A DNA stretch of 64,000 nt from assembly GCF_003953935.1 (NCBI RefSeq), contig NZ_RXLQ01000002.1:434001-498000 (forward strand), read 5' to 3'. Every line of letters starts with the position of its first letter. The stretch's first letter is position 1. Under the pieces are notes generated by a model. That model was given only the letters and a program-made list of their open reading frames with translations. It searched no databases and was not told where the DNA came from. A program made the translations under genes and the position numbers. Positions 1 through 64,000 of the stretch are shown in pieces. This DNA is from Massilia atriviolacea (lineage in GTDB: Bacteria > Pseudomonadota > Gammaproteobacteria > Burkholderiales > Burkholderiaceae_D).

Positions 1-3000
1 AGGTGCTCGGACCCAAGGTGGCCGGCACCGTCCATCTGGACCAGGCCACGCGCGACCTGGACCTGGACTTTTTGGCGCTGTTCTCGTCGCTGACGGCGTC
101 CGTGGGCAACCTGGGACAGGCCGATTACGCGGCGGCCAACGGCTTCCTGAACGAATTCGCTGTCAGCCGGGGCAACGGCAGGACCGTCGCCATCGGCTGG
201 CCGCTGTGGGAAGACGGCGGCATGCAGGTCGACGCCGCGGCGCGCGACCAGCTGCACGAGGCGACCGGCATCCATCCGATGCGGTCAAGGACCGGCATGC
301 GCATGTTCTACCGCAGCCTCGCGCTCGGCGTGGGGCACACGCTGGTCATGGAAGGGAACCTGAACGCCATGCAGCGGGCGCTCGGCGTCGGCGCCGCGCT
401 GCACGTGGCCGCGCCGGCAGCGCCGGCCGTGCCGTCCGATGGCCTGGCGCAGCAATGCGAAGCCTTCCTGTGCACGCAACTGGCAGGTTTGCTCAAGCTG
501 GCGGCCGACATGGTCGACCCGCGCGCGCCGCTGGGCGACTACGGCATCGATTCGATCCTCGCACTGGACCTGACGCGCGTGCTGGAGAACAGCTTCGGCG
601 CGCTGCCGAAAACCCTGTTCTTCGAATACCTGAACATCCGCGAACTGGCCGGCTACTTCGCCGCATCGCACGGCGCGACCCTGGCCGCGCTGTTCTCGGG
701 CGCGGCCAAGGCGCCGCTGAGCGCGCCGACCGGACAGGAGCCGACATCGAGCATCCGCAGCCGCCGCCGCGCCGAGGACAGGGCGCCGCAGCCGGCGCTG
801 CCCGACACCGATGCCATCGCAATCGTGGGCCTGAGCGGCCGCTACCCGGAAGCGCGCGACCTGGACGCCTTCTGGGACAATCTGCGCGACGGCAAGGACT
901 GCATCGTCGAAGTGCCGGGCAATCGCTGGGACTGGCGCGAATACTACACCGACGACCGCACCAAAAAGGGTCACCATTTCAGCAAATGGGGCGGCTTCAT
1001 CGACGGCGTGGACGAATTCGACGCGCGCTTCTTCAATATCTCGCCGCTCGAAGCGGAAACCATCGATCCGCAGGAACGCCTGTTCCTGGAACACGCGTGG
1101 ATGGCAATCGAAGACGCCGGCTACACCCGCGCTTCGCTGCAAAGCCCGAACGGCAGCGACTTGCCGGGGCAGGTCGGCGTGTACGCCGGCGTGATGTACG
1201 GCGAATACCAGCTGCTGGGGGCCGAGGCTAGCATGCAGGGCAAGCGCATGGGCATGGCCAGCAACGTGGCGAGCATCGCCAACCGCGTGTCGTACGCGCT
1301 GAACCTGCACGGCCCGAGCATGGCGGTCGATACGATGTGCTCTTCGTCGCTGACGGCGATCCACCTCGCGTGCCAGGACCTCAAGCTTGGCCGCACGCCG
1401 GTGGGCATTGCCGGTGGCGTGAACGTGACGATCCACCCGAACAAATACCTGATGCTCAGTTCCGGCCAGTTCATCTCCGGCGACGGCCATTGCCAGAGCT
1501 TCGGCGAGGGCGGCGACGGGTATATTCCGGGCGAAGGCGTTGGCGTGGTGGTCCTCAAGCGGCTGGCGGACGCTCAGCGCGACGGCAATCATATCCATGG
1601 CGTCATCCGCGCCAGTGCGTTGAGCCATGGCGGCCGCACCAACGGCTACACCGTGCCCAATCCGCAGGCGCAGGCCAGCGCGATCCGCCAGGCGCTGGCG
1701 CAGGCCGGGGTCGAGCCGCGCCACATCAGCTATATCGAGGCGCACGGCACCGGCACCAAACTGGGCGACCCGATCGAGATCGCCGCCCTCAGCCGCGTGT
1801 TCCAGGAGAGTACCGAGGACACGGGCTTCTGCCTGATCGGCTCCGCCAAATCGAACATCGGCCATTGCGAGGCTGCCGCCGGCATCGCCGGACTGACCAA
1901 GGTCCTGCTGCAGATGAAGCACCGGCAGATCGTGCCGTCGCTGCATTCGACGCGCCTTAATCCGCACATCGATTTTGCCAGCACGCCGTTCGTGGTCAAT
2001 CAGACCCTGACGGCGTGGGAGCGGCCTGTCGTGGGCGGCAGGCAGGTGGCGCGCATCGCCGGCATTTCGTCGTTCGGCGCCGGCGGCTCGAATGCGCACG
2101 TGATCGTGGAGGAGTACGTGCCGGCCGCGGTGGCAGCGCAACCGGCTGCGATGATGATTTTCCCGCTGTCCGCGCGCAGCACCGACCAACTGCGCGAGAA
2201 GGCGCGCGACCTGCTGGCCTTCATGCGCACCGAAGGTGGCGCGCTGCCGCTGGCGTCCATCGCCTACACCCTTGGCGCGGGACGCGAAGCGATGGCGCAG
2301 CGCTTCGCCGTCGTCGCCGATTCGGCCGCCGCCTTGGTCGAGCGCTTGCAGGCGTACGTCGACGGGCGGACCGCTGGTGCGGACCTGTCGCCGCTGGCAG
2401 CGCTGGCGGAGAGCTGGGTCAAGGGGGCGGACGTCGATTGGAGCGGCTTGCATACTACCCGGCCGCCGCTGGTCAGCCTGCCGACGTACCCGTTCGCGCG
2501 CCAGCGCCATTGGCTGGAGATCGCGCCGCGCACGGCGACCTTGCAATCGGCGCCGCATCCGCTGCTGCACGCGAACACGTCGGATTTCACGCAGCAAAGC
2601 TATACGTCCACCTTTGCGCATCGGCTGACCCGCGCAACGTGCCTGGACATGGCGCGCGCCGCGGTCGGCCTGTCGATGCCGTCGCCTTCCGCATCGATGA
2701 TGCTGGAACTGAGCGACCTTGCCTTTGCCCAGCCCGATGATGCGGGCGGCATTGCGGTCACCATCGCCTTGTTCGACAAACGCGGCGATCAGGTGGCGTT
2801 CGAAATCTATCGTGGTGAGGTCGTTTACTGCCAGGGCCGCGCGGCGTGGCGCGCAGCGGCGGGCGTCCCAGTGCAGGCGCCAGCCCGACTGGTTCAGTTC
2901 AGCGTCGACAATCCGCTGCCGGAAAAGCCGCAGCGCAGCATTGCCTTGCGCGCGCCGGACGCGGTACCGGCCGACGCCTATCGCCATGTCAGCAAACCGC

Positions 3001-6000
3001 GCATTTCGCTGTCCGGAACCGTATTCGATGCGCCGGCGCCGGCAACGTCCGCATCGCCGGTCGGCCTGTTCGACCTTGGCGACGGCATTTTCACGATCCG
3101 GATCGCCGATGCCAGCCTCTCGCCGGCGCTGATCGGCGAACTGCTGCGCGCCATGCGCGCGGTCGCCGATGCACCGGCGGCAAAAGCGCTGACCATCGAA
3201 GGCGGCGCCCGCGCTTTCCTCACCGGCGGCCTGGCGCAACACCGGCAGGCAGTCGAAGCGGGCTTGTACAAGGCCGTCGCCGAATTCCCGTACCCCGTCA
3301 TTGCAGTCGCCCAGGGCGATGCCACGGGCGCCGGCTTCCTGCTGGCCGCCGTGTGCGACTTCGTGGTGTGCAGCGAATCGGCGCGGTACGCCTTTGCCCA
3401 GCCGGCCGATGGCCTGTATCCATCGGCTGCCGAGGACCTGCTGGCCGAACGCTACGGCCGGGTGCAGGCGAACGACTTCCTGTACCTGAGCGCTGGCGCC
3501 ACCGGCGCGGAGCTCAAAGCCAAGGGCTGGACCTGCCCGATTGTCGCGGCCGATGCCGTTGACGGCGCGGCGCGGGCATTGGCAGCGGAACTGGCGACCA
3601 AGTCGCAAACCGCACTGCGCCTGCTGAAACAGCACCTTGCGCGCGCGATTACCGAGGCCGTCCACGCGCTTCCCGCTGTCGCCGATGCCTGGTTTGCGCC
3701 AGTCACCGCAAAAAATGCGCAACCCCAAGCGGCGTACGACGGCCTGCATCTTGCATTGCATGGCGACCGCGTTCTGATTGTGACAATCCGCAGCGCCGAT
3801 GGCCTGACGGACAGCCTGGCCAAGGTTCTGCAAACGCGCGCTTGCCGCTGCGTGGTGCTGACCAGCGAACTGCCGCAATTCCTTCCGGCTGCGGACGAGG
3901 ACAACATCAGGGCCATCATGCTGGACGCCGGCGTGCCGGTGGTCGCCGCCCTGACTGGCGACGCCAGCGGCGCCGGCTGGCTGCTTGCCCACTACAGCGA
4001 CGCGTGCGTGTACAGCGAGCAGGGACGCTATGCGGGTCCGCTGCAAGATCCCCATTTGCCTGCGTTGGCCTCGCTGCGCTTCGGCGACGACGCCGCAAAA
4101 CAGTTCCTGATGGCCGGCGCCATGGCGTCGGGCGCCGAATTGCGGACCCAGTTCGGTATGCCTTACGTCGTGCCGGCCGGCCGGGTACTTGCCACGGCCC
4201 TGAAGATCGCCGAGGCGGTATCGGCATTCCCGACGGCCGTTCTCGGCGCCTGGAAGAAGCGCAGCGCCGGCTTCCTCCAGGCGGCAAACCCGCTTGACCT
4301 CACCGAAAAGCATGCGACCAGGCCCGCGACGGCGCTCAGGCTCGCATCGGCAGTGATTTCGGCCACCGCCCATCCGGACGGCGTGCTGGAAGTGCGCATG
4401 GCGGACCGCGATGCGAAGAACATGTTCTCGGATGCCTTTTCGAACGGCTTGCGTGAAGTGTTTGCGCACGTCGAAGCCAGTGGCGCCTACAAGGTCCTGC
4501 TGTTGACCGGCTACGACAACTACTTCTCGTCAGGCGGCACGCAGGACACGCTGCTGGCGATCCACGAGGGCCGCGCCAGATTTACCGACAACCTGGTGTT
4601 CCAGCTTCCCTTGCTGTGCAGCGTGCCGGTGGTCGCCGCGATGCAGGGCCACGGCATCGGCGCCGGCTGGGCGATGGGCATGTACGCCGACTTCACCCTG
4701 TTCAGCGACGAAAGCCGTTACGTCAGTCCTTACATGGGCTATGGCTTTACGCCTGGCGCAGGATCGACGCAGATGTTCCCGGCCAAAATCGGCCACGACC
4801 TGGCCCGCGAAACCTTGCTGACCGCACGCGAATTTGCCGGTGGAGAGCTCAAGGAACGCGGCATGCGCCATTCGGCGCTCGCGCGCGAGCAGGTCCTGCC
4901 TGCCGCCCTGGCGATGGCGCGCCGCATCGCGCAAAGTCCGCGTGCGCTGCTGGTGGCGCTCAAACGCCACTGGTCCGCAGCGCAGCAAGTCAGCCTGGCC
5001 GATACCCTGGCGCGCGAACTGGCGATGCACGAACTGACGTTTGTGGGCCAGGCGGACACCTTGGCACGCATCCAGAGCCGCTTCGGCAGCGACACGCCGG
5101 TACAGCGTAGCGCCGTCGCCGCGCCCGCCGGTGCGGTGGACCTTGCCGCCGTCAGCGCCAGTCTCAAGGCCATGCTGGCGCACGAACTGCGCATGCAGGA
5201 ACACGAGATAGCGCAGGACGAGCAGTTCGTCGACCTGGGCCTCGATTCGATCACCGGCGTCACATGGATCCGCAGGATCAACGACACCTACGGCACCGCG
5301 ATCGAGGCGATCAAGGTGTACAGCTATCCGACGCTGGCCGCGCTGAGCGCCTTCGTGGCCGAGGAAGCCGGCCTTGCGGGCGCCGTCGTGGAGGCTCCGG
5401 AGCCGGTCGCCGTCACGCTGACATCATGGCGCCAGCCAGGACTTGCAAAGGCGGCCGAGCTGCCGCCGGTTCGGGCCACGCAGGCCATCGCCATCATCGG
5501 CATGGCCGGCCAGTTCGCCAAGTCGAACAACCTGGATGAGTACTGGCAGAATATCGCGCAGGGCAGGGACTGCATCGACGAGATTCCGAAGCACCGCTAC
5601 GACATCGACCTGTACTTCCAGGCCGGCGACGCCGCACCCGGCAAGACCTATAGCCGCTGGATGGGCGCACTCGACGACGTCGACCTGTTCGACGCGGCCT
5701 TCTTCAACATCTCGCCGCGCGAAGCGAAAAGCATGGACCCGCAGCAGCGGCTGTTCCTGCAAACCTGCTGGCACAGCATCGAGCATGCGGGCTACAACCC
5801 GAAATCGCTCGCCGGCAGCAAGTGCGGCGTATTCGCCGGCTGCTACGCGGGCGACTACCATCAGCTGTCGACCCGCGAACGACTTAGCGGCCAGGGATTC
5901 ACCGGGGCGTCGCCGTCGATCCTCCCCGCGCGGATCTCCTACCTGCTGGACCTGCACGGGCCGAGCATACCGATCGACAGCGCCTGCTCGTCGTCGCTGG

Positions 6001-9000
6001 TCGCCGTTGCCATGGCCTGCGACAGCCTGGTAGCGGGCGCCAGCGACATGGCGCTGGCCGGTGGCGTGAACGTCATGGCCGGGCCGTCCATGCAGATCAT
6101 GACGTCCCAGGTCGGCATGCTCTCGCCGCAGGGGCGCTGCTTCACCTTCGACGAACGCGCCAACGGCATCGCCAACGGCGAAGGCGTCGGCGTGGTCATG
6201 CTCAAGCGCCTGGCCGATGCCCAGCGCGATGGCGACTGCGTCTACGGCGTCATCGAGGGCTGGGGCGTCAACCAGGATGGCAAGACCAACGGCATCACCG
6301 CGCCCAATGCCGATTCGCAAACGCGCCTGCAAAACGATGTCTACACCCGGTTCGGCATCGATCCGGCCGGCATTGGACTGATCGAAGCGCACGGCACCGG
6401 CACGCCGCTGGGCGATCCGATCGAAGTGGCGGGGCTCAAGGCGTCGTTCGCCAGATTCACCACCAACAAGGACTACTGCGCACTGGGCTCGGTGAAGAGC
6501 AACGTCGGCCACTGCCTGACTGCGGCCGGGGTGTCGGGACTGCTCAAGGTGCTGCTCGCGCTCAAGCACGAACAGCTGCCGCCGACGATCAATTTCAGCA
6601 GATTGAACAAGCATATCTCGCTCAAGGATTCGCCGTTCTTCGTCAACGACCAACTGCGAGAATGGAAGCGCAACGGCAGCGAACCACGGCGCGCCGCGAT
6701 CAACTCGTTCGGCTTCAGCGGCACCAACGCGCACGTGGTCGTTGCGCAGTACGTGGCCGCACCCGCTGGCGCCGCGACCGGGGCCCCGGTCATCGTGCCG
6801 CTGTCGGCGCGCACGCCGGAGCAGTTGCAGCGCAAGGCGGCCGAGCTGCTGGCGTTCATCCGCGCCGAGGGCGGCGCCAGGATCGATCTCGCCAGCCTCG
6901 CATACACCCTGCAAACCGGGCGTGAAGAAGGTAACGAACGCGCCGCTGTCGTCGTGGCGACCGTCGCCGAGCTGGAAAAGGCGCTCGCCGCGTTCGATGG
7001 CGCGCAGGTCTATCGCGGCCAGGTTAGCGGCAGCAAGGACGCGCTGGCGGCGATGAGTGCGGACAGCGACTTCCAGGCCATGATCGGCAAGTGGATCGCC
7101 AGGAGAGAATTGCCACGCCTGGCGGAACTCTGGGTCAAGGGCATGGCGCTCGACTGGACCGGCTTTTACCAGAACCCGCCACGGCGCATGGGATTGCCGG
7201 GCTATCCCTTCGCCAAAGAGCGCTACTGGATCGATGCGGTGGATGAGGCGCCTGTCGCGGCCCCTGTCGTCGCGCTGCCGGTGCCCGTCGCTCCGGTGCG
7301 CGAGGCATCCGTGCCGGCCGAGCAGGTGCGCCAGCAGCTCAAGGCAAGTCTAGCGGAAGCCTTGTTCATGATTCCATCCGACGTGGATGTGGGCAAGTCG
7401 TTCACCGACCTGGGGCTCGATTCGATCATCGGCGTCGAATGGATGAAGGCGGTGAACAGGCAGTTCGGCACGGCGTTATCGGCGACCCGCGTCTACGATT
7501 ATCCGAGCGTGAGCGAACTGGCCGATTTTATCCGGACGCAGATCGGCGTGGCCGAGCCGGCGCCAGCTGCGCCGGTCCCGCGCGACGGCCTTCGGCAGCA
7601 ACTGAAAATCAGCCTCGCGGAAGCGTTGTTCATGCAGCCGTCCGATATCGACATCGACAAGTCGTTCACGGAACTCGGTCTCGATTCGATCATCGGCGTG
7701 GAGTGGGTCAAGAACATCAACAGACAGCACGGCACCAGCATCGGTGCCACCCGCGTCTACGATTACCCGACCGTCAGGGAGCTGGCGGCGTTCCTCGGCG
7801 GCGAAATGAGCGTCGCCGCCCCGGTGGCGCCGGTCCCCGCGGTCGTGGCGCCGCCGGCTCGCGTTAGTGAAGCGGCTACAATCCGCTTCGAACCGAAGTT
7901 CGCCAGGCGGTTCAAGGACCTGTACTTCCACTGCGGCGATGGCGAGGGCGATATCGACGCCGATGGCGAGTTCGCCGTGCGCCTGGCAATCGACCCGGCG
8001 ACCAATGTCTCGCTCAAGGAGCACGTGGTGTTCGGCGCGCACCTGCTGCCGACGGACGCCTATCTTGAACTCGTCCTGGGCGCCTGCAAGACGTATTTCG
8101 CCTGCACCGGCGTCGCGCTGAAGAACCTCGTCATCGTCAATCCGATGGTCGGCGCGCAGGGCCGGAAGAACCACATCAAGGTCGTGTTCAGGCGCGCCGG
8201 TGCCGAGTTGCAGTTCTTCGTCAAGTCGAGCGCCTCGCCCGACTTCAGCAACGACAAGCTGCACATGCAGGGTTTTATCGCGACCACGGCCGCACCTGCG
8301 GCCGGCCGCCTCCACGATGGATTTGCGGTCCTGAAGACACTCGATCACGGGGACATCGCCACCAATGCCGGGACTTACTACGCGCCGCTGCAATCGCTGC
8401 GCTTCGGCGAGTCGGCCGCGCTGGGGATAATCAAGGTCGCCCGGCACGATTTTGTCTTTACCGCCAATCCCTTCGCCTTGTACGGCGCCCTGTGCACCGT
8501 CATCAACTACGGTGCGCACCTTGCCGCCCAACGCTTCGGCGCCAGCGACGACCAGTTCCTGCCATACAGGATCGGCCGGATGGCGGTGCACGGCGAGCTC
8601 GATGGCGTCGACTACCGCTGCTATGCGCAGGTGCGCAGCATCGAACACGATGCCATCGAGTTTGACGTGGAGATGGTCGACCGCGCCGGCAAGGTCGTCG
8701 TCGTCATCGACGCCATCAGCCTGCGCCGCGTTGCGCGCAAGGCGATCGAACAGCAGACAACCGTATCGCCATTACCGGCAGTCGTCGGCACCGCCGAGGA
8801 GGGCGTCGCCATCATCGGCATGTCGTGCCGCTATCCGATGAGCGAGAGCGTCGATGCGCTGTGGGAGAACCTCAAATCCGGTACGCATTGCGTGACCGAA
8901 GTGCCCGAGGACCGCTGGAGCGCCTGGCCGGACTGGTACGACCCGGATCCGCGCCATCCGCACACCTCGTACTCCAGGTGGGGCGGCTTCCTGGATAACA

Positions 9001-11573
9001 TCGACAGCTTCGATTCGCTGTTCTTCGGCATCTCGCCGGCAGAGGCGGAACTGATCGATCCGCAGCAGCGCATTTTCCTGGAAGAGTGCTGGAAGACGAT
9101 CGAAAGCGCGGGCTACGCGCCGGGTGCATTGTCGAACCAGGCGTGCGGCGTGTATGTGGGCTGCTCCAGCGGCGACTACGCAAGGGTGCTGGCCGACGAC
9201 GGCCAGGATACGGCCGGCGCCGCGTTCATGGGCACCTCGAACGCGATTCTGGCCGCGCGCATTTCGTATCACCTCAACCTGAAGGGGCCGGCCCTGGCGC
9301 TCGACACGGCCTGTTCCTCGTCGCTGGTGGCGGTGCACCTGGCATGCGCCGCTATCCGCAGCGGCGAAACGCGGCTTGCACTGGCGGGCGGCATCAACGT
9401 GCTGGCCACGCCGCTCGGCCACATCCTCACTTCGCAAGTGGGCATGCCATCGCGCGACGGCCGCTGCGCCGCCTTCGACGCCTCGGCCAACGGCATCGTG
9501 TTCTCGGAAGGTTGCGGGGTCGTGCTGCTCAAGGCATTGTCGGAAGCGCAGCGCGACAACGACCAGATCCTCGGCGTGATCCGGGGTTCCGGCATCAACC
9601 AGGATGGCAAGACCAACGGCATCACCGCGCCGAGCTCGCGCGCCCAGGAACAACTGCTGCGCCAGATCTACAGCAGGTTTGCCATCGATCCGAAGCGCAT
9701 CGGCTACGTCGAGGCGCACGGCACCGCCACGGCGCTGGGCGATCCGATCGAAGTCAATGCGCTGGCGTCGGTATTCGGCAAGCCGGCGGACGATGCGCGC
9801 CACTGCGCACTGGGCTCGGTGAAGAGCAATATCGGCCACGCCGGCTTTGCCGCTGGCGTGGCGGGTATCGTCAAGGTCCTGCTGTGCATCAAGCACCGCA
9901 AGCTGGTGCCCTCGCTTCACTACAGCCAGCCGAATCCGCACATCGAATTCGACAGGTCGCCGTTCTTTGTCAACACCGCGTATCGCGACTGGATCAGCGA
10001 TGCCCCGCGCATGGCGACGGTCAGTTCCTTCGGCTTCAGCGGCACCAACGCGCACGTGGTGATCGAGGAGCATATGGCATCGTCGCCATCGGCCCATCGC
10101 GCGCACACGCCGGAAGGCAAGGTGCTGGTGCCGCTGTCGGCCAAGGCGGAAGAACAATTGCAGCAAAAAGTGCGCGACCTGCTGGCATTCATCAGCCGTC
10201 AGGAACACGCGCTCGACCTGGCCAGCCTGGCCTACACCCTGCAAGCCGGCCGCGACGACATGGATCACCGCCTGGTCCTGGCGGTCGACTCGGTTGTGCA
10301 ACTGGCCGCGAAACTCCAGGCGGTCCTGGACGGCGAACGCGATCCCGACGTGGCTCGCGGCCAGGCATCGAAGGGCGACGACACCCTGTCCGCCTTCGCC
10401 GCCGATCCGGAAATGCGCGCCGTGATCGAGAGCTGGGTCGCGCGCAAGAACCTGCCCAAGGTCGCCGATCTGTGGGTCAAGGGCTTTGCGCTGGACTGGA
10501 ACAAGCTGCATGCCGGCGCCACGCCACGCCGCATGACCCTGCCGACCTATCCCTTCGCCAGGGAGCGCTGCTGGGTCGACGGAACAGGTTCGCGCAAGAG
10601 CGCCGCACCACGCGGCGCGGTGGCGGTGCTGCATCCGCTCCTGCACCGCAATACCTCGGACCTGAACCAGCAAAGTTACACCAGCACGTTCGGCGGCGAC
10701 GAATTCTTCCTCGCCGATCACCGGGTGGGCGGTGAGCCGGTGCTGCCGGCGGTGGCGTACCTGGAGATGGCGCGTGCCGCATTCATGGATGCGATGCCGG
10801 CGGAGAAGGCAATCGGCCAGCTCGAACTGCGCCACGTCGCATGGGCCCAGCCGATCGTCGTTGCCGAGGCACGAAGCGTCACGATTGCCGTGTTCTCCGA
10901 CCACGGCGAGCAGGTCGCCTTTGAAGTCTACAGCGAGAGCGCTGACGAGGAAGTGCTGCATTGCCAGGGCAGCTACGCGATGGGCGTGCAAAGTCCGCCG
11001 CAGGCGCTCGACCTGGAGCGCTTGCGGGCACGGATGACAGGCGCCAGTGCGCCGGCGACATCGCTGTATCCGGCCTTTGCCGGCATGGGACTTGGCTACG
11101 GAGCTGCCTTGCGCGGCATCGTGGCGGTCCATCAGGGCGACCGGGAGCTGCTGGTCGACCTGCGCTTGCCGGAAAGCGCGCGCCGCCCGGGAGATTACGT
11201 CCTTCATCCGAGCATGATGGACAGCGCCCTGCAAGGATCGATCGCCCTGATCGACACCTGCCTCAAGGCATCCGGAAAGGTCGCGCTGCCGTTCGCCCTC
11301 GAATCGCTGCGCATCGTCGCACCTTGTGTGGAGACGATGGTGGCCTGGGTGCGCTATTCGGCGGGCGGGCAGGGGGCATCGGCGGACCTGATCAAGGTCG
11401 ACATCGACCTGTGCGGCCCGGCCGGCGACATCTGCGTGCAGATGCGGGGCTTTTCCTCGCGCCCCATGGAAAGCGCCGCCGCCTTCGATGAAGCGCATTA
11501 CCAAGCGATTTTGGCTGACATTGTCAGCAACAAGATCTCCGTTGACGAAGCTGTCGAGTTAGGGAACCTATGA
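1..11573 (+). CDS. Trans-AT polyketide synthase PKS-A, 5' end cut by window edge
   Basis: Multimodular type I PKS, at least 3856 residues, counted here from the codon at base 3. Domains in order: end of a KR (Tyr42 in QADYAAANG); ACP (Ser184); KS (Cys446, His581, His621); decayed dehydratase remnant (about 850-955) with no catalytic His; three crotonase folds (about 1020-1695); ACP (Ser1749); KS (Cys1995); tandem ACPs (Ser2474, Ser2562); a dehydratase-fold domain (about 2625-2915) with His2674 but Tyr2827 where Asp is expected; KS (Cys3104, with HGTAT for HGTGT); complete DH (His3573, Asp3740); C-terminal docking helices. There is no AT domain, so malonyl units must come in trans. The ACPs at 1749, 2474 and 2562 carry Trp six residues after Ser ([20 protein letters not shown]), the known beta-branching flag. 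The stop overlaps the next start as ATGA. The product is unknown. Confidence 0.95.
3060..5090 (+). other. Triple crotonase (ECH) array inside PKS-A
   Basis: Three consecutive crotonase-fold domains lie between a dehydratase remnant and an ACP flagged for beta-branching. The first (about 3060-3675) keeps a recognisable second oxyanion loop (GDATGAGF). The second (about 3735-4305) keeps only GDASGAGW and has lost the GG of the first loop, so it looks degenerate. The third (about 4340-5085) has [19 protein letters not shown] and [10 protein letters not shown]. It closely matches the free-standing ECH2 encoded at 41762-42511, so it is probably a working 3-methylglutaconyl-ACP decarboxylase. Roles for the first two, structural or catalytic, are not predictable from sequence. 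Confidence 0.85.
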
Positions 11574-14500
11574 AGCAAGAGATAACGAACATCTACCGCG
11601 CACTGGCAGCCGGCAAGCTTTCGCAACAGGAGGCCCTGGAGCGCATCAAGGCGCTCAACAAGCAGCCCGTGAAGGCCAGCCCGATCGCGACGCTGCTGGC
11701 GTCGCCCGTCTGGGAGCGCTGCGCCGCACCGGCGGCAGCGAAGGACGACGCGGCGGCATTCAGCGAACACCACATCATCCTGTGCGACCTGCCGCAGATC
11801 GCCGCCGCCGAACTGGAAGCGCTGCTGCCGGGATCACGCTGCACCAGCGTGAACATCGTCACCGGCGCGCTCTCGCAGGGCTATGCGGACATCGCGCTCC
11901 ATTGTTTCGAGGCGATCCGGCGCATTCTGGAGTCCAGGCCCCAGGGTTCGCAGTTCGTGCAGATTGTCGTCGCGGACCGCGACGACGCGCAGATGTTTGC
12001 CGGCCTGTCCGGCATGATCGACACGGCGGCCCTGGAAAACCCGGGGATCGTCGGCCAGATCGTCCTGGTACGCCCGGCCATTCCGGGCGGCGACCTGGCA
12101 CGCCGCCTGCGCACCGAAGTCGGCAATCCGCAAGACCGCGTCGTGCACTACACGGCCGACAGCCGGCTGGCGCGGCGCTGGCGTACTGTCGATATGCCCG
12201 CCGCGGCGCCATGCGCGTTCAGGGAGCATGGCGTCTACCTGATTACCGGTGGGCTGGGCGGCCTGGGCGCGCTGGTGGCGGCGGAGATCCTGCGTGCCAC
12301 GACGGGCGCCAGCGTTGTCTTGACGGGGCGCTCGTCCGACGCCGGCATCCGGCTCGCGGCGCTGCAGAAAAGCGGCCGCGTGGAGTACCGCCAGATGGAC
12401 GTGCGCGACGCCGCCGGCACGCAGAGGGTACTGGCGTCGATCGTCGACCAGTACGGCCGCCTTGACGGCATCATTCACAGCGCCGGCATCGTGCACGACG
12501 ATTTCATCCTCAAGAAGGGTTGCGCGCAGTTCAGCGAGGTCCTGCAGCCGAAGGTGGCGGGTACCGAGCACCTGGACCTGGCCAGCCAGGACATCGACCT
12601 GGATTTCTTTGTGCTGTTCTCGTCGATTGCATCGTGGTCCGGTAACGTCGGGCAGGCCGACTACACTGCCGCAAACGGCTTCATGGACCAATTCGCGGGC
12701 TACCGCAACGCGCTGGTCGACGCCGGCAAGCGCAAGGGACGCACCGTGGCCATCGCCTGGCCGCACTGGGTGGACGGCGGCATGCACATCGACGCCGACA
12801 GCAGCGACGCCTTGCAGCAGAGGACCGGACTGCGCTCGCTGGCGACCGACCAGGGCATGGAGGCGTTCAAGCGCTGCCTCGCGCTGCCCCACAGCCTGCT
12901 GATGGTGATGCATGGCGATCGCGCCGGCATGCAGCGCGCGCTGGCTGCCGAGCGGACGATTCGCAAGAGCGCCGCCAAACCGGCCGCCGTCGCCGGATCG
13001 GCCGACCTGGCGGCGAAAACCCGCGCATTCCTGCGCGCGGAATTTGCCGCCATCCTCAAGATCCCGGTTCACCGGATCGACACCCGCGCCGCGCTGGAAA
13101 ACTACGGCATCGATTCGATCCTTGCCATGAACCTGACCAAGCAGATCGAAGCGAGCTTCGGTCCCTTGCCCAAGACCCTGTTCTTCGAATACCAGAACAT
13201 CGACCAGCTTGCGGACTATTTTGTCGAGTCGCACGCCGGCAGGCTGACGACGCTGTTTGCGATACCGTCGGCCCCTGAGGCAAGCCGCCCGATCGCGATC
13301 AAGGCCGCCGTGCAGGCCCCCGCCAGCGGGCGTCGCCAGCGCCAGCGCTTTCCGTTCGCGTCCACGCCTGCCCAGGCGGCGGCGCCGGTCAATGAAGCGG
13401 TCGCGATTGTGGGCCTGAGCGGCCGCTATCCGGAATCGCGCGACCTGGATGCCTTCTGGCGCAACCTGCGCGACGGGACCGACTGCATCGTCGAAGTGCC
13501 GAAGGAGCGCTGGGACTGGCGCGCGTATTACAGCGAAGACCGCACCAGGGAAGGCGCCCATTACAGCAAGTGGGGCGGCTTCATCGAGGGCGTGGACGAA
13601 TTCGACCCGCGCTTCTTCAACATCGCCCCGCGCGAGGCGGCCAGCATCGATCCGCAGGAGCGCCTGTTCCTGCAGTACGCCTGGAACGCCATCGAGGACG
13701 CAGGCTATACCCGCGACAGCCTGCAAATCCCGAACGCCAGCGGCATGGACGGCCAGGTCGGCGTCTACGCGGGCGTGATGTACGGCGAATACAATCTGTC
13801 GGGCAGCCTGGCGAGCATCGCCAACCGCGTGTCGTACTTCCTGAACCTGCATGGCCCGAGCCTGACCCTGGACAGCATGTGCTCGTCCTCGCTGAGCGCC
13901 ATCCATCTGGCGTGCCAGGACCTGGGCATGGGGCGCACCAGCCTGGCGATTGCGGGCGGCGTCAACGTCAGCATCCATCCGAATAAATACACGATGCTCA
14001 GCGGCGGCCAGTTCATCTCCAGCGACGGCCATTGCGAGAGCTTCGGCGAGGGCGGCGGCGGCTACATCCCCGGCGAGGGCGTGGGCGTGGCAGTGCTCAA
14101 GCGCCTGTCCGACGCCGAGCGCGATGGCAACCATATTTACGGCGTCATTCGGGGCAGCGCCCTCAATCACGGCGGCAAGACCAACGGCTACACGGTACCC
14201 AATCCGCAGGCCCAGGCCGACGTGATACGGCGCGCGCTGGCCGAGGCGGCGATCGATCCGCGCCACGTCAGCTATATAGAAGCGCACGGCACCGGCACCA
14301 AACTCGGCGATCCGATCGAGATCGCCGCGCTGACCCGCGCCTTCCACGAAGGCGTCGAGGCAGCCGGGCGCGAGGCGGGCTACTGCCTGATCGGATCGGC
14401 CAAATCGAATATCGGCCATTGCGAGTCGGCAGCCGGCATCGCAGGCGTCACCAAGGTGCTGCTGCAGATGAAGCATGGCGCCATCGTTCCGTCGCTCCAT

Positions 14501-17500
14501 TCCAGCAAACTCAATCCGCACATCGATTTTGCCAGCACGCCGTTCGTGGTCAACCAGACGCTCAAGCCATGGCGGCAGCCGGAGGTGGATGGCCGGGTGC
14601 TGCCGCGCATCGCCGGCATTTCCTCGTTCGGCGCCGGGGGATCGAATGCGCACGTCATCATCGAGGAGTATCGCGCGCCGGCGCGGGCCGCCGTGGCGGT
14701 CGAAGGGCAGGTCGTGGTGCCGCTGTCGGCGCGCACCCAGGAGCAGTTGCAGCAGCGGGTGGCTGCGCTGCTGTCGGTGCTCGAAGGCGAGATCGACCTG
14801 CGTTCGATGGCGCATACCTTGCAGGTCGGTCGCGAGGCGATGGAAGAACGTGCAGCCTTCCTGGTCGCATCCAGCGCCGACCTGGCAGCCAAGTTAACAG
14901 CGTTCATGCGGAGCGCGGCGAGCGGGCCGGAGGTCTATCGCGGCCAGGTCAAACAGCATCGCGACGAGATCGCGCAGCTGGAAGAAGATCCGGCATTCCA
15001 GGATTCGCTCGCGCAGTGGATCGCCGACCGGGATATCGCCAGGCTGGCCGGCATGTGGGTCAAGGGCGCGCACGTCGACTGGAGCCGCCTTGCCGATCCG
15101 GCAGGCACGCCGCGCCTGATGAGCCTTCCGGCCTACCCGTTTGCAAAAGAACGCTACTGGAACCAGGCAAAGGCGCCGACTCCGGCCGCGCAGGCGGCCC
15201 CCATGCATCCGCTGGTGCACGCCAACACGTCCAGCCTCGCCGAACAGGGTTACACCTCGACCTTCACCGGGTCCGAGGACTATCTGGTGGAGGAAGCGGG
15301 GCGGAAGACGCTGCCACCGCATCTGGTGCTGGACATGATGTGCGCCGCAGTCGAACTGGCGTCACCGAAGCGGCTCGACGCCGGTGCATGGGAGGTGGGC
15401 GACGTGGTCTGGGGCGAACCTGTCGTGATCGCGGCTGGCCGACAGCTAGGCATCGCCCTGTTCGCGCGCGACGAGAATGCCGTCGACGCCGAGATCTACA
15501 ATTGCGCCGACAACGTCGTCTATTGCCAGGGAAGGGTCATCTTCGGCGCCCAGGCAGCGCCGCTCCGCCTGCCGCCGGCGGCTGGTCCGCGCGAGATCCG
15601 CTTGGGGACCGCGCCTGCCATGGCGCTGCCGCCGCTGCGCAAAAAGCCGGCGCAGATCGCACTGCAAGCCAGCGTGGCCGTTCCAGCGCAGGCGGCGACG
15701 CCGAAAGCCACCTTTGCCCTGATGGAGCTGACTGCATCATCGAACGACGCCGGCAATGTGCGCCTGTTCGACCTGGGCGAGGGCGTCTTCTCGATCGATA
15801 TCGACGCGGCGAGCGTGCGCGAGGCGATCGGTTCGCTGTCGCAAGCGTTCGAGCGCGCACGCGGCGAACCCGCGCTCAAGGTACTGCTGCTGAACCCCCG
15901 CCGCGCGCAGTTCTGGCGCGGCGACCGGGCGGCCTGCAACGAGGCCGTCGAACGCGGCCTGCCGGGCGCCGTTGCCGCATTCCCGTATCCGGTCGTGGCA
16001 GTCGTGCGCGATGGCGCCAGTGGCGCCGGCATGCTGCTGGCGGCGCTGTGCGACTTCATCGTGCGCGGCGAAGGTGGGGCATGCGGTTTCACGAACATCG
16101 GGCAGGGCATCGTTCCGAGCGCTGCGGAAGAGCGCCTGTTCCAGGAGCGGCTGGGCGCATCCGCGTCCGCTGCGTTTTTGTACCGGACCGGCCGCGAACC
16201 GGCCATCGGGATCGTGGTGCCGAAGGCGCAAGTCGATGCAAAAGCCAGGCAACTGGCTGCCGACCTGTCGCGCAAGTCGCGCCTCGCCCTCGGGCTGCTG
16301 AAGACGCACCTGGGGCGGCATATGCTGCCCCTGGCCGACGCACTCGGGATTGCGGATCCGGCCGTCGCCGGCCCGGCCGAGGGTATCGCCGTCGTCAAGC
16401 TGGGCAAGGCGTACGGCGTCGAGGAACTGATGGCGGACCTGAAGCGCGGCTTCCAGCCCGGTACGCGCGTGGCCATCGTCACCAGCGCATTGCAGGGCTA
16501 TTTGCCGAAGACCGACGACAAGACCTTCGCCGCCTTGCGGCAGCTAGTGCGCGACTGCCCGATTCCGCTCATCGCCGCGTTCGAGGGCGATGCCGAGGGC
16601 ATGGGATGGCTGTTCGGCATCAGCTGCGACATGGCGTTTTACAGACACGACGCCCGTTACATCACCGTGCCGGTAACGTGTACGCGGCGTTTCGGCCGTG
16701 TCGTGGGGCAGGAAATCGGCCTCGCGGGCGGCAGCTACTCCGGCGCCGACCTCGGTGCGCTTGCGGGCGACCCGCTGGCGCAGGCGCGCGAGCTCGCTGC
16801 GTTGTGGAGCAAGCGCTCATGGAAACCGGCGCGCAGCGTCGACGGCGCCGCGCTGCCCGATGCGGTGGCGGACGTCGCAGTCCCGCCGCCAGGCCCCGTC
16901 GCACTGCGCTCGCGCGTGGTGACGGTCACCGCGCACGCCGATGGCGTCGTGGTCGTCGGCATGCAGGACCGCGACGACAAGAACATGTTCTCCGAGGCGC
17001 TGGTTGGCGGCTTGAAGGAAGCCTTTGCCCACATCGAGCAAACGCCGGGCTACAAGGCGGTGGTGCTGACCGGGTACGACAGCTATTTCGCCACCGGCGG
17101 CACCATGGAGACGCTGCTGGCAATCCAGGACGGCCAGGCGCAGTTCACCGACGAGAAGGTGTTCCAGCTGCCCATGGACTGTTCGCTCCCCGTCATTGCC
17201 GCCATCCAGGGCCACGGCATCGGCGGCGGCTGGTCGTTCGGGATGTTTGCCGATGTGGTCATGCTCAGTGAGGAAAGCCGCTACCTGAGTCCTTACATGG
17301 GCTACGGCTTTACGCCGGGCGCCGGCTCCACCCTGATGTTCCCTGCCAAGATCGGCTACGACCTGGCGCGCGAGACGCTGCTGAGCGCGAACGAAATGTC
17401 AGGCCGCGAGTTGAAGGAACGCGGGGTACCGCTCACCGTACTGCCACGGCGCGAGGTGGTTCCGGCGGCGATAGCGCTTGCCGCGCGCATGGCGCAGCAG

Positions 17501-20500
17501 CCGCGCGCCCGCCTGGTGCAGCTCAAGCGCCTGTCGACCGAGGCGCTGCGCGCTGCGCGCGACAACAGCTACCGGCGCGAAGTCGACATGCACGAGCAGA
17601 CCTTCGTGAAGAATGCCGACACGCTCGGGCATATCCAGGCGAAGCTGGTCACCGCGAAATCGAAGCCGGTTGCAGCTTCCGTAAAAACAGCCGCCGCTTC
17701 GTCGTCCGTCATCGCCAAGCTCAAGACGATGCTCGCGCACGAACTGTTCCTGGCGCCGGAAGAAATCGACGAAGACACCCAGTTCATCGACCTTGGCCTC
17801 GATTCGATCACCGGCGTAACCTGGATCCGCAAGATCAACGCCCACTACGGAACCGACATCGAGGCGACCAAGGTATACAGCCACCCGACCTTGAAGCAAC
17901 TGAGCCAGCTCGTGGCCGGTGTCGCAGTCGAAGAAATCCGTACCACACCGCCTTCGACAGGCCCGGTCGTCGGAAAGATCAAGCAGATGCTGGCCAGGGA
18001 ACTGCATCTCGGCGCCGACGAAATCGACGAGACGACCCAGTTTATCGACATGGGCCTCGACTCGATTACCGGCGTGACCTGGGTGCGCAAGATCAATGAA
18101 CACTACGGCACCGATATCGAGGCGACCAAGGTCTACAGCCACCCGACCCTGGAACAATTCGCGCGACTCTTGCAGGATCGGCCCGCGCAGGCCGCGGCCG
18201 AAGCGCCGCCGGTGGCGCTTGCGCCGGTACGCGCAGCGCGCAGCGCGCTGGTATCGTGGCGTGGCCGCGCACGTGTGATTGCGGCGCCGGCATCGCCGGT
18301 CGTTCCGGCGCTGCCGACCGCGTCGCAGCAGATTGCGGTCATCGGCATGGCGGGGCAGTTCGCCAAGGCGAACGATCTGGACCAGTTCTGGACCAACCTT
18401 GCCGAAGGAAGGAACTGCATCGAGGAAGTGAGCGACACGCGCTGGAACCTCGGCGCGTTCTACCAGGAAGGTGCGCCAACGGCGGGCAAAACCAACAGCA
18501 AGTGGCTCGGCGCACTCGCGCAATACGATATGTTCGATCCCCTGTTCTTCAGCATCTCGCCGACCGAGGCGGAATGCATGGATCCCCAGCAGCGCCTGTT
18601 CCTGCAATCGTGCTGGCACAGCATCGAGAACGCCGGCTACAACCCGCAGTCGCTGTCCGGCAGCCAGTGCGGCGTGTTCGTCGGCTGCGGGCCGAGCGAC
18701 TACCTACAGGCCGCACCGGAGCAGCAATTGAGCGCGCAGGGCTTTACCGGCGCCGCAAGCTCGATCCTGGCGGCGCGCATTTCGTACTTTCTGAACCTGC
18801 GCGGACCGTGCGTGTCGATCGAGACCGCGTGTTCGTCGTCGCTGGTCGCCATCGCCAGCGCCTGCGACAGCCTCAACGCCGGCAACAGCGACCTGGCACT
18901 GGCGGGCGGCGTGTACGTGATGGCCGGCCCGGCGATGCACATCATGACGGCGCAGGCGGGCATGCTCTCGGTTGACGGCCGCTGCTTCAGCTTCGACCAG
19001 CGCGCCAACGGCTTCGTGCCGGGCGAGGGCGTCGGCGTGATGATGCTCAAGCGCCTGGCCGATGCCGAGCGTGACAACGACCGCATCCAGGCCGTGATCG
19101 AAGGCTGGGGCGTGAACCAGGACGGCAAGACCAATGGCATCACCGCCCCCAACGAAGAATCGCAAACCCGCCTGCTGCAATCGGTGTACCGCAAGTTCGG
19201 CATCGACCCGGCCGGCATCGGCCTGGTCGAAGCGCACGGCACCGGCACCAAGCTGGGCGATCCGATCGAGGTGGCTGGCCTGAAAGAGGCGTTCAAACCC
19301 TTCACCGACACGGCGGGCTTCTGCGCCCTCGGTTCGGTCAAGAGCAATATCGGCCACTGCCTGACGGCGGCCGGCGCGGCGGGCTTCATCAAGCTCGTTC
19401 TGGCATTGCGGCACCGCGCGCTGCCGCCGACGATCAATTTCGAGCGTCGCAACGAGCACTTCCAGCTTGATGGCAGCCCGTTCTACATCAACGACACGCT
19501 CAAACCGTGGACCGTCGCCAAGGGCGCGAAGCGCCGCGCGGCGATCAGTTCCTTCGGTTTCAGCGGCACCAATGCGCACATCGTCGTCGCCGAGCATCAG
19601 CCGGGCGTGCAGGCAAAGGCCGGCATATCGATCGTCACGCAGCATGGGGCCATGGTGCTGCCTCTGTCGGCCCGCACCGAGCAGCAGCTGCGCCAGGGCG
19701 CACGCGACCTGCTGGACTTTATCGACGCCCGCAAGGGCGATGTCGACCTGGGCGAACTGGCCTGCACCTTGCAGCTCGGCCGCGACGCGATGGGCGAGCG
19801 GCTGGGCATTCTGGCCGCGTCGGTCGAGGAACTGCGCGCCAAGCTGGCGGCCTACACGGCTGGCGCAACCGCCATCGATGGCGTGTACCAGGGCCAGGTT
19901 AAGCGCCACAAGGAAGGTCTGAAGCTGATCGTCCAGGACGACGACATGAAGGCCATGATCGTCGATAAGTGGCTGGGCCAGCGCGCCCTCGGCAAGCTGC
20001 TGGACCTGTGGGTCAAGGGACTGGACCTGGATTGGTCGATGCTGTACGGGGATGCCAAGCCGCAGCGCATGGCACTGCCGGGCTATCCGTTCGCAAAGGA
20101 GCGCTTCTGGATCGGTGCAGGCGCGCGCAATGTGGCGCAGCAGGCCAGCGCCAGCGTGCTGCACCCGCTGTTGCACAGGAATGTCTCGGTATTGAGCCAG
20201 CAGCGCTACCGTTCGAGTTTCAGCGGCGACGAGGCCTGCTTCGAACAGACCAATGACGGCGTCAGGGTGATGGCGCCTTCCGCCTTGCTGGAAATGGCTC
20301 GCCTGGCGGTGCAACACGCGAGCGGCGATCTTGACCAGGCGGGAACGATCGACATCGCTGAAGTCAGCTGGGAGACGCCGCTGCGCGTGACCGGCAAGCT
20401 CGAACTGGTGGTCGACCTGTTCGCCAACGACGACGACAGCATCGCTTTCGAGATTTACACGGCCGGCGCCCAGGATCAGGTGCATGTGCGTGGCGTTGCC

Positions 20501-23500
20501 GATTTTGTCGAGCAGGCCGCCGATCACGCCGTCATGCTGATGACCACGCCACGCTGGGATACCGTCAAAGCGTCTGCCGACGCACCGGCAGGGGAGCGCG
20601 TGGTGGTCGTCAACGCCAGCGGCGAGCAGCGTGCGGTGCTCGAGCCGCACTACGCTGCCGCCAGCTTCGTGCATATCGCAGAAGGCGACAGCGTCGACGA
20701 CATCGGCGCCGTGCTGAAAGATGTCGAGCGCCTGATCTGGATCGCATCGGCCCACGCGGTCGAGACCTTTGCCGAAGAAACGATCATCGGCGACCAGCGC
20801 GGCGGCATCATGCAGCTGCTGCGCATCATGCGCGCGCTGGCAAGCCTCGGCGACGATAAACGCGCCCTGGCGTGGGATATCGTCACCTTGAACAGCCTTC
20901 CGGTCCTGGCGTCGGACGTCGTCAACCCGACCCACGCCGGGCTGCAGGGCTTCTCGGGCAGCCTGTCGGACGCGTATCCGCGCTGGCAGATCCGCATGCT
21001 CGACCTGCAGGCGTTCACCAGTGGCGCGGTGAGCAGCATGCAAAAGCTGCCTTGGACGGCGAAAAATGCCTGCTACGCCATGCGCGGCGGCGAATGGTTC
21101 GCGCAGAAGCTGGTGCGCGTCGATGGCCTGGCCGACGCAAAAGCGCCGTATCGGACCGATGGCGTGTATGTCGTCATCGGCGGCAGCGGCGGGCTTGGCG
21201 AGATCTGGAGCCGTCACGCCATCGAGCAGTGCCGGGCGAACGTGATCTGGATCGGGCGCCGCGAACTGAATGCGGAAATCCGGCAAAAACTCGATAGCTT
21301 CGCCTCGCTGGGCAAAACGCCGGAATACATCCAGGCCGATGCCAGCAAGCCCGGCGAACTGGCGGCCGCCTGCCAGCAGATCAAGCGCAAGCACCCGGTC
21401 ATTCATGGCGTCGTCCATTGCGCCGTCGGCGCCTTCGACCAGAGCCTCAAGACGGTGTCGGAAGACGATTTCAGGGCGGTGCTGTCGGTGAAAATCGACC
21501 TGAGTGTGCGCATTGCCCAGGTGTTCAAGGCGGAGGCGCTGGATTTTGCGCTGTTCTTCTCGTCGAACGCCTCCTTCGTGCGCGGCGCCGGGATGAGCGG
21601 CTATTCGGCCGGCTGCACCTTCAAGGACGCATTTGCGCTCCAGCTGGGCAAGCACTGGGATTGCGCCGTCAAGGTCGTTAACTGGGGTTACTGGTCGGTC
21701 GGCGCTGGCGAGGCCCTGAGCGACGCGACCAAGGCCTATTTCAAGGAGATCGGTTACCGGCCGCTCGACCCGGTGCAAGGCATGCGGGCGCTGGACCGCT
21801 TCATCGCCAGCGGCATCGGCCAGATGTCCATCGCGAGCACCGTGCCGCACGCCGGCGCGGAAGAGTGGATGAGCAGCTACGACAATGAGGCTGCCGCCGC
21901 CATGGTGGTGGCGCACGCCGATATCGACCGCATGAACCGGCAGTCGCCATTCGTGCACATGAAACAGCACGCCGGACAGGAAATGGAAGCGCTCATCGCA
22001 CGCCTGCTGGGCGCCATCTTGGCGGACACGCCGGCCGTGTTGCCGGCGTACGAACGCTGGCGCACCGAGAGCACGCTGATCGCCATGCGGGAAGCCACGC
22101 CGCTGGCGGCATTGTGGGCCGAATGGGACGAGGCGATGATTGCCTGGCAACAGGTGGAGGGCAGGGCAGCGCTATGCCAGCTGGTCGACAAATGCCTGCG
22201 CGCCTTGCCGGACATCCTGACCGGAAAGCGGAAGGCGACCGATGTCCTCTTCCCCAATTCGTCGCTGGAACTGGTCGAACGGGTCTACAAGTCGGATACC
22301 CTCTCGCTCGCCTACAACGTCAGCCTGAGCGAGACGCTGGTTGCCGCCGTGCAAGCCCGCCTCAAGGTCGAGCCCGACGCGCGCATCAGGATGCTGGAAA
22401 TCGGCGCAGGCACCGGCGCGACCACGGTCAGTATCCTGGACAAACTGAGGCCGTACCAGGACCGGATCGCCGAATATTGCTACACCGATCTTTCCAAGGC
22501 CTTCCTGTTCCATGCGGAGAACAATTACGCCCCGCGCGCGCCCTACCTCGTCACGCGCATCTTCAATGTCGAACAGCCGGTAGCGCAGCAGGTCGAAGCC
22601 GGCAGCTACGATGTGGTGATTGCGGCCAACGTGATCCATGCCACCAAGAACATCCGCAATGCCGTGCGTAACGCCAAGGCCGTGCTGCGCAAGGGCGGCA
22701 TGCTGCTCCTGAACGAAATCAGCGACAAATCCATCTGCGGCCACCTCACTTTCGGCCTGCTGGACGGCTGGTGGCTGAACGAGGACGACGAAGTCCGGAT
22801 TCCCGGCTCGCCCGGACTCTATCCCGACGCCTGGAAAATGGTGCTGGAGGAAGAGGGCTTCCACTCGGTGCGCTTTCCTTGCAGCGAAGGGCATGCTGCG
22901 GGGCAGCAGATCATCATGGCTTTCAGCGACGGCGTGGTGCGCCAGCGCGCCGTGGTCAAGGCGCCCGCAGCCGGCGTCCAGACCGCCGCGCCGCGCCTGG
23001 CTGCGCCGGGCGCGGGCAGCGGCGACCTGCTCAGGGACAAGACAGTCCAGTTCTGCAAGCAGGTGATCGGCAAGGCGCTCAAGATCACCAGCCACGACAT
23101 CGACGCCAGCGAGCCGCTGGAGCGCTATGGCATCGATTCGATCATCATCGGGCTGGTCAACCAGGAGCTGCAAAAGCACTTCGACGAGATCGGCAGCACC
23201 TTGCTGTACGAGTTCCAGACCGTGGAGGCGATCGCCGCCCATCTGATCGACACCCAGCTGGAGAAACTGGAGAGCCTGTTCGAGGCCGACCGTTCCGCCC
23301 AGGCGCCCGCACCCGTGGCCGTGCGCGCCGCCGCACCCGTCGTCGGCGATGAGGCATTGCGCGCCAAGACCGTGCAATTCTGTCAGCAACTGTTCGGAAA
23401 AGCGCTCAAGATCGACCGCCAGCTGATCGATCCGGAGCAATCGCTGGAACTCTACGGCATCGATTCGGTGTCGGTGAGCCTGGTCAACCAGCAGTTGCAA

Positions 23501-25666
23501 CAGCATTTTGGCGATGTCGGCAGCACCTTGCTGTACCAGTTCCAGACCGTGCACGCGCTGGCCGGCCACCTGGTGGAAACGCAGGGCCCGGCCCTGGCTC
23601 GGATGTTTGCGCTGGAAAATTCCGCGCCGCAGGCGACCGTGCCGGCGGCACGTCCGGTGCGTGCCCGACAGCGCCGCATGGGGCCGGCCAGTCCCCGGAC
23701 GGGCCAGCAGAAAGCTATCGCCATCATCGGCATCAGCGGCATGTATCCCGGTGCGGACAGCCTGGAGCAGTTCTGGGAAAACCTGAAATCCGGCAAGGAT
23801 TCCATCGGCGACATTCCGGAAAAGCGCTGGGCGATGGATGGCTTCTACGAGCCGGATGAGCACAAGGCGGTCGAACAAGGCAAGAGCTATTCCAAACGCG
23901 GCGGTTTCATCGACCGCTTTGCCGAATTCGACACGCTGTTCTTCGGCATTCCGCCGCGCGAAGCGCTGAATATGGACCCGCAGGAACGCCTGTTCATGCA
24001 GGCATCGTGGAGCGCGATGGAAAATGCCGCCTACACCCGTAGCGTGTTCAAGCGCAATTTCAAGGGCAGGGTAGGCGTGTTCGCCGGCATCACCCGGGCC
24101 GGCTACAGCCTGTACCGCAACACAGCGCAGAGCGACGATAAATTCTGGCCGCGCACCTCGTTCAGCTCGGTCGCCAACCGCTTGTCCTATTTCATGGACC
24201 TGAACGGCCCAAGCTTGCCGGTCGACACCATGTGCTCGTCGTCGCTGACGGCGATCCACGAGGCATGCAAGCACATCAACGATGGCGATTGCGACCTGGC
24301 GTTCGCCGGCGGCGTCAATCTGTACCTGCATCCGACCAGCTACGTCGACATGTCGTCCCAGCACATGCTGTCGAAAGACGGCATGTGCAAGAGCTTCGGC
24401 GAAGCGGGCAATGGCTTCGTGCCGGGCGAGGGCGTCGGCGTAGTGCTGCTCAAGTCGCTGGAGCAGGCGCTGCGCGACAAGGACATCATCCATGGCGTGA
24501 TTCTCTCGACCCACGTCAACCACGGCGGCAAGACCAACGGCTTCACCGTGCCGAACCCGGTCGCGCAGGCCGAGCTGGTGCGCATCGCCATCGACAAGGC
24601 CGGCATCAGCGCGCGCGACATCAGCTACATCGAAGCGCACGGCACCGGGACGGAACTGGGCGACCCGATCGAAATCGCCGGCTTGCAGCAGGCGTTCGCG
24701 AAGGATACGCAGGACAAGGGCTACTGCATGGTCGGCTCGGCCAAGTCGAATATCGGCCACCTGGAAGCGGCCGCCGGCATCGCCGGACTGACCAAGGTGC
24801 TGCTGCAGTTGAAGCACGAACAGCTTGCGCCGTCCCTGCACGCGTCCACCCTGAACCCGCATATCCGCTTCGAGAAGACGCCGTTCAAGGTCAATCAGGC
24901 CCTGGCGGCGTGGGAGCGGCCGCTGGTCGACGGCAGGGTCAAGCCGCGTATCGCCGGCATTTCCTCCTTCGGCGCCGGTGGGGCCAACGCGCACGTGATC
25001 GTGCAGGAATACCAGGCGGCCCGCAGTGCGGCTGCGCAGCGCAATCCGGACGACGCGGTGATCGTGCCGCTGTCGGCCAAGAGCGCGGAACAGCTGCGCC
25101 AGAAAGCCGTGGACCTGCGCGACTTCCTGCGTGCTTCCGGCGCCGGCGTCGATCTCGGCGCGCTCGCCTACACCTTGCAGGTGGGGCGCGAGCCGATGGA
25201 AATGCGGGTCGGCTTCGTGGTGACCGGCGTCGGCCAGTTGCTGGCCAATCTGGGCGCCTACGTCGATGGCGACAGCGATATCGACGGTTCCTGCCGGGGC
25301 CAGGTCCAGCGCAATAACGATGGCCTGAGCAGCTTTATGCACGACGAAGACATCAGCGAGGCGATCGACAAATGGATCGCGCGTAAAAAGTTCTCGAAGC
25401 TGCTGGAACTGTGGGCCAGGGGGATGGACTTCGACTGGAGCCGGCTGCACGGCGCCATCACGCCAGGCCGCATGCAACTGCCGACGTATCCGTTCGCCCG
25501 GGATGAATACTGGATCGACAGCGCCGTGCTGCGCCCGCCCGCGAAGGCCGAGCGCGTGCCAGCACCCCATGCAAGTTTGCGACTGATCGAAGACCTGATC
25601 GACCGGATCGACGAATCGTCGCTCGACGCCACCCAGGGCGCCCAACTGTTGAGAAAGCTCGTGTAA
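11570..25666 (+). CDS. Trans-AT polyketide synthase PKS-B
   Basis: Complete 4698-residue PKS whose ATG overlaps the PKS-A stop. Domains: N-terminal docking helices (1-35); KR with its structural half (TGGLGGLG 226-233, Tyr365); ACP (Ser516); KS (Cys771); decayed DH; three crotonase folds (about 1395-2025); tandem ACPs (Ser2079, Ser2165), both with the beta-branching Trp; KS (Cys2421); a second decayed DH without catalytic His; KR (GGSGGLG near 3205); C-methyltransferase (EIGAGTG near 3610); tandem ACPs without the Trp flag (Ser3857, Ser3966); KS (Cys4222); C-terminal docking helix. The opening KR-ACP completes the module whose KS-DH ends PKS-A. The closing KS is completed by DH-KR-ACP at the start of PKS-C. 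The KRs have Asp in the HSAG-x-x-D position, which suggests B-type stereochemistry (inference). The first half repeats the layout of PKS-A. Confidence 0.96.
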   Translation: MKQEITNIYRALAAGKLSQQEALERIKALNKQPVKASPIATLLASPVWERCAAPAAAKDDAAAFSEHHIILCDLPQIAAAELEALLPGSRCTSVNIVTGALSQGYADIALHCFEAIRRILESRPQGSQFVQIVVADRDDAQMFAGLSGMIDTAALENPGIVGQIVLVRPAIPGGDLARRLRTEVGNPQDRVVHYTADSRLARRWRTVDMPAAAPCAFREHGVYLITGGLGGLGALVAAEILRATTGASVVLTGRSSDAGIRLAALQKSGRVEYRQMDVRDAAGTQRVLASIVDQYGRLDGIIHSAGIVHDDFILKKGCAQFSEVLQPKVAGTEHLDLASQDIDLDFFVLFSSIASWSGNVGQADYTAANGFMDQFAGYRNALVDAGKRKGRTVAIAWPHWVDGGMHIDADSSDALQQRTGLRSLATDQGMEAFKRCLALPHSLLMVMHGDRAGMQRALAAERTIRKSAAKPAAVAGSADLAAKTRAFLRAEFAAILKIPVHRIDTRAALENYGIDSILAMNLTKQIEASFGPLPKTLFFEYQNIDQLADYFVESHAGRLTTLFAIPSAPEASRPIAIKAAVQAPASGRRQRQRFPFASTPAQAAAPVNEAVAIVGLSGRYPESRDLDAFWRNLRDGTDCIVEVPKERWDWRAYYSEDRTREGAHYSKWGGFIEGVDEFDPRFFNIAPREAASIDPQERLFLQYAWNAIEDAGYTRDSLQIPNASGMDGQVGVYAGVMYGEYNLSGSLASIANRVSYFLNLHGPSLTLDSMCSSSLSAIHLACQDLGMGRTSLAIAGGVNVSIHPNKYTMLSGGQFISSDGHCESFGEGGGGYIPGEGVGVAVLKRLSDAERDGNHIYGVIRGSALNHGGKTNGYTVPNPQAQADVIRRALAEAAIDPRHVSYIEAHGTGTKLGDPIEIAALTRAFHEGVEAAGREAGYCLIGSAKSNIGHCESAAGIAGVTKVLLQMKHGAIVPSLHSSKLNPHIDFASTPFVVNQTLKPWRQPEVDGRVLPRIAGISSFGAGGSNAHVIIEEYRAPARAAVAVEGQVVVPLSARTQEQLQQRVAALLSVLEGEIDLRSMAHTLQVGREAMEERAAFLVASSADLAAKLTAFMRSAASGPEVYRGQVKQHRDEIAQLEEDPAFQDSLAQWIADRDIARLAGMWVKGAHVDWSRLADPAGTPRLMSLPAYPFAKERYWNQAKAPTPAAQAAPMHPLVHANTSSLAEQGYTSTFTGSEDYLVEEAGRKTLPPHLVLDMMCAAVELASPKRLDAGAWEVGDVVWGEPVVIAAGRQLGIALFARDENAVDAEIYNCADNVVYCQGRVIFGAQAAPLRLPPAAGPREIRLGTAPAMALPPLRKKPAQIALQASVAVPAQAATPKATFALMELTASSNDAGNVRLFDLGEGVFSIDIDAASVREAIGSLSQAFERARGEPALKVLLLNPRRAQFWRGDRAACNEAVERGLPGAVAAFPYPVVAVVRDGASGAGMLLAALCDFIVRGEGGACGFTNIGQGIVPSAAEERLFQERLGASASAAFLYRTGREPAIGIVVPKAQVDAKARQLAADLSRKSRLALGLLKTHLGRHMLPLADALGIADPAVAGPAEGIAVVKLGKAYGVEELMADLKRGFQPGTRVAIVTSALQGYLPKTDDKTFAALRQLVRDCPIPLIAAFEGDAEGMGWLFGISCDMAFYRHDARYITVPVTCTRRFGRVVGQEIGLAGGSYSGADLGALAGDPLAQARELAALWSKRSWKPARSVDGAALPDAVADVAVPPPGPVALRSRVVTVTAHADGVVVVGMQDRDDKNMFSEALVGGLKEAFAHIEQTPGYKAVVLTGYDSYFATGGTMETLLAIQDGQAQFTDEKVFQLPMDCSLPVIAAIQGHGIGGGWSFGMFADVVMLSEESRYLSPYMGYGFTPGAGSTLMFPAKIGYDLARETLLSANEMSGRELKERGVPLTVLPRREVVPAAIALAARMAQQPRARLVQLKRLSTEALRAARDNSYRREVDMHEQTFVKNADTLGHIQAKLVTAKSKPVAASVKTAAASSSVIAKLKTMLAHELFLAPEEIDEDTQFIDLGLDSITGVTWIRKINAHYGTDIEATKVYSHPTLKQLSQLVAGVAVEEIRTTPPSTGPVVGKIKQMLARELHLGADEIDETTQFIDMGLDSITGVTWVRKINEHYGTDIEATKVYSHPTLEQFARLLQDRPAQAAAEAPPVALAPVRAARSALVSWRGRARVIAAPASPVVPALPTASQQIAVIGMAGQFAKANDLDQFWTNLAEGRNCIEEVSDTRWNLGAFYQEGAPTAGKTNSKWLGALAQYDMFDPLFFSISPTEAECMDPQQRLFLQSCWHSIENAGYNPQSLSGSQCGVFVGCGPSDYLQAAPEQQLSAQGFTGAASSILAARISYFLNLRGPCVSIETACSSSLVAIASACDSLNAGNSDLALAGGVYVMAGPAMHIMTAQAGMLSVDGRCFSFDQRANGFVPGEGVGVMMLKRLADAERDNDRIQAVIEGWGVNQDGKTNGITAPNEESQTRLLQSVYRKFGIDPAGIGLVEAHGTGTKLGDPIEVAGLKEAFKPFTDTAGFCALGSVKSNIGHCLTAAGAAGFIKLVLALRHRALPPTINFERRNEHFQLDGSPFYINDTLKPWTVAKGAKRRAAISSFGFSGTNAHIVVAEHQPGVQAKAGISIVTQHGAMVLPLSARTEQQLRQGARDLLDFIDARKGDVDLGELACTLQLGRDAMGERLGILAASVEELRAKLAAYTAGATAIDGVYQGQVKRHKEGLKLIVQDDDMKAMIVDKWLGQRALGKLLDLWVKGLDLDWSMLYGDAKPQRMALPGYPFAKERFWIGAGARNVAQQASASVLHPLLHRNVSVLSQQRYRSSFSGDEACFEQTNDGVRVMAPSALLEMARLAVQHASGDLDQAGTIDIAEVSWETPLRVTGKLELVVDLFANDDDSIAFEIYTAGAQDQVHVRGVADFVEQAADHAVMLMTTPRWDTVKASADAPAGERVVVVNASGEQRAVLEPHYAAASFVHIAEGDSVDDIGAVLKDVERLIWIASAHAVETFAEETIIGDQRGGIMQLLRIMRALASLGDDKRALAWDIVTLNSLPVLASDVVNPTHAGLQGFSGSLSDAYPRWQIRMLDLQAFTSGAVSSMQKLPWTAKNACYAMRGGEWFAQKLVRVDGLADAKAPYRTDGVYVVIGGSGGLGEIWSRHAIEQCRANVIWIGRRELNAEIRQKLDSFASLGKTPEYIQADASKPGELAAACQQIKRKHPVIHGVVHCAVGAFDQSLKTVSEDDFRAVLSVKIDLSVRIAQVFKAEALDFALFFSSNASFVRGAGMSGYSAGCTFKDAFALQLGKHWDCAVKVVNWGYWSVGAGEALSDATKAYFKEIGYRPLDPVQGMRALDRFIASGIGQMSIASTVPHAGAEEWMSSYDNEAAAAMVVAHADIDRMNRQSPFVHMKQHAGQEMEALIARLLGAILADTPAVLPAYERWRTESTLIAMREATPLAALWAEWDEAMIAWQQVEGRAALCQLVDKCLRALPDILTGKRKATDVLFPNSSLELVERVYKSDTLSLAYNVSLSETLVAAVQARLKVEPDARIRMLEIGAGTGATTVSILDKLRPYQDRIAEYCYTDLSKAFLFHAENNYAPRAPYLVTRIFNVEQPVAQQVEAGSYDVVIAANVIHATKNIRNAVRNAKAVLRKGGMLLLNEISDKSICGHLTFGLLDGWWLNEDDEVRIPGSPGLYPDAWKMVLEEEGFHSVRFPCSEGHAAGQQIIMAFSDGVVRQRAVVKAPAAGVQTAAPRLAAPGAGSGDLLRDKTVQFCKQVIGKALKITSHDIDASEPLERYGIDSIIIGLVNQELQKHFDEIGSTLLYEFQTVEAIAAHLIDTQLEKLESLFEADRSAQAPAPVAVRAAAPVVGDEALRAKTVQFCQQLFGKALKIDRQLIDPEQSLELYGIDSVSVSLVNQQLQQHFGDVGSTLLYQFQTVHALAGHLVETQGPALARMFALENSAPQATVPAARPVRARQRRMGPASPRTGQQKAIAIIGISGMYPGADSLEQFWENLKSGKDSIGDIPEKRWAMDGFYEPDEHKAVEQGKSYSKRGGFIDRFAEFDTLFFGIPPREALNMDPQERLFMQASWSAMENAAYTRSVFKRNFKGRVGVFAGITRAGYSLYRNTAQSDDKFWPRTSFSSVANRLSYFMDLNGPSLPVDTMCSSSLTAIHEACKHINDGDCDLAFAGGVNLYLHPTSYVDMSSQHMLSKDGMCKSFGEAGNGFVPGEGVGVVLLKSLEQALRDKDIIHGVILSTHVNHGGKTNGFTVPNPVAQAELVRIAIDKAGISARDISYIEAHGTGTELGDPIEIAGLQQAFAKDTQDKGYCMVGSAKSNIGHLEAAAGIAGLTKVLLQLKHEQLAPSLHASTLNPHIRFEKTPFKVNQALAAWERPLVDGRVKPRIAGISSFGAGGANAHVIVQEYQAARSAAAQRNPDDAVIVPLSAKSAEQLRQKAVDLRDFLRASGAGVDLGALAYTLQVGREPMEMRVGFVVTGVGQLLANLGAYVDGDSDIDGSCRGQVQRNNDGLSSFMHDEDISEAIDKWIARKKFSKLLELWARGMDFDWSRLHGAITPGRMQLPTYPFARDEYWIDSAVLRPPAKAERVPAPHASLRLIEDLIDRIDESSLDATQGAQLLRKLV
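15755..17650 (+). other. Triple crotonase (ECH) array inside PKS-B
   Basis: This is the second copy of the three-crotonase block, again between a decayed DH and ACPs flagged for beta-branching, here two of them. The first fold (about 15755-16310) has GASGAGM in the second oxyanion loop. The second (about 16380-16865) is diverged, with GDAEGMGW and no first-loop GG. The third (about 16905-17645) has GYDSYFATGG, IQGHGIGGG and [10 protein letters not shown] and is of ECH2 decarboxylase type. Domain order and the flanking dh and ACP match the PKS-A array, so I infer a multi-domain duplication. Confidence 0.85.
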
Positions 25667-25736
25667 GCCCTCTGCGACTCCAAAAAAAGCCAATCCAATC
25701 AAACAAGCGCCGCTCCCGCGAGAAAGTGCAAAAACA

Positions 25737-28700
25737 ATGATCGACTTTATCGAGTATGTTGTTTCGGAACTCAAGAACAGAAGGCTGTCGAAAGAAAATG
25801 CGGTCAATTTGATCAGGCAGTTCTCCGGGAATGGGGCGTCCGGCGGTGCGGCATCGCTGCATCCGCTGCTGCACCGGAATGTCTCGGATATGCATCAGCA
25901 ATGCTACCGTTCGTCGTTCACAGGCGACGAGTTCTTTTTGAACGACCACCGGGTGCTGGCCGATGGCGGCCCCGCGCTGCGCGTGCTGCCGGGGGTGGCC
26001 TACCTGGAAATGGCGCGCGCCGCGCTGGCCGACGCGATGCCGGGCGCAGGCCGGATCCAGCTGAACGATGTGGTCTGGGTCAAGCCGCTGGTCGTCGGCG
26101 CGCGTCAGGACGTGTGCATTGCCCTTTCATCGGGCGGCAACGCAATCGAATTCGAGATTTTCAGCGACGACGCCGACGGTGAAGAAGTGGTGCATTGCCG
26201 GGGCAGCGCCATTGTCGCCGCCGAACCGGTGGCCGAACGGCTGGACGTCGATGCGCTCACCGCGCGCATGGGCGCCGGGCAGCTGGACGCCGGCGCCGTG
26301 TATCCGGCGTACCGGGCCATGGGCATGCAGTTCGGGCCGGGGCATCAGGCGCTCACCCTGGTCGACCGGGGCGAGAGGGAAGTCGTGGCGCGTCTGACCC
26401 TGCCGGCATCGGTGGCCGATACGCTGGGCGCGTACGAGCTGCATCCGAGCCTGATGGACGGCGCGCTGCAGGCGGCCATCGGCCTGCTCGGCGACCTGCG
26501 GGTGCTGCCGAGCCACCCGTCGCTGCCGTTTGCGCTGGAATCGGTGCGGATCCTGTCGGCGTGCACGCGGGAGATGGTGGCGTGGATACGGCATGCGCAA
26601 GGCGCGGCCGTCAACGACAAGGTCGCCAGGCTCGATATCGACCTGTGCGACGCCGACGGCAAGGTCTGCGTGCAGCTCCGGGGCTTTTCGTCGCGGACCC
26701 TGAGCGTGCGGCCGGATGCACGGCGCGAGAAGGTCGGTCTGGTGCTCGCCAATCCGGTGTGGACAGCCAGCCCGCGCGGGCCTGTGCGCTCCGGCGGCGC
26801 CCAGCGCCATGTCCTGTTTTGCGACCTCGCCGCCAGCGCGATTCCCGATGCGCAAGTACACCACGTGACGGCCGCCCAGGGCGACGTGGCGCAGCGCTAC
26901 ATCGACCTGGCGCTGGGCTGCTTCGACGTGGTGCGCGAGATTATCGCCAACAGGACCGCCGCTGGCGTGTTCATCCAGCTGGTCGTGCCCGATGCGGCGC
27001 AAGCGAACCTGCTGGCCGGCCTGTCCGGGCTGTTGAAGTCCGCCGCGCTGGAGCACCCGGACGTCCAGGGCCAGCTCCTGCTTGTCGATGCGCTGGCGGC
27101 GCAGGAGATCCACGCCGAGCCGGCGCACGATGCCGTAGTCCGCTACCGGAACGGCGTGCGGGAAGCGATGGGCTGGGAAGAAGCGCAGGACGGCGCCGCA
27201 GCGCCGGCCATCGCCTTCAAGGAGGGCGGCGTGTATCTCATCACCGGCGGCTTGGGTGGCCTGGGTAGCCTGTTTGCGCAGGAGATCGTGCGCCAGACGG
27301 CGGGCGCCAGGGTCGTACTGACGGGGCGCTCGGCCTCGTCGCAAGGTGTGCAGGACAAGCTCGATGCGCTGTCCGGCGACGGCCGGATCGAATACCGCAC
27401 CATGGACCTGACGCACGCTGTACAGGTGCGCCAGGTCGTGGCCGATATCGTCGCCGCGCACGGCCAGCTCAATGGCATCCTCCACAGCGCCGGCATGGTC
27501 GCCGACAGCCTGATCGTCAAGAAAACGCGCGACGAATTCGCGCAGGTGCTCGCGCCCAAGGTAAGCGGTACGGTCAACCTGGATGCGGCCAGCGGCGACG
27601 TCGACCTGGATTTCATGGCGCTGTTTTCATCCGGCGCTTCGGTGATGGGCAATGTCGGGCAAGCCGACTACGCGGTCGCCAACGGCTTCCTCGACCAGTT
27701 TGCGGAGCATCGCAACCGGCTGGCCGCCGCCGGCCAGCGCAAGGGCAGGACGATCGCCATCAACTGGCCGCTGTGGGCGGAAGGCGGCATGCGCATGCCG
27801 CAGCGCGACCAGGACGCCATGCGCGAGCACACCGGCATGCATCCGATGCAGACCGGCAGCGGCATGCACGCCTTCCTGCGCTGCCTGGAAGGGCAGACGC
27901 AGACGGTGGCGATCGAAGGCGACATGCAGAAAATCAGGCAGGTCCTGTTCGAACAGGCGCCGGGGATGGCGGAAGCGGCGGCGCCAGTGGCCGCGCAGCC
28001 AGCCGCGAACCTGCACGAGCAGACGCGCGACTACCTGCGCAAGCAGTTCGCCGAGCTGTTCAAACTCCCGTACGGCAAGGTCGACCCGCGCGCGGCCCTG
28101 GAAAAATACGGGATCGACTCGATCCTGTCGATGGACCTGACGCGCCAGCTCGAAAAAACCTTCGGTCCGCTGTCCAAGACGCTGTTTTTCGAACACCAGA
28201 GCATCGACGAACTGACCGACTACTTTGTGCGCAGCCACGCGCCGACGCTGGCGACGCTGTTCTCCGTAGCGCAAACCGTGCGGGTGACGGCGCCGCCAGC
28301 GCCGCCGTTGGACGCGGCGCCACGCAAGCGGTCCGGCCGTGGCATCGTCCCGGCAGCCCAGGGCGTGCGCCACGACGAAGCGATCGCCATCGTGGGCCTG
28401 AGCGGGCGCTACCCCGAGTCGCCCGACCTCGAAGCGTTCTGGGACAATCTGCGCGATGGCAAGGACTGCATCGTCGAGATCCCGAAAGAACGCTGGGACT
28501 GGCGCGACTACTACAGCGAAGACCGGACCGCCGAGGGCTGCCACTACAGCAAATGGGGTGGCTTCATCAGTGGGGTGGACGAATTCGATCCGCTGTTCTT
28601 CAACATCCCGCCGGTCGACGCGGAGATGATCGATCCCCAGGAGCGCCTGTTCCTGCAGCATACGTGGATGGCGATCGAAGACGCCGGATACACCCGCGCC

Positions 28701-31700
28701 GCCCTCAAGACCGCGCACAGGCAAGAGCAGGCCGGCCAGGTCGGCGTGTACGTGGGCGTGATGTATGGCGAATACCAGCTGTTCGGCGCCGAAGCGAGCT
28801 TGCAGGGCGCGCGCGTCGGGGTGCCGGTCAGTTACGCCAGCATCGCCAACCGGGTCTCGTACATCCTCAACCTGCACGGTCCGAGCATGACCCTGGACAC
28901 CATGTGTTCGTCCTCGCTGACCGCGATTCACCTTGCCTGCCAGGACCTGAAGCAGGGCCGCACGCACCTGGCCATTGCCGGCGGCATCAACGTATCGATC
29001 CACCCGAACAAATACCTGATCCTCAGCGCCGGGCAGTTCATCTCCAGCGACGGCCACTGCCAGAGTTTCGGCGAGGGCGGCGACGGCTACATTCCCGGCG
29101 AAGGCGTGGGCGCGGTGGTCCTCAAGCGCCTGTCTGACGCCGAGCGCGACGGAAATCACATCTATGGCGTCATCAAGGGCAGCGCGCTCAATCACGGCGG
29201 CAAGACCAACGGCTACTCGGTGCCGAACCCCAAGGCGCAGGCGAACGTGATCGGCCTGGCGCTGAAGGAATACGGCATCGATGCGCGCCACGTCAGCTAC
29301 ATCGAAGCGCACGGCACCGGCACCAGACTGGGCGACCCGATTGAAATCGCCGCACTGAGCCAGGTCTTCGGCGAGTACACAAAGGAGCGCCAGTTCTGCG
29401 CCATCGGGTCGGCCAAGTCGAATATCGGCCACTGCGAATCGGCCGCCGGCATTGCCGGCCTGACCAAGGTGCTGCTGCAGATGAAGCACCGGATGATCGT
29501 GCCGTCGCTGCATTCGTCGGTCCTCAATCCGTATATCGATTTCGCGGCGTCGCCCTTTGTCGTCAACCAGGCCCTGCGCGCGTGGGAGCAGCCGGAGGTC
29601 GATGGCAGGCGGGTGCCCCGCATCGCCGGCATTTCCTCGTTCGGCGCGGGCGGCTCCAACGCGCACCTGATCGTCGAGGAGTATGCCGCCGTCAAGGCGC
29701 TGGCGCCGCAACAGGAGGCAGTGGTGATCGTGCTGTCCGCCCGCACGCCGGCGCAGTTAAAGCGCAAGGCGAGCGAGCTGCTCGCCTTTATCGAACGCCA
29801 GGACAGCGCTGTCGACCTGGACGCCATGGCGTACACGCTGCAAGTCGGGCGCGAAGTCATGGATGCGCGCCTGGCGCTCGTGGTGGACTCGGTGGCGCAA
29901 CTGGCCGCGAAACTGGCCGCGTTCGGCCGCGGTGAAGATGGCATCGACCAGTTCTACCTTGGCCAGGCCGACAAGGACAAGGACAAGGACGGCATGTCGG
30001 TCCTCAGCCAGGACGATGACATGATGGAGACCATCGCCAAATGGATCGCCCGCAAAAAGCTGCCGAAACTGGCCGAACTCTGGGTCAACAACCTGGAAAT
30101 CGACTGGCGCCGGCTGCACACCGGACGCAAGCCGGCCTTGATCAGCCTTCCGGCGTACCCGTTTGCCAAGGACCGCTACTGGATCAGCCGCGCGGCGGGC
30201 AAGCGCGGCATGGGTGGTGCCGCGCTGCTGCACCCGCTGGTGCACGCGAATACGTCCGACTTTGTCGAACAACGCTACAGCGCCCACTTCAGCGGCGACG
30301 AATTCTTCCTGGCCGATCACCGCATCGGCGCCGCGCGGCAGAAAATCCTGCCTGGCGTCGCGTACCTGGAAATGGTGCGCGCCGCGGTGGAACTGGCAAT
30401 GCCGGCCGGTGGCCAGGCGCTGACGATCAACAACGTGGTCTGGACGCAGCCGATTGTCGTCGATGGCGGCCAGGAGGTGAGCATCGCGCTGGCGCCGCGC
30501 GGCGAAAGCACGATCGATTTCGAGGTCCATACCGGCCAAGGCGGGACGCACTGCCAGGGGCAGGTCGTGCTGTCGGAAGCATCGGGCGCCGGGCGGATCG
30601 ACCTGGCCGCCATCCGCGCCGGCATGCACCTCGGTGAGCTGGATGTGGATACGGCCTACGGCGCCTTCAGGGGAATGCACATCCACTACGGGCCGTCGTT
30701 CCGCTGCATGACGGCGCTCGCGCGCGGCGAAGGGCAGGTGCTGGCCGAGCTGACCTTGCAGGGCGAGGCGGATGGATTCACCCTCCATCCCGGCATGTTC
30801 GACAGCGCCTTGCAGGCGTCCATCGGCCTCGTCGCCGACATCGACCATCTGCCCGGGCAGCCGTCGGTGCCGTTTGCGCTCGATTCCCTGGCCGTGCATC
30901 GGCCGTTCACGGCGCGCATGTTCGCCTGGGTGCGCCGTGCGGGCGAGAAGATCGACATCGACCTGTGCGAGCACGATGGCACGCTGTGCGCCCGCCTGGC
31001 CGGCCTGGCCTCGCGCGCGATGCAGGCGGACGATAGCGGTACCCTGATCGCGGTGCCGCGCTGGGAGCCTGCCGGCGCGGCCCACGGCGCGGTCGATTAC
31101 AGTCGTCACGTGGTGCTGCTGTGCGATCTGGACCATATCGACCCGGACCGCATGCCGGCGATGGACGTGCGGCGTTTGACGGCCGACGGCGCGCACGATG
31201 CCGCCGCGCGTTACAGCGCGGCCGCCATCGCCTGCTTCGAACAGGTGCAGGCGATGCTCACATCGGCATCCAGCGGGAAGATGCTGTTCCAGCTCGTGAT
31301 CGGCGGCGACAGTGTGCTGGCCGGGCTTTCCGGCCTGATCGACACGGCGCGGCTGGAAAACCCGGACCTGATCGCCCAGCTGATCGTGACGGAGCGCCAT
31401 GTCGGCGAAGCGGCGCTGGCGGCGCAGTTGCGCGAGTCGATGTTGCGCTCGGGTGAATCCGTGCTCAAACATGAAGGCGGCCTGCCCACCGTGCGGCGCT
31501 GGATGGAACAGGAGGCCGGCGCCGCCGACGTGGCGTTCAAAGACGGCGGCGTCTACCTGATCACGGGCGGCACCGGCGGCCTTGGCCTGCTGTTTGCGCG
31601 CGCCATCGTCGACACGACCAGCGACGCGGTCGTCGTCCTGAGCGGCCGCGCGGCCGAACATGCGCTGCCGATGCCGGGCGGGCGAGTGGTGTACCGCCAG

Positions 31701-34700
31701 CTCGACCTGACCCAGCCGGCTCAGGTCCGTTCCCTTGTCGACGGCATCGTGAGCGAATTCGGCGCGCTAAATGGCGTCATCCACAGCGCCGGCATGACGC
31801 GAGACAACTTCATCATCAACAAGACGAGCGCGCAATTTGCGCAGGTGCTCGCGCCCAAGGTGGCCGGCACGGTCAACCTGGATTCCGCCACAAGGCACCT
31901 GAACCTCGATTTCATGGTGCTGTTCTCGTCGCTGGCCTCGGCGATGGGCAATGCCGGCCAGGCCGACTATGCCGCCGCGAACGGCTTCATGGACCAATTC
32001 GCCGCGCAGCGCAAGAACACCGTCTCCATCAACTGGCCGCTCTGGCAGGACGGCGGCATGCGGCTCGATGCCGATACCCTGGCGATGCTCGCCGACGCCT
32101 CGGGCATGCAGCCGCTGACCAGCGCCAATGGCATGCAGGCGTTCTACCGCAGCGTGGCGCTGGGCACGTCCCAGGCGCTGGTGATCGAAGGCCGCCTGAA
32201 TCGCCTGCGCCGGGCACTGGCGCAGCGCCATGCGCCGGTCGCGCTGGAGCCGGCGGCAGTCCCGGGCGGGGATGCCGGCGGCTTGCTGGACAGCGCGCAA
32301 CAGTATCTGGTCGACGAGTTGGCAAGCCTTCTGAAAATGCCGTCCCACGAAGTCGATCCCAAGGCGCCGCTGGAGCAGTACGGCATGGATTCGGTGCTGG
32401 CGATGAAGCTGACCAAGCAGCTCGAACGCACCTTCGGCTCCCTGTCGAAGACGCTGTTTTTCGAATACCAGACCATTGCGCGCCTGGCCGGGTATCTGGC
32501 CAAGGCCTTCCCGCATGTGCTGGCGGCAGACAAGGCGGGCCAGGCCAGCGCGCAGCTTGCCGCCGCGATCCCTATCCCGGCACCGGCACGCAGCAAGCTG
32601 CGCTTTGCCGCGCAGGCGCCAACATCGCTGGATGTCGCCATCGTCGGCGTGGCCGGGCGATATCCGCAGGCAAACAATCTGCGCGAATTCTGGCAGAACC
32701 TGCAGTCCGGGCGCGATTGCATCACCGAGATTCCGGACGAGCGCTGGGATCACGCGCCGTTCTACACGACCGAGCGCAACCAGCCCGGCAAGGCCTACAG
32801 CAAGTGGGGCGGTTTCATCGACGGCGTGGATCAGTTCGACGCGCTGTTCTTCAATATTTCTCCGAAAGAAGCGGAACTGATCGACCCGCAGGAACGCCTG
32901 TTCATCGAAACCGTGTGGGAAACCATCGAAGACGCCGGCTACAGCAAGGATGCCATCGCCCGCAACCGGGTCGGCGTGTACGTCGGCGTGATGTGGGGCC
33001 AGTACGAGCTGTACGGCGCCGCAGCCGGCGCGGCCGGCACGCCCAGTTCCTCGTTTGCGTCGATTGCCAACCGCGTGTCGTACTTTTTCAACTTCCAGGG
33101 GCCGAGCCTGGCGCTGGACACGATGTGCTCCTCGTCCCTGACGGCGATTCACCTTGCCACGGAAGAAGTGCGCAAGGGCGGCGTCGACCTTGCCATCGCC
33201 GGCGGTGTCAACGTATCGATCCACCCGAACAAGTACCTCAGCCTCAGCCAGGGCAACTTCGCTTCCACCGACGGCCGCTGCCGCAGTTTTGGCGACGGCG
33301 GCGACGGCTATGTGCCGGGCGAGGGCGTCGGCGCGGTGCTGCTCAAGCCCTTGGACAAGGCGATTGCCGATGGCGACCAGATCTACGCCATCGTCAAATC
33401 GAGCGCCATCAACCATGGCGGCAAGACCAACGGCTACACCGTGCCGAATCCGGTCGCGCAATCGGCATTGATACTGGAGGCGCTGGGCAAGGCCGGCATC
33501 GACCCGGCCACGATCTCGTACATCGAAACCCACGGCACGGGAACCTCCTTGGGCGACCCGATCGAAGTGACCGGCCTGGTGCAGGCCTTCGAGGGCGCGG
33601 GCCGGCCGCTCGGCAAGCAGCGTTGCCCGATCGGATCGGTCAAGTCGAACATCGGTCACCTGGAATCGGCCGCCGGCATTGCGGCGCTCACCAAGGTGCT
33701 GCTGCAGATGAAGCACGGCCAACTGGTGCCCTCTCTGCATGCGGAGCAACTCAATCCGCATATCGATTTTCCGAACACCCCGTTCTATGTGCAGACCGCG
33801 TTGCAGGAGTGGAAGCGCCCGGACCAGCGTCCGCGCCGCGTTGGCGTCAGTTCCTTCGGCGCCGGCGGGTCGAACGCGCATCTGATACTGGAAGACTTCG
33901 TCGACAAGCGCGTGCCTGCGCAGCGGCAAGACCGTCCCTACGCCTTTGTCATGTCGGCGCGCAACCGCGATGGGCTGCTGGCCTGTGCCGACAGGATGCT
34001 CGCCTTCCTCGACGATGCCGATGAAATAGCGCTGGCCGACATGGCCTTCACGTCCCAGCTCGGCCGCACGGCGATGCAGGAACGCCTGGCCGTTGTAGCC
34101 GCTAGCAAAGCGGAACTCAAGGCAAAGCTGCGCCAATGGCGCCAGCACGGCGCAGCGGACGATGTGCTGGAGGGAAGTACAAAGAACGCCCGCGCCGTGT
34201 CCACTTCGGTGCCAGGTCTGACAATCGGACACGGACCCGACAGTCAGGAGGGCCTCGCCGCCCAGTGGGTCTGTGGCGTCGACGTCGATTGGGCCCGGCT
34301 GTACGGGACGGAGCGCATGCAGCGGGTCTCGCTGCCGACTTACCCCTTTGCCCGCGAGCGTTTCTGGATGGCGGCCGGTATGGCGCCGGTTCAGGCGATC
34401 CGCAAGCAACTGCTGCATTACCGCACCGAGTGGCGCGCGGCGCAGCCGCTTGTCGCGGCCGATTTCTCCGGCCCGCTGCTGGTCGTGGGCGCCGACCTTG
34501 CCTTGTTTGCCCAGATCGAGCGCCTGCATCCGGGCGCGACCCAGGACACCAGCATCCTGCCGGCGGCCATTGTCCACGTCGCGGATGCGGCAGGCAGCGT
34601 CAAGAACGGTATCTTCGCGCTGCATGCGCTGTGCCAGTCCATCCTGAAGCGCAAGCCGACCGACGGCATCAGGATTGTGTCGGTACGCGCAGGGAATGCC

Positions 34701-37700
34701 TCTGCCGCGCAACATCGCGGCACGGCCGGATACCTGAAAAGCCTGGCACTGGAAAATCCGCAATTTTCGTGGAAAACCATCGAGATCGACGGCGATATGG
34801 CCCGCATCGTGTCCGACGAATTGCGCGATGCGCACTGGCGCGCCGCTGAAGTGCGCTACCGCGGCGCCCAGCGCGAGGTGCGTGAAACCCTGCGTGCGCC
34901 CGCCGGCGCCCGCGCCAGGCCTGGCGCCGTCATCAAGCACAACGGCGTGTACATCATCACCGGCGGCATGGGCGGGCTGGGAGAGCTGTTCAGCCAGTAC
35001 CTGCGCCAGCAATACGGCGCCCGGCTGGTACTCACAGGCCGCTCCGCCCCGCCTGCCGGACAGCGCTCGGGCGACAACGTCATGTATGTTCAGGCGGATA
35101 TCGCCGACCGCAGCCAGGTCGATGCGCTCGTGCGCGAAGCCAGACATCGCTTCGGACGCATCGACGGCGTCATCCACAGCGCGGGCGTTCACCGCGACGC
35201 ATTCGTGCTGAACAAGACGCGCGCCGAGATGGAAGCCGTGTTCGCCGCCAAGGTGGACGGCACGATCAACCTCGACCTCGCCACCAGGGATGACGATCTG
35301 GACCTGTTCGTCACGTTCTCGTCCGTGGCGGGCGCGCTCGGCAACGTCGGCCAGTCCGACTATGCCTTCGCGAACGCCTTCATGGATGGCTACGCGGAAC
35401 AGCGCCAGGGACCGGGCAAATCGCTGTCGATCAACTGGCCGTTGTGGCAGGACGGCGGCATGCAATTGTCGCAAGGCGATGTGGCATTGATGGAAGAGCG
35501 TTCGGGCTTGTCTCCCTTGCCTTCAAACGCCGGGATCGGCTTTTTCGAATCCGCGTTGCAAGGCAAAGAGGCCCAGGCGATCGCCCTGTACGGCGACGCA
35601 ACCCGGATCGAGGCCTACCTCGCGCGCGGCAAGGCGGCATCGGCACGGGTCGCGCTAGCTGACCTGGACGCCCAGCCCTTGCGCGAAGCGACCGAGCACT
35701 ATCTCAAGACCCTGCTGAGCGAACAGATCAAGCTGGCCGTCGAGCGCATCGATGCGCAGGAACGCTTCGACGCGTTCGGCGTGGATTCGATGATGATCAG
35801 CCGCATCAACGCCGACCTCGAACGCGACCTGGGCGAGTTGCCCAAAACGCTCTTTTACGAATACGCCACCATCGAAGAGCTGGCCGGCTATCTTGTGCAG
35901 CAGGCGCATGCCGCATTGGCCCGGCGTTTCAAGGTCGCGCCCGCCGCGCCGGTGCCGCTCGAGGCGGTGCCAGCGCCTGCGCCTGCGCCCCCAGCCGTGG
36001 TGGAAGACATTGGCGCGATTGCCATCATCGGCGTCAACGGCCAGTTCCCCCAATCCGCCACCCTGGCCGCGTTCTGGGAGAACCTGAGCACGGGCCGCGA
36101 CCTGATCGCGCCGGTGCCGGCAAGCCGCTGGGATGCGGCCGGGTTCTTCGATGCCGACCCGCAAGCCGCCGAGGATGGCAAGATCTATTGCACATCAGGC
36201 GGCTTCCTGGACGATGTCGACAAGTTCGACGCCGCTTTCTTCAGCATATCGCCCGACGACGCGCGCATGATCGATCCGCAGGAGCGCATGTTCATCCAGT
36301 CGGTCTGGGGCGCGGTGGAAGACGCCGGCTACACGCGCGACAGCCTGAAAAAGCACTATCCCAAGGCGAAAAGCGCCGATGTCGGCGTCTTCGTCGGCGT
36401 CACGACCAACTCCTACCACCTGCTGACCGCCGACGAGTGGAGCCGTGGCAACATGGTCAACCCGGCCGCGCTGCCGTGGTCGATTGCGAACCGGGTTTCG
36501 TACTTCTTCGATTTCCAGGGCCCCAGCATGCCGGTCGACACCGCGTGCTCGTCCGCGCTGGTGGCGATCCACATGGCGTGCGAGAGCCTGAAGCGCAAGG
36601 ACTGCCAGCTCGCGGTCGCCGGCGGGGTCAATCTGTACCTGCACCCGGCCAAGTACCAGTCGCTGTGCCGCAAGCGCATGCTGGCGGTGGACGGCAAATG
36701 CCGCAGCTTCGGCGATGGCGACGACGGCTTTATCCCCGGCGAGGGCGTGGGCGCCTTCCTGCTCAAGCCGCTGGCACGCGCGGTGGCGGACAACGACCAT
36801 ATATATGGAGTGGTCGCCGCCAGCGCGTACCAGCACAGTGGCCGGTCGAACGGCTACTCGGCGCCCAATCCCAATTCGCAGGCCCAGCTCATCGAGCAGG
36901 TGATGAGCAAGGCGGGGATCGGTCCGGACGAGATCGGCTACGTCGAGGGGCACGGCACGGGGACCAGGCTGGGCGACAGCCTGGAAGTGCTGTCGATGAC
37001 GCAAGCGTTCCGCAAGCGCAGCCACAACAAGGCGTTTTGCCCGCTCGGTTCGGTCAAGGCCAATGTCGGCCATGCGGAATCGGCGGCCGGAATTGCCGGC
37101 GTGGCGAAGATCCTGCTGCAATTCAAGCATCGCCAGATTGCCCCGACGATTCATTCCGACATCGTCAATCCGAACATCGATTTCGCCAGCTCGCCGTTTT
37201 ATTTGCAGCATGCGCTGACGCCATGGGACACCGGCGACGGCCAGGCGCGCCGCGCCCTGATCAATTCCTTCGGCGCGGGCGGCGTGAACGCCTGCCTGAT
37301 CCTGGAGCAATACCAGCGGCCGGCCGCGCAGCCGGCGTGCGCCGGCAAAGCCGGCTACCTGATGGTGCTGTCGGCGCGTGATGCAGCGCGCCTGAAGGAG
37401 CGCGCGGCCCAGTTGCGCGACTATCTGACGAGCGAGCGCGAGATCGACCTGGCCGCCTTGTCGTACACCTTGCAAGTCGGGCGCGAGGCCATGGATGAGC
37501 GTCTGGCGATGGTGGTGGCCAGTGCGGGAGAACTGCTGAGCGGATTGTCGGCCTACATCGGCGGCAAGGCCGTTTCTGCGCTGAGCCTGGCGACACTGGA
37601 GCCGCACCGCAAGAAAAAAGGCCCCAACCAGGACGAACGCGGCCGCACCAGGGCGCTGTTCGACAAGGGCGACATGCATGCGCTGATGGGCATGTGGATC

Positions 37701-38750
37701 GAGGGCCGCAGCATCGAATGGGAGGATTTTTACCGGGGCGAGCGCCCGTTCCGCCTGCCGCTGCCGAGCTATCCGTTCGCAAAGGAACGCTATTGGGTGT
37801 CCGATGCGCCGGCTGCAATCAGGCGCGCCAGCGCCGGCGTGCCAGGCACCCAGCTGCACCCGCTGGTATCGAGCAACGCATCGACGCTGAGGGAAGTGAG
37901 CTTCGCATCGAACCTGTCCGGCGACGCATTCTACGGCCGCGACCACCAGGTCAACGGCGAACGCTTCTTCCCGGGCGCGGGTTTCCTGGAACTGGCTTGC
38001 GTGACAGGCACCATCGCCGGCGAAGAATCGGTGCTCCGGATAGAAGACATCGTCTGGGTACAGCCGCTCAAACTCGGCAAGGACGCGCAGCAGGTCAAGA
38101 CCTTCCTCAAGGCCATCGGCAGCAGCACCGAATTCGTCATCGTCTCGTTCGACGACGACAACGAGCGGGTCGTGCATGCGGAAGGGCGCATGTCGCACGG
38201 CCCCGCCAGCCGGCATGGCGCCGGCGGGGCGCCGGCGTATCCGGTCGCGCAGCTCAAGCAACGCGCCGCCAGGATCGTGCAGGGCGCGGATTGCTACAGA
38301 GCGCTTGCGAGCGCCGGTTTCCATTACGGTCCGTGCTTCCAGACCATCCAGGAATTGCACATCGGCAGCGACTTCGTGCTGTCCCGCCTGCAACTGGCGG
38401 ACCAGCTGCGCGCCAGCTTCGACCAGTACATCTTGCATCCGAGCATCATCGACGGCGCCTTGCAAACCGTCGTCGGCATGGCTGCGGGGGAAACGCCGGA
38501 CACCCCCTACCTGCCGTTCGCACTGGACGATGTGGAACTGCTGCGCCCGCTGCCGGAGACCTGCTACGCCTACGTCGAGCATGCCGGCCAGGGCAGTGCC
38601 GCGAATCAGGACATCAAGCAATTTAACATTTGCCTGCTGAGCGAAAGCGGCGAGCCGCTTGTCAGACTCAACAACTTTTACCTGCGCGCGCTACCCGGCT
38701 CGCATATGCCGCAGGGCGCCGGCAGCGGCACCCTGGTGCTGCCCGAGTAG
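25737..38750 (+). CDS. Trans-AT polyketide synthase PKS-C, ending in KS-DH
   Basis: 4337-residue PKS starting 70 bases after PKS-B. Domains: N-terminal docking segment (1-30); DH (His71, Asp241); KR (TGGLGGLG near 503); ACP (Ser795); KS (Cys1057); DH (His1528, Asp1689); KR (TGGTGGLG); ACP (Ser2219); KS (Cys2464); KR with no DH; ACP (Ser3351); KS (Cys3604); DH (His4070, Asp4239). The three KRs have the HSAG-x-x-D Asp. The DH-KR modules should give double bonds and the KR-only module a hydroxyl. None of the ACPs has the beta-branching Trp. The protein ends about 15 residues after the last DH, with no ACP, condensation, reductase or thioesterase domain and no obvious docking helix. The Shine-Dalgarno is weak (AGAAAG). 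Confidence 0.96.
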   Translation: MIDFIEYVVSELKNRRLSKENAVNLIRQFSGNGASGGAASLHPLLHRNVSDMHQQCYRSSFTGDEFFLNDHRVLADGGPALRVLPGVAYLEMARAALADAMPGAGRIQLNDVVWVKPLVVGARQDVCIALSSGGNAIEFEIFSDDADGEEVVHCRGSAIVAAEPVAERLDVDALTARMGAGQLDAGAVYPAYRAMGMQFGPGHQALTLVDRGEREVVARLTLPASVADTLGAYELHPSLMDGALQAAIGLLGDLRVLPSHPSLPFALESVRILSACTREMVAWIRHAQGAAVNDKVARLDIDLCDADGKVCVQLRGFSSRTLSVRPDARREKVGLVLANPVWTASPRGPVRSGGAQRHVLFCDLAASAIPDAQVHHVTAAQGDVAQRYIDLALGCFDVVREIIANRTAAGVFIQLVVPDAAQANLLAGLSGLLKSAALEHPDVQGQLLLVDALAAQEIHAEPAHDAVVRYRNGVREAMGWEEAQDGAAAPAIAFKEGGVYLITGGLGGLGSLFAQEIVRQTAGARVVLTGRSASSQGVQDKLDALSGDGRIEYRTMDLTHAVQVRQVVADIVAAHGQLNGILHSAGMVADSLIVKKTRDEFAQVLAPKVSGTVNLDAASGDVDLDFMALFSSGASVMGNVGQADYAVANGFLDQFAEHRNRLAAAGQRKGRTIAINWPLWAEGGMRMPQRDQDAMREHTGMHPMQTGSGMHAFLRCLEGQTQTVAIEGDMQKIRQVLFEQAPGMAEAAAPVAAQPAANLHEQTRDYLRKQFAELFKLPYGKVDPRAALEKYGIDSILSMDLTRQLEKTFGPLSKTLFFEHQSIDELTDYFVRSHAPTLATLFSVAQTVRVTAPPAPPLDAAPRKRSGRGIVPAAQGVRHDEAIAIVGLSGRYPESPDLEAFWDNLRDGKDCIVEIPKERWDWRDYYSEDRTAEGCHYSKWGGFISGVDEFDPLFFNIPPVDAEMIDPQERLFLQHTWMAIEDAGYTRAALKTAHRQEQAGQVGVYVGVMYGEYQLFGAEASLQGARVGVPVSYASIANRVSYILNLHGPSMTLDTMCSSSLTAIHLACQDLKQGRTHLAIAGGINVSIHPNKYLILSAGQFISSDGHCQSFGEGGDGYIPGEGVGAVVLKRLSDAERDGNHIYGVIKGSALNHGGKTNGYSVPNPKAQANVIGLALKEYGIDARHVSYIEAHGTGTRLGDPIEIAALSQVFGEYTKERQFCAIGSAKSNIGHCESAAGIAGLTKVLLQMKHRMIVPSLHSSVLNPYIDFAASPFVVNQALRAWEQPEVDGRRVPRIAGISSFGAGGSNAHLIVEEYAAVKALAPQQEAVVIVLSARTPAQLKRKASELLAFIERQDSAVDLDAMAYTLQVGREVMDARLALVVDSVAQLAAKLAAFGRGEDGIDQFYLGQADKDKDKDGMSVLSQDDDMMETIAKWIARKKLPKLAELWVNNLEIDWRRLHTGRKPALISLPAYPFAKDRYWISRAAGKRGMGGAALLHPLVHANTSDFVEQRYSAHFSGDEFFLADHRIGAARQKILPGVAYLEMVRAAVELAMPAGGQALTINNVVWTQPIVVDGGQEVSIALAPRGESTIDFEVHTGQGGTHCQGQVVLSEASGAGRIDLAAIRAGMHLGELDVDTAYGAFRGMHIHYGPSFRCMTALARGEGQVLAELTLQGEADGFTLHPGMFDSALQASIGLVADIDHLPGQPSVPFALDSLAVHRPFTARMFAWVRRAGEKIDIDLCEHDGTLCARLAGLASRAMQADDSGTLIAVPRWEPAGAAHGAVDYSRHVVLLCDLDHIDPDRMPAMDVRRLTADGAHDAAARYSAAAIACFEQVQAMLTSASSGKMLFQLVIGGDSVLAGLSGLIDTARLENPDLIAQLIVTERHVGEAALAAQLRESMLRSGESVLKHEGGLPTVRRWMEQEAGAADVAFKDGGVYLITGGTGGLGLLFARAIVDTTSDAVVVLSGRAAEHALPMPGGRVVYRQLDLTQPAQVRSLVDGIVSEFGALNGVIHSAGMTRDNFIINKTSAQFAQVLAPKVAGTVNLDSATRHLNLDFMVLFSSLASAMGNAGQADYAAANGFMDQFAAQRKNTVSINWPLWQDGGMRLDADTLAMLADASGMQPLTSANGMQAFYRSVALGTSQALVIEGRLNRLRRALAQRHAPVALEPAAVPGGDAGGLLDSAQQYLVDELASLLKMPSHEVDPKAPLEQYGMDSVLAMKLTKQLERTFGSLSKTLFFEYQTIARLAGYLAKAFPHVLAADKAGQASAQLAAAIPIPAPARSKLRFAAQAPTSLDVAIVGVAGRYPQANNLREFWQNLQSGRDCITEIPDERWDHAPFYTTERNQPGKAYSKWGGFIDGVDQFDALFFNISPKEAELIDPQERLFIETVWETIEDAGYSKDAIARNRVGVYVGVMWGQYELYGAAAGAAGTPSSSFASIANRVSYFFNFQGPSLALDTMCSSSLTAIHLATEEVRKGGVDLAIAGGVNVSIHPNKYLSLSQGNFASTDGRCRSFGDGGDGYVPGEGVGAVLLKPLDKAIADGDQIYAIVKSSAINHGGKTNGYTVPNPVAQSALILEALGKAGIDPATISYIETHGTGTSLGDPIEVTGLVQAFEGAGRPLGKQRCPIGSVKSNIGHLESAAGIAALTKVLLQMKHGQLVPSLHAEQLNPHIDFPNTPFYVQTALQEWKRPDQRPRRVGVSSFGAGGSNAHLILEDFVDKRVPAQRQDRPYAFVMSARNRDGLLACADRMLAFLDDADEIALADMAFTSQLGRTAMQERLAVVAASKAELKAKLRQWRQHGAADDVLEGSTKNARAVSTSVPGLTIGHGPDSQEGLAAQWVCGVDVDWARLYGTERMQRVSLPTYPFARERFWMAAGMAPVQAIRKQLLHYRTEWRAAQPLVAADFSGPLLVVGADLALFAQIERLHPGATQDTSILPAAIVHVADAAGSVKNGIFALHALCQSILKRKPTDGIRIVSVRAGNASAAQHRGTAGYLKSLALENPQFSWKTIEIDGDMARIVSDELRDAHWRAAEVRYRGAQREVRETLRAPAGARARPGAVIKHNGVYIITGGMGGLGELFSQYLRQQYGARLVLTGRSAPPAGQRSGDNVMYVQADIADRSQVDALVREARHRFGRIDGVIHSAGVHRDAFVLNKTRAEMEAVFAAKVDGTINLDLATRDDDLDLFVTFSSVAGALGNVGQSDYAFANAFMDGYAEQRQGPGKSLSINWPLWQDGGMQLSQGDVALMEERSGLSPLPSNAGIGFFESALQGKEAQAIALYGDATRIEAYLARGKAASARVALADLDAQPLREATEHYLKTLLSEQIKLAVERIDAQERFDAFGVDSMMISRINADLERDLGELPKTLFYEYATIEELAGYLVQQAHAALARRFKVAPAAPVPLEAVPAPAPAPPAVVEDIGAIAIIGVNGQFPQSATLAAFWENLSTGRDLIAPVPASRWDAAGFFDADPQAAEDGKIYCTSGGFLDDVDKFDAAFFSISPDDARMIDPQERMFIQSVWGAVEDAGYTRDSLKKHYPKAKSADVGVFVGVTTNSYHLLTADEWSRGNMVNPAALPWSIANRVSYFFDFQGPSMPVDTACSSALVAIHMACESLKRKDCQLAVAGGVNLYLHPAKYQSLCRKRMLAVDGKCRSFGDGDDGFIPGEGVGAFLLKPLARAVADNDHIYGVVAASAYQHSGRSNGYSAPNPNSQAQLIEQVMSKAGIGPDEIGYVEGHGTGTRLGDSLEVLSMTQAFRKRSHNKAFCPLGSVKANVGHAESAAGIAGVAKILLQFKHRQIAPTIHSDIVNPNIDFASSPFYLQHALTPWDTGDGQARRALINSFGAGGVNACLILEQYQRPAAQPACAGKAGYLMVLSARDAARLKERAAQLRDYLTSEREIDLAALSYTLQVGREAMDERLAMVVASAGELLSGLSAYIGGKAVSALSLATLEPHRKKKGPNQDERGRTRALFDKGDMHALMGMWIEGRSIEWEDFYRGERPFRLPLPSYPFAKERYWVSDAPAAIRRASAGVPGTQLHPLVSSNASTLREVSFASNLSGDAFYGRDHQVNGERFFPGAGFLELACVTGTIAGEESVLRIEDIVWVQPLKLGKDAQQVKTFLKAIGSSTEFVIVSFDDDNERVVHAEGRMSHGPASRHGAGGAPAYPVAQLKQRAARIVQGADCYRALASAGFHYGPCFQTIQELHIGSDFVLSRLQLADQLRASFDQYILHPSIIDGALQTVVGMAAGETPDTPYLPFALDDVELLRPLPETCYAYVEHAGQGSAANQDIKQFNICLLSESGEPLVRLNNFYLRALPGSHMPQGAGSGTLVLPE

Positions 38751-38754
38751 GTGA

Positions 38755-38814
38755 TATGCATGGTGCATAAATTAACATTTCAGTTTGACAAAGAGATTCG
38801 GGGCATGTTTTGAT
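38755..38814 (+). promoter_or_regulatory. Candidate promoter and palindrome ahead of the beta-branching operon
   Basis: The 175 bases between PKS-C and the hydrolase gene are AT-rich against their surroundings. A short palindrome TATGCA-TGG-TGCATA lies at 38755-38769. It is followed by a perfect -35 hexamer TTGACA (38785-38790) and, 18 bases on, TTTGAT (38809-38814), four of six matches to a sigma-70 -10 box. An independent start of transcription for the trans-enzyme operon is plausible but unproven. Confidence 0.4.
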
Positions 38815-38925
38815 CGGCTCAGATAGTCACGAAAAGTAACAACATGCGCGCCCGTCGAACGACTGCGGCGCTGTCAAATTCTCCGCGTGCCAGCTTCGGC
38901 GGCGCACGGGGCACAGGGGAAGACG

Positions 38926-39675
<750 letters not shown>

Positions 39676-39693
39676 GTGAACTTTGTCTAGCCC

Positions 39694-39711
39694 GGGATAC
39701 CGAGGTATCCC
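39694..39711. promoter_or_regulatory. Perfect 8-base inverted repeat before the HMG-synthase gene
   Basis: GGGATACC and GGTATCCC are separated by GA in the 54-base gap between the hydrolase and HMG-synthase genes, ending about ten bases before the GGAGGA ribosome binding site. It could be an operator or an mRNA hairpin affecting translation of the next gene. No T-run follows, so a classical terminator is unlikely. Confidence 0.45.
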
Positions 39712-39729
39712 CACCACCGGAGGAAGCAC

Positions 39730-40989
39730 GTGAGCATCGTTGGAATCGAAGCAATGAATTTGTTTGCCGGCACGGCATTTTTGGATGTCACCAAGCTGGC
39801 CGCGCACCGCCAGCTGGACATGAGCCGGTTTGAAAACCTGTTGATGAAGGAGAAAACCGTCGCCTTGCCCTACGAGGACCCGATCACCTTCGCCGTCAAC
39901 GCGGCCAAGCCGATCGTCGATGCCCTGAGCCCGGAAGAGAAGGACCGGATCGAAATGGTCATCACCTGCACCGAATCGTCGTTCGACTTCGGCAAGTCGA
40001 TGAGCACCTATTGCCACGACCTGCTGGGGCTGAACCGCAACTGCCGCCTGTTCGAACTGAAAAACGCGTGCTACTCGGGCGTGGCCGGCTTGCAGATGGC
40101 CATCAACTTCGTGCTCTCGCAGACCTCGCCCGGCGGCAAGGTGCTGGTCATCGCCACCGACGTGTCGCGCTTCATGGTGGAAGAGGGCGGCGACGCGCTC
40201 TCGGCCGACTGGTCGTTCGCCGAGCCGAGCGGCGGTTCGGGCGCGGTGGCGATGCTGGTCAGCGACCGCCCGCACGTGTTCCAGATCGATGTGGGCGCCA
40301 ACGGCTACTACGGCTTCGAAGTCATGGATACCTGCCGTCCGTCGGCCGACACCGATGCCGGCGACACCGACCTGTCCCTGCTGTCCTACCTCAATTGCTG
40401 CGAGAACGCTTACCTGGAGTATCAAAAACGGGTCGACGGCGCCCACTTCGGCGATACCTTCGGCTACCTGGCCTACCACACGCCGTTCGGCGGCATGGTC
40501 AAGGGCGCGCACCGCAATATGATGCGCAAGCTGGTCAAGGCCAAGCCGGCCGAGATCGAAATCGACTTCCAGACCCGGGTCACCCCGAGCCTGACCCACT
40601 GCCAGCGGGTCGGCAACATCATGGGCGCCACCGCCGCGCTGGCGCTGGCCAGCACCATCGACAACGGCGACTTCGACCAGCCCAAGCGGGTCGGCATCTT
40701 TTCCTACGGGTCCGGCTGCTGTTCGGAGTTCTTCAGCGGCGTGGTGCGCAAGGAAGGCCAGCAGCGCCTGCGCGAACTGAAGATCAAGGAAACGCTGGAC
40801 AAGCGCTACGAGCTGTCGATGGAGCAATACGACCGCCTGCTGGAAAAGAGCCGCGAGCTCAAATTCGGCACGCGCAACATGGTGCCGGACGCCAGCTTCA
40901 TTGCCGGGGCGCGCACCACCCTGAACCAGCCGACCCTGCTGCTCAAGCAGATCAAAGAATTTCACCGAGAATACGAATGGGTGTCCTGA
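39730..40989 (+). CDS. HMG-CoA-synthase-like enzyme for polyketide beta-branching
   Basis: 419 residues, GTG start with GGAGGA seven bases upstream. It should condense acetyl-ACP with the beta-keto group of a PKS-bound chain, the first step of beta-methyl or exomethylene formation. The expected catalytic triad is visible: Glu82 in TCTESSFD, Cys114 in KNACYSG and His250 in YHTPFGG. The length fits the PksG type. It overlaps the ECH1 gene by 13 bases, which implies coupled translation. Partners in the same operon are donor ACP, decarboxylating KS, ECH1 and ECH2. Targets are likely the Trp-flagged ACPs of PKS-A and PKS-B. Confidence 0.95.
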   Translation: MSIVGIEAMNLFAGTAFLDVTKLAAHRQLDMSRFENLLMKEKTVALPYEDPITFAVNAAKPIVDALSPEEKDRIEMVITCTESSFDFGKSMSTYCHDLLGLNRNCRLFELKNACYSGVAGLQMAINFVLSQTSPGGKVLVIATDVSRFMVEEGGDALSADWSFAEPSGGSGAVAMLVSDRPHVFQIDVGANGYYGFEVMDTCRPSADTDAGDTDLSLLSYLNCCENAYLEYQKRVDGAHFGDTFGYLAYHTPFGGMVKGAHRNMMRKLVKAKPAEIEIDFQTRVTPSLTHCQRVGNIMGATAALALASTIDNGDFDQPKRVGIFSYGSGCCSEFFSGVVRKEGQQRLRELKIKETLDKRYELSMEQYDRLLEKSRELKFGTRNMVPDASFIAGARTTLNQPTLLLKQIKEFHREYEWVS

Positions 40990-41762
40990 CCAGCAGCTAC
41001 GACACGCTGCGCGTGCGCTTCGACGATGACATCTGCTTCGTGCAGATGCATCGGCCCGACTCCGGCAACGCGATCGACAATCGCTTGATCGACGAGCTGG
41101 GCCACGCGCTGGGCGCCTGCGTCGGCCACGCCAAGGTGGTGGTGCTGGAAGGCTTGCCGGAAGCGTTCTGTTCCGGCGCTGACTTCAAGCAAATCCAGAC
41201 CCGCTTCGACGCCGATGGCGGCCAGGGCGGGCAAGACCCGGGGCCGCTGTACGACCTGTGGCACCAGCTCGCCTGTGGCCCGTTCGTGACGGTGGCCCAC
41301 GTGCGCGGGCGTGCCAACGCCGGCGGCATCGGCTTCGTGGCGGCCTGCGACATCGTCCTGAGCGACAGCAAGGCCGTGTACAGCCTGTCCGAACTGCTGT
41401 TCGGGCTGATGCCGGCCTGCGTGCTGCCCTTCCTGATTCGCCGGGTCGGTTTTGCCAAGGCCAACTACATGACCCTGATGACGCAGCCGGTGTCGGCCGC
41501 CCAGGCGATGGAATGGGGCCTGGTCGACGCCTGCGACGACAACAGCGACAACCTGGTGCGCAAGCATCTGTTACGCCTGCGCCGGCTCGGCAAGGATGGC
41601 ATTGCGCGCTACAAGCGCTATTGCGCCGGGCTGGACGATACGCTGGCGGCCGCCAGGCCGAAGGCGCTGGCCGCCAACCTGGACGTGTTCACCGACCCGG
41701 GCAACCTGCACGCCATCGCGCGTTATGTGCGGACCGGCAAATTTCCGTGGGAGGCAGATTGA
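40977..41762 (+). CDS. Enoyl-CoA hydratase-like ECH1 (HMG-ACP dehydratase)
   Basis: 261 residues, crotonase fold with FCSGADFKQI (first oxyanion loop) and GRANAGGIGF (second). By family and place it is the PksH-type enzyme that dehydrates HMG-ACP to 3-methylglutaconyl-ACP. ATG 40977 lies inside the end of the HMG-synthase gene and is the first start before recognisable crotonase sequence. The open frame runs far upstream, but that part is a shadow. The stop and the next ATG share a base (TGATG), so the genes are coupled. Confidence 0.92.
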   Translation: MGVLTSSYDTLRVRFDDDICFVQMHRPDSGNAIDNRLIDELGHALGACVGHAKVVVLEGLPEAFCSGADFKQIQTRFDADGGQGGQDPGPLYDLWHQLACGPFVTVAHVRGRANAGGIGFVAACDIVLSDSKAVYSLSELLFGLMPACVLPFLIRRVGFAKANYMTLMTQPVSAAQAMEWGLVDACDDNSDNLVRKHLLRLRRLGKDGIARYKRYCAGLDDTLAAARPKALAANLDVFTDPGNLHAIARYVRTGKFPWEAD

Positions 41763-42511
41763 TGCTCGAACCCATCGTCGCGGTCAGGGAGCTTGAGGCG
41801 GGCATCGTCCAGGTCACCATGCAGGACCGGGTCAACAAGAACACCTTCACCGACGGGCTGATCGCCGGCCTGACCACGGCCTTCGCCGGCATCGGCGCGC
41901 GCCAGGACTGCAAGGTGGTCATCCTGACCGGCTACGACAGCTATTTTTCCAGCGGCGGCACCCAGGAAGGCTTGCGCGACCTGTCCGAAGGCAAGATGAA
42001 GTTCACCGACAAGGACCTGTACAGCCTGGCGCTGAATTGCCCGATTCCCGTGATCGCGGCAATGCAGGGCCACGGCATCGGCGGCGGCTTCGTGATGGGC
42101 ATGTTCGCCGACTTCGTGATCCTCGCGCGCGAAAGCGTGTACACGGCCAACTTCATGAAATACGGCTTTACGCCCGGCATGGGCTCGACCTTCATCCTGC
42201 CGCAAAAGCTGGGCATCAGCCTGGCCGGCGAAATGATGCTGACCGCCGCCACCTACCGTGGCGAGGAACTGCAAAAGCGCGGCGTGCCGTTTCCGGTGGT
42301 AGCGCGCGACAAGGTGCTGGAGCAGGCGCTGGAACTGGCGCGCTCCCTGGCCGAGAAGCCCAGGTTTTCGCTGGTGACCTTGAAAGACCATCTGGTGCTG
42401 CCGCTGCGAAAACAGCTGGCGGCCTTTATCGAAGACGAGATCGCCATGCACGCGCTGACCTTTCATCAGCCCGAAGTCAGGCAGCGCATCGACGCATTTT
42501 TCGGCAAGTAG
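41762..42511 (+). CDS. Enoyl-CoA hydratase-like ECH2 (methylglutaconyl-ACP decarboxylase)
   Basis: 249 residues, crotonase fold of the PksI type: GYDSYFSSGG, MQGHGIGGG and YGFTPGMGST. It should decarboxylate 3-methylglutaconyl-ACP to the beta-methyl enoyl thioester, completing the branch. It resembles the third crotonase domain of each in-line array in PKS-A and PKS-B, so the cluster carries this activity both free and fused. The ATG overlaps the ECH1 stop. The open frame upstream of this ATG is antisense or out-of-frame noise within ECH1. Confidence 0.92.
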   Translation: MLEPIVAVRELEAGIVQVTMQDRVNKNTFTDGLIAGLTTAFAGIGARQDCKVVILTGYDSYFSSGGTQEGLRDLSEGKMKFTDKDLYSLALNCPIPVIAAMQGHGIGGGFVMGMFADFVILARESVYTANFMKYGFTPGMGSTFILPQKLGISLAGEMMLTAATYRGEELQKRGVPFPVVARDKVLEQALELARSLAEKPRFSLVTLKDHLVLPLRKQLAAFIEDEIAMHALTFHQPEVRQRIDAFFGK

Positions 42512-42532
42512 TTCATTCAACAGGAGAGTATT

Positions 42533-42772
42533 GTGAGCAAAGACCGCATTTACGAGATCATCGTCGGCCATACGCGCGAGGTGGTGCCCAGCCTGGACGG
42601 CCACCCGTTCCAGCAGACCGATTCGCTCAAGGCGCTGGGCGCCAATTCGATCGACCGCGCCGACATCATCATGATGACGCTGGAATCGCTGGAGCTCGAC
42701 ATTCCCCTGATGCTGCTCGCAAAGGCGGACAACATCGGCGATCTGGCGCGCATGATCCATGAAAAGTCCTAG
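42533..42772 (+). CDS. Free-standing donor acyl carrier protein
   Basis: 79 residues, GTG start after CAGGAGAG. The carrier motif is GANSIDRAD with the phosphopantetheine Ser at 39. In beta-branching cassettes this stand-alone ACP is loaded with malonyl, decarboxylated to acetyl by the partner KS and used by the HMG synthase. The last 14 bases overlap the KS gene. It lacks the Trp flag found on acceptor ACPs, as expected for the donor. Confidence 0.92.
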   Translation: MSKDRIYEIIVGHTREVVPSLDGHPFQQTDSLKALGANSIDRADIIMMTLESLELDIPLMLLAKADNIGDLARMIHEKS

Positions 42773-43997
42773 CGTTTCCGACCTGGTCGTGAGCGGCGTC
42801 GGCGTGACCTCGGCCATCGGCCAGGGGCGGGATGCCTTTCTGGCGGCGCTGATGGGCGGGCGCCACCGTTTCGACATCATGCGCAGGCCTGGGCGCCAGC
42901 GGCCCGGCAATGACGGCGCGGGCTTCATCGGCGCCGAAATCGGCGAGCTGGCCATGCCCGGCGCGATACCGCGCAGCGTGCTGCGCACCGCCTCGCTGTC
43001 GGGGCAGGTGGCGCTGGCGACCCTGCACGAGGCGTGGCTTGACGCCGCGCTGGGCGAAGTGGCGCCGGAGCGGATCGGCCTGATCGTGGGCGGCTCGAAC
43101 GTGCAGCAGCGCGAACTGACCCTGGCGCACGACAACTACCGTGGCCGCGAGCAATTCCTGCGCCCGACCTACGGCATGGCCTTCATGGACAGCGACCTGT
43201 GCGGCATGTGCACGGAGGAATTCGGGATCCGGGGTTTTGCCTACACCGTCGGCGGCGCGTCCGCCAGCGGGCAGCTGGCGGTGATCGAAGCCATGCGGGC
43301 GGTCGAGTCGGGCAGGGTGGACGTGTGCATCGCCATCGGCGCGCTGATGGATCTGTCGTACTGGGAATGCCAGGGTTTCCGCTCGCTGGGCGCGATGGGC
43401 TCGACGGCCTTCGCAAGCGAGCCGGCGCTGGCCTGCCGCCCGTTCGACCGCGACCGCGACGGCTTCATCTTCGGCGAAGCCTGCGGCGCGGTGGTGGTGG
43501 AGCGTGCCGACAGCGCGCGCCGGGTGGACCGGGCGCCGTATGCGCGCCTGGCCGGCTGGGCCATGGCGATGGACGCGCAGCGCAACCCGAATCCCTCGGT
43601 CGAGGGCGAGATGAAGGCGATCAAGGGCGCGCTCGCGGGCGCCGGCCTGTCCCCGCAGGACATCGATTACATCAACCCGCACGGCACCGGCTCGCCGCTT
43701 GGCGACATCACCGAGCTCGAAAGCATCCGCGAATGCCGCCTCGGCCACGCCTGGCTCAACGCCACCAAATCGGTGACCGGCCACGGGCTGAGCGCCGCCG
43801 GCTGCGTGGAACTGATCGCGGTCATGCTGCAAATGAAGGAAGGCCGCCTGCATCCATCCAGGAACCTGGACACGCCGATGGAAACGGCCATGAAATGGGT
43901 CGGAAAAGAAGCGCAGGCGCACACGATCGACAACGCGCTGAACCTGTCCATGGGGTTCGGCGGCGTGAATACCGCAGTGTGCCTGCAACGCTATTGA
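42759..43997 (+). CDS. Decarboxylating ketosynthase (Cys to Ser) of the beta-branching cassette
   Basis: 412 residues with a ketosynthase fold. The nucleophile position reads GGASASG, with Ser168 where a condensing KS has Cys. HGTGSPLGD and KSVTGH retain both His residues. This Ser variant is the known signature of PksF-type enzymes, which decarboxylate malonyl-ACP to acetyl-ACP rather than condense. The start overlaps the donor ACP gene, matching a tight functional pair. Confidence 0.94.
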   Translation: MKSPSVSDLVVSGVGVTSAIGQGRDAFLAALMGGRHRFDIMRRPGRQRPGNDGAGFIGAEIGELAMPGAIPRSVLRTASLSGQVALATLHEAWLDAALGEVAPERIGLIVGGSNVQQRELTLAHDNYRGREQFLRPTYGMAFMDSDLCGMCTEEFGIRGFAYTVGGASASGQLAVIEAMRAVESGRVDVCIAIGALMDLSYWECQGFRSLGAMGSTAFASEPALACRPFDRDRDGFIFGEACGAVVVERADSARRVDRAPYARLAGWAMAMDAQRNPNPSVEGEMKAIKGALAGAGLSPQDIDYINPHGTGSPLGDITELESIRECRLGHAWLNATKSVTGHGLSAAGCVELIAVMLQMKEGRLHPSRNLDTPMETAMKWVGKEAQAHTIDNALNLSMGFGGVNTAVCLQRY

Positions 43998-44030
43998 TGA
44001 ACGCTTGATTTACTTTTTGGAGCCGTATTA

Positions 44031-45164
44031 ATGAAGACCTATATGTTTCCCGGCCAGGGTTCGCAGTCCAAGGAAATGGGCGCCGGCCTGTTCGAGCGCT
44101 ATCCCGAGCTGACGGCCAAGGCCGACCGCATTCTCGGCTATTCGATCGAAGAACTGTGCATGCAGGACCCGCGCGACGAACTCGGGAAAACCCGGTTCAC
44201 CCAGCCGGCGCTGTATGTCGTCAATGCGCTGTCGTATTACAGGAAGCTGGAAGACAGCGGCCAGGCGCCCGACTTTTTGGCCGGCCACAGCCTCGGCGAA
44301 TTCAACGCCCTGCTGGCGGCGGATTGCTTCGATTTCGAGACCGGCCTGAAACTGGTGCAGAAACGCGGCGAGCTGATGGCGCAGGTCGGCAACGGCGCCA
44401 TGGCGGCGGTACTCAATGCGAGCAAGGAAGATATCGAAGGCATTCTGAAGGCCAACGGCATCAGTCAGGTGTATCTGGCCAATTACAATACGCCCTCGCA
44501 GATCGTGCTGTCGGGCTTGTCGGAAGAAATCGCGGCCGTGCAGAAATTTTTCCAGGCCGGGAAGATGCGCTATTACCCGCTGGCGACCAGCGGCGCCTTT
44601 CATTCGGCCTTCATGCAGGACGCGATGGAGAAATTCCGCGACTTCCTGAAAGAATTCACCTTCGCCGCGCCGACGATTCCCGTGATCGCCAACGTGACCG
44701 CCAGGCCGTACCGCGCCGACGCCATGCTCGACACCTTGTCGGCCCAGATCGCCAGCACCGTGCGCTGGTCGGAAAGCATCCAGTACCTGCTGGCCCTGGG
44801 CCGTGCGCGCGGCGCCGCGCCCGTCTTCGAGGAACTGGGCCATGGCGATGTGCTGACCAAGCTGGCCATGACGATCAAGCTGCAGACGCCGGAAACCGTG
44901 CTCGACCAGTTGATCAAGGATGGCCTTGCTGGCGAGGCGGCCGAAGCGCCGGTCTCCGCGCCGATCCAGCTGAACGACGCGCAGGAAAAAATCGCTCACT
45001 GGAAAAAGATGCACCCGATCGGCACCAGGGTCAGGTCGTCGCTGCTCAATCTGGACGATCTGGAAACCCGGACCGATGCCGTGCTGCTGTTCGGGCACCG
45101 GGCGGCGGTCTACCTGAAGGGCTATAACGGCTATTTTGCGCTGGACGAACTGACGCCGATGTGA
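44031..45164 (+). CDS. Trans-acting malonyl-CoA:ACP acyltransferase AT1
   Basis: 377 residues: FPGQGSQ near the start, GHSLGE with nucleophile Ser87, and AFHSAF with His191. It is the canonical malonyl transferase and most likely loads every AT-less module of the three PKS proteins and the donor ACP. The C-terminus continues about 65 residues past the usual FabD length with a tail starting near IGTRVRSS, as I recall in other free trans-ATs. TTTGGAG precedes the ATG. It sits 33 bases after the KS gene. Confidence 0.94.
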   Translation: MKTYMFPGQGSQSKEMGAGLFERYPELTAKADRILGYSIEELCMQDPRDELGKTRFTQPALYVVNALSYYRKLEDSGQAPDFLAGHSLGEFNALLAADCFDFETGLKLVQKRGELMAQVGNGAMAAVLNASKEDIEGILKANGISQVYLANYNTPSQIVLSGLSEEIAAVQKFFQAGKMRYYPLATSGAFHSAFMQDAMEKFRDFLKEFTFAAPTIPVIANVTARPYRADAMLDTLSAQIASTVRWSESIQYLLALGRARGAAPVFEELGHGDVLTKLAMTIKLQTPETVLDQLIKDGLAGEAAEAPVSAPIQLNDAQEKIAHWKKMHPIGTRVRSSLLNLDDLETRTDAVLLFGHRAAVYLKGYNGYFALDELTPM

Positions 45165-45214
45165 CGCCTTGCCCCGTTTTCCGCAACCACGCAGTTCATC
45201 GTAGAGGTGTTCAT

Positions 45215-45508
45215 ATGACAATCGCTCAATATCGTATTTTCGGCATCGGCTCGGATAACGACGATCTTCACTACATCGGCTGGACCCAACGAAGCCTCGA
45301 CGAAGAGAAGGAACAGATTTTCTCGGAGGTGGCGGAAAGCGGCAGCCACGATATCGCCGACTGGGTGAAACAGGCACGCGACGGCGGCCGGATCGACATC
45401 TTCGAAATCGAACTGGCGCCGTCGGCGGAAGACGCCAGGGATTCGGCGAGTTTCTGGTGCGAGTATTACCGCACCCTCGGCATTCACGTCGTGACAGGGC
45501 GTTGTTGA
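45215..45508 (+). CDS. Small GIY-YIG-like protein, probably not a nuclease
   Basis: 97 residues. I do not recognise a known role. The fold hints are an opening strand YRIFGIG, then HYIGWT (20-24), and a C-terminal FWCEYYRTLG (80-89), the pattern seen in short GIY-YIG domains. The usual catalytic Arg six residues after the Thr is Glu30, and the catalytic Glu position near 78 reads Ala. A nuclease is therefore unlikely, and a binding or scaffold role is possible. It sits between the two AT genes, with GAGG before the ATG and only two bases before the next start, so it is co-translated with the cluster. Confidence 0.72.
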   Translation: MTIAQYRIFGIGSDNDDLHYIGWTQRSLDEEKEQIFSEVAESGSHDIADWVKQARDGGRIDIFEIELAPSAEDARDSASFWCEYYRTLGIHVVTGRC

Positions 45509-45510
45509 TC

Positions 45511-46479
45511 ATGACGGCAAACACCGTATTCATGTTTTCCGGCCAGGGGTCGCAGTATTACCAGATGGGGAAACAGCTGTTCGATGCCGATCCGGTATTC
45601 CGCAGCTGGATGACCCGGCTGGACGACCTGGCCTGCAGGATTGCCGGACACCGTATCATCGAGGCGGTGTATGCGGCGCCCAAGTCGGAGGTATTCGACG
45701 CCATCGACTATACCCATGCGGCGATTTTCATGGTCGAATATGCGCTGGCGCAGTGCCTGATCGCGCGCGCAATCGTGCCCGACATGACTCTCGGTTCCAG
45801 CCTCGGTTCGTTCGCGGCGGCGGCCGTGGCAGGGTATATCGAGCCGGAGGACGCGCTGGCGGCCGTGCTGGAACAGGCGGCGGCGTTCGCCGCCTCCTGC
45901 GAGCGCGGCGGCATGATCGCCATCCTGGCCGATCCATCGCTGTACGAAGACGATTTTTTGCGGCGCCACAGCACGCTGGCGGCGATCAATTTCAGCACGC
46001 ATTTTGCGGTATCGGCCGCCCACGCCGATCTTGCCCCCATCGAAGCCGTGCTGCGCCAGCGCGGCATCACTTACCAGCGGCTGGCGGTGTCGTACGCCTT
46101 CCATTCGGCGCGGATCGACCTTGCCGAGGAACAGTTCGCATGGTTCATGAAATCCATCCCGTGCGCCAGCGCAAGGCTGCCGCTGGTGTGCTGCGAGCGC
46201 GGCGCCGCGCTCAAGCAATTGAGCGACGACTACTTCTGGCGCGTGGTGCGCCAGCCGATCCGCTTTCGCGAAGCGATTGCCTCGCTGGAAGGGCAGGGCA
46301 GGCATCGCTACATCGATGTCGGGCCGTCGGGAACGCTGGCCACCTTCGTCAAGTACGCCCTGCCCGACGCATCCGCCTCCACCGCGCACGCGACCCTGAC
46401 GCCGTACGGTCAGGACCTGAACAACCTGGCCAGGCTGGCCAGCGACGCCCACCCACGGAAAATGGAACAGCATGGCTGA
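45511..46479 (+). CDS. Second AT-like enzyme, probable acyl hydrolase (AT2)
   Basis: 322 residues with the acyltransferase fold (FSGQGSQ, AFHSARID). The nucleophile elbow is GSSLGS: Ser97 is kept but the preceding His is Ser96, and the Glu after the second Gly is Ser. Trans-AT clusters often have a second AT-like protein that hydrolyses stalled acyl chains from ACPs (PedC type), which is the best guess here. A second loading AT cannot be excluded. The end overlaps the methyltransferase start by eight bases. Confidence 0.88.
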   Translation: MTANTVFMFSGQGSQYYQMGKQLFDADPVFRSWMTRLDDLACRIAGHRIIEAVYAAPKSEVFDAIDYTHAAIFMVEYALAQCLIARAIVPDMTLGSSLGSFAAAAVAGYIEPEDALAAVLEQAAAFAASCERGGMIAILADPSLYEDDFLRRHSTLAAINFSTHFAVSAAHADLAPIEAVLRQRGITYQRLAVSYAFHSARIDLAEEQFAWFMKSIPCASARLPLVCCERGAALKQLSDDYFWRVVRQPIRFREAIASLEGQGRHRYIDVGPSGTLATFVKYALPDASASTAHATLTPYGQDLNNLARLASDAHPRKMEQHG

Positions 46480-48865
46480 CTGGAATAACGATCTCGGCGA
46501 GGCGCTCGCCTCGGGCGACCCGGCGTTGATGAAAGCCATGCTGGAGCGGGTGCCGAAGGAGGTGCTGGAAAAAGCGCTGCCTTACCTGGCAACGCTGGCC
46601 AAATCGAGCGCGCGCGACGGCAAGCTGGAGGAATCGCTGAGCTACTACGAGCGTCTGCTGCAGGCGGTGCCCGACCATGCCGGCTGGCAGGCCGAACGCG
46701 CGCGCCTGCTGGACAAGCTGGAGCGACGCGCGAGCACGCAGGAAACGCCGCATGTCGAATTGCCCCCAGCGCCACGGGTGAGCTTCGATCCTGCGCTGCT
46801 GGAAGACCCGTCGATGCCGGCGTCGGCCGATGCCTTCCGGGTGGACGGGCTCCGGCAGCACCTGTGGCGCTACAGCGCGCAACTGTCGCCGCGCAATGCC
46901 ATCAGCCGGCTGGGCGATCCCGTCTGGCTGGCCGCGTGGGATGAGGCGTTGGCGGGCTGTGCCGGAGAGCGGGTGCTGTTCCGTGGCAGCGAGCTCGGGG
47001 TTTTCGCCTTGCGCGCGCTGCATCACGGCGCCGCGCATGCGCTGTGCATGGAGACGTCGGCTGTCGATGCGCGCATCGCCACCGGCATGGTGCAGAAGCA
47101 TTTTCTCGGTCCCTGGCATGCGCGCAACGGCGCTGCGATTGCCGGCTGGAGCGAGGAGGAACGGCGCGCCTCGTTCGACGACTTTACGAGTGGCATCGAG
47201 ATTGCCACGGCCGCCAGTGCGCCGGCCATGGCGGCGCGGGGCGACTGTTTTGTGTTTCCGAACATCGATCACAGCCTGCTCGGCACCGGCATCGTCAAGG
47301 CCCTGCGCCAGTATGCGGCCGATGGCAGGGGCGCGCCGGCGCGCGTGCTGCCCGCCAGGGCCAGGGTATTCGCGATGGCGGTCGAGTGGAATTACGCGGG
47401 AACGGACTTTGCGCTGGAACCGGTCAATAAGCTGCGCTGGAGCATGTATCCGCAAGCGCTCGACCTCGGGCCGGAATGCTGGAGCGCGCTGACCGAGCCG
47501 GTGCTGGCGGGCGAGATCGATTTCGAAGATTTTTCCGAGGCCACATGGAATGTGCCGCTGACCGTCACGACGGAAGGCAAGGTCGACGCCATCGTCTACT
47601 GGTTCGAGCTGGAACTGGGCAGTGCGCGCATCGGCAACGCGCCGGGCGGCCCGCTGCGCTGCATCAAGCCGGCCATCCAGTACACCGATCCGATCGCCGT
47701 CGAGCGCGGGACGGCGCTGGCGCTGCGTGCGCACGTGGGCGAAACGCGGCTGCACTTGCGTACCGAGCCCGCCGCGCGCCTGCCGCGCACGCGGGCCCTG
47801 CCGGCCTGGTATGTGCCGATGCTGGCCGACCGCGCGCGCAACGCGGCTTTTCAGGCGGCGCTGGCTGGGCAGCCCGCGACACTGGTTCTCGATATCGGCG
47901 CCGGCTGCGGCCTGCTGTCGATGATGGCGGCGCAGGCGGGCGCCGCGCAGGTGGTCGGCTGCGAAATCGACCCGGCGATTCTTGCAGCGGGCAGGGAGCT
48001 GGTCGCGCGCAACGGTTTCGCGGAGCAAGTCGTGTTGGTCGGCAAGGATTGCCGCAAGCTCAAGGTGCCGGAAGACATGCCCGAGCGCGCAGACCTGGCC
48101 GTGTTCGCACTGTTCGACTGCAGCCTGATCGGCGAAGGCATCCTGCACTTCCTGGCGTACGCGCGCGACCACTTGCTCACGGATAAAGCGCGCTTCGTGC
48201 CTGCCCGGGCGCGCATCCGCGCCATGCTGGTCGAGCACCGCATCGACCGTATCTGGGATATCGACGCCAATCTGCTCAATCCCTACCAGGCGTCGTCCAC
48301 GTTTCTGAACGTCGATGCGGCAACGCTGGACTACCGGGCCTTGAGCGAACCGTTCGATGTGTTTGCGTTCGACTTTGCCAGTGCCGGCCCGCAGCCTGAG
48401 GACAAGCTGCTCTCCGTGCCGGCCACTGCGTCCGGCACGGCCGGTGCGGTGCTGTTCTGGTTCGACCTGGGGATGGGCGAGGGGGACTGGCTGTCGAACG
48501 ATCCCTGCGCCGCCCAGGTGCCGCACTGGAAGCAGGGCCTGCAATACCTGCCGGAAGCGCGCGTCGATGCCGGCCAGACATTGCCGCTGGTGGCCCGGCA
48601 CAACGGCAGCGCCCTGTCGTTCCAGTGGCAGCCGGACGTGCTGCCTGCGCAGGCGTTTTCCAGGCTGCCGCGCTGCGACCCGCGCGGCCTGGCCGCTGGC
48701 GCCGAGCTGGAGCAGCAGACGGGCAGCCTGCTCCAGCACTGCATGCAGAATCCGGACGAATTGGCCAAGGTGGCGCAGATCGCGCAGCGCTTCGCGGTCG
48801 ATCCGGCGGGCTATGAGCTCGATCCCACGATTGCGCAGCGGTTCGCCTCGATGTTCTTGAACTAG
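46472..48865 (+). CDS. Tandem PRMT-like SAM methyltransferase, half degenerate
   Basis: 797 residues. A helical N-terminus (about 1-90, TPR-like) precedes two PRMT7-like halves. The C-terminal half has an intact SAM site (LDIGAGCGLLS, Asp474) and the loop ALFDCSLIGEG. That loop keeps Glu555 but has Ala546 where arginine methyltransferases need the first Glu. The N-terminal half has lost the glycine-rich SAM motif (RGSELG), and its loop reads Pro263 and Thr272 at the two Glu positions. It therefore looks structural. Protein arginine methylation is unlikely; O-methylation of the polyketide is an inference from the operon, where it is the last gene. It ends four bases inside the convergent PPTase gene. 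Confidence 0.82.
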   Translation: MADWNNDLGEALASGDPALMKAMLERVPKEVLEKALPYLATLAKSSARDGKLEESLSYYERLLQAVPDHAGWQAERARLLDKLERRASTQETPHVELPPAPRVSFDPALLEDPSMPASADAFRVDGLRQHLWRYSAQLSPRNAISRLGDPVWLAAWDEALAGCAGERVLFRGSELGVFALRALHHGAAHALCMETSAVDARIATGMVQKHFLGPWHARNGAAIAGWSEEERRASFDDFTSGIEIATAASAPAMAARGDCFVFPNIDHSLLGTGIVKALRQYAADGRGAPARVLPARARVFAMAVEWNYAGTDFALEPVNKLRWSMYPQALDLGPECWSALTEPVLAGEIDFEDFSEATWNVPLTVTTEGKVDAIVYWFELELGSARIGNAPGGPLRCIKPAIQYTDPIAVERGTALALRAHVGETRLHLRTEPAARLPRTRALPAWYVPMLADRARNAAFQAALAGQPATLVLDIGAGCGLLSMMAAQAGAAQVVGCEIDPAILAAGRELVARNGFAEQVVLVGKDCRKLKVPEDMPERADLAVFALFDCSLIGEGILHFLAYARDHLLTDKARFVPARARIRAMLVEHRIDRIWDIDANLLNPYQASSTFLNVDAATLDYRALSEPFDVFAFDFASAGPQPEDKLLSVPATASGTAGAVLFWFDLGMGEGDWLSNDPCAAQVPHWKQGLQYLPEARVDAGQTLPLVARHNGSALSFQWQPDVLPAQAFSRLPRCDPRGLAAGAELEQQTGSLLQHCMQNPDELAKVAQIAQRFAVDPAGYELDPTIAQRFASMFLN

Positions 48866-49689
48866 CGTGGGCCGGCCTTGAGCAGCGTCCATGCGAAGGG
48901 GGCGTCGGACACGGTCGGGATGGCGCTGCGCACGGTCAGCAGCGGCTCCGTGCCGTCCAGGCGCTCGGCGCAGAGCGCGAGCAGGTAGTCCGGGGTCGGC
49001 TGGAATTGCCAGAAGCGCCAGCGCGCGGCATCGTCGCCGAGGTCCGCTTCGATGCGCAGGCCGACCTGGCGCTCGTCCGGGAAGTGGAAGCTGAAGCGGT
49101 CGAGCGGGATCGACAGCCCCATCCCGCGCGCCTTGATATAGGCCTCCTTGAAGGTCCAGTACTCGAAGAAGCGGTCCTGGCGCCGTTCTTGCGGCACTGT
49201 GGCCAGTTCCGCCACTTCGGTCGGCGAGAAGAAGTGTTCGGCGATGCCGCCCGAGACCTGGCGCGTCGTCAGGTTTTCGACATCGACCCCCAGCACCCGG
49301 TCGCGCGTGACGGCCATGGCGATCAGGCCGCGCGTATGCGACAGGTTGAAGCTGAGCGTGCGCGCCTGCGGGTGGGCGTTGGCGATGGCCGGACGCCCGT
49401 AATCGTTGGGGGTGAACGTCCAGTCGGCCGGTGCCAGCGGAGCGTAGCGCGACAGCACGGTGCGCACCAGGGCGCGCGTGGCAAGGTAGCGCAGGCGGTC
49501 GTCCGCAAAATGAAAGCGCAGCTGCTGCGTGCGCTCGGCCTCGTTCAGCAAGGTGAGCAGGGATGAGAGCAGGGCAGGCTCGGCGATCTGTTGGTAAAAC
49601 ACGAGCCAGAGATCGATGTGCCCGGCGTCTAGCGGCAGGCTGGCGCCGGCCGGGGCGCCGCTGGAAAGGCTGAAGCTGCTTGATGTCAT
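48862..49689 (-). CDS. Sfp-type 4'-phosphopantetheinyl transferase
   Basis: 275 residues from the start at 49689. Motifs in order are FNLSHTRG, GVDVEN and WTFKEAYIKA, the three signatures of Sfp/Gsp-type enzymes that install phosphopantetheine on carrier proteins. The gene converges on the methyltransferase, with stops overlapping. The cluster has at least eleven in-line ACPs plus a free ACP, so activation of these is the obvious job. It could also serve other pathways. The frame stays open further upstream, but that part is low-complexity and overlaps the divergent control region. Confidence 0.93.
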   Translation of the reverse strand: MTSSSFSLSSGAPAGASLPLDAGHIDLWLVFYQQIAEPALLSSLLTLLNEAERTQQLRFHFADDRLRYLATRALVRTVLSRYAPLAPADWTFTPNDYGRPAIANAHPQARTLSFNLSHTRGLIAMAVTRDRVLGVDVENLTTRQVSGGIAEHFFSPTEVAELATVPQERRQDRFFEYWTFKEAYIKARGMGLSIPLDRFSFHFPDERQVGLRIEADLGDDAARWRFWQFQPTPDYLLALCAERLDGTEPLLTVRSAIPTVSDAPFAWTLLKAGPR

Positions 49690-49861
49690 CGATTGGCAAC
49701 GCTTTATAGGGCTTGAGGCGGCCCCAAGTCTAGCAGAAGCGGGATCGGGTGTGGTTCCCCAGCAACTGGCGCTGCCGCTCATCTGTCCCTGCATTGATGT
49801 GCATCATAGTGCCTGGGCATCCGTTTCGGTAGCCTCGCCAGATCGGGCGCGGGGGGGCGAC

Positions 49862-52588
49862 ATGCGAATCGGGTGGCATGGGGAGGCGGCGGAACAGGGC
49901 CAGCATCGGACCTGGCACGCGCAGGCGGCGGACGATGTCCTGCGCGGGCTCGGCGTGGATGGCGCCTGCGGGCTGGACGACGCCCAGGCGGCGCAACGCC
50001 GGCTGGTTTCAGGCAGCAATGTTTTGCCGGAGCGGCCCGCGCGCGCGCCGCTGTTGCGGTTTCTTGCCCAGTTTAACAATGTACTGATCTATTTGTTGCT
50101 GGTCGCGTCAGCCGTCACCTTTGCCATGGGCGACCGGATCGACGCGGCAGTCATCCTGGCTGTCGTGCTGATCAACGCAGCGATCGGTTTTATCCAGGAG
50201 GGCAATGCCGAGCGCGCGCTGCGGTCCATCCGCGCGCTCTTGCCGTTCACGACAACCGTATTGCGGCAACGCCAGCGCCGTCAGTTGCCGGCCGCCGAGT
50301 TGGTTCCGGGCGATCTCGTTTTTCTTGCATCGGGCGACAAGGTGCCGGCCGATATGCGTCTGCTGGCGGCGCGCGGCCTGCGCATCGACGAATCGACCCT
50401 GACCGGCGAATCCGTCGCGGCGGACAAGACGCCGGCGGCGGTCGAGCCCGGCGCTGGCATCGGCGAACGCGCTTGCATGGCTTACTCCGGTTCCATCGTG
50501 CGCCACGGTACCGCTAGCGGGGTGGTGGTGGCGACCGGCCCGGCGACCGAAATCGGCCGCATCGGTGCGATGCTCGAACACATCGAGCCGCTGGCAACAC
50601 CCTTGCAGCGCAAGATGGCCGCTTTCGGGCGCTGGATCAGCGCGACCGCGTTTGTCCTGGGCGGCGCAATGTTTGCGTTCGGTACGCTGGTGCGGGGCTA
50701 TTCCGCCTTCGAGATGTTCGCCGCCGCCGTCAGCTTTGCTGTCGCCTCCGTGCCCGAAGGGCTTCCCGCCGTGATGACTGTCACGCTGGCGATCGGCGTG
50801 CGCCGCATGGCGCGCCGCCGGGCGATCGTCCGGCGCTTGCCGGCAGTCGAGGCGCTGGGCGCGGTGACCGTCATCTGTAGCGACAAGACGGGGACGCTCA
50901 CGCGCAACGAGATGGCGGTGCAGCAGCTGATTTTCGCCGATGGCGTGCTCGATGTCGGCGCCAGCGGCTACGCTCCGTACGGGGCCTTCACGTGCTGCGC
51001 AAAGGAGGTCGATCCGGACAGCGCCGGCTATCTGCGCGAGATCGCGCTTGCCTGCCTGTTGTGCAACGATGCACAGCTCGACCGCAAGGGCGAGCGCTGG
51101 GAACTGAGCGGCGACCCCACCGAAGGCGCGTTGCTCAGTCTGGCAATGAAGGCCGGCATCGACGGGCCGCGCGAGCGCGCCGCGTATCCGCGCATCGATG
51201 TCATTCCGTTCGAGTCGGAGCACGGCTACATGGCGACCCTGCATGCGCAGCCGGGCAACGGCCTTCGGATTGTCCTCAAGGGCGCTCCCGAGCGCGTCCT
51301 GCCGCTGTGCGACACCGAAAGCCACGCTGGCCGGCCGCTTCCGGTCGCCGCCAGTGCCTGGCACGGCCGCATCGCCGATGCCGCCGGCAAGGGGATGCGC
51401 CTGATCGCGGTGGCGACGCGCGCCGCGCCGCCGGGGAAGGCCGGACTGGACTTTCCCGATGTCGAGGCTGGCGGCTTCACGCTGCTCGGCATGCTGGCCA
51501 TGGCCGATGCGCCGCGCGACGAGGCGGTTGCGGCCGTTGCAAGCTGCCTGGCAGCGGGCATCCGCGTCAAGATGATTACCGGCGACCACGCTGTAACGGC
51601 AAGGGCGATCGGAGAGCAGCTCGGTTTTCCGCGCCCGGTGCGCACCATCGGCGGCGAGGAGATGGACGCCATGGACGATGACGCGCTCGCCAACGCGCTG
51701 GCGACGACCGACGTGTTCGCGCGCGCCTCGCCGCAGAACAAGCTGCGCCTGGTGCTGGCGCTGCAGCGCGGCGGCGAGGTGGTGGCGATGACCGGCGACG
51801 GCGTCAACGATGCCCCCGCGCTGAAACGCGCCGATGTCGGCGTGGCAATGGGCCGGAAAGGCACCGAAGCGGCCAAGGAGGCCGCGCAGATCGTCCTTGC
51901 GGACGACAACTTCGCCACCCTCGCCGCCGCCGTCGAAGAGGGGCGGGTCGTCTACGAGAATATCCGCAAGAGCATCGTGTTCACCTTGCCGACCAACGGC
52001 GGCGAGGCTGGCATGCTGATCGTGGCGATCCTGTCCGGCATGACGCTGCCGATCACCCCGCTTCAGATACTGTGGGTCAACATGATCACCGAGGTGACCC
52101 TGTCGCTGGCGCTCGCCTTCGAACGGCCCGAGGCGGACGTCATGCGGCGGCCGCCCCGGCATCCGGCCGAACCCTTGTTGACGGGCTTCCTGGTGTGGCG
52201 GATCGTCTTCGTGAGTCTGCTGATGGTGGGCGGCTGCATGACCCTCTACCTGTGGGAACTCCGCCATGGCGCCAGCCTGGAGCAGGCCCGCACGGTGGTT
52301 GTCAATACGCTCGTTGTCAGCCACATCGCCTATCTGTTCAACACCCGGCGCACCGGCGCGAGCCCGTTCTCGCGGGAAGCCTTCACGGGCAACCGCATCG
52401 CTGTGCTGGCAGCGCTGGTGTCGCTGGCATGCCAGGCCGTGCTGACGTATTGGGAACCGGTCCAGTCCTGGTTCGGCAGCGCCGGCCTGGCGCTCGATGC
52501 TTGGGGACGCATCGCCGCCTTCGGCGTGCTGTTGTGGCTGGCAGTCGAAGCCGAAAAGTCCGTGCGGCGCCGCACAGGCAGGCACTGA
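49862..52588 (+). CDS. P-type cation-transporting ATPase (P2 family)
   Basis: 908 residues from ATG 49862, after a G-rich ribosome site. Visible signatures are LTGES (Glu183), the membrane motif PEGLP, the phosphorylation site DKTGTLT (Asp341) and the hinge GDGVNDAP (Asp646). PEGLP and the cation-ATPase N- and C-terminal regions place it with P2 calcium or sodium/potassium-type pumps. The ion cannot be named from sequence. It is divergent from the PPTase gene across 172 bases. It has no evident link to the polyketide genes and may pair with the stress protein downstream. Confidence 0.93.
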
Positions 52589-52773
52589 GCCCGATGCCCG
52601 GCCGGCTGGCTGCCCGGCTGCGTGCCGGCGGGCCGGGCGCGGCGGATAAAATACCACGTGCGCCGGCGCACCTTGATTCGCCTCAAACGATATCGATTTG
52701 ACGGGCATACAGTGTGTTGACAGAGGAGGGATACGACACCCGCCGCCCCGGCCGGGCAGTCCCGCGCACGCCA

Positions 52774-53610
52774 ATGAACTATACGACGATTCTTGTGCAT
52801 GTCGACGATGCGCCCGGCGCCGACGACCGTTTCAACGCGGCTGCGCAACTGGCCCGCAGCGCGCAGGCGCACCTGATTGGCCTTGCCAGCAGTGGCGTGA
52901 CCGGTTTTTCCCGGGACGTGGTGGCGACCGATCTATCCAGTCCCGCCATCGCTCCCTATCTCGACACCCTGCGCCAGCGCGCCGTGCATGCGCTGGACCG
53001 CTTTTCCAGGGCGGCGGCCGACGCCGGCGTGCAGAGCGTCGAACGGCGCCAGACCGACCAGGCCCCTTTCGAGCTCATCGGCGCACTCGGTCCGTATGCC
53101 GACCTGATCGTGCTCGATCACTACGGCGCCGCGCCGCGTCCGGACGGGCGCTACTGGCAGGTGGGCGCCGAGGTCACGGCCAGGAGCGCTTGTCCGGTCC
53201 TGCTGCTCCCGCAGGGAATGCGGCCATCGATGCCGCCGCGCCGCATTCTGCTGGCATGGAATGCCAGCCGCGAGGCGGTGCTTGCCCTGCGCGGCGCCAT
53301 GCCCCTGTTGCAGGGCGCCGAGGTGGTCGATGTGGTGATGTTCGGCGAGATTGCCGCCCCCGTGCTGCAGGTATGCGCCTCGGCCGAAATCCGCCAGCTG
53401 CTGGGCCGCTACGGCGTGGACGCGAATATCGTTCCAAAACGCGGCGAGAGCGAGGTGGGCCACGCGCTGATGGAACTGGCGGTCGCCAGCCGGGCCGACC
53501 TGCTCGTGATGGGCTGCTATGGGCACTCCCGGGTGCGCGAACTGCTTCTTGGCGGAACCACCCGAAGCGTGCTGATGGCGGCCAGCGTTCCCGTCCTCAT
53601 GGCCGCCTAG
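52774..53610 (+). CDS. Tandem universal stress protein (UspA family)
   Basis: 278 residues with two Usp domains. The first opens with TTILVHVDD. The second begins near RRILLAWNAS and carries the ATP-binding pattern GCYGHSRVRELLLGG. The ATG at 52774 was chosen because the protein family starts there. The frame is open to 52714, but that extension is unlike Usp. The gene is 185 bases after the ATPase and may be co-expressed with it. A cytoplasmic stress-response role is the family norm; the signal is unknown. Confidence 0.9.
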   Translation: MNYTTILVHVDDAPGADDRFNAAAQLARSAQAHLIGLASSGVTGFSRDVVATDLSSPAIAPYLDTLRQRAVHALDRFSRAAADAGVQSVERRQTDQAPFELIGALGPYADLIVLDHYGAAPRPDGRYWQVGAEVTARSACPVLLLPQGMRPSMPPRRILLAWNASREAVLALRGAMPLLQGAEVVDVVMFGEIAAPVLQVCASAEIRQLLGRYGVDANIVPKRGESEVGHALMELAVASRADLLVMGCYGHSRVRELLLGGTTRSVLMAASVPVLMAA

Positions 53611-54001
53611 GCCGCCGCAACAGCACGGATTGCGCGCAGCGGCCTTGCAGGGCCGGGCTGGCGCCGCCTCGGTGGGCGCAACATCCTGCGCAGACGCCTC
53701 TGCACGTGAGCGGCCCAGGCCCGAACCGCGGCCGCAACATGCCCCGCCAGCACCAGCATACCCTCATCCGCCCGCCGATTGATCACACATTGTCACAAGT
53801 GGCAGGATGAGAACGACGACAATATTTCTTTTAAATTCGCCCCGGGAGTGAGGCAATATTGCACCATCCTCACTACCGGTGTCAGGTCCATGCCGTCCAT
53901 CCAGCCGCCCGGCCATTTCCTCCGCCCGATCAGTTCGCCATAAATGTCTGGCCAGCGTCAGCCATTGCAGAAGCAACACTACCACCTTGAAAGGGGCTGT
54001 C
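53611..54001. other. 391-base non-coding gap before the oxidase gene
   Basis: I see no convincing gene here. The right half is AT-richer, with an inverted repeat CAATATT (53820-53826) and AATATTG (53855-53861) flanking TTTAAATT. This is a possible control region for the LodA-LodB pair. No clear -35/-10 pair at normal spacing was found. Confidence 0.4.
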
Positions 54002-55876
54002 ATGAGCAGTGAAAGCAAGTTTGCAGAGCAGGTCGCGTACGCCAAAATCCACCCGTCCGTCGGCGTTGCGCGGGTGGGTAATTCGAAAAAAGAGGATGGT
54101 TTCTACGTCGGCCCCCAGGTGGCCGATCCCTTGCCCAAGCCCCAGAACTTCTACCGCGACAGCACCGGCGCGCTGAAACGCGAGGTGGCCGAGTTCCGCA
54201 TCTACGGTTACGACGCGCACGGGCAGGTGGTATGCGAGCTGTCCATGCAGGACGGCGTGGAGATCGAATGGACGGTCGAACTGGCCAACCACAAGGCGGC
54301 CTGGTACAACTTCGAGCTGGCGCTGGACATTCCCGAGGCCGCGACCGCGCCGCCGACCACGCGCCGCAACGCCAACGTGGCGCTGCCCCAGCGCGGCAGC
54401 CTGTCGATCGAGCCCGGAGCGCGCACCATCAAGGAAGCTGGCGCCTCCGGGCAGCGCTACCATTTCGATGGCGGCAGCTGCTTTGGGATTCCGGTGCCGC
54501 TCGGCGAATTGCGCACCGATCCGCGCGGCCGCCTGTGGGTGTTCGGCGGACACGGGACCTCGGCCTCGCTCGACGGCAGCGCTCCCGTCACCTTCGCCAA
54601 CAACGATGGCTGGTACGACGACACCAGCGACGGCCCGGTGACCGCGACCGTGCGGGTGGGCGGACGTGCACTGTCCGTGGCCCCGGCATGGGTGGTGGTG
54701 GCGCCGCCCAACTACGGGCCGCAACAGAAAGCGGTCCGCACCATGTACGCCCTGATGACCGACGTCGCCATCGCATCCGGACATCTGCCGGTACCGACCC
54801 GACCGTCGTTCAGGCACGATCTTCTGCCGATCTTCAAGGCGCTGTGCGACCTGCAATGGATGAACGGCGGCTTCGCGGCGGGCTTCGGCCACGGCATGCC
54901 GCAGAATTTCATGGCGCCGGACTACCTGCGCAAGCTCTCGCAGGAGGGGGACACCTATAAGCAGCTGCGCAAGACGGTTGCCAACGCCTTCCGCAACCCG
55001 CAGTACGAGGACGCATCGATGAAGGTCTGGCCCTGGATCTATGGCGATGCGATGGATGTGCCGATGCCGCCGATCCCGCGCGCCATGAACGCGCTGACCA
55101 CCACGCAACTGGCGATGCTGACCTTGTGGGCGGACGGCAAGTTCATCGCCGATTACGATCCCGATAACCCGGATCCCGGCGCGCAGGAGATCGACGCCGT
55201 GCCGCTGGCGCAGCAGGCGGCCATGCTCGACCGCGCCGCCATGGAGTTCTGCCTGGCCGACGCCTTCCATCCCGGCTGCGAGATGACCTGGCCGGTGCGC
55301 CACGCCTCGATGTACAGCGAGGCCTTTCGCTGGCGCCACCGCGCCGCGGACGATCCGGAGCCGGACTACGGCAAGACGCTCAGCCCGAGCGAGGCGTGTT
55401 CCTTCAACGGCCCCTTGTACGGGCAGTTTCCCGGCTCGGTCACGCGCTGGATGGCGGTACCCTGGCAGACCGACACGGCCAGCTGCCGTTCCGGCTACGA
55501 CCCGCAGTACGATCCCTACCTGCCGACGTTCTGGCCGGCGCGCGTGCCGAACCAGGTGCTCAGCGTCGGCAACTACAACAAGGTGATGAACCTGGACCTG
55601 TGCCGCGCGGACCGGCTGGCGGCGTTCAACGAACGCATGGACTGGGACCGCACCCTTGGCCCCGGACACCTGCAGCAGTTGCAGGTGATGGTGGACCATT
55701 TCGACAGGCAGGGCATCGTGGAGGTGCGCGAGGGCATTCCCGACGACCCGGACTTCCCGCCGGTGATGCAGGTCGAGGATCGCGGCGGCGAACCGTTTAC
55801 CGACGCCGAGCGCCAGGCCACCGACAGCGAAATGCGCCAGATCGTGCGGCGCGGCACGCCAAGGCCTGCCGCGTGA
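54002..55876 (+). CDS. LodA/GoxA-like quinoprotein amino-acid oxidase
   Basis: 624 residues from ATG 54002 (GAAAGGGG upstream). It belongs to the LodA family, which oxidises free amino acids (lysine epsilon-oxidase, glycine oxidase) using a cysteine tryptophylquinone built from its own Cys and Trp, and releases hydrogen peroxide. The motif DTASC places Asp491 four residues before Cys495, matching the spacing of the cofactor-forming Asp and Cys in LodA; HPGC (Cys426) matches the substrate-channel Cys. The partner Trp is probably Trp548, with Trp511 an alternative. The substrate is not predictable. It is coupled to the flavoprotein gene by a GTGA overlap. Confidence 0.88.
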   Translation: MSSESKFAEQVAYAKIHPSVGVARVGNSKKEDGFYVGPQVADPLPKPQNFYRDSTGALKREVAEFRIYGYDAHGQVVCELSMQDGVEIEWTVELANHKAAWYNFELALDIPEAATAPPTTRRNANVALPQRGSLSIEPGARTIKEAGASGQRYHFDGGSCFGIPVPLGELRTDPRGRLWVFGGHGTSASLDGSAPVTFANNDGWYDDTSDGPVTATVRVGGRALSVAPAWVVVAPPNYGPQQKAVRTMYALMTDVAIASGHLPVPTRPSFRHDLLPIFKALCDLQWMNGGFAAGFGHGMPQNFMAPDYLRKLSQEGDTYKQLRKTVANAFRNPQYEDASMKVWPWIYGDAMDVPMPPIPRAMNALTTTQLAMLTLWADGKFIADYDPDNPDPGAQEIDAVPLAQQAAMLDRAAMEFCLADAFHPGCEMTWPVRHASMYSEAFRWRHRAADDPEPDYGKTLSPSEACSFNGPLYGQFPGSVTRWMAVPWQTDTASCRSGYDPQYDPYLPTFWPARVPNQVLSVGNYNKVMNLDLCRADRLAAFNERMDWDRTLGPGHLQQLQVMVDHFDRQGIVEVREGIPDDPDFPPVMQVEDRGGEPFTDAERQATDSEMRQIVRRGTPRPAA

Positions 55877-57030
55877 GCTGCGTCCGCGCGACGCAGTGGG
55901 ACGTCGTCGTCGTGGGCGCGGGGCCGGCCGGCGCGGCCCTGGCGCGCTGCCTGCGGCCGCGCCATCGGGTGTTGCTGCTGGACCGGCCGCAGGCGGGCGC
56001 AGCAGGAGCATCCCGCATCGGCGAATCCCTGCCGGGGGCGGCGCGCGCGCTGCTCCGGCGTCAAAGGGCGTACGAGCGCTTTCTGGCGCAGGGCCATGTG
56101 CAGCGCGGCGCCTCGGTCTCGCAGTGGGAGTCGGACACGCCGGTGTGGTTCGATCCGGTTCGCGATCCCCATGGCGCCGGATGGCACCTCGACCGCCCGC
56201 GTTTCGATGCCGGCCTGCGCGAAGGCGCGCTGGCGGCGGGCGCCGCGCTGGCCCCCACGGTGCGGCAGCTGGCGGTCGCGCATGAAGGGCATGAAGGGCA
56301 TGAAGGCGGGCGCTGGCGCGTCGATGTCGAATGCCTGGCGCAGGGAGGCAGGGCGCCATCGCGGCAAACGCACCGCACGCCGGTCCTGGTCGACGCCAGC
56401 GGCCGCAGCATGGCCGTCGCCAGGCGGCTCGGACTCGAGCGGCGCGGCCAGGACCGCCTGGTCTGCCTGTACGCGCATTTGCCGCCGGACGACAGCGACG
56501 AGGACCAGGCCACCCGCCTGTGCGCCGACGCCAACGGCTGGTGGTACAGCGTGCGCGTGCCGTCCGGGCAACGGGTGTTGGCCTTTCACCTCGATGCCGA
56601 CGATGCCGGGATCAAGGCCTTGCGCGATCCGGCACGCTTGCTGGCCAGGGCGCAGCGCCATCGGCTACTCGCCGAGATCCGGCCCGCGACGATGGATTTC
56701 CAGGTGCACGCGCAGCCGGCCGGCGGCGGCGGGCTCGATCCGGACGCCACGGCCGCACTGCCCGACGGCTTTTTCGCCATCGGCGACGCCATGCTGTCGT
56801 TCGACCCGATCGCCTCCCAGGGCTTGTTTAACGCCCTGGCCACGGCCGACAGTTGCGCCCAGGCCATCGGGGGCTACCTCGATGGCGACAGGGATGCGCG
56901 CCAGCGCTACCTTGACGGCATGCGTTCGGTGCAGGAGCGCTACCGCCAGCGCCTGGCCGACACCTATGCGGCGGTGACGCGCCATGCCCGCGAGCGCTTC
57001 TGGCTGCGCCGCAGCGGCGGCGCCGCCTAA
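55873..57030 (+). CDS. LodB-like flavoprotein, cofactor-maturation partner of the oxidase
   Basis: 385 residues starting at GTG 55873, which overlaps the oxidase stop. The N-terminal FAD site is VVVVGAGPAG, followed by RIGESLPG typical of tryptophan-halogenase-like flavoproteins, and IGDAMLSFDPIASQG near the C-terminus. LodB proteins are needed to form the quinone cofactor in their LodA partner, and adjacency fits that role. A small in-frame repeat (His-Glu-Gly three times, from residue 137) interrupts the middle. The stop is five bases from the convergent MFS gene. Confidence 0.87.
   Translation: MSCVRATQWDVVVVGAGPAGAALARCLRPRHRVLLLDRPQAGAAGASRIGESLPGAARALLRRQRAYERFLAQGHVQRGASVSQWESDTPVWFDPVRDPHGAGWHLDRPRFDAGLREGALAAGAALAPTVRQLAVAHEGHEGHEGGRWRVDVECLAQGGRAPSRQTHRTPVLVDASGRSMAVARRLGLERRGQDRLVCLYAHLPPDDSDEDQATRLCADANGWWYSVRVPSGQRVLAFHLDADDAGIKALRDPARLLARAQRHRLLAEIRPATMDFQVHAQPAGGGGLDPDATAALPDGFFAIGDAMLSFDPIASQGLFNALATADSCAQAIGGYLDGDRDARQRYLDGMRSVQERYRQRLADTYAAVTRHARERFWLRRSGGAA
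56281..56306 (+). repeat. Nine-base tandem repeat in the LodB-like gene
   Basis: Almost three copies of CATGAAGGG, in frame and coding for His-Glu-Gly repeats. The nine-base unit keeps frame if copy number changes. Confidence 0.85.
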
Positions 57031-57035
57031 GGAAG

Positions 57036-58229
57036 TCAGCGGCTGCCGGCCTTGCCGCTGCGTCCGAACGGCTCCGGCGCGGCCGCCAGCGGCTTGCGCC
57101 CCACGTACGGCAGCAGGCTCGCCAGCGCGAGCACGGACAGGGCCACCCCGACCCACAGCGGCGAGAGCAGTCCCCAGCCTGCCGCAATCCCCAGCCCGCC
57201 GGCCCACGAGCCCAGTCCCAGGCCGATGTTGATCACCGAGGTGTGCACGGTATTCACCAGCGGCCCCGGATGGACGGTCTTCATCACGCGCGCGATGATG
57301 GCCGGATTCATGGACATGCCGACCAGCCCGGTCACCACCAGCAAGGTGACGCTGATCGGTTTGCTGTGCGCGAAGAAGGCAAACAGGGCCAGGCTGATGC
57401 CCATCATGATCATGCCGCCGATCATGATCGGAAAGGTGTACTGGTCGGCAAACCGTCCCACCACGCCGTTGCCGACCACGTTGGCGACGCCGTAGGCGCC
57501 CAGCAGCCAGGGAATCGAGGACGCCGGGAAGCCGCTGATCTCGGTCAGGATCGGCGTGTAGTAGCTGAACGCCGAAAACACCGCGCCGATGATCAGGCCG
57601 CTGCTGGCATAGGCCGCCCACAACTGCGGGTTCTTGAACTCGCCCAGTTCCTCGCTCAGGCCGACCGCGTCGGCGGCGCGCGAGCGCGGCACCAGCAGCG
57701 CGATCAGCAGCGCGCAGCCCAGGGTGAGGATCACCACCAGCCAGAAGCTGGCGCGCCATCCCATGTGCTGGTCGACCAGGGTCGCCATCGGCACGCCCAG
57801 GACCGAGGCCAGCATCAGGCCGCCGATGACGACGCCGGCGGCGCGCCCGCGCACCTCGGGGCTGACCAGCTCGGCGCAAATCGCCAGCGACATGCCGAAG
57901 CAGGCGGCGCCGGCCACGCCGGTGGCGACACGGGCGAAGGCCATGACCTCGTAGCTGGTGGCCGAGGCCGCCACCGACTGGGCCAGGGCGTACAGGCCCA
58001 GCAGGCAAAGCAAGCCCTGTTTGTTGGGGATGCGCAGCTTGAGCAGGCCGACCGTGGTGATCGGCCCGCCGACCACCATGCCGATGGCGTACAGGGCGAT
58101 CAGGTAGCCCACCTTCGCCACCGGCACGCCGAGGCCCTGGGCCAGCGAAGGCATCATGCCGGCGACCATGAATTCGGAGGTCGTGATCGAGAAGATCGTC
58201 AGACCGAGAATGTAAACAAGCAACGGCAT
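57036..58229 (-). CDS. MFS drug-efflux-type transporter downstream of vioE
   Basis: 397 residues, twelve predicted membrane helices, DHA1-type drug:proton antiporter family. The start MPLLVYILGL at 58229 is preceded by AAGGAG; the frame open further upstream is not part of the protein. It follows vioE on the same strand after 95 bases. Export of violacein or an intermediate, or of another drug, is plausible by position only. A hairpin in the gap may limit read-through from vioE. Confidence 0.9.
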   Translation of the reverse strand: MPLLVYILGLTIFSITTSEFMVAGMMPSLAQGLGVPVAKVGYLIALYAIGMVVGGPITTVGLLKLRIPNKQGLLCLLGLYALAQSVAASATSYEVMAFARVATGVAGAACFGMSLAICAELVSPEVRGRAAGVVIGGLMLASVLGVPMATLVDQHMGWRASFWLVVILTLGCALLIALLVPRSRAADAVGLSEELGEFKNPQLWAAYASSGLIIGAVFSAFSYYTPILTEISGFPASSIPWLLGAYGVANVVGNGVVGRFADQYTFPIMIGGMIMMGISLALFAFFAHSKPISVTLLVVTGLVGMSMNPAIIARVMKTVHPGPLVNTVHTSVINIGLGLGSWAGGLGIAAGWGLLSPLWVGVALSVLALASLLPYVGRKPLAAAPEPFGRSGKAGSR

Positions 58230-58276
58230 TGCTACTCCTTGCAGGGGAAAAAGAAAATCGGGATAGGGAAGGGGAC

Positions 58277-58319
58277 CAGCCCGCGCGCGCCGGCCGCTGA
58301 AGCCGACACGCGCGGGCTG
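58277..58319 (-). terminator. Hairpin between vioE and the MFS gene
   Basis: An 11-base perfect inverted repeat (CAGCCCGCGCG at 58277-58287 and its complement at 58309-58319) with a 21-base loop begins six bases after the vioE stop. No T-run follows directly; a pyrimidine-rich stretch comes later. It could be a weak or Rho-assisted terminator, or an mRNA-stabilising hairpin. Confidence 0.4.
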
Positions 58320-58324
58320 CGCCG

Positions 58325-58915
58325 TCAAGGTGCGGCGCCCGGGCCGGCGTCGAACACGCTCCCCGGAATCGGATCGGTGGCGAAGTTGGGGAAGTCGCGT
58401 ACCGACTGATGCGCAGCGTCGTTGCCGGTCACCATGCGCAGCAGGCGGTTGCCGCCCGCCTCCAGGTAATACACCGAGGCGGCCTTGCCGGGCCGCTCGA
58501 CGATCCAGGCGTCGGCCTCGCGTCCCAGCACGCTGTGGACGCCGCCGTGGCGCGCGTCGCCATCGCGCAGGATCGCCTGCGGCAGGAACAGCCCGGGGAA
58601 GGGCCCGAGTTCGTCCTCCAGCACGCGCTCATAGAGTTGCTCGCCGGTCGGCATGGCTTCCCTGGCGTATGCCACTTTCTGCTTGCGGGTGCGGGCGCGC
58701 CCGGCGTCGCCGATTTCCGACATCCAGAGCCGGTGGCCGGTGTCCTGTTCCGACCAGGGGTTGAACAGGCCGTCGATGCGGCAGATGTCGCGCGTGTAGT
58801 CGAACCAGCAATAGCCCGAGGTGAGCTGGTCTTCCTGGCGCATCGGCGTCCAGTAAGAGACATAGGCGCTGCTCCATTGGGCGGGCAGCAGCGGGGGCGC
58901 GGCGTGGCATGGCAT
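58325..58915 (-). CDS. vioE: Violacein biosynthesis protein VioE
   Basis: 196 residues. It rearranges the VioB product (indole-3-pyruvate imine dimer) to prodeoxyviolacein by an intramolecular 1,2-indole shift, without a cofactor. The sequence matches Chromobacterium VioE closely as I remember it: WSSAYVSYW, TSGYCWFDY, CRIDGLFNPWSE and VLGREAD. The length is near the usual 191. GAGGAG precedes the ATG at 58915, nine bases after the vioD stop. Confidence 0.97.
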   Translation of the reverse strand: MPCHAAPPLLPAQWSSAYVSYWTPMRQEDQLTSGYCWFDYTRDICRIDGLFNPWSEQDTGHRLWMSEIGDAGRARTRKQKVAYAREAMPTGEQLYERVLEDELGPFPGLFLPQAILRDGDARHGGVHSVLGREADAWIVERPGKAASVYYLEAGGNRLLRMVTGNDAAHQSVRDFPNFATDPIPGSVFDAGPGAAP

Positions 58916-58924
58916 GGCGTCTCC

Positions 58925-60043
58925 TCAGCGGCCCAGGGCGTAGCCCAGGTTGGCCATCAGCGCATCCTGCAGCGGCGGCGCTTCCTTGCGGCGGGCGTCG
59001 AAGCTGGCGGTCAGTTCCTCGTTGGACAGGCCGATGCGCTCGCCCACGCTTTCGAACCACAGGCGGCTCGCTTCGGCGTGCTGCTTGAACAGCTGCACCA
59101 GCGGCACGGCGCGCGCGTTGAAGTTCTCCAGCGCGGCGGCGGTGTCCGGCCCGGAAGCGAGCGACTTGACCAGCAGCTGGGCCACCACGACCGCCATGGT
59201 GGTGCCGTGGCCGATCGAGAAGTGACCCGACTGCAAGGCGTCGCCGATCAGCACGAACTTGCCGTCGCGCGCCACGTCGTGGCTCAGGGTCATGAAGTTG
59301 CGCCAGCCCTGGCCCGGCTGGCTGACCAGGGCGTGCTCGCCCAGTTCGGCCTGGAACACCTTGGCGATGTAGGCTGCCGCGTCTTTTTCGGAGCGGCTCT
59401 CCAGTTCGGCGCGCACATAGGTTTCCTGGCTGCATTCGACGATGAAGGTGCTCATGGTCGACGAGTACTTGTAGGAATGGCCGATGAAGATGCCGTTGCC
59501 GTTCTTGCGGAACACCAGGTTCATCTGGTCGAACAGCTGGGTGGTGCCGTACCAGATGTATTTGTTGTTGCCGAATTCGACCTGCGGCGCCAGGGCCGGC
59601 GGCAGCGCCAGCGATTTGTGGTTGATGCCGTTCGATACCACCACCAGGTCGTACTCGGCTTCCAGCTCGGCCACGCTGGCCAGCGGCGTTTCGTAGCTGA
59701 CCGGAATGCCGGCGGCGACGCATGTGGCGCGCAGCGCCTGCACCAGCACGCGGCGGCCGACGCCGCACAGGGTCACGCCCGTGCTCATCAGGTTGGGCTG
59801 GTCATTGTGCACCAGTTTGAATTCTTCCAGGAATTGCGGATCGAGCAATTCCGGCTGGTCCAGGTAGGACAGGGGATTGGCCGGATGCTGCGGCGGACGG
59901 CCCGGCAGCACCACGCCCCAGCCCAGCACCTCCTGCTCGGTGCTTTTTTCGGCGATGCGGATATCCCAGTCGGGCTGGGCTTTTTTCATCTGGCTGGCAA
60001 AAATCAGGCCGGCTGGTCCGGCGCCGATGACGAGGATCTTCAT
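58925..60043 (-). CDS. vioD: Protodeoxyviolaceinate monooxygenase VioD
   Basis: 372 residues, FAD-dependent hydroxylase acting at C5 of one indole ring in violacein assembly. It has the Rossmann site VIGAGPAG and the second FAD motif GDALQSGHFSIGHG. The start is ATG 60043, one base overlapping the vioC stop (TAATG); the frame open nine codons upstream belongs to vioC sequence. The length matches the family (about 373). Confidence 0.97.
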   Translation of the reverse strand: MKILVIGAGPAGLIFASQMKKAQPDWDIRIAEKSTEQEVLGWGVVLPGRPPQHPANPLSYLDQPELLDPQFLEEFKLVHNDQPNLMSTGVTLCGVGRRVLVQALRATCVAAGIPVSYETPLASVAELEAEYDLVVVSNGINHKSLALPPALAPQVEFGNNKYIWYGTTQLFDQMNLVFRKNGNGIFIGHSYKYSSTMSTFIVECSQETYVRAELESRSEKDAAAYIAKVFQAELGEHALVSQPGQGWRNFMTLSHDVARDGKFVLIGDALQSGHFSIGHGTTMAVVVAQLLVKSLASGPDTAAALENFNARAVPLVQLFKQHAEASRLWFESVGERIGLSNEELTASFDARRKEAPPLQDALMANLGYALGR

Positions 60044-61332
60044 TAGTTTACCCTTCCAAGTTTGTACCACACGTTTTGCTTCTTCTGGATTTGCTGCAGC
60101 TCATCGTAAGGAACCGATGTGAAGTACAGTTTCTCCGCCATGTCGGGCGGATAGATGCGCGGGAATTTCTTGTGCATGTAGCGCGTGTAGCGCGTTTGCA
60201 GGAAGAAAATGAAATTCGGGTTGCTCAGCGCTTCATAGTTGGCGATCGCCATGTCCTGCATGGCGTCGGCCTGCACCTTGCGCCGCTCGGTAAACTCGGC
60301 CATGGCCTGGCCGATGTCCTCGCCGTGCCGCTCCAGCAGCTCGACCATGACCTGCACGTCTTCCAGCGCCATGTTCATGCCCTGGCCGAGGAAGGGCGCG
60401 GTGGCGTGGGCCGAATCGCCGATCAGCAGCACATTGCTCTTGTAGTGGAAGGTGCTCGAGCGAACATTGATGAGGTCGTTGCTGGGCAGGGCGAAGAATT
60501 GTTCCAGCAGCTTTTCGCGGCAGTCCGGCGGCAGGGTGCCGAAGTAGCGCGCGAAAAATGCGGTCATCGCCGGACGGTCCTGGCTGGTCAGGCTGACCGC
60601 GCCGGCATACGGCAGGCAGAGTGCGAAGCTGATGCTGCCGTCCGGAATGGTGGCGGCGCGTCCGGCGAACTGGCCCTTCGAATCCATGCCGAAGAAGTAC
60701 AGCAGGTCCTTGCGGAAGCCCAGTTCTGAGGCGTTCGGCAACACCAGGGTCTTGTAGCCGTGGCGGAAGAACGATTGCTCGAACTGGAAGCGGCGCATGC
60801 CGCTCTGCATGGCGCGCCGCACCGCCGAGTGGGCGCCGTCGGCGCCGATGATCATGTCGCCCTGCAGGTGCTGCAGGACGCCGTCCGGTCCCTGGATCAG
60901 CACGCTCTTTTTGTCGAGGTCGAGATCGAGGCATTTGTGCTCGAAGTAATAGCGCACCTTGTGCGTCTCGGCGTAGCGGTTCAGCATGCGCTGGAAGGCG
61001 CTGCGGTCTAGCGACAGCGGAAACAGGCCTTCGAGCGGCGTCAGTTCGCGCACCCGGAACTGGCCGCCCACCGAAAACGCCATCCCGACCACCGGTTCGC
61101 CGCAGGCGTCGAGGTCGCGCTTGGCGATGCCGGCGCCGAGCACCGCCTTGATGCCGCGCACGGTCATGCTCACGCCGATGGCGCGCGAGGCGACCGGGTC
61201 GGCATTGGCGGCATTTTCCTGCAGGGGGTTGCCACGTTTTTCGACGACGTGGACCTCATGGCCGCGCTGCGCCAGGTAGATGGCAGCCAGGCTTCCGGCC
61301 AGACCGCCGCCGACGATAATCATTTTATGCAT
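60043..61332 (-). CDS. vioC: Violacein synthase VioC (FAD monooxygenase)
   Basis: 429 residues, the same length as Chromobacterium VioC. It hydroxylates C2 of the second indole ring, the last oxygenation leading to violacein. The FAD sites are IIVGGGLAGS at the N-terminus and GDSAHATAPFLGQGMN near residue 300. It belongs to the kynurenine 3-monooxygenase-like group. The ATG follows the vioB stop with no gap (TGAATG), so translation is coupled. Confidence 0.97.
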   Translation of the reverse strand: MHKMIIVGGGLAGSLAAIYLAQRGHEVHVVEKRGNPLQENAANADPVASRAIGVSMTVRGIKAVLGAGIAKRDLDACGEPVVGMAFSVGGQFRVRELTPLEGLFPLSLDRSAFQRMLNRYAETHKVRYYFEHKCLDLDLDKKSVLIQGPDGVLQHLQGDMIIGADGAHSAVRRAMQSGMRRFQFEQSFFRHGYKTLVLPNASELGFRKDLLYFFGMDSKGQFAGRAATIPDGSISFALCLPYAGAVSLTSQDRPAMTAFFARYFGTLPPDCREKLLEQFFALPSNDLINVRSSTFHYKSNVLLIGDSAHATAPFLGQGMNMALEDVQVMVELLERHGEDIGQAMAEFTERRKVQADAMQDMAIANYEALSNPNFIFFLQTRYTRYMHKKFPRIYPPDMAEKLYFTSVPYDELQQIQKKQNVWYKLGRVN

Positions 61333-64000
61333 TCAAGCCTCTCTAGACATGGTTCCCCGAGATAAATCGGTCAATTGTTGATTGAAGAATTCCAGCATGC
61401 CGATCTGGGCCGCGCCAACCACACCGGCGTCCAGGCTGCGCGCGTACTGCGCCAGCGCGCGGCAGCGCTCGGCCAGCATGGCGCAGCCGCGCGCGTAGTC
61501 GCTGTCGACGGCGGCGCCGGGCGCGCCGGGCACCGGCGGGCCGGCGCTGCGGCCGGCTACGCCGGACGGCATGCTCATCAGCGCGGCCGAGAGCGGGCGC
61601 AGGCAACCCGTCATGATGTCGATCGACGCGTTCATCAGGCGCGAGCGGCGCAGGCTGCCCAGCGGCTGCTGCGCAAAATGGTGGGCCATCAGCGCCAGGG
61701 TCAGCTCGTGGCAACCCTGGTACAGGCGCATCAGCGAACGGGCGCTGGGGTCGGTGACGACGTTGCAGCCGGCGCGCGCTTCCAGCACCGGATTCTTGAG
61801 CGCCGGCATGGCCGGCTCGAAGGGTTTGGCGCGTGCCGCAAAGCGTCCCGCCAGGGTGCGCAGGCGCTGGAAATGCGAGCTGGAAAAATGCGGCGAATCG
61901 AGCGCCACGCCTTCGCCCTGTTCGGTGACGAAGTCGAGCGCGAACAGCGCGCTGTCGCGGTCGCCCACTTCCAGCTGGTAGGCGGGAAAGGCGCGGTTGG
62001 TCAGTTCCTTCAGGAACAGGTGATGCTCGCCGCCGCGCTTGCCGGCACCAGGCTCGAACAGCCCGGGCAGGTCGGCCACGGCCTGGCGGATCGCCTTGTA
62101 GAAGGTGGCGATCGATTTGCCCGGCGTCGGCAGGTAGTCGGGCCATTCGAAGCGCACGAAGCGGGCCAGCACGTTTTCCGAAAACGGTTCGAAGGCAAAT
62201 TCCGTGTCCAGGCCGAAGCGCTCGCTGGCCTCCTGCCCCAGCACCGGCTGGCCGGCATGGAAGGGCTCGCCGAGCGCCATCAGCACATTGTTGACCAGGA
62301 GGTAGTGAATCATTTCTTCATGGGCGATGGCGAGCAGCGCGCCGCGCGTGCCGCTGTCGCGCAGCCGGTCGGCGCCGCCGCAGGCCAGTTCCAGTTCGTC
62401 CGGCGTCCACTGGCCGGCCGCGACCAGCGCTTCGCCCTGGGCGTAATTGGGAATGGCGTAGGCGGCGTACAGGTATTGCAGCATGAGCGACAATTCCAGG
62501 TCGACCGCCTTTTTCAGCTCGTCGACCAGCTCGGCCTTGCAGGAGATCGCGTGCGCCGCGCCCGCTGGGGCCGGCGGCGCCTTGGCGGCGGCTTCGACCT
62601 GGGTCAGGTATTTCAGGAACAGGCGCGACTTCGGCAGCGACAGTTCGCGCGTACTCGGCATGTAGTAACTCTTGTCGCGGTTTTGCGGATCGCACATCTG
62701 CCACATCAGGCGCGAATAGGTTTCGCACTTGCAGTGGTCGGCCAGGCTGAAGACCTTGTCCGACATGAATGGATACATCAGCTCGTAATAGCTCATCACG
62801 TGCTTGTACAGGAAGGCGTAGTCGACCTGTTCGGCGGGAACCTTGTCCAGATGCCAGTCGTCGGGCAGCACGCGCGCGCCGATGAACTGGCGGCCGCTGG
62901 CCTCGCCCAGCATGATGCGGGTAGCGCCGGGGCGGCGCCCGGTCAGGGTCAGCGCGGCGTAGCCCGGCCCCAGCGCGCACGGGGCCAGCTCGGCGCCGAC
63001 CAGCTCGCCCTTGTCGGCCTGCACGGCAAGCGCCGGGTGGGCGCGCAGCTCGCCGCGCAGGCGGCTCTGCACGACGATGGTCTGCGGAAAATCCTCGCCG
63101 CTGGCGTGGTTCGGCGCTTCCAGGTAGAGCTGATTGCGCTCGGTCTGCACGACCCAGTCGGTTTCTTCCCAGTGCGCTTCGGCGCTGCTCAAGGTCAGCG
63201 AGCCGGCCGCCGCGGCGGCGTGCAGCAGCGGCACGTCGAACACGCCGTGATGGCGCCAGTAGTCGCGGTACAGCGCTTCCGGAATGCGCGCGACCAGCTT
63301 GCCGGAGGCGCCGTGCAGCAGCAGCTCGCCCAGGGCGCGCTTCTCGCCCAGCGCGTGGGTGGGATGCTGTTCCGACACGGCATGCGGCGCGCGCGTGCTG
63401 AAGGGAATCGCGGTCGGCATATTGAGCGACACCCGGTCCGCGCCCACCCGCACCAGCACCGGCCCCAGGTTGGCCTGGCGCGGCAGCAGCAGGCGGCCGG
63501 CCGGGCAGGTGGCCAGTTCGTCGCGCCGCCACAGGCCGATGCTGCCTGCCATGTCGTAGAACACTTGCGAGTCGGGCCGCAGTGGCGTCGACATATTGAA
63601 CAGCGAATACTGGATCGTCAGTCCCAGCACATCGTCGCCGGCCAGCGCTTCCTGCAGGGCGTGCAGGCTGGCCGGCAGCGGGGCATCCTGGTTGAACAGG
63701 AAATGCGGATCGCCCTTGGCCACGGAAAACTGGAACAGGCGGGAACGGCCGATATCGTCGTCCAGGAAATGCCCGCTCCGCTCGCCCGCATGGCCGCTGC
63801 CGACCCAGCGCACCGCGTGCGGCGGGCCGATGTCGGCGCTGAACAGCGATGGCGTGTTGGCGCCGGCCTGCTTGCCGCTGAGGGTGAACTGGCCGGCGTA
63901 GATCAGCGTCGTGTCCGGCTCGCTGGGATCGCAGTCGACCCAGCGCGCGCGGTTGACGGTGGTGCGCAGGTAGTCGTTGTAGTGTCCCCACAAGGCCAGT
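61333..64000 (-). CDS. vioB: Iminophenyl-pyruvate-type dimer synthase VioB, N-terminus outside window
   Basis: At least 886 residues of the roughly 1000-residue VioB, the haem enzyme that couples two indole-3-pyruvate imines made by VioA. The C-terminal part shows the ferritin-like four-helix region expected of VioB proteins, with an EEMIH motif. The first roughly 110 residues and vioA would lie past the right edge. The stop abuts vioC. It is the most upstream violacein gene seen here; the operon promoter is not in the window. Confidence 0.95.
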   Translation of the reverse strand, partial: LALWGHYNDYLRTTVNRARWVDCDPSEPDTTLIYAGQFTLSGKQAGANTPSLFSADIGPPHAVRWVGSGHAGERSGHFLDDDIGRSRLFQFSVAKGDPHFLFNQDAPLPASLHALQEALAGDDVLGLTIQYSLFNMSTPLRPDSQVFYDMAGSIGLWRRDELATCPAGRLLLPRQANLGPVLVRVGADRVSLNMPTAIPFSTRAPHAVSEQHPTHALGEKRALGELLLHGASGKLVARIPEALYRDYWRHHGVFDVPLLHAAAAAGSLTLSSAEAHWEETDWVVQTERNQLYLEAPNHASGEDFPQTIVVQSRLRGELRAHPALAVQADKGELVGAELAPCALGPGYAALTLTGRRPGATRIMLGEASGRQFIGARVLPDDWHLDKVPAEQVDYAFLYKHVMSYYELMYPFMSDKVFSLADHCKCETYSRLMWQMCDPQNRDKSYYMPSTRELSLPKSRLFLKYLTQVEAAAKAPPAPAGAAHAISCKAELVDELKKAVDLELSLMLQYLYAAYAIPNYAQGEALVAAGQWTPDELELACGGADRLRDSGTRGALLAIAHEEMIHYLLVNNVLMALGEPFHAGQPVLGQEASERFGLDTEFAFEPFSENVLARFVRFEWPDYLPTPGKSIATFYKAIRQAVADLPGLFEPGAGKRGGEHHLFLKELTNRAFPAYQLEVGDRDSALFALDFVTEQGEGVALDSPHFSSSHFQRLRTLAGRFAARAKPFEPAMPALKNPVLEARAGCNVVTDPSARSLMRLYQGCHELTLALMAHHFAQQPLGSLRRSRLMNASIDIMTGCLRPLSAALMSMPSGVAGRSAGPPVPGAPGAAVDSDYARGCAMLAERCRALAQYARSLDAGVVGAAQIGMLEFFNQQLTDLSRGTMSREA

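Follow-up and report, generated by a model that had tools for sequence, protein, structure and literature searches.

Why should one polyketide synthase (PKS) module carry three crotonase domains in a row when only the last of them looks fit for catalysis? The question is raised by PKS-A, which is encoded in a window of 64,000 nucleotides from Massilia atriviolacea (contig NZ_RXLQ01000002.1), the window being the whole stretch of DNA that was analysed. The original prediction, made from the letters of the sequence, had placed three crotonase (ECH) domains between a decayed dehydratase (DH) and a beta-branching ACP, and had taken only the third to be a full ECH2 decarboxylase. The features of this region are as follows.

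3-11573, plus strand: PKS-A reading frame, which opens before the window start
2547..3059, plus strand: half-dehydratase DH* of the triple module, decayed (Pfam PKS_DH_N 28.3 bits, cut-off 27; HxxxGxxxxP absent)
3063..3680, plus strand: D1, first crotonase domain, catalytically degenerate (PRK07110 108 bits; boundaries from a purpose-built HMM)
3744..4268, plus strand: D2, second and most degenerate crotonase domain (PRK07110 58.6 bits; first oxyanion-hole glycines lost; boundaries from a purpose-built HMM)
4341..5090, plus strand: D3, predicted in-line ECH2 decarboxylase domain (catalytic His codon 5028-5030)
5163..5357, plus strand: acceptor ACP with Trp flag (Pfam PP-binding 57 bits; ten-residue motif at 5238)
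5451..6748, plus strand: KS 3' of the triple block, motif-based; two Trp-flag ACPs come after it, with motifs at 7413 and 7677

The order within the module is KS, half-DH without HxxxGxxxxP, D1-D2-D3, and an ACP with Trp at Ser+6, which we take to be the exact position of the flag, and both the decayed DH before the block and the branching-type ACP after it are therefore as foreseen. A Trp recognition feature in such ACPs is mentioned in the accessible text of the bongkrekic acid and lasonolide (PMC9600693) papers. Because the same block is found at 84% identity in a congener (G138), inside a contig of 7.44 Mb, an assembly artefact was ruled out.

The results of the profile searches showed that Pfam ECH_1 (262 bits, E 5e-78) and NCBIfam PRK07110 (429 bits) each match 3060-5090 in three stretches, so that three crotonase domains indeed lie within one module. 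A second array was found in the next synthase of the window, and when the six domains of both arrays were scanned singly, PRK07110, an ECH2-type model, was the top NCBIfam model for every one of them, with 108 and 52 bits for D1, 59 and 36 bits for D2, and 274 and 286 bits for D3. D1 and D2 thus match a crotonase model, while the curated PRK07110 cut-off of 215 was reached only by D3, as expected if the third domain alone is a full ECH2. The ECH1 model PRK07112 was not among the matches listed for any of the six domains (the best 25 for PKS-A D1 and for both D3 domains). Membership of the crotonase superfamily was supported by sequence matches in D1, D2 and D3 and by a fold match for D3; the matches of the fold searches fell on D3, with Foldseek rows of rmsd up to 23 A, and carry no information on how the three domains are arranged.

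The second D1-D2-D3 array, in PKS-B at 15761-17641, is 48% identical to the PKS-A triple, and a cassette of stand-alone genes, HMGS-ECH1-ECH2-KS (39730-43997), followed by two AT genes, was found further along the window.

15197..15760, plus strand: half-DH of the PKS-B triple module (Pfam PKS_DH_N 44.3 bits)
15761..16354, plus strand: D1 of the PKS-B triple (HMM boundaries, PRK07110 match)
16361..16837, plus strand: D2 of the PKS-B triple (HMM boundaries, PRK07110 match)
16904..17641, plus strand: D3 of the PKS-B triple, ECH2 type (Gln at the PksI Lys80 position)
17720..18200, plus strand: two tandem Trp-flag ACPs after the PKS-B triple (motifs at 17795 and 18053)
39730..40989, plus strand: stand-alone HMG synthase (Pfam HMG_CoA_synt_C 75 bits, cut-off 25; HMG-CoA-S_prok 240 bits, below its cut-off of 360)
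40992..41759, plus strand: stand-alone ECH1 dehydratase (PRK07112, 390 bits, cut-off 250)
41774..42505, plus strand: stand-alone ECH2 decarboxylase (PRK07110, 382 bits; best solved relative PksI, E 5e-99)
42759..43997, plus strand: stand-alone cassette ketosynthase (PRK07103, 621 bits, cut-off 445)

The window thus holds what marks HMGS-type beta-branching modules, namely trans HMGS, ECH1, ECH2 and KS together with a Trp-flag acceptor ACP. The PKS-A module at 5451-7900, which lies between the two triples, combines a KS with two Trp-flag ACPs and showed no in-line ECH; it is therefore presumably served by the stand-alone ECH2 and would probably be a third branching site. DH starts that lack a following HxxxGxxxxP were seen in three modules of the window (2547-3059, 15197-15760 and 20162-20700), and the DH before either triple is about half-sized. 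In most relatives an HPLL-type DH start, where found, lies roughly 280-400 aa before D1; in the 69 arrays for which 350 aa or more of upstream sequence was available, a search by regular expression only gave such a start in 55 and HxxxGxxxxP in 4. Elsewhere in the window we noted a metallo-beta-lactamase-fold protein (38887-39675; best NCBIfam model solanimycin SolJ, 287 bits, below its cut-off of 350), a LodA-like L-lysine epsilon-oxidase (53879-55876; Pfam LodA_N and LodA_C), a FAD-binding, tryptophan-halogenase-like protein (60043-61332, minus strand) and an 886-aa protein with a ferritin-like domain (61333-63993, minus strand; PF12902, 115 bits).

To see which of the three domains could be active, PksI numbering was transferred through an alignment to residues of the block, and residues were counted over 80 array rows. 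In D3, the His equivalent to PksI His230 (block residue 657) and both SGG glycines (block residues 492 and 493) were found in 80/80 rows. The PksI Lys80 position (block residue 507) was K in 52 rows, R in 18, Q in 7 and another residue in 3 (n=80), and it is Arg in PKS-A and Gln in PKS-B. The catalytic Lys of CurF, which we take to be residue 86, corresponds in the alignment to block residue 501; all 80 rows, and PksI too, have Ile there, and on this point D3 is therefore like the active PksI. In the accessible text on PksI, the H230A variant was impaired and K80A was as active as the wild type, and CurF is reported to require its Lys (PMC7501309). Since the His and both glycines are retained throughout and PksI does not depend on Lys80, D3 is predicted with considerable confidence to be an ECH2 decarboxylase acting in the manner of PksI.

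The first two domains are eroded, as had been proposed: both stay below the model cut-off, and their aligned rows stop short of the His-bearing helix, so that no counterpart of His230 was found in either. At the first oxyanion positions, Gly was retained by D1 in 77/80 and 38/80 rows (block residues 56 and 57) and by D2 in 6/80 and 3/80 (block residues 277 and 278), and conservation of D1 and D2 is much lower than that of D3. The original prediction had also considered an ECH1-like activity for these domains, and this was contradicted by the data, because the alignment rows of D1 and D2 offer no counterparts of Asp68 and Glu137 of ECH1 (PksH numbering), and both domains match the ECH2-type PRK07110 best; an ECH1-like D1 was accordingly ruled out. 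Counterparts of both PksH residues are present in the stand-alone ECH1 of the cluster. As a separate observation, D1 block residue 125 (3432-3434) is Glu in 55/80 rows and belongs to a loop that in relatives lies alongside the active site.

Genome contigs were scanned with the triples as query and ranked by match, and the best 80 of 171 confirmed relatives, corresponding to 78 distinct loci, were analysed with D1, D2 and D3 domain HMMs built on eight arrays. All 78 loci carried D1-D2-D3 in that order, a figure that is not a frequency, since triples served as the query and hits were ranked by match. Counting each distinct D3 once gave 83 arrays, some cut by contig ends, in seven phyla: Pseudomonadota (38), Bacteroidota (31), Acidobacteriota (8), Planctomycetota (2), Fibrobacterota (2), Myxococcota (1) and Verrucomicrobiota (1). 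One to four ACPs follow the array in 77/77 of those of the 83 with at least 200 aa downstream, and the residue at Ser+6 in these 132 ACPs is W in 103, F in 26 and L in 3. The triple is a real, recurring and ordered three-domain unit of in-line ECH2 processing. The HMM-matched length of D2 is 159 in PKS-B, 116 in one relative (L096) and about 200 in many of the other arrays.

Within the window's family, two triples per genome were found in 4 of 294 genomes, its own genome included (E up to 1e-40), and three further genomes had a single ECH2 match outside any array. In samples of a phylum and of a class, both centred on genomes picked for their triples, the phylum sample (398 genomes) gave only its own array plus one double, and the gammaproteobacterial class sample (369 genomes) gave, besides its centre, one triple-like array, one double and stand-alone copies. 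Two in-line ECH domains were found in genome G770 and in Nostoc and Ensifer plasmids, and one in Eleftheria terrae. The first domain of the doubles is nearer D2 in G770 and Ensifer and nearer D1 in Nostoc (75.7 vs 44.3 bits); the doubles of G574 and G770, which are found at the same place, very likely represent one genome. In an early-branching array (L113, genome G895) D2 is less decayed and D1 lies in another frame than D2-D3, which reflects either split genes or a frame break, and this array is a possible intermediate of the triplication.

A domain tree of 86 rows (22 of the 80 arrays, two outlying arrays and references; midpoint root) placed the 22 D1, 22 D2 and 22 D3 domains of the ordinary arrays in clades of their own, with support of 95/99, 100/99 and 99/95, respectively, and each of these clades spans phyla. 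D1 and D2 group together (91/90), D3 groups with stand-alone ECH2, PksI and CurF (87/89), and ECH1, on a long branch, joins other crotonases from the genome; several D2 rows also have long branches. The domains of two arrays, those of G895 and G770, split off close to the bases of these groups, so that the tree requires two label changes apiece for D1, D2 and D3. D1 and D2 derive from ECH2, not from ECH1, and the simplest reading of the tree would be one ancient ECH2 triplication in which the first two copies decayed and which later spread among phyla. Selection was measured by the Nei-Gojobori method on one pair, the window against the congener G138, and the dN/dS values for the two arrays were 0.15 and 0.24 for D1, 0.31 and 0.33 for D2, and 0.07 and 0.14 for D3; the half-DH gave 0.24 and 0.18, and four KS domains 0.07-0.11. 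D1 and D2 are thus under purifying selection, but not clearly more than the half-DH, and since the half-DH is constrained about as strongly, selection alone is no proof of a special role for D1 and D2.

What, then, could two catalytically degenerate ECH2 copies be retained for? The AF2 prediction of the D1-D2-D3 block from 80 rows gave a mean pLDDT of 93 and a pTM of 0.93 over 677 residues, although pTM expresses confidence in domain positions only and AF2 may follow trimers in its training set. When the half-DH was added, pTM was 0.81 and the linker was poorly predicted; within the half-DH, block pLDDT was 75-95 for residues 1-100, with one helix and long strands, and 40-61 for residues 101-170. 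This drop is as expected if the half-DH floats while the block stays rigid, and a place for the half-DH inside the rigid unit was not supported. The model thus predicts that D1, D2 and D3 of one chain form a single rigid body. The relatives of these domains are trimers: in the accessible parts of the respective papers, PksH and PksI are trimeric in crystals and in solution, the state of PksI agrees with that reported for CurF ECH2 (PMC7501309), VirD is a trimer that forms two stacked discs in the crystal of its ACP complex, and for VirE a trimer was described on the basis of SAXS and modelling (PMC10006238). Because PksI, PksH and CurF ECH2 are trimers, we propose an intramolecular pseudo-trimer in which D1 and D2 take the two places beside D3, and we lean slightly towards this threefold geometry, which we infer from the relatives. 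Of the three roles that had been suggested for D1 and D2 (scaffold, ECH1-like activity or proofreading), the scaffold is the best supported, by the predicted rigid body and the trimeric relatives.

We therefore favour, with moderate confidence, a reading of the block as an in-line decarboxylase unit in which D1 and D2 are ECH2-derived pseudo-enzymes and the three domains make up a covalent pseudo-trimer with one live site. In this reading the Trp-flag ACP would carry the beta-ketoacyl chain made by the KS of the module. The stand-alone HMG synthase would add an acetyl-derived unit, the stand-alone ECH1 would dehydrate the product of the HMG synthase, and D3 would decarboxylate the methylglutaconyl-type intermediate to leave a beta-methyl or an exo-methylene branch. 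D1 and D2 would be retained because crotonases of this kind function as trimers. A PKS module is a homodimer, and a covalent pseudo-trimer would avoid the clash of a threefold enzyme with a twofold synthase, so that two chains would bring together six crotonase domains, possibly as two discs. That a trimeric enzyme is embedded in this way in a homodimeric assembly line, with three subunits in one chain, two of them decayed, and a six-domain double disc per module dimer, has in our view about an even chance of being right. Modules with two in-line ECH domains, or with one, also exist, so not all modules of this type require a covalent trimer. As for the type of branch, the accessible text of the lasonolide paper links truncated ECH plus ECH2 mostly with exo-methylene and predicts one endo case (PMC9600693).

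This last association also bears on a different role, in which D1 and D2 form no trimer with D3 and are non-catalytic regulators that steer its exo/endo outcome or dock the Trp-flag ACP or the trans HMGS and ECH1. It draws support from the truncated ECH just upstream of ECH2 that is common with exo-beta-methylene formation (PMC9600693) and from aurantinin ECHQ, a non-decarboxylating ECH described as able to redirect the assembly line (PMC11425284), but the former source, as far as its text was accessible, predicts endo-methyl from one truncated ECH-ECH2 pair, D1 and D2 are far less conserved than D3, and the rigid-body prediction favours a structural role; both roles may coexist, and regulation by itself we hold to be unlikely. 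Alternatively, D3 might homotrimerise across three PKS molecules with D1 and D2 as mere spacers beside it, as the trimeric CurF ECH2 (cited in PMC7501309) and the single in-line ECH2 of Eleftheria terrae might suggest. The block pTM of 0.93, however, is far above the value of about 0.4 estimated for three loosely joined domains, and D1 and D2 stand beside D3 in the 83 distinct arrays counted from seven phyla, although the search favoured such arrays; this arrangement is thus quite improbable.

Two further explanations concern the decay itself. If D1 or D2 were still catalytic, for instance in an ECH1-type dehydration, the module would do more of the HMG processing, and the oxyanion glycine kept by D1 in 77/80 rows and the Glu at block residue 125 in 55/80 could be read in that sense; given the missing counterparts of PksH Asp68 and Glu137, the ECH2-type best models and the stand-alone ECH1 already present in the cluster, we consider this very improbable. 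Hardly any more credible are D1 and D2 as neutral leftovers of domain duplication. The loss of catalytic residues from both, the wide variation in HMM-matched D2 length (116 to about 200) and the decay of the neighbouring DH would all fit, but such leftovers would have to be reconciled with the separate clades of D1, D2 and D3, none of them confined to one phylum (22 sampled ordinary arrays), with dN/dS of 0.15-0.33 for D1 and D2, and with three domains in order in 78/78 loci (best 80 of 171), even though the search favoured such loci.

If the covalent pseudo-trimer is true, the triple offers a concrete structural reason for degenerate ECH partners, and would represent a general solution to the symmetry mismatch of megasynthases, in which a threefold enzyme is fitted to a twofold assembly; it would also suggest a rule for PKS engineering, namely that D1-D2-D3 be transferred as one unit. 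The idea is testable in Aquimarina sp. Aq78, since this strain is cultured and its product is known. That product's gene cluster, the cuniculene BGC, which encodes a trans-AT PKS, is reportedly that of Helfrich et al. 2019. Full D1-D2-D3 arrays were found in Aq78 and RhTr2, and two arrays in A. muelleri, where D1 is incomplete at the contig edge; one HMGS match was found in each of the three strains, 72-74% identical to the HMGS of the window, and the best three KS matches of the KS at 5451..6748 in Aq78 are 64-69% identical. The triple and the HMGS are on one contig only in RhTr2, and on separate contigs in Aq78 and A. muelleri. Two papers report the cuniculene BGC in Aquimarina sp. Aq78, one together with A. 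muelleri (PMC9323603) and the other together with RhTr2 (PMC9860996). Because strains reported with this BGC carry D1-D2-D3, in RhTr2 on the HMGS contig, the triple is probably part of the published cuniculene cluster. The window genome itself belongs to the same family as Pseudoduganella flava, and its likeness to the cuniculene strains lies in the similarity of HMGS, KS and array.

The original prediction knew of no described ECH-ECH-ECH arrangement. Neither a triple ECH array as such nor a reason for one was found in the CC-licensed PMC literature, among the matches listed. The novelty of the array is weakened, and its lack of precedent is doubtful, since the array recurs in 78 loci (best 80 of 171), including the reported cuniculene strains, and doubles with a truncated first ECH are known (PMC9600693). 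The 'tandem ECH' of NaPDoS2 is, in the accessible description, ECH plus ER in cis-AT systems.

In comparison to known systems, in-line ECH domains with degenerate partners are reported for lasonolide and several pederin-family synthases (PMC9600693, PMC6855096), in the accessible text of these sources. Among the closest known systems are the trans-AT PKS modules of lasonolide LasH and LasO, with a truncated ECHa and an in-line ECH2 (ECHb), ECH2 being last and its upstream partner degenerate, and with acceptor ACPs that carry the conserved Trp, as does the ACP of the triple; OnnB of onnamide has two in-line ECH domains, again with ECH2 last (PMC9600693, PMC6855096). The lasonolide paper proposes that the truncated partners are inactive (PMC9600693). 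Lasonolide and onnamide, however, have two ECH domains where the window has three. Aurantinin ECHQ (Art21) is like D1 and D2 in that it is derived from ECH2 and has lost its catalytic His, yet matters, but it is an ECH-TE protein with His replaced by Gln, whereas D1 and D2 lack the whole helix (PMC11425284). The D3 of the window lacks the Lys of CurF, as does PksI, and while CurF ECH2 from curacin biosynthesis and PksI from that of bacillaene are trimers of separate copies, D3 is fused to two degenerate paralogues.
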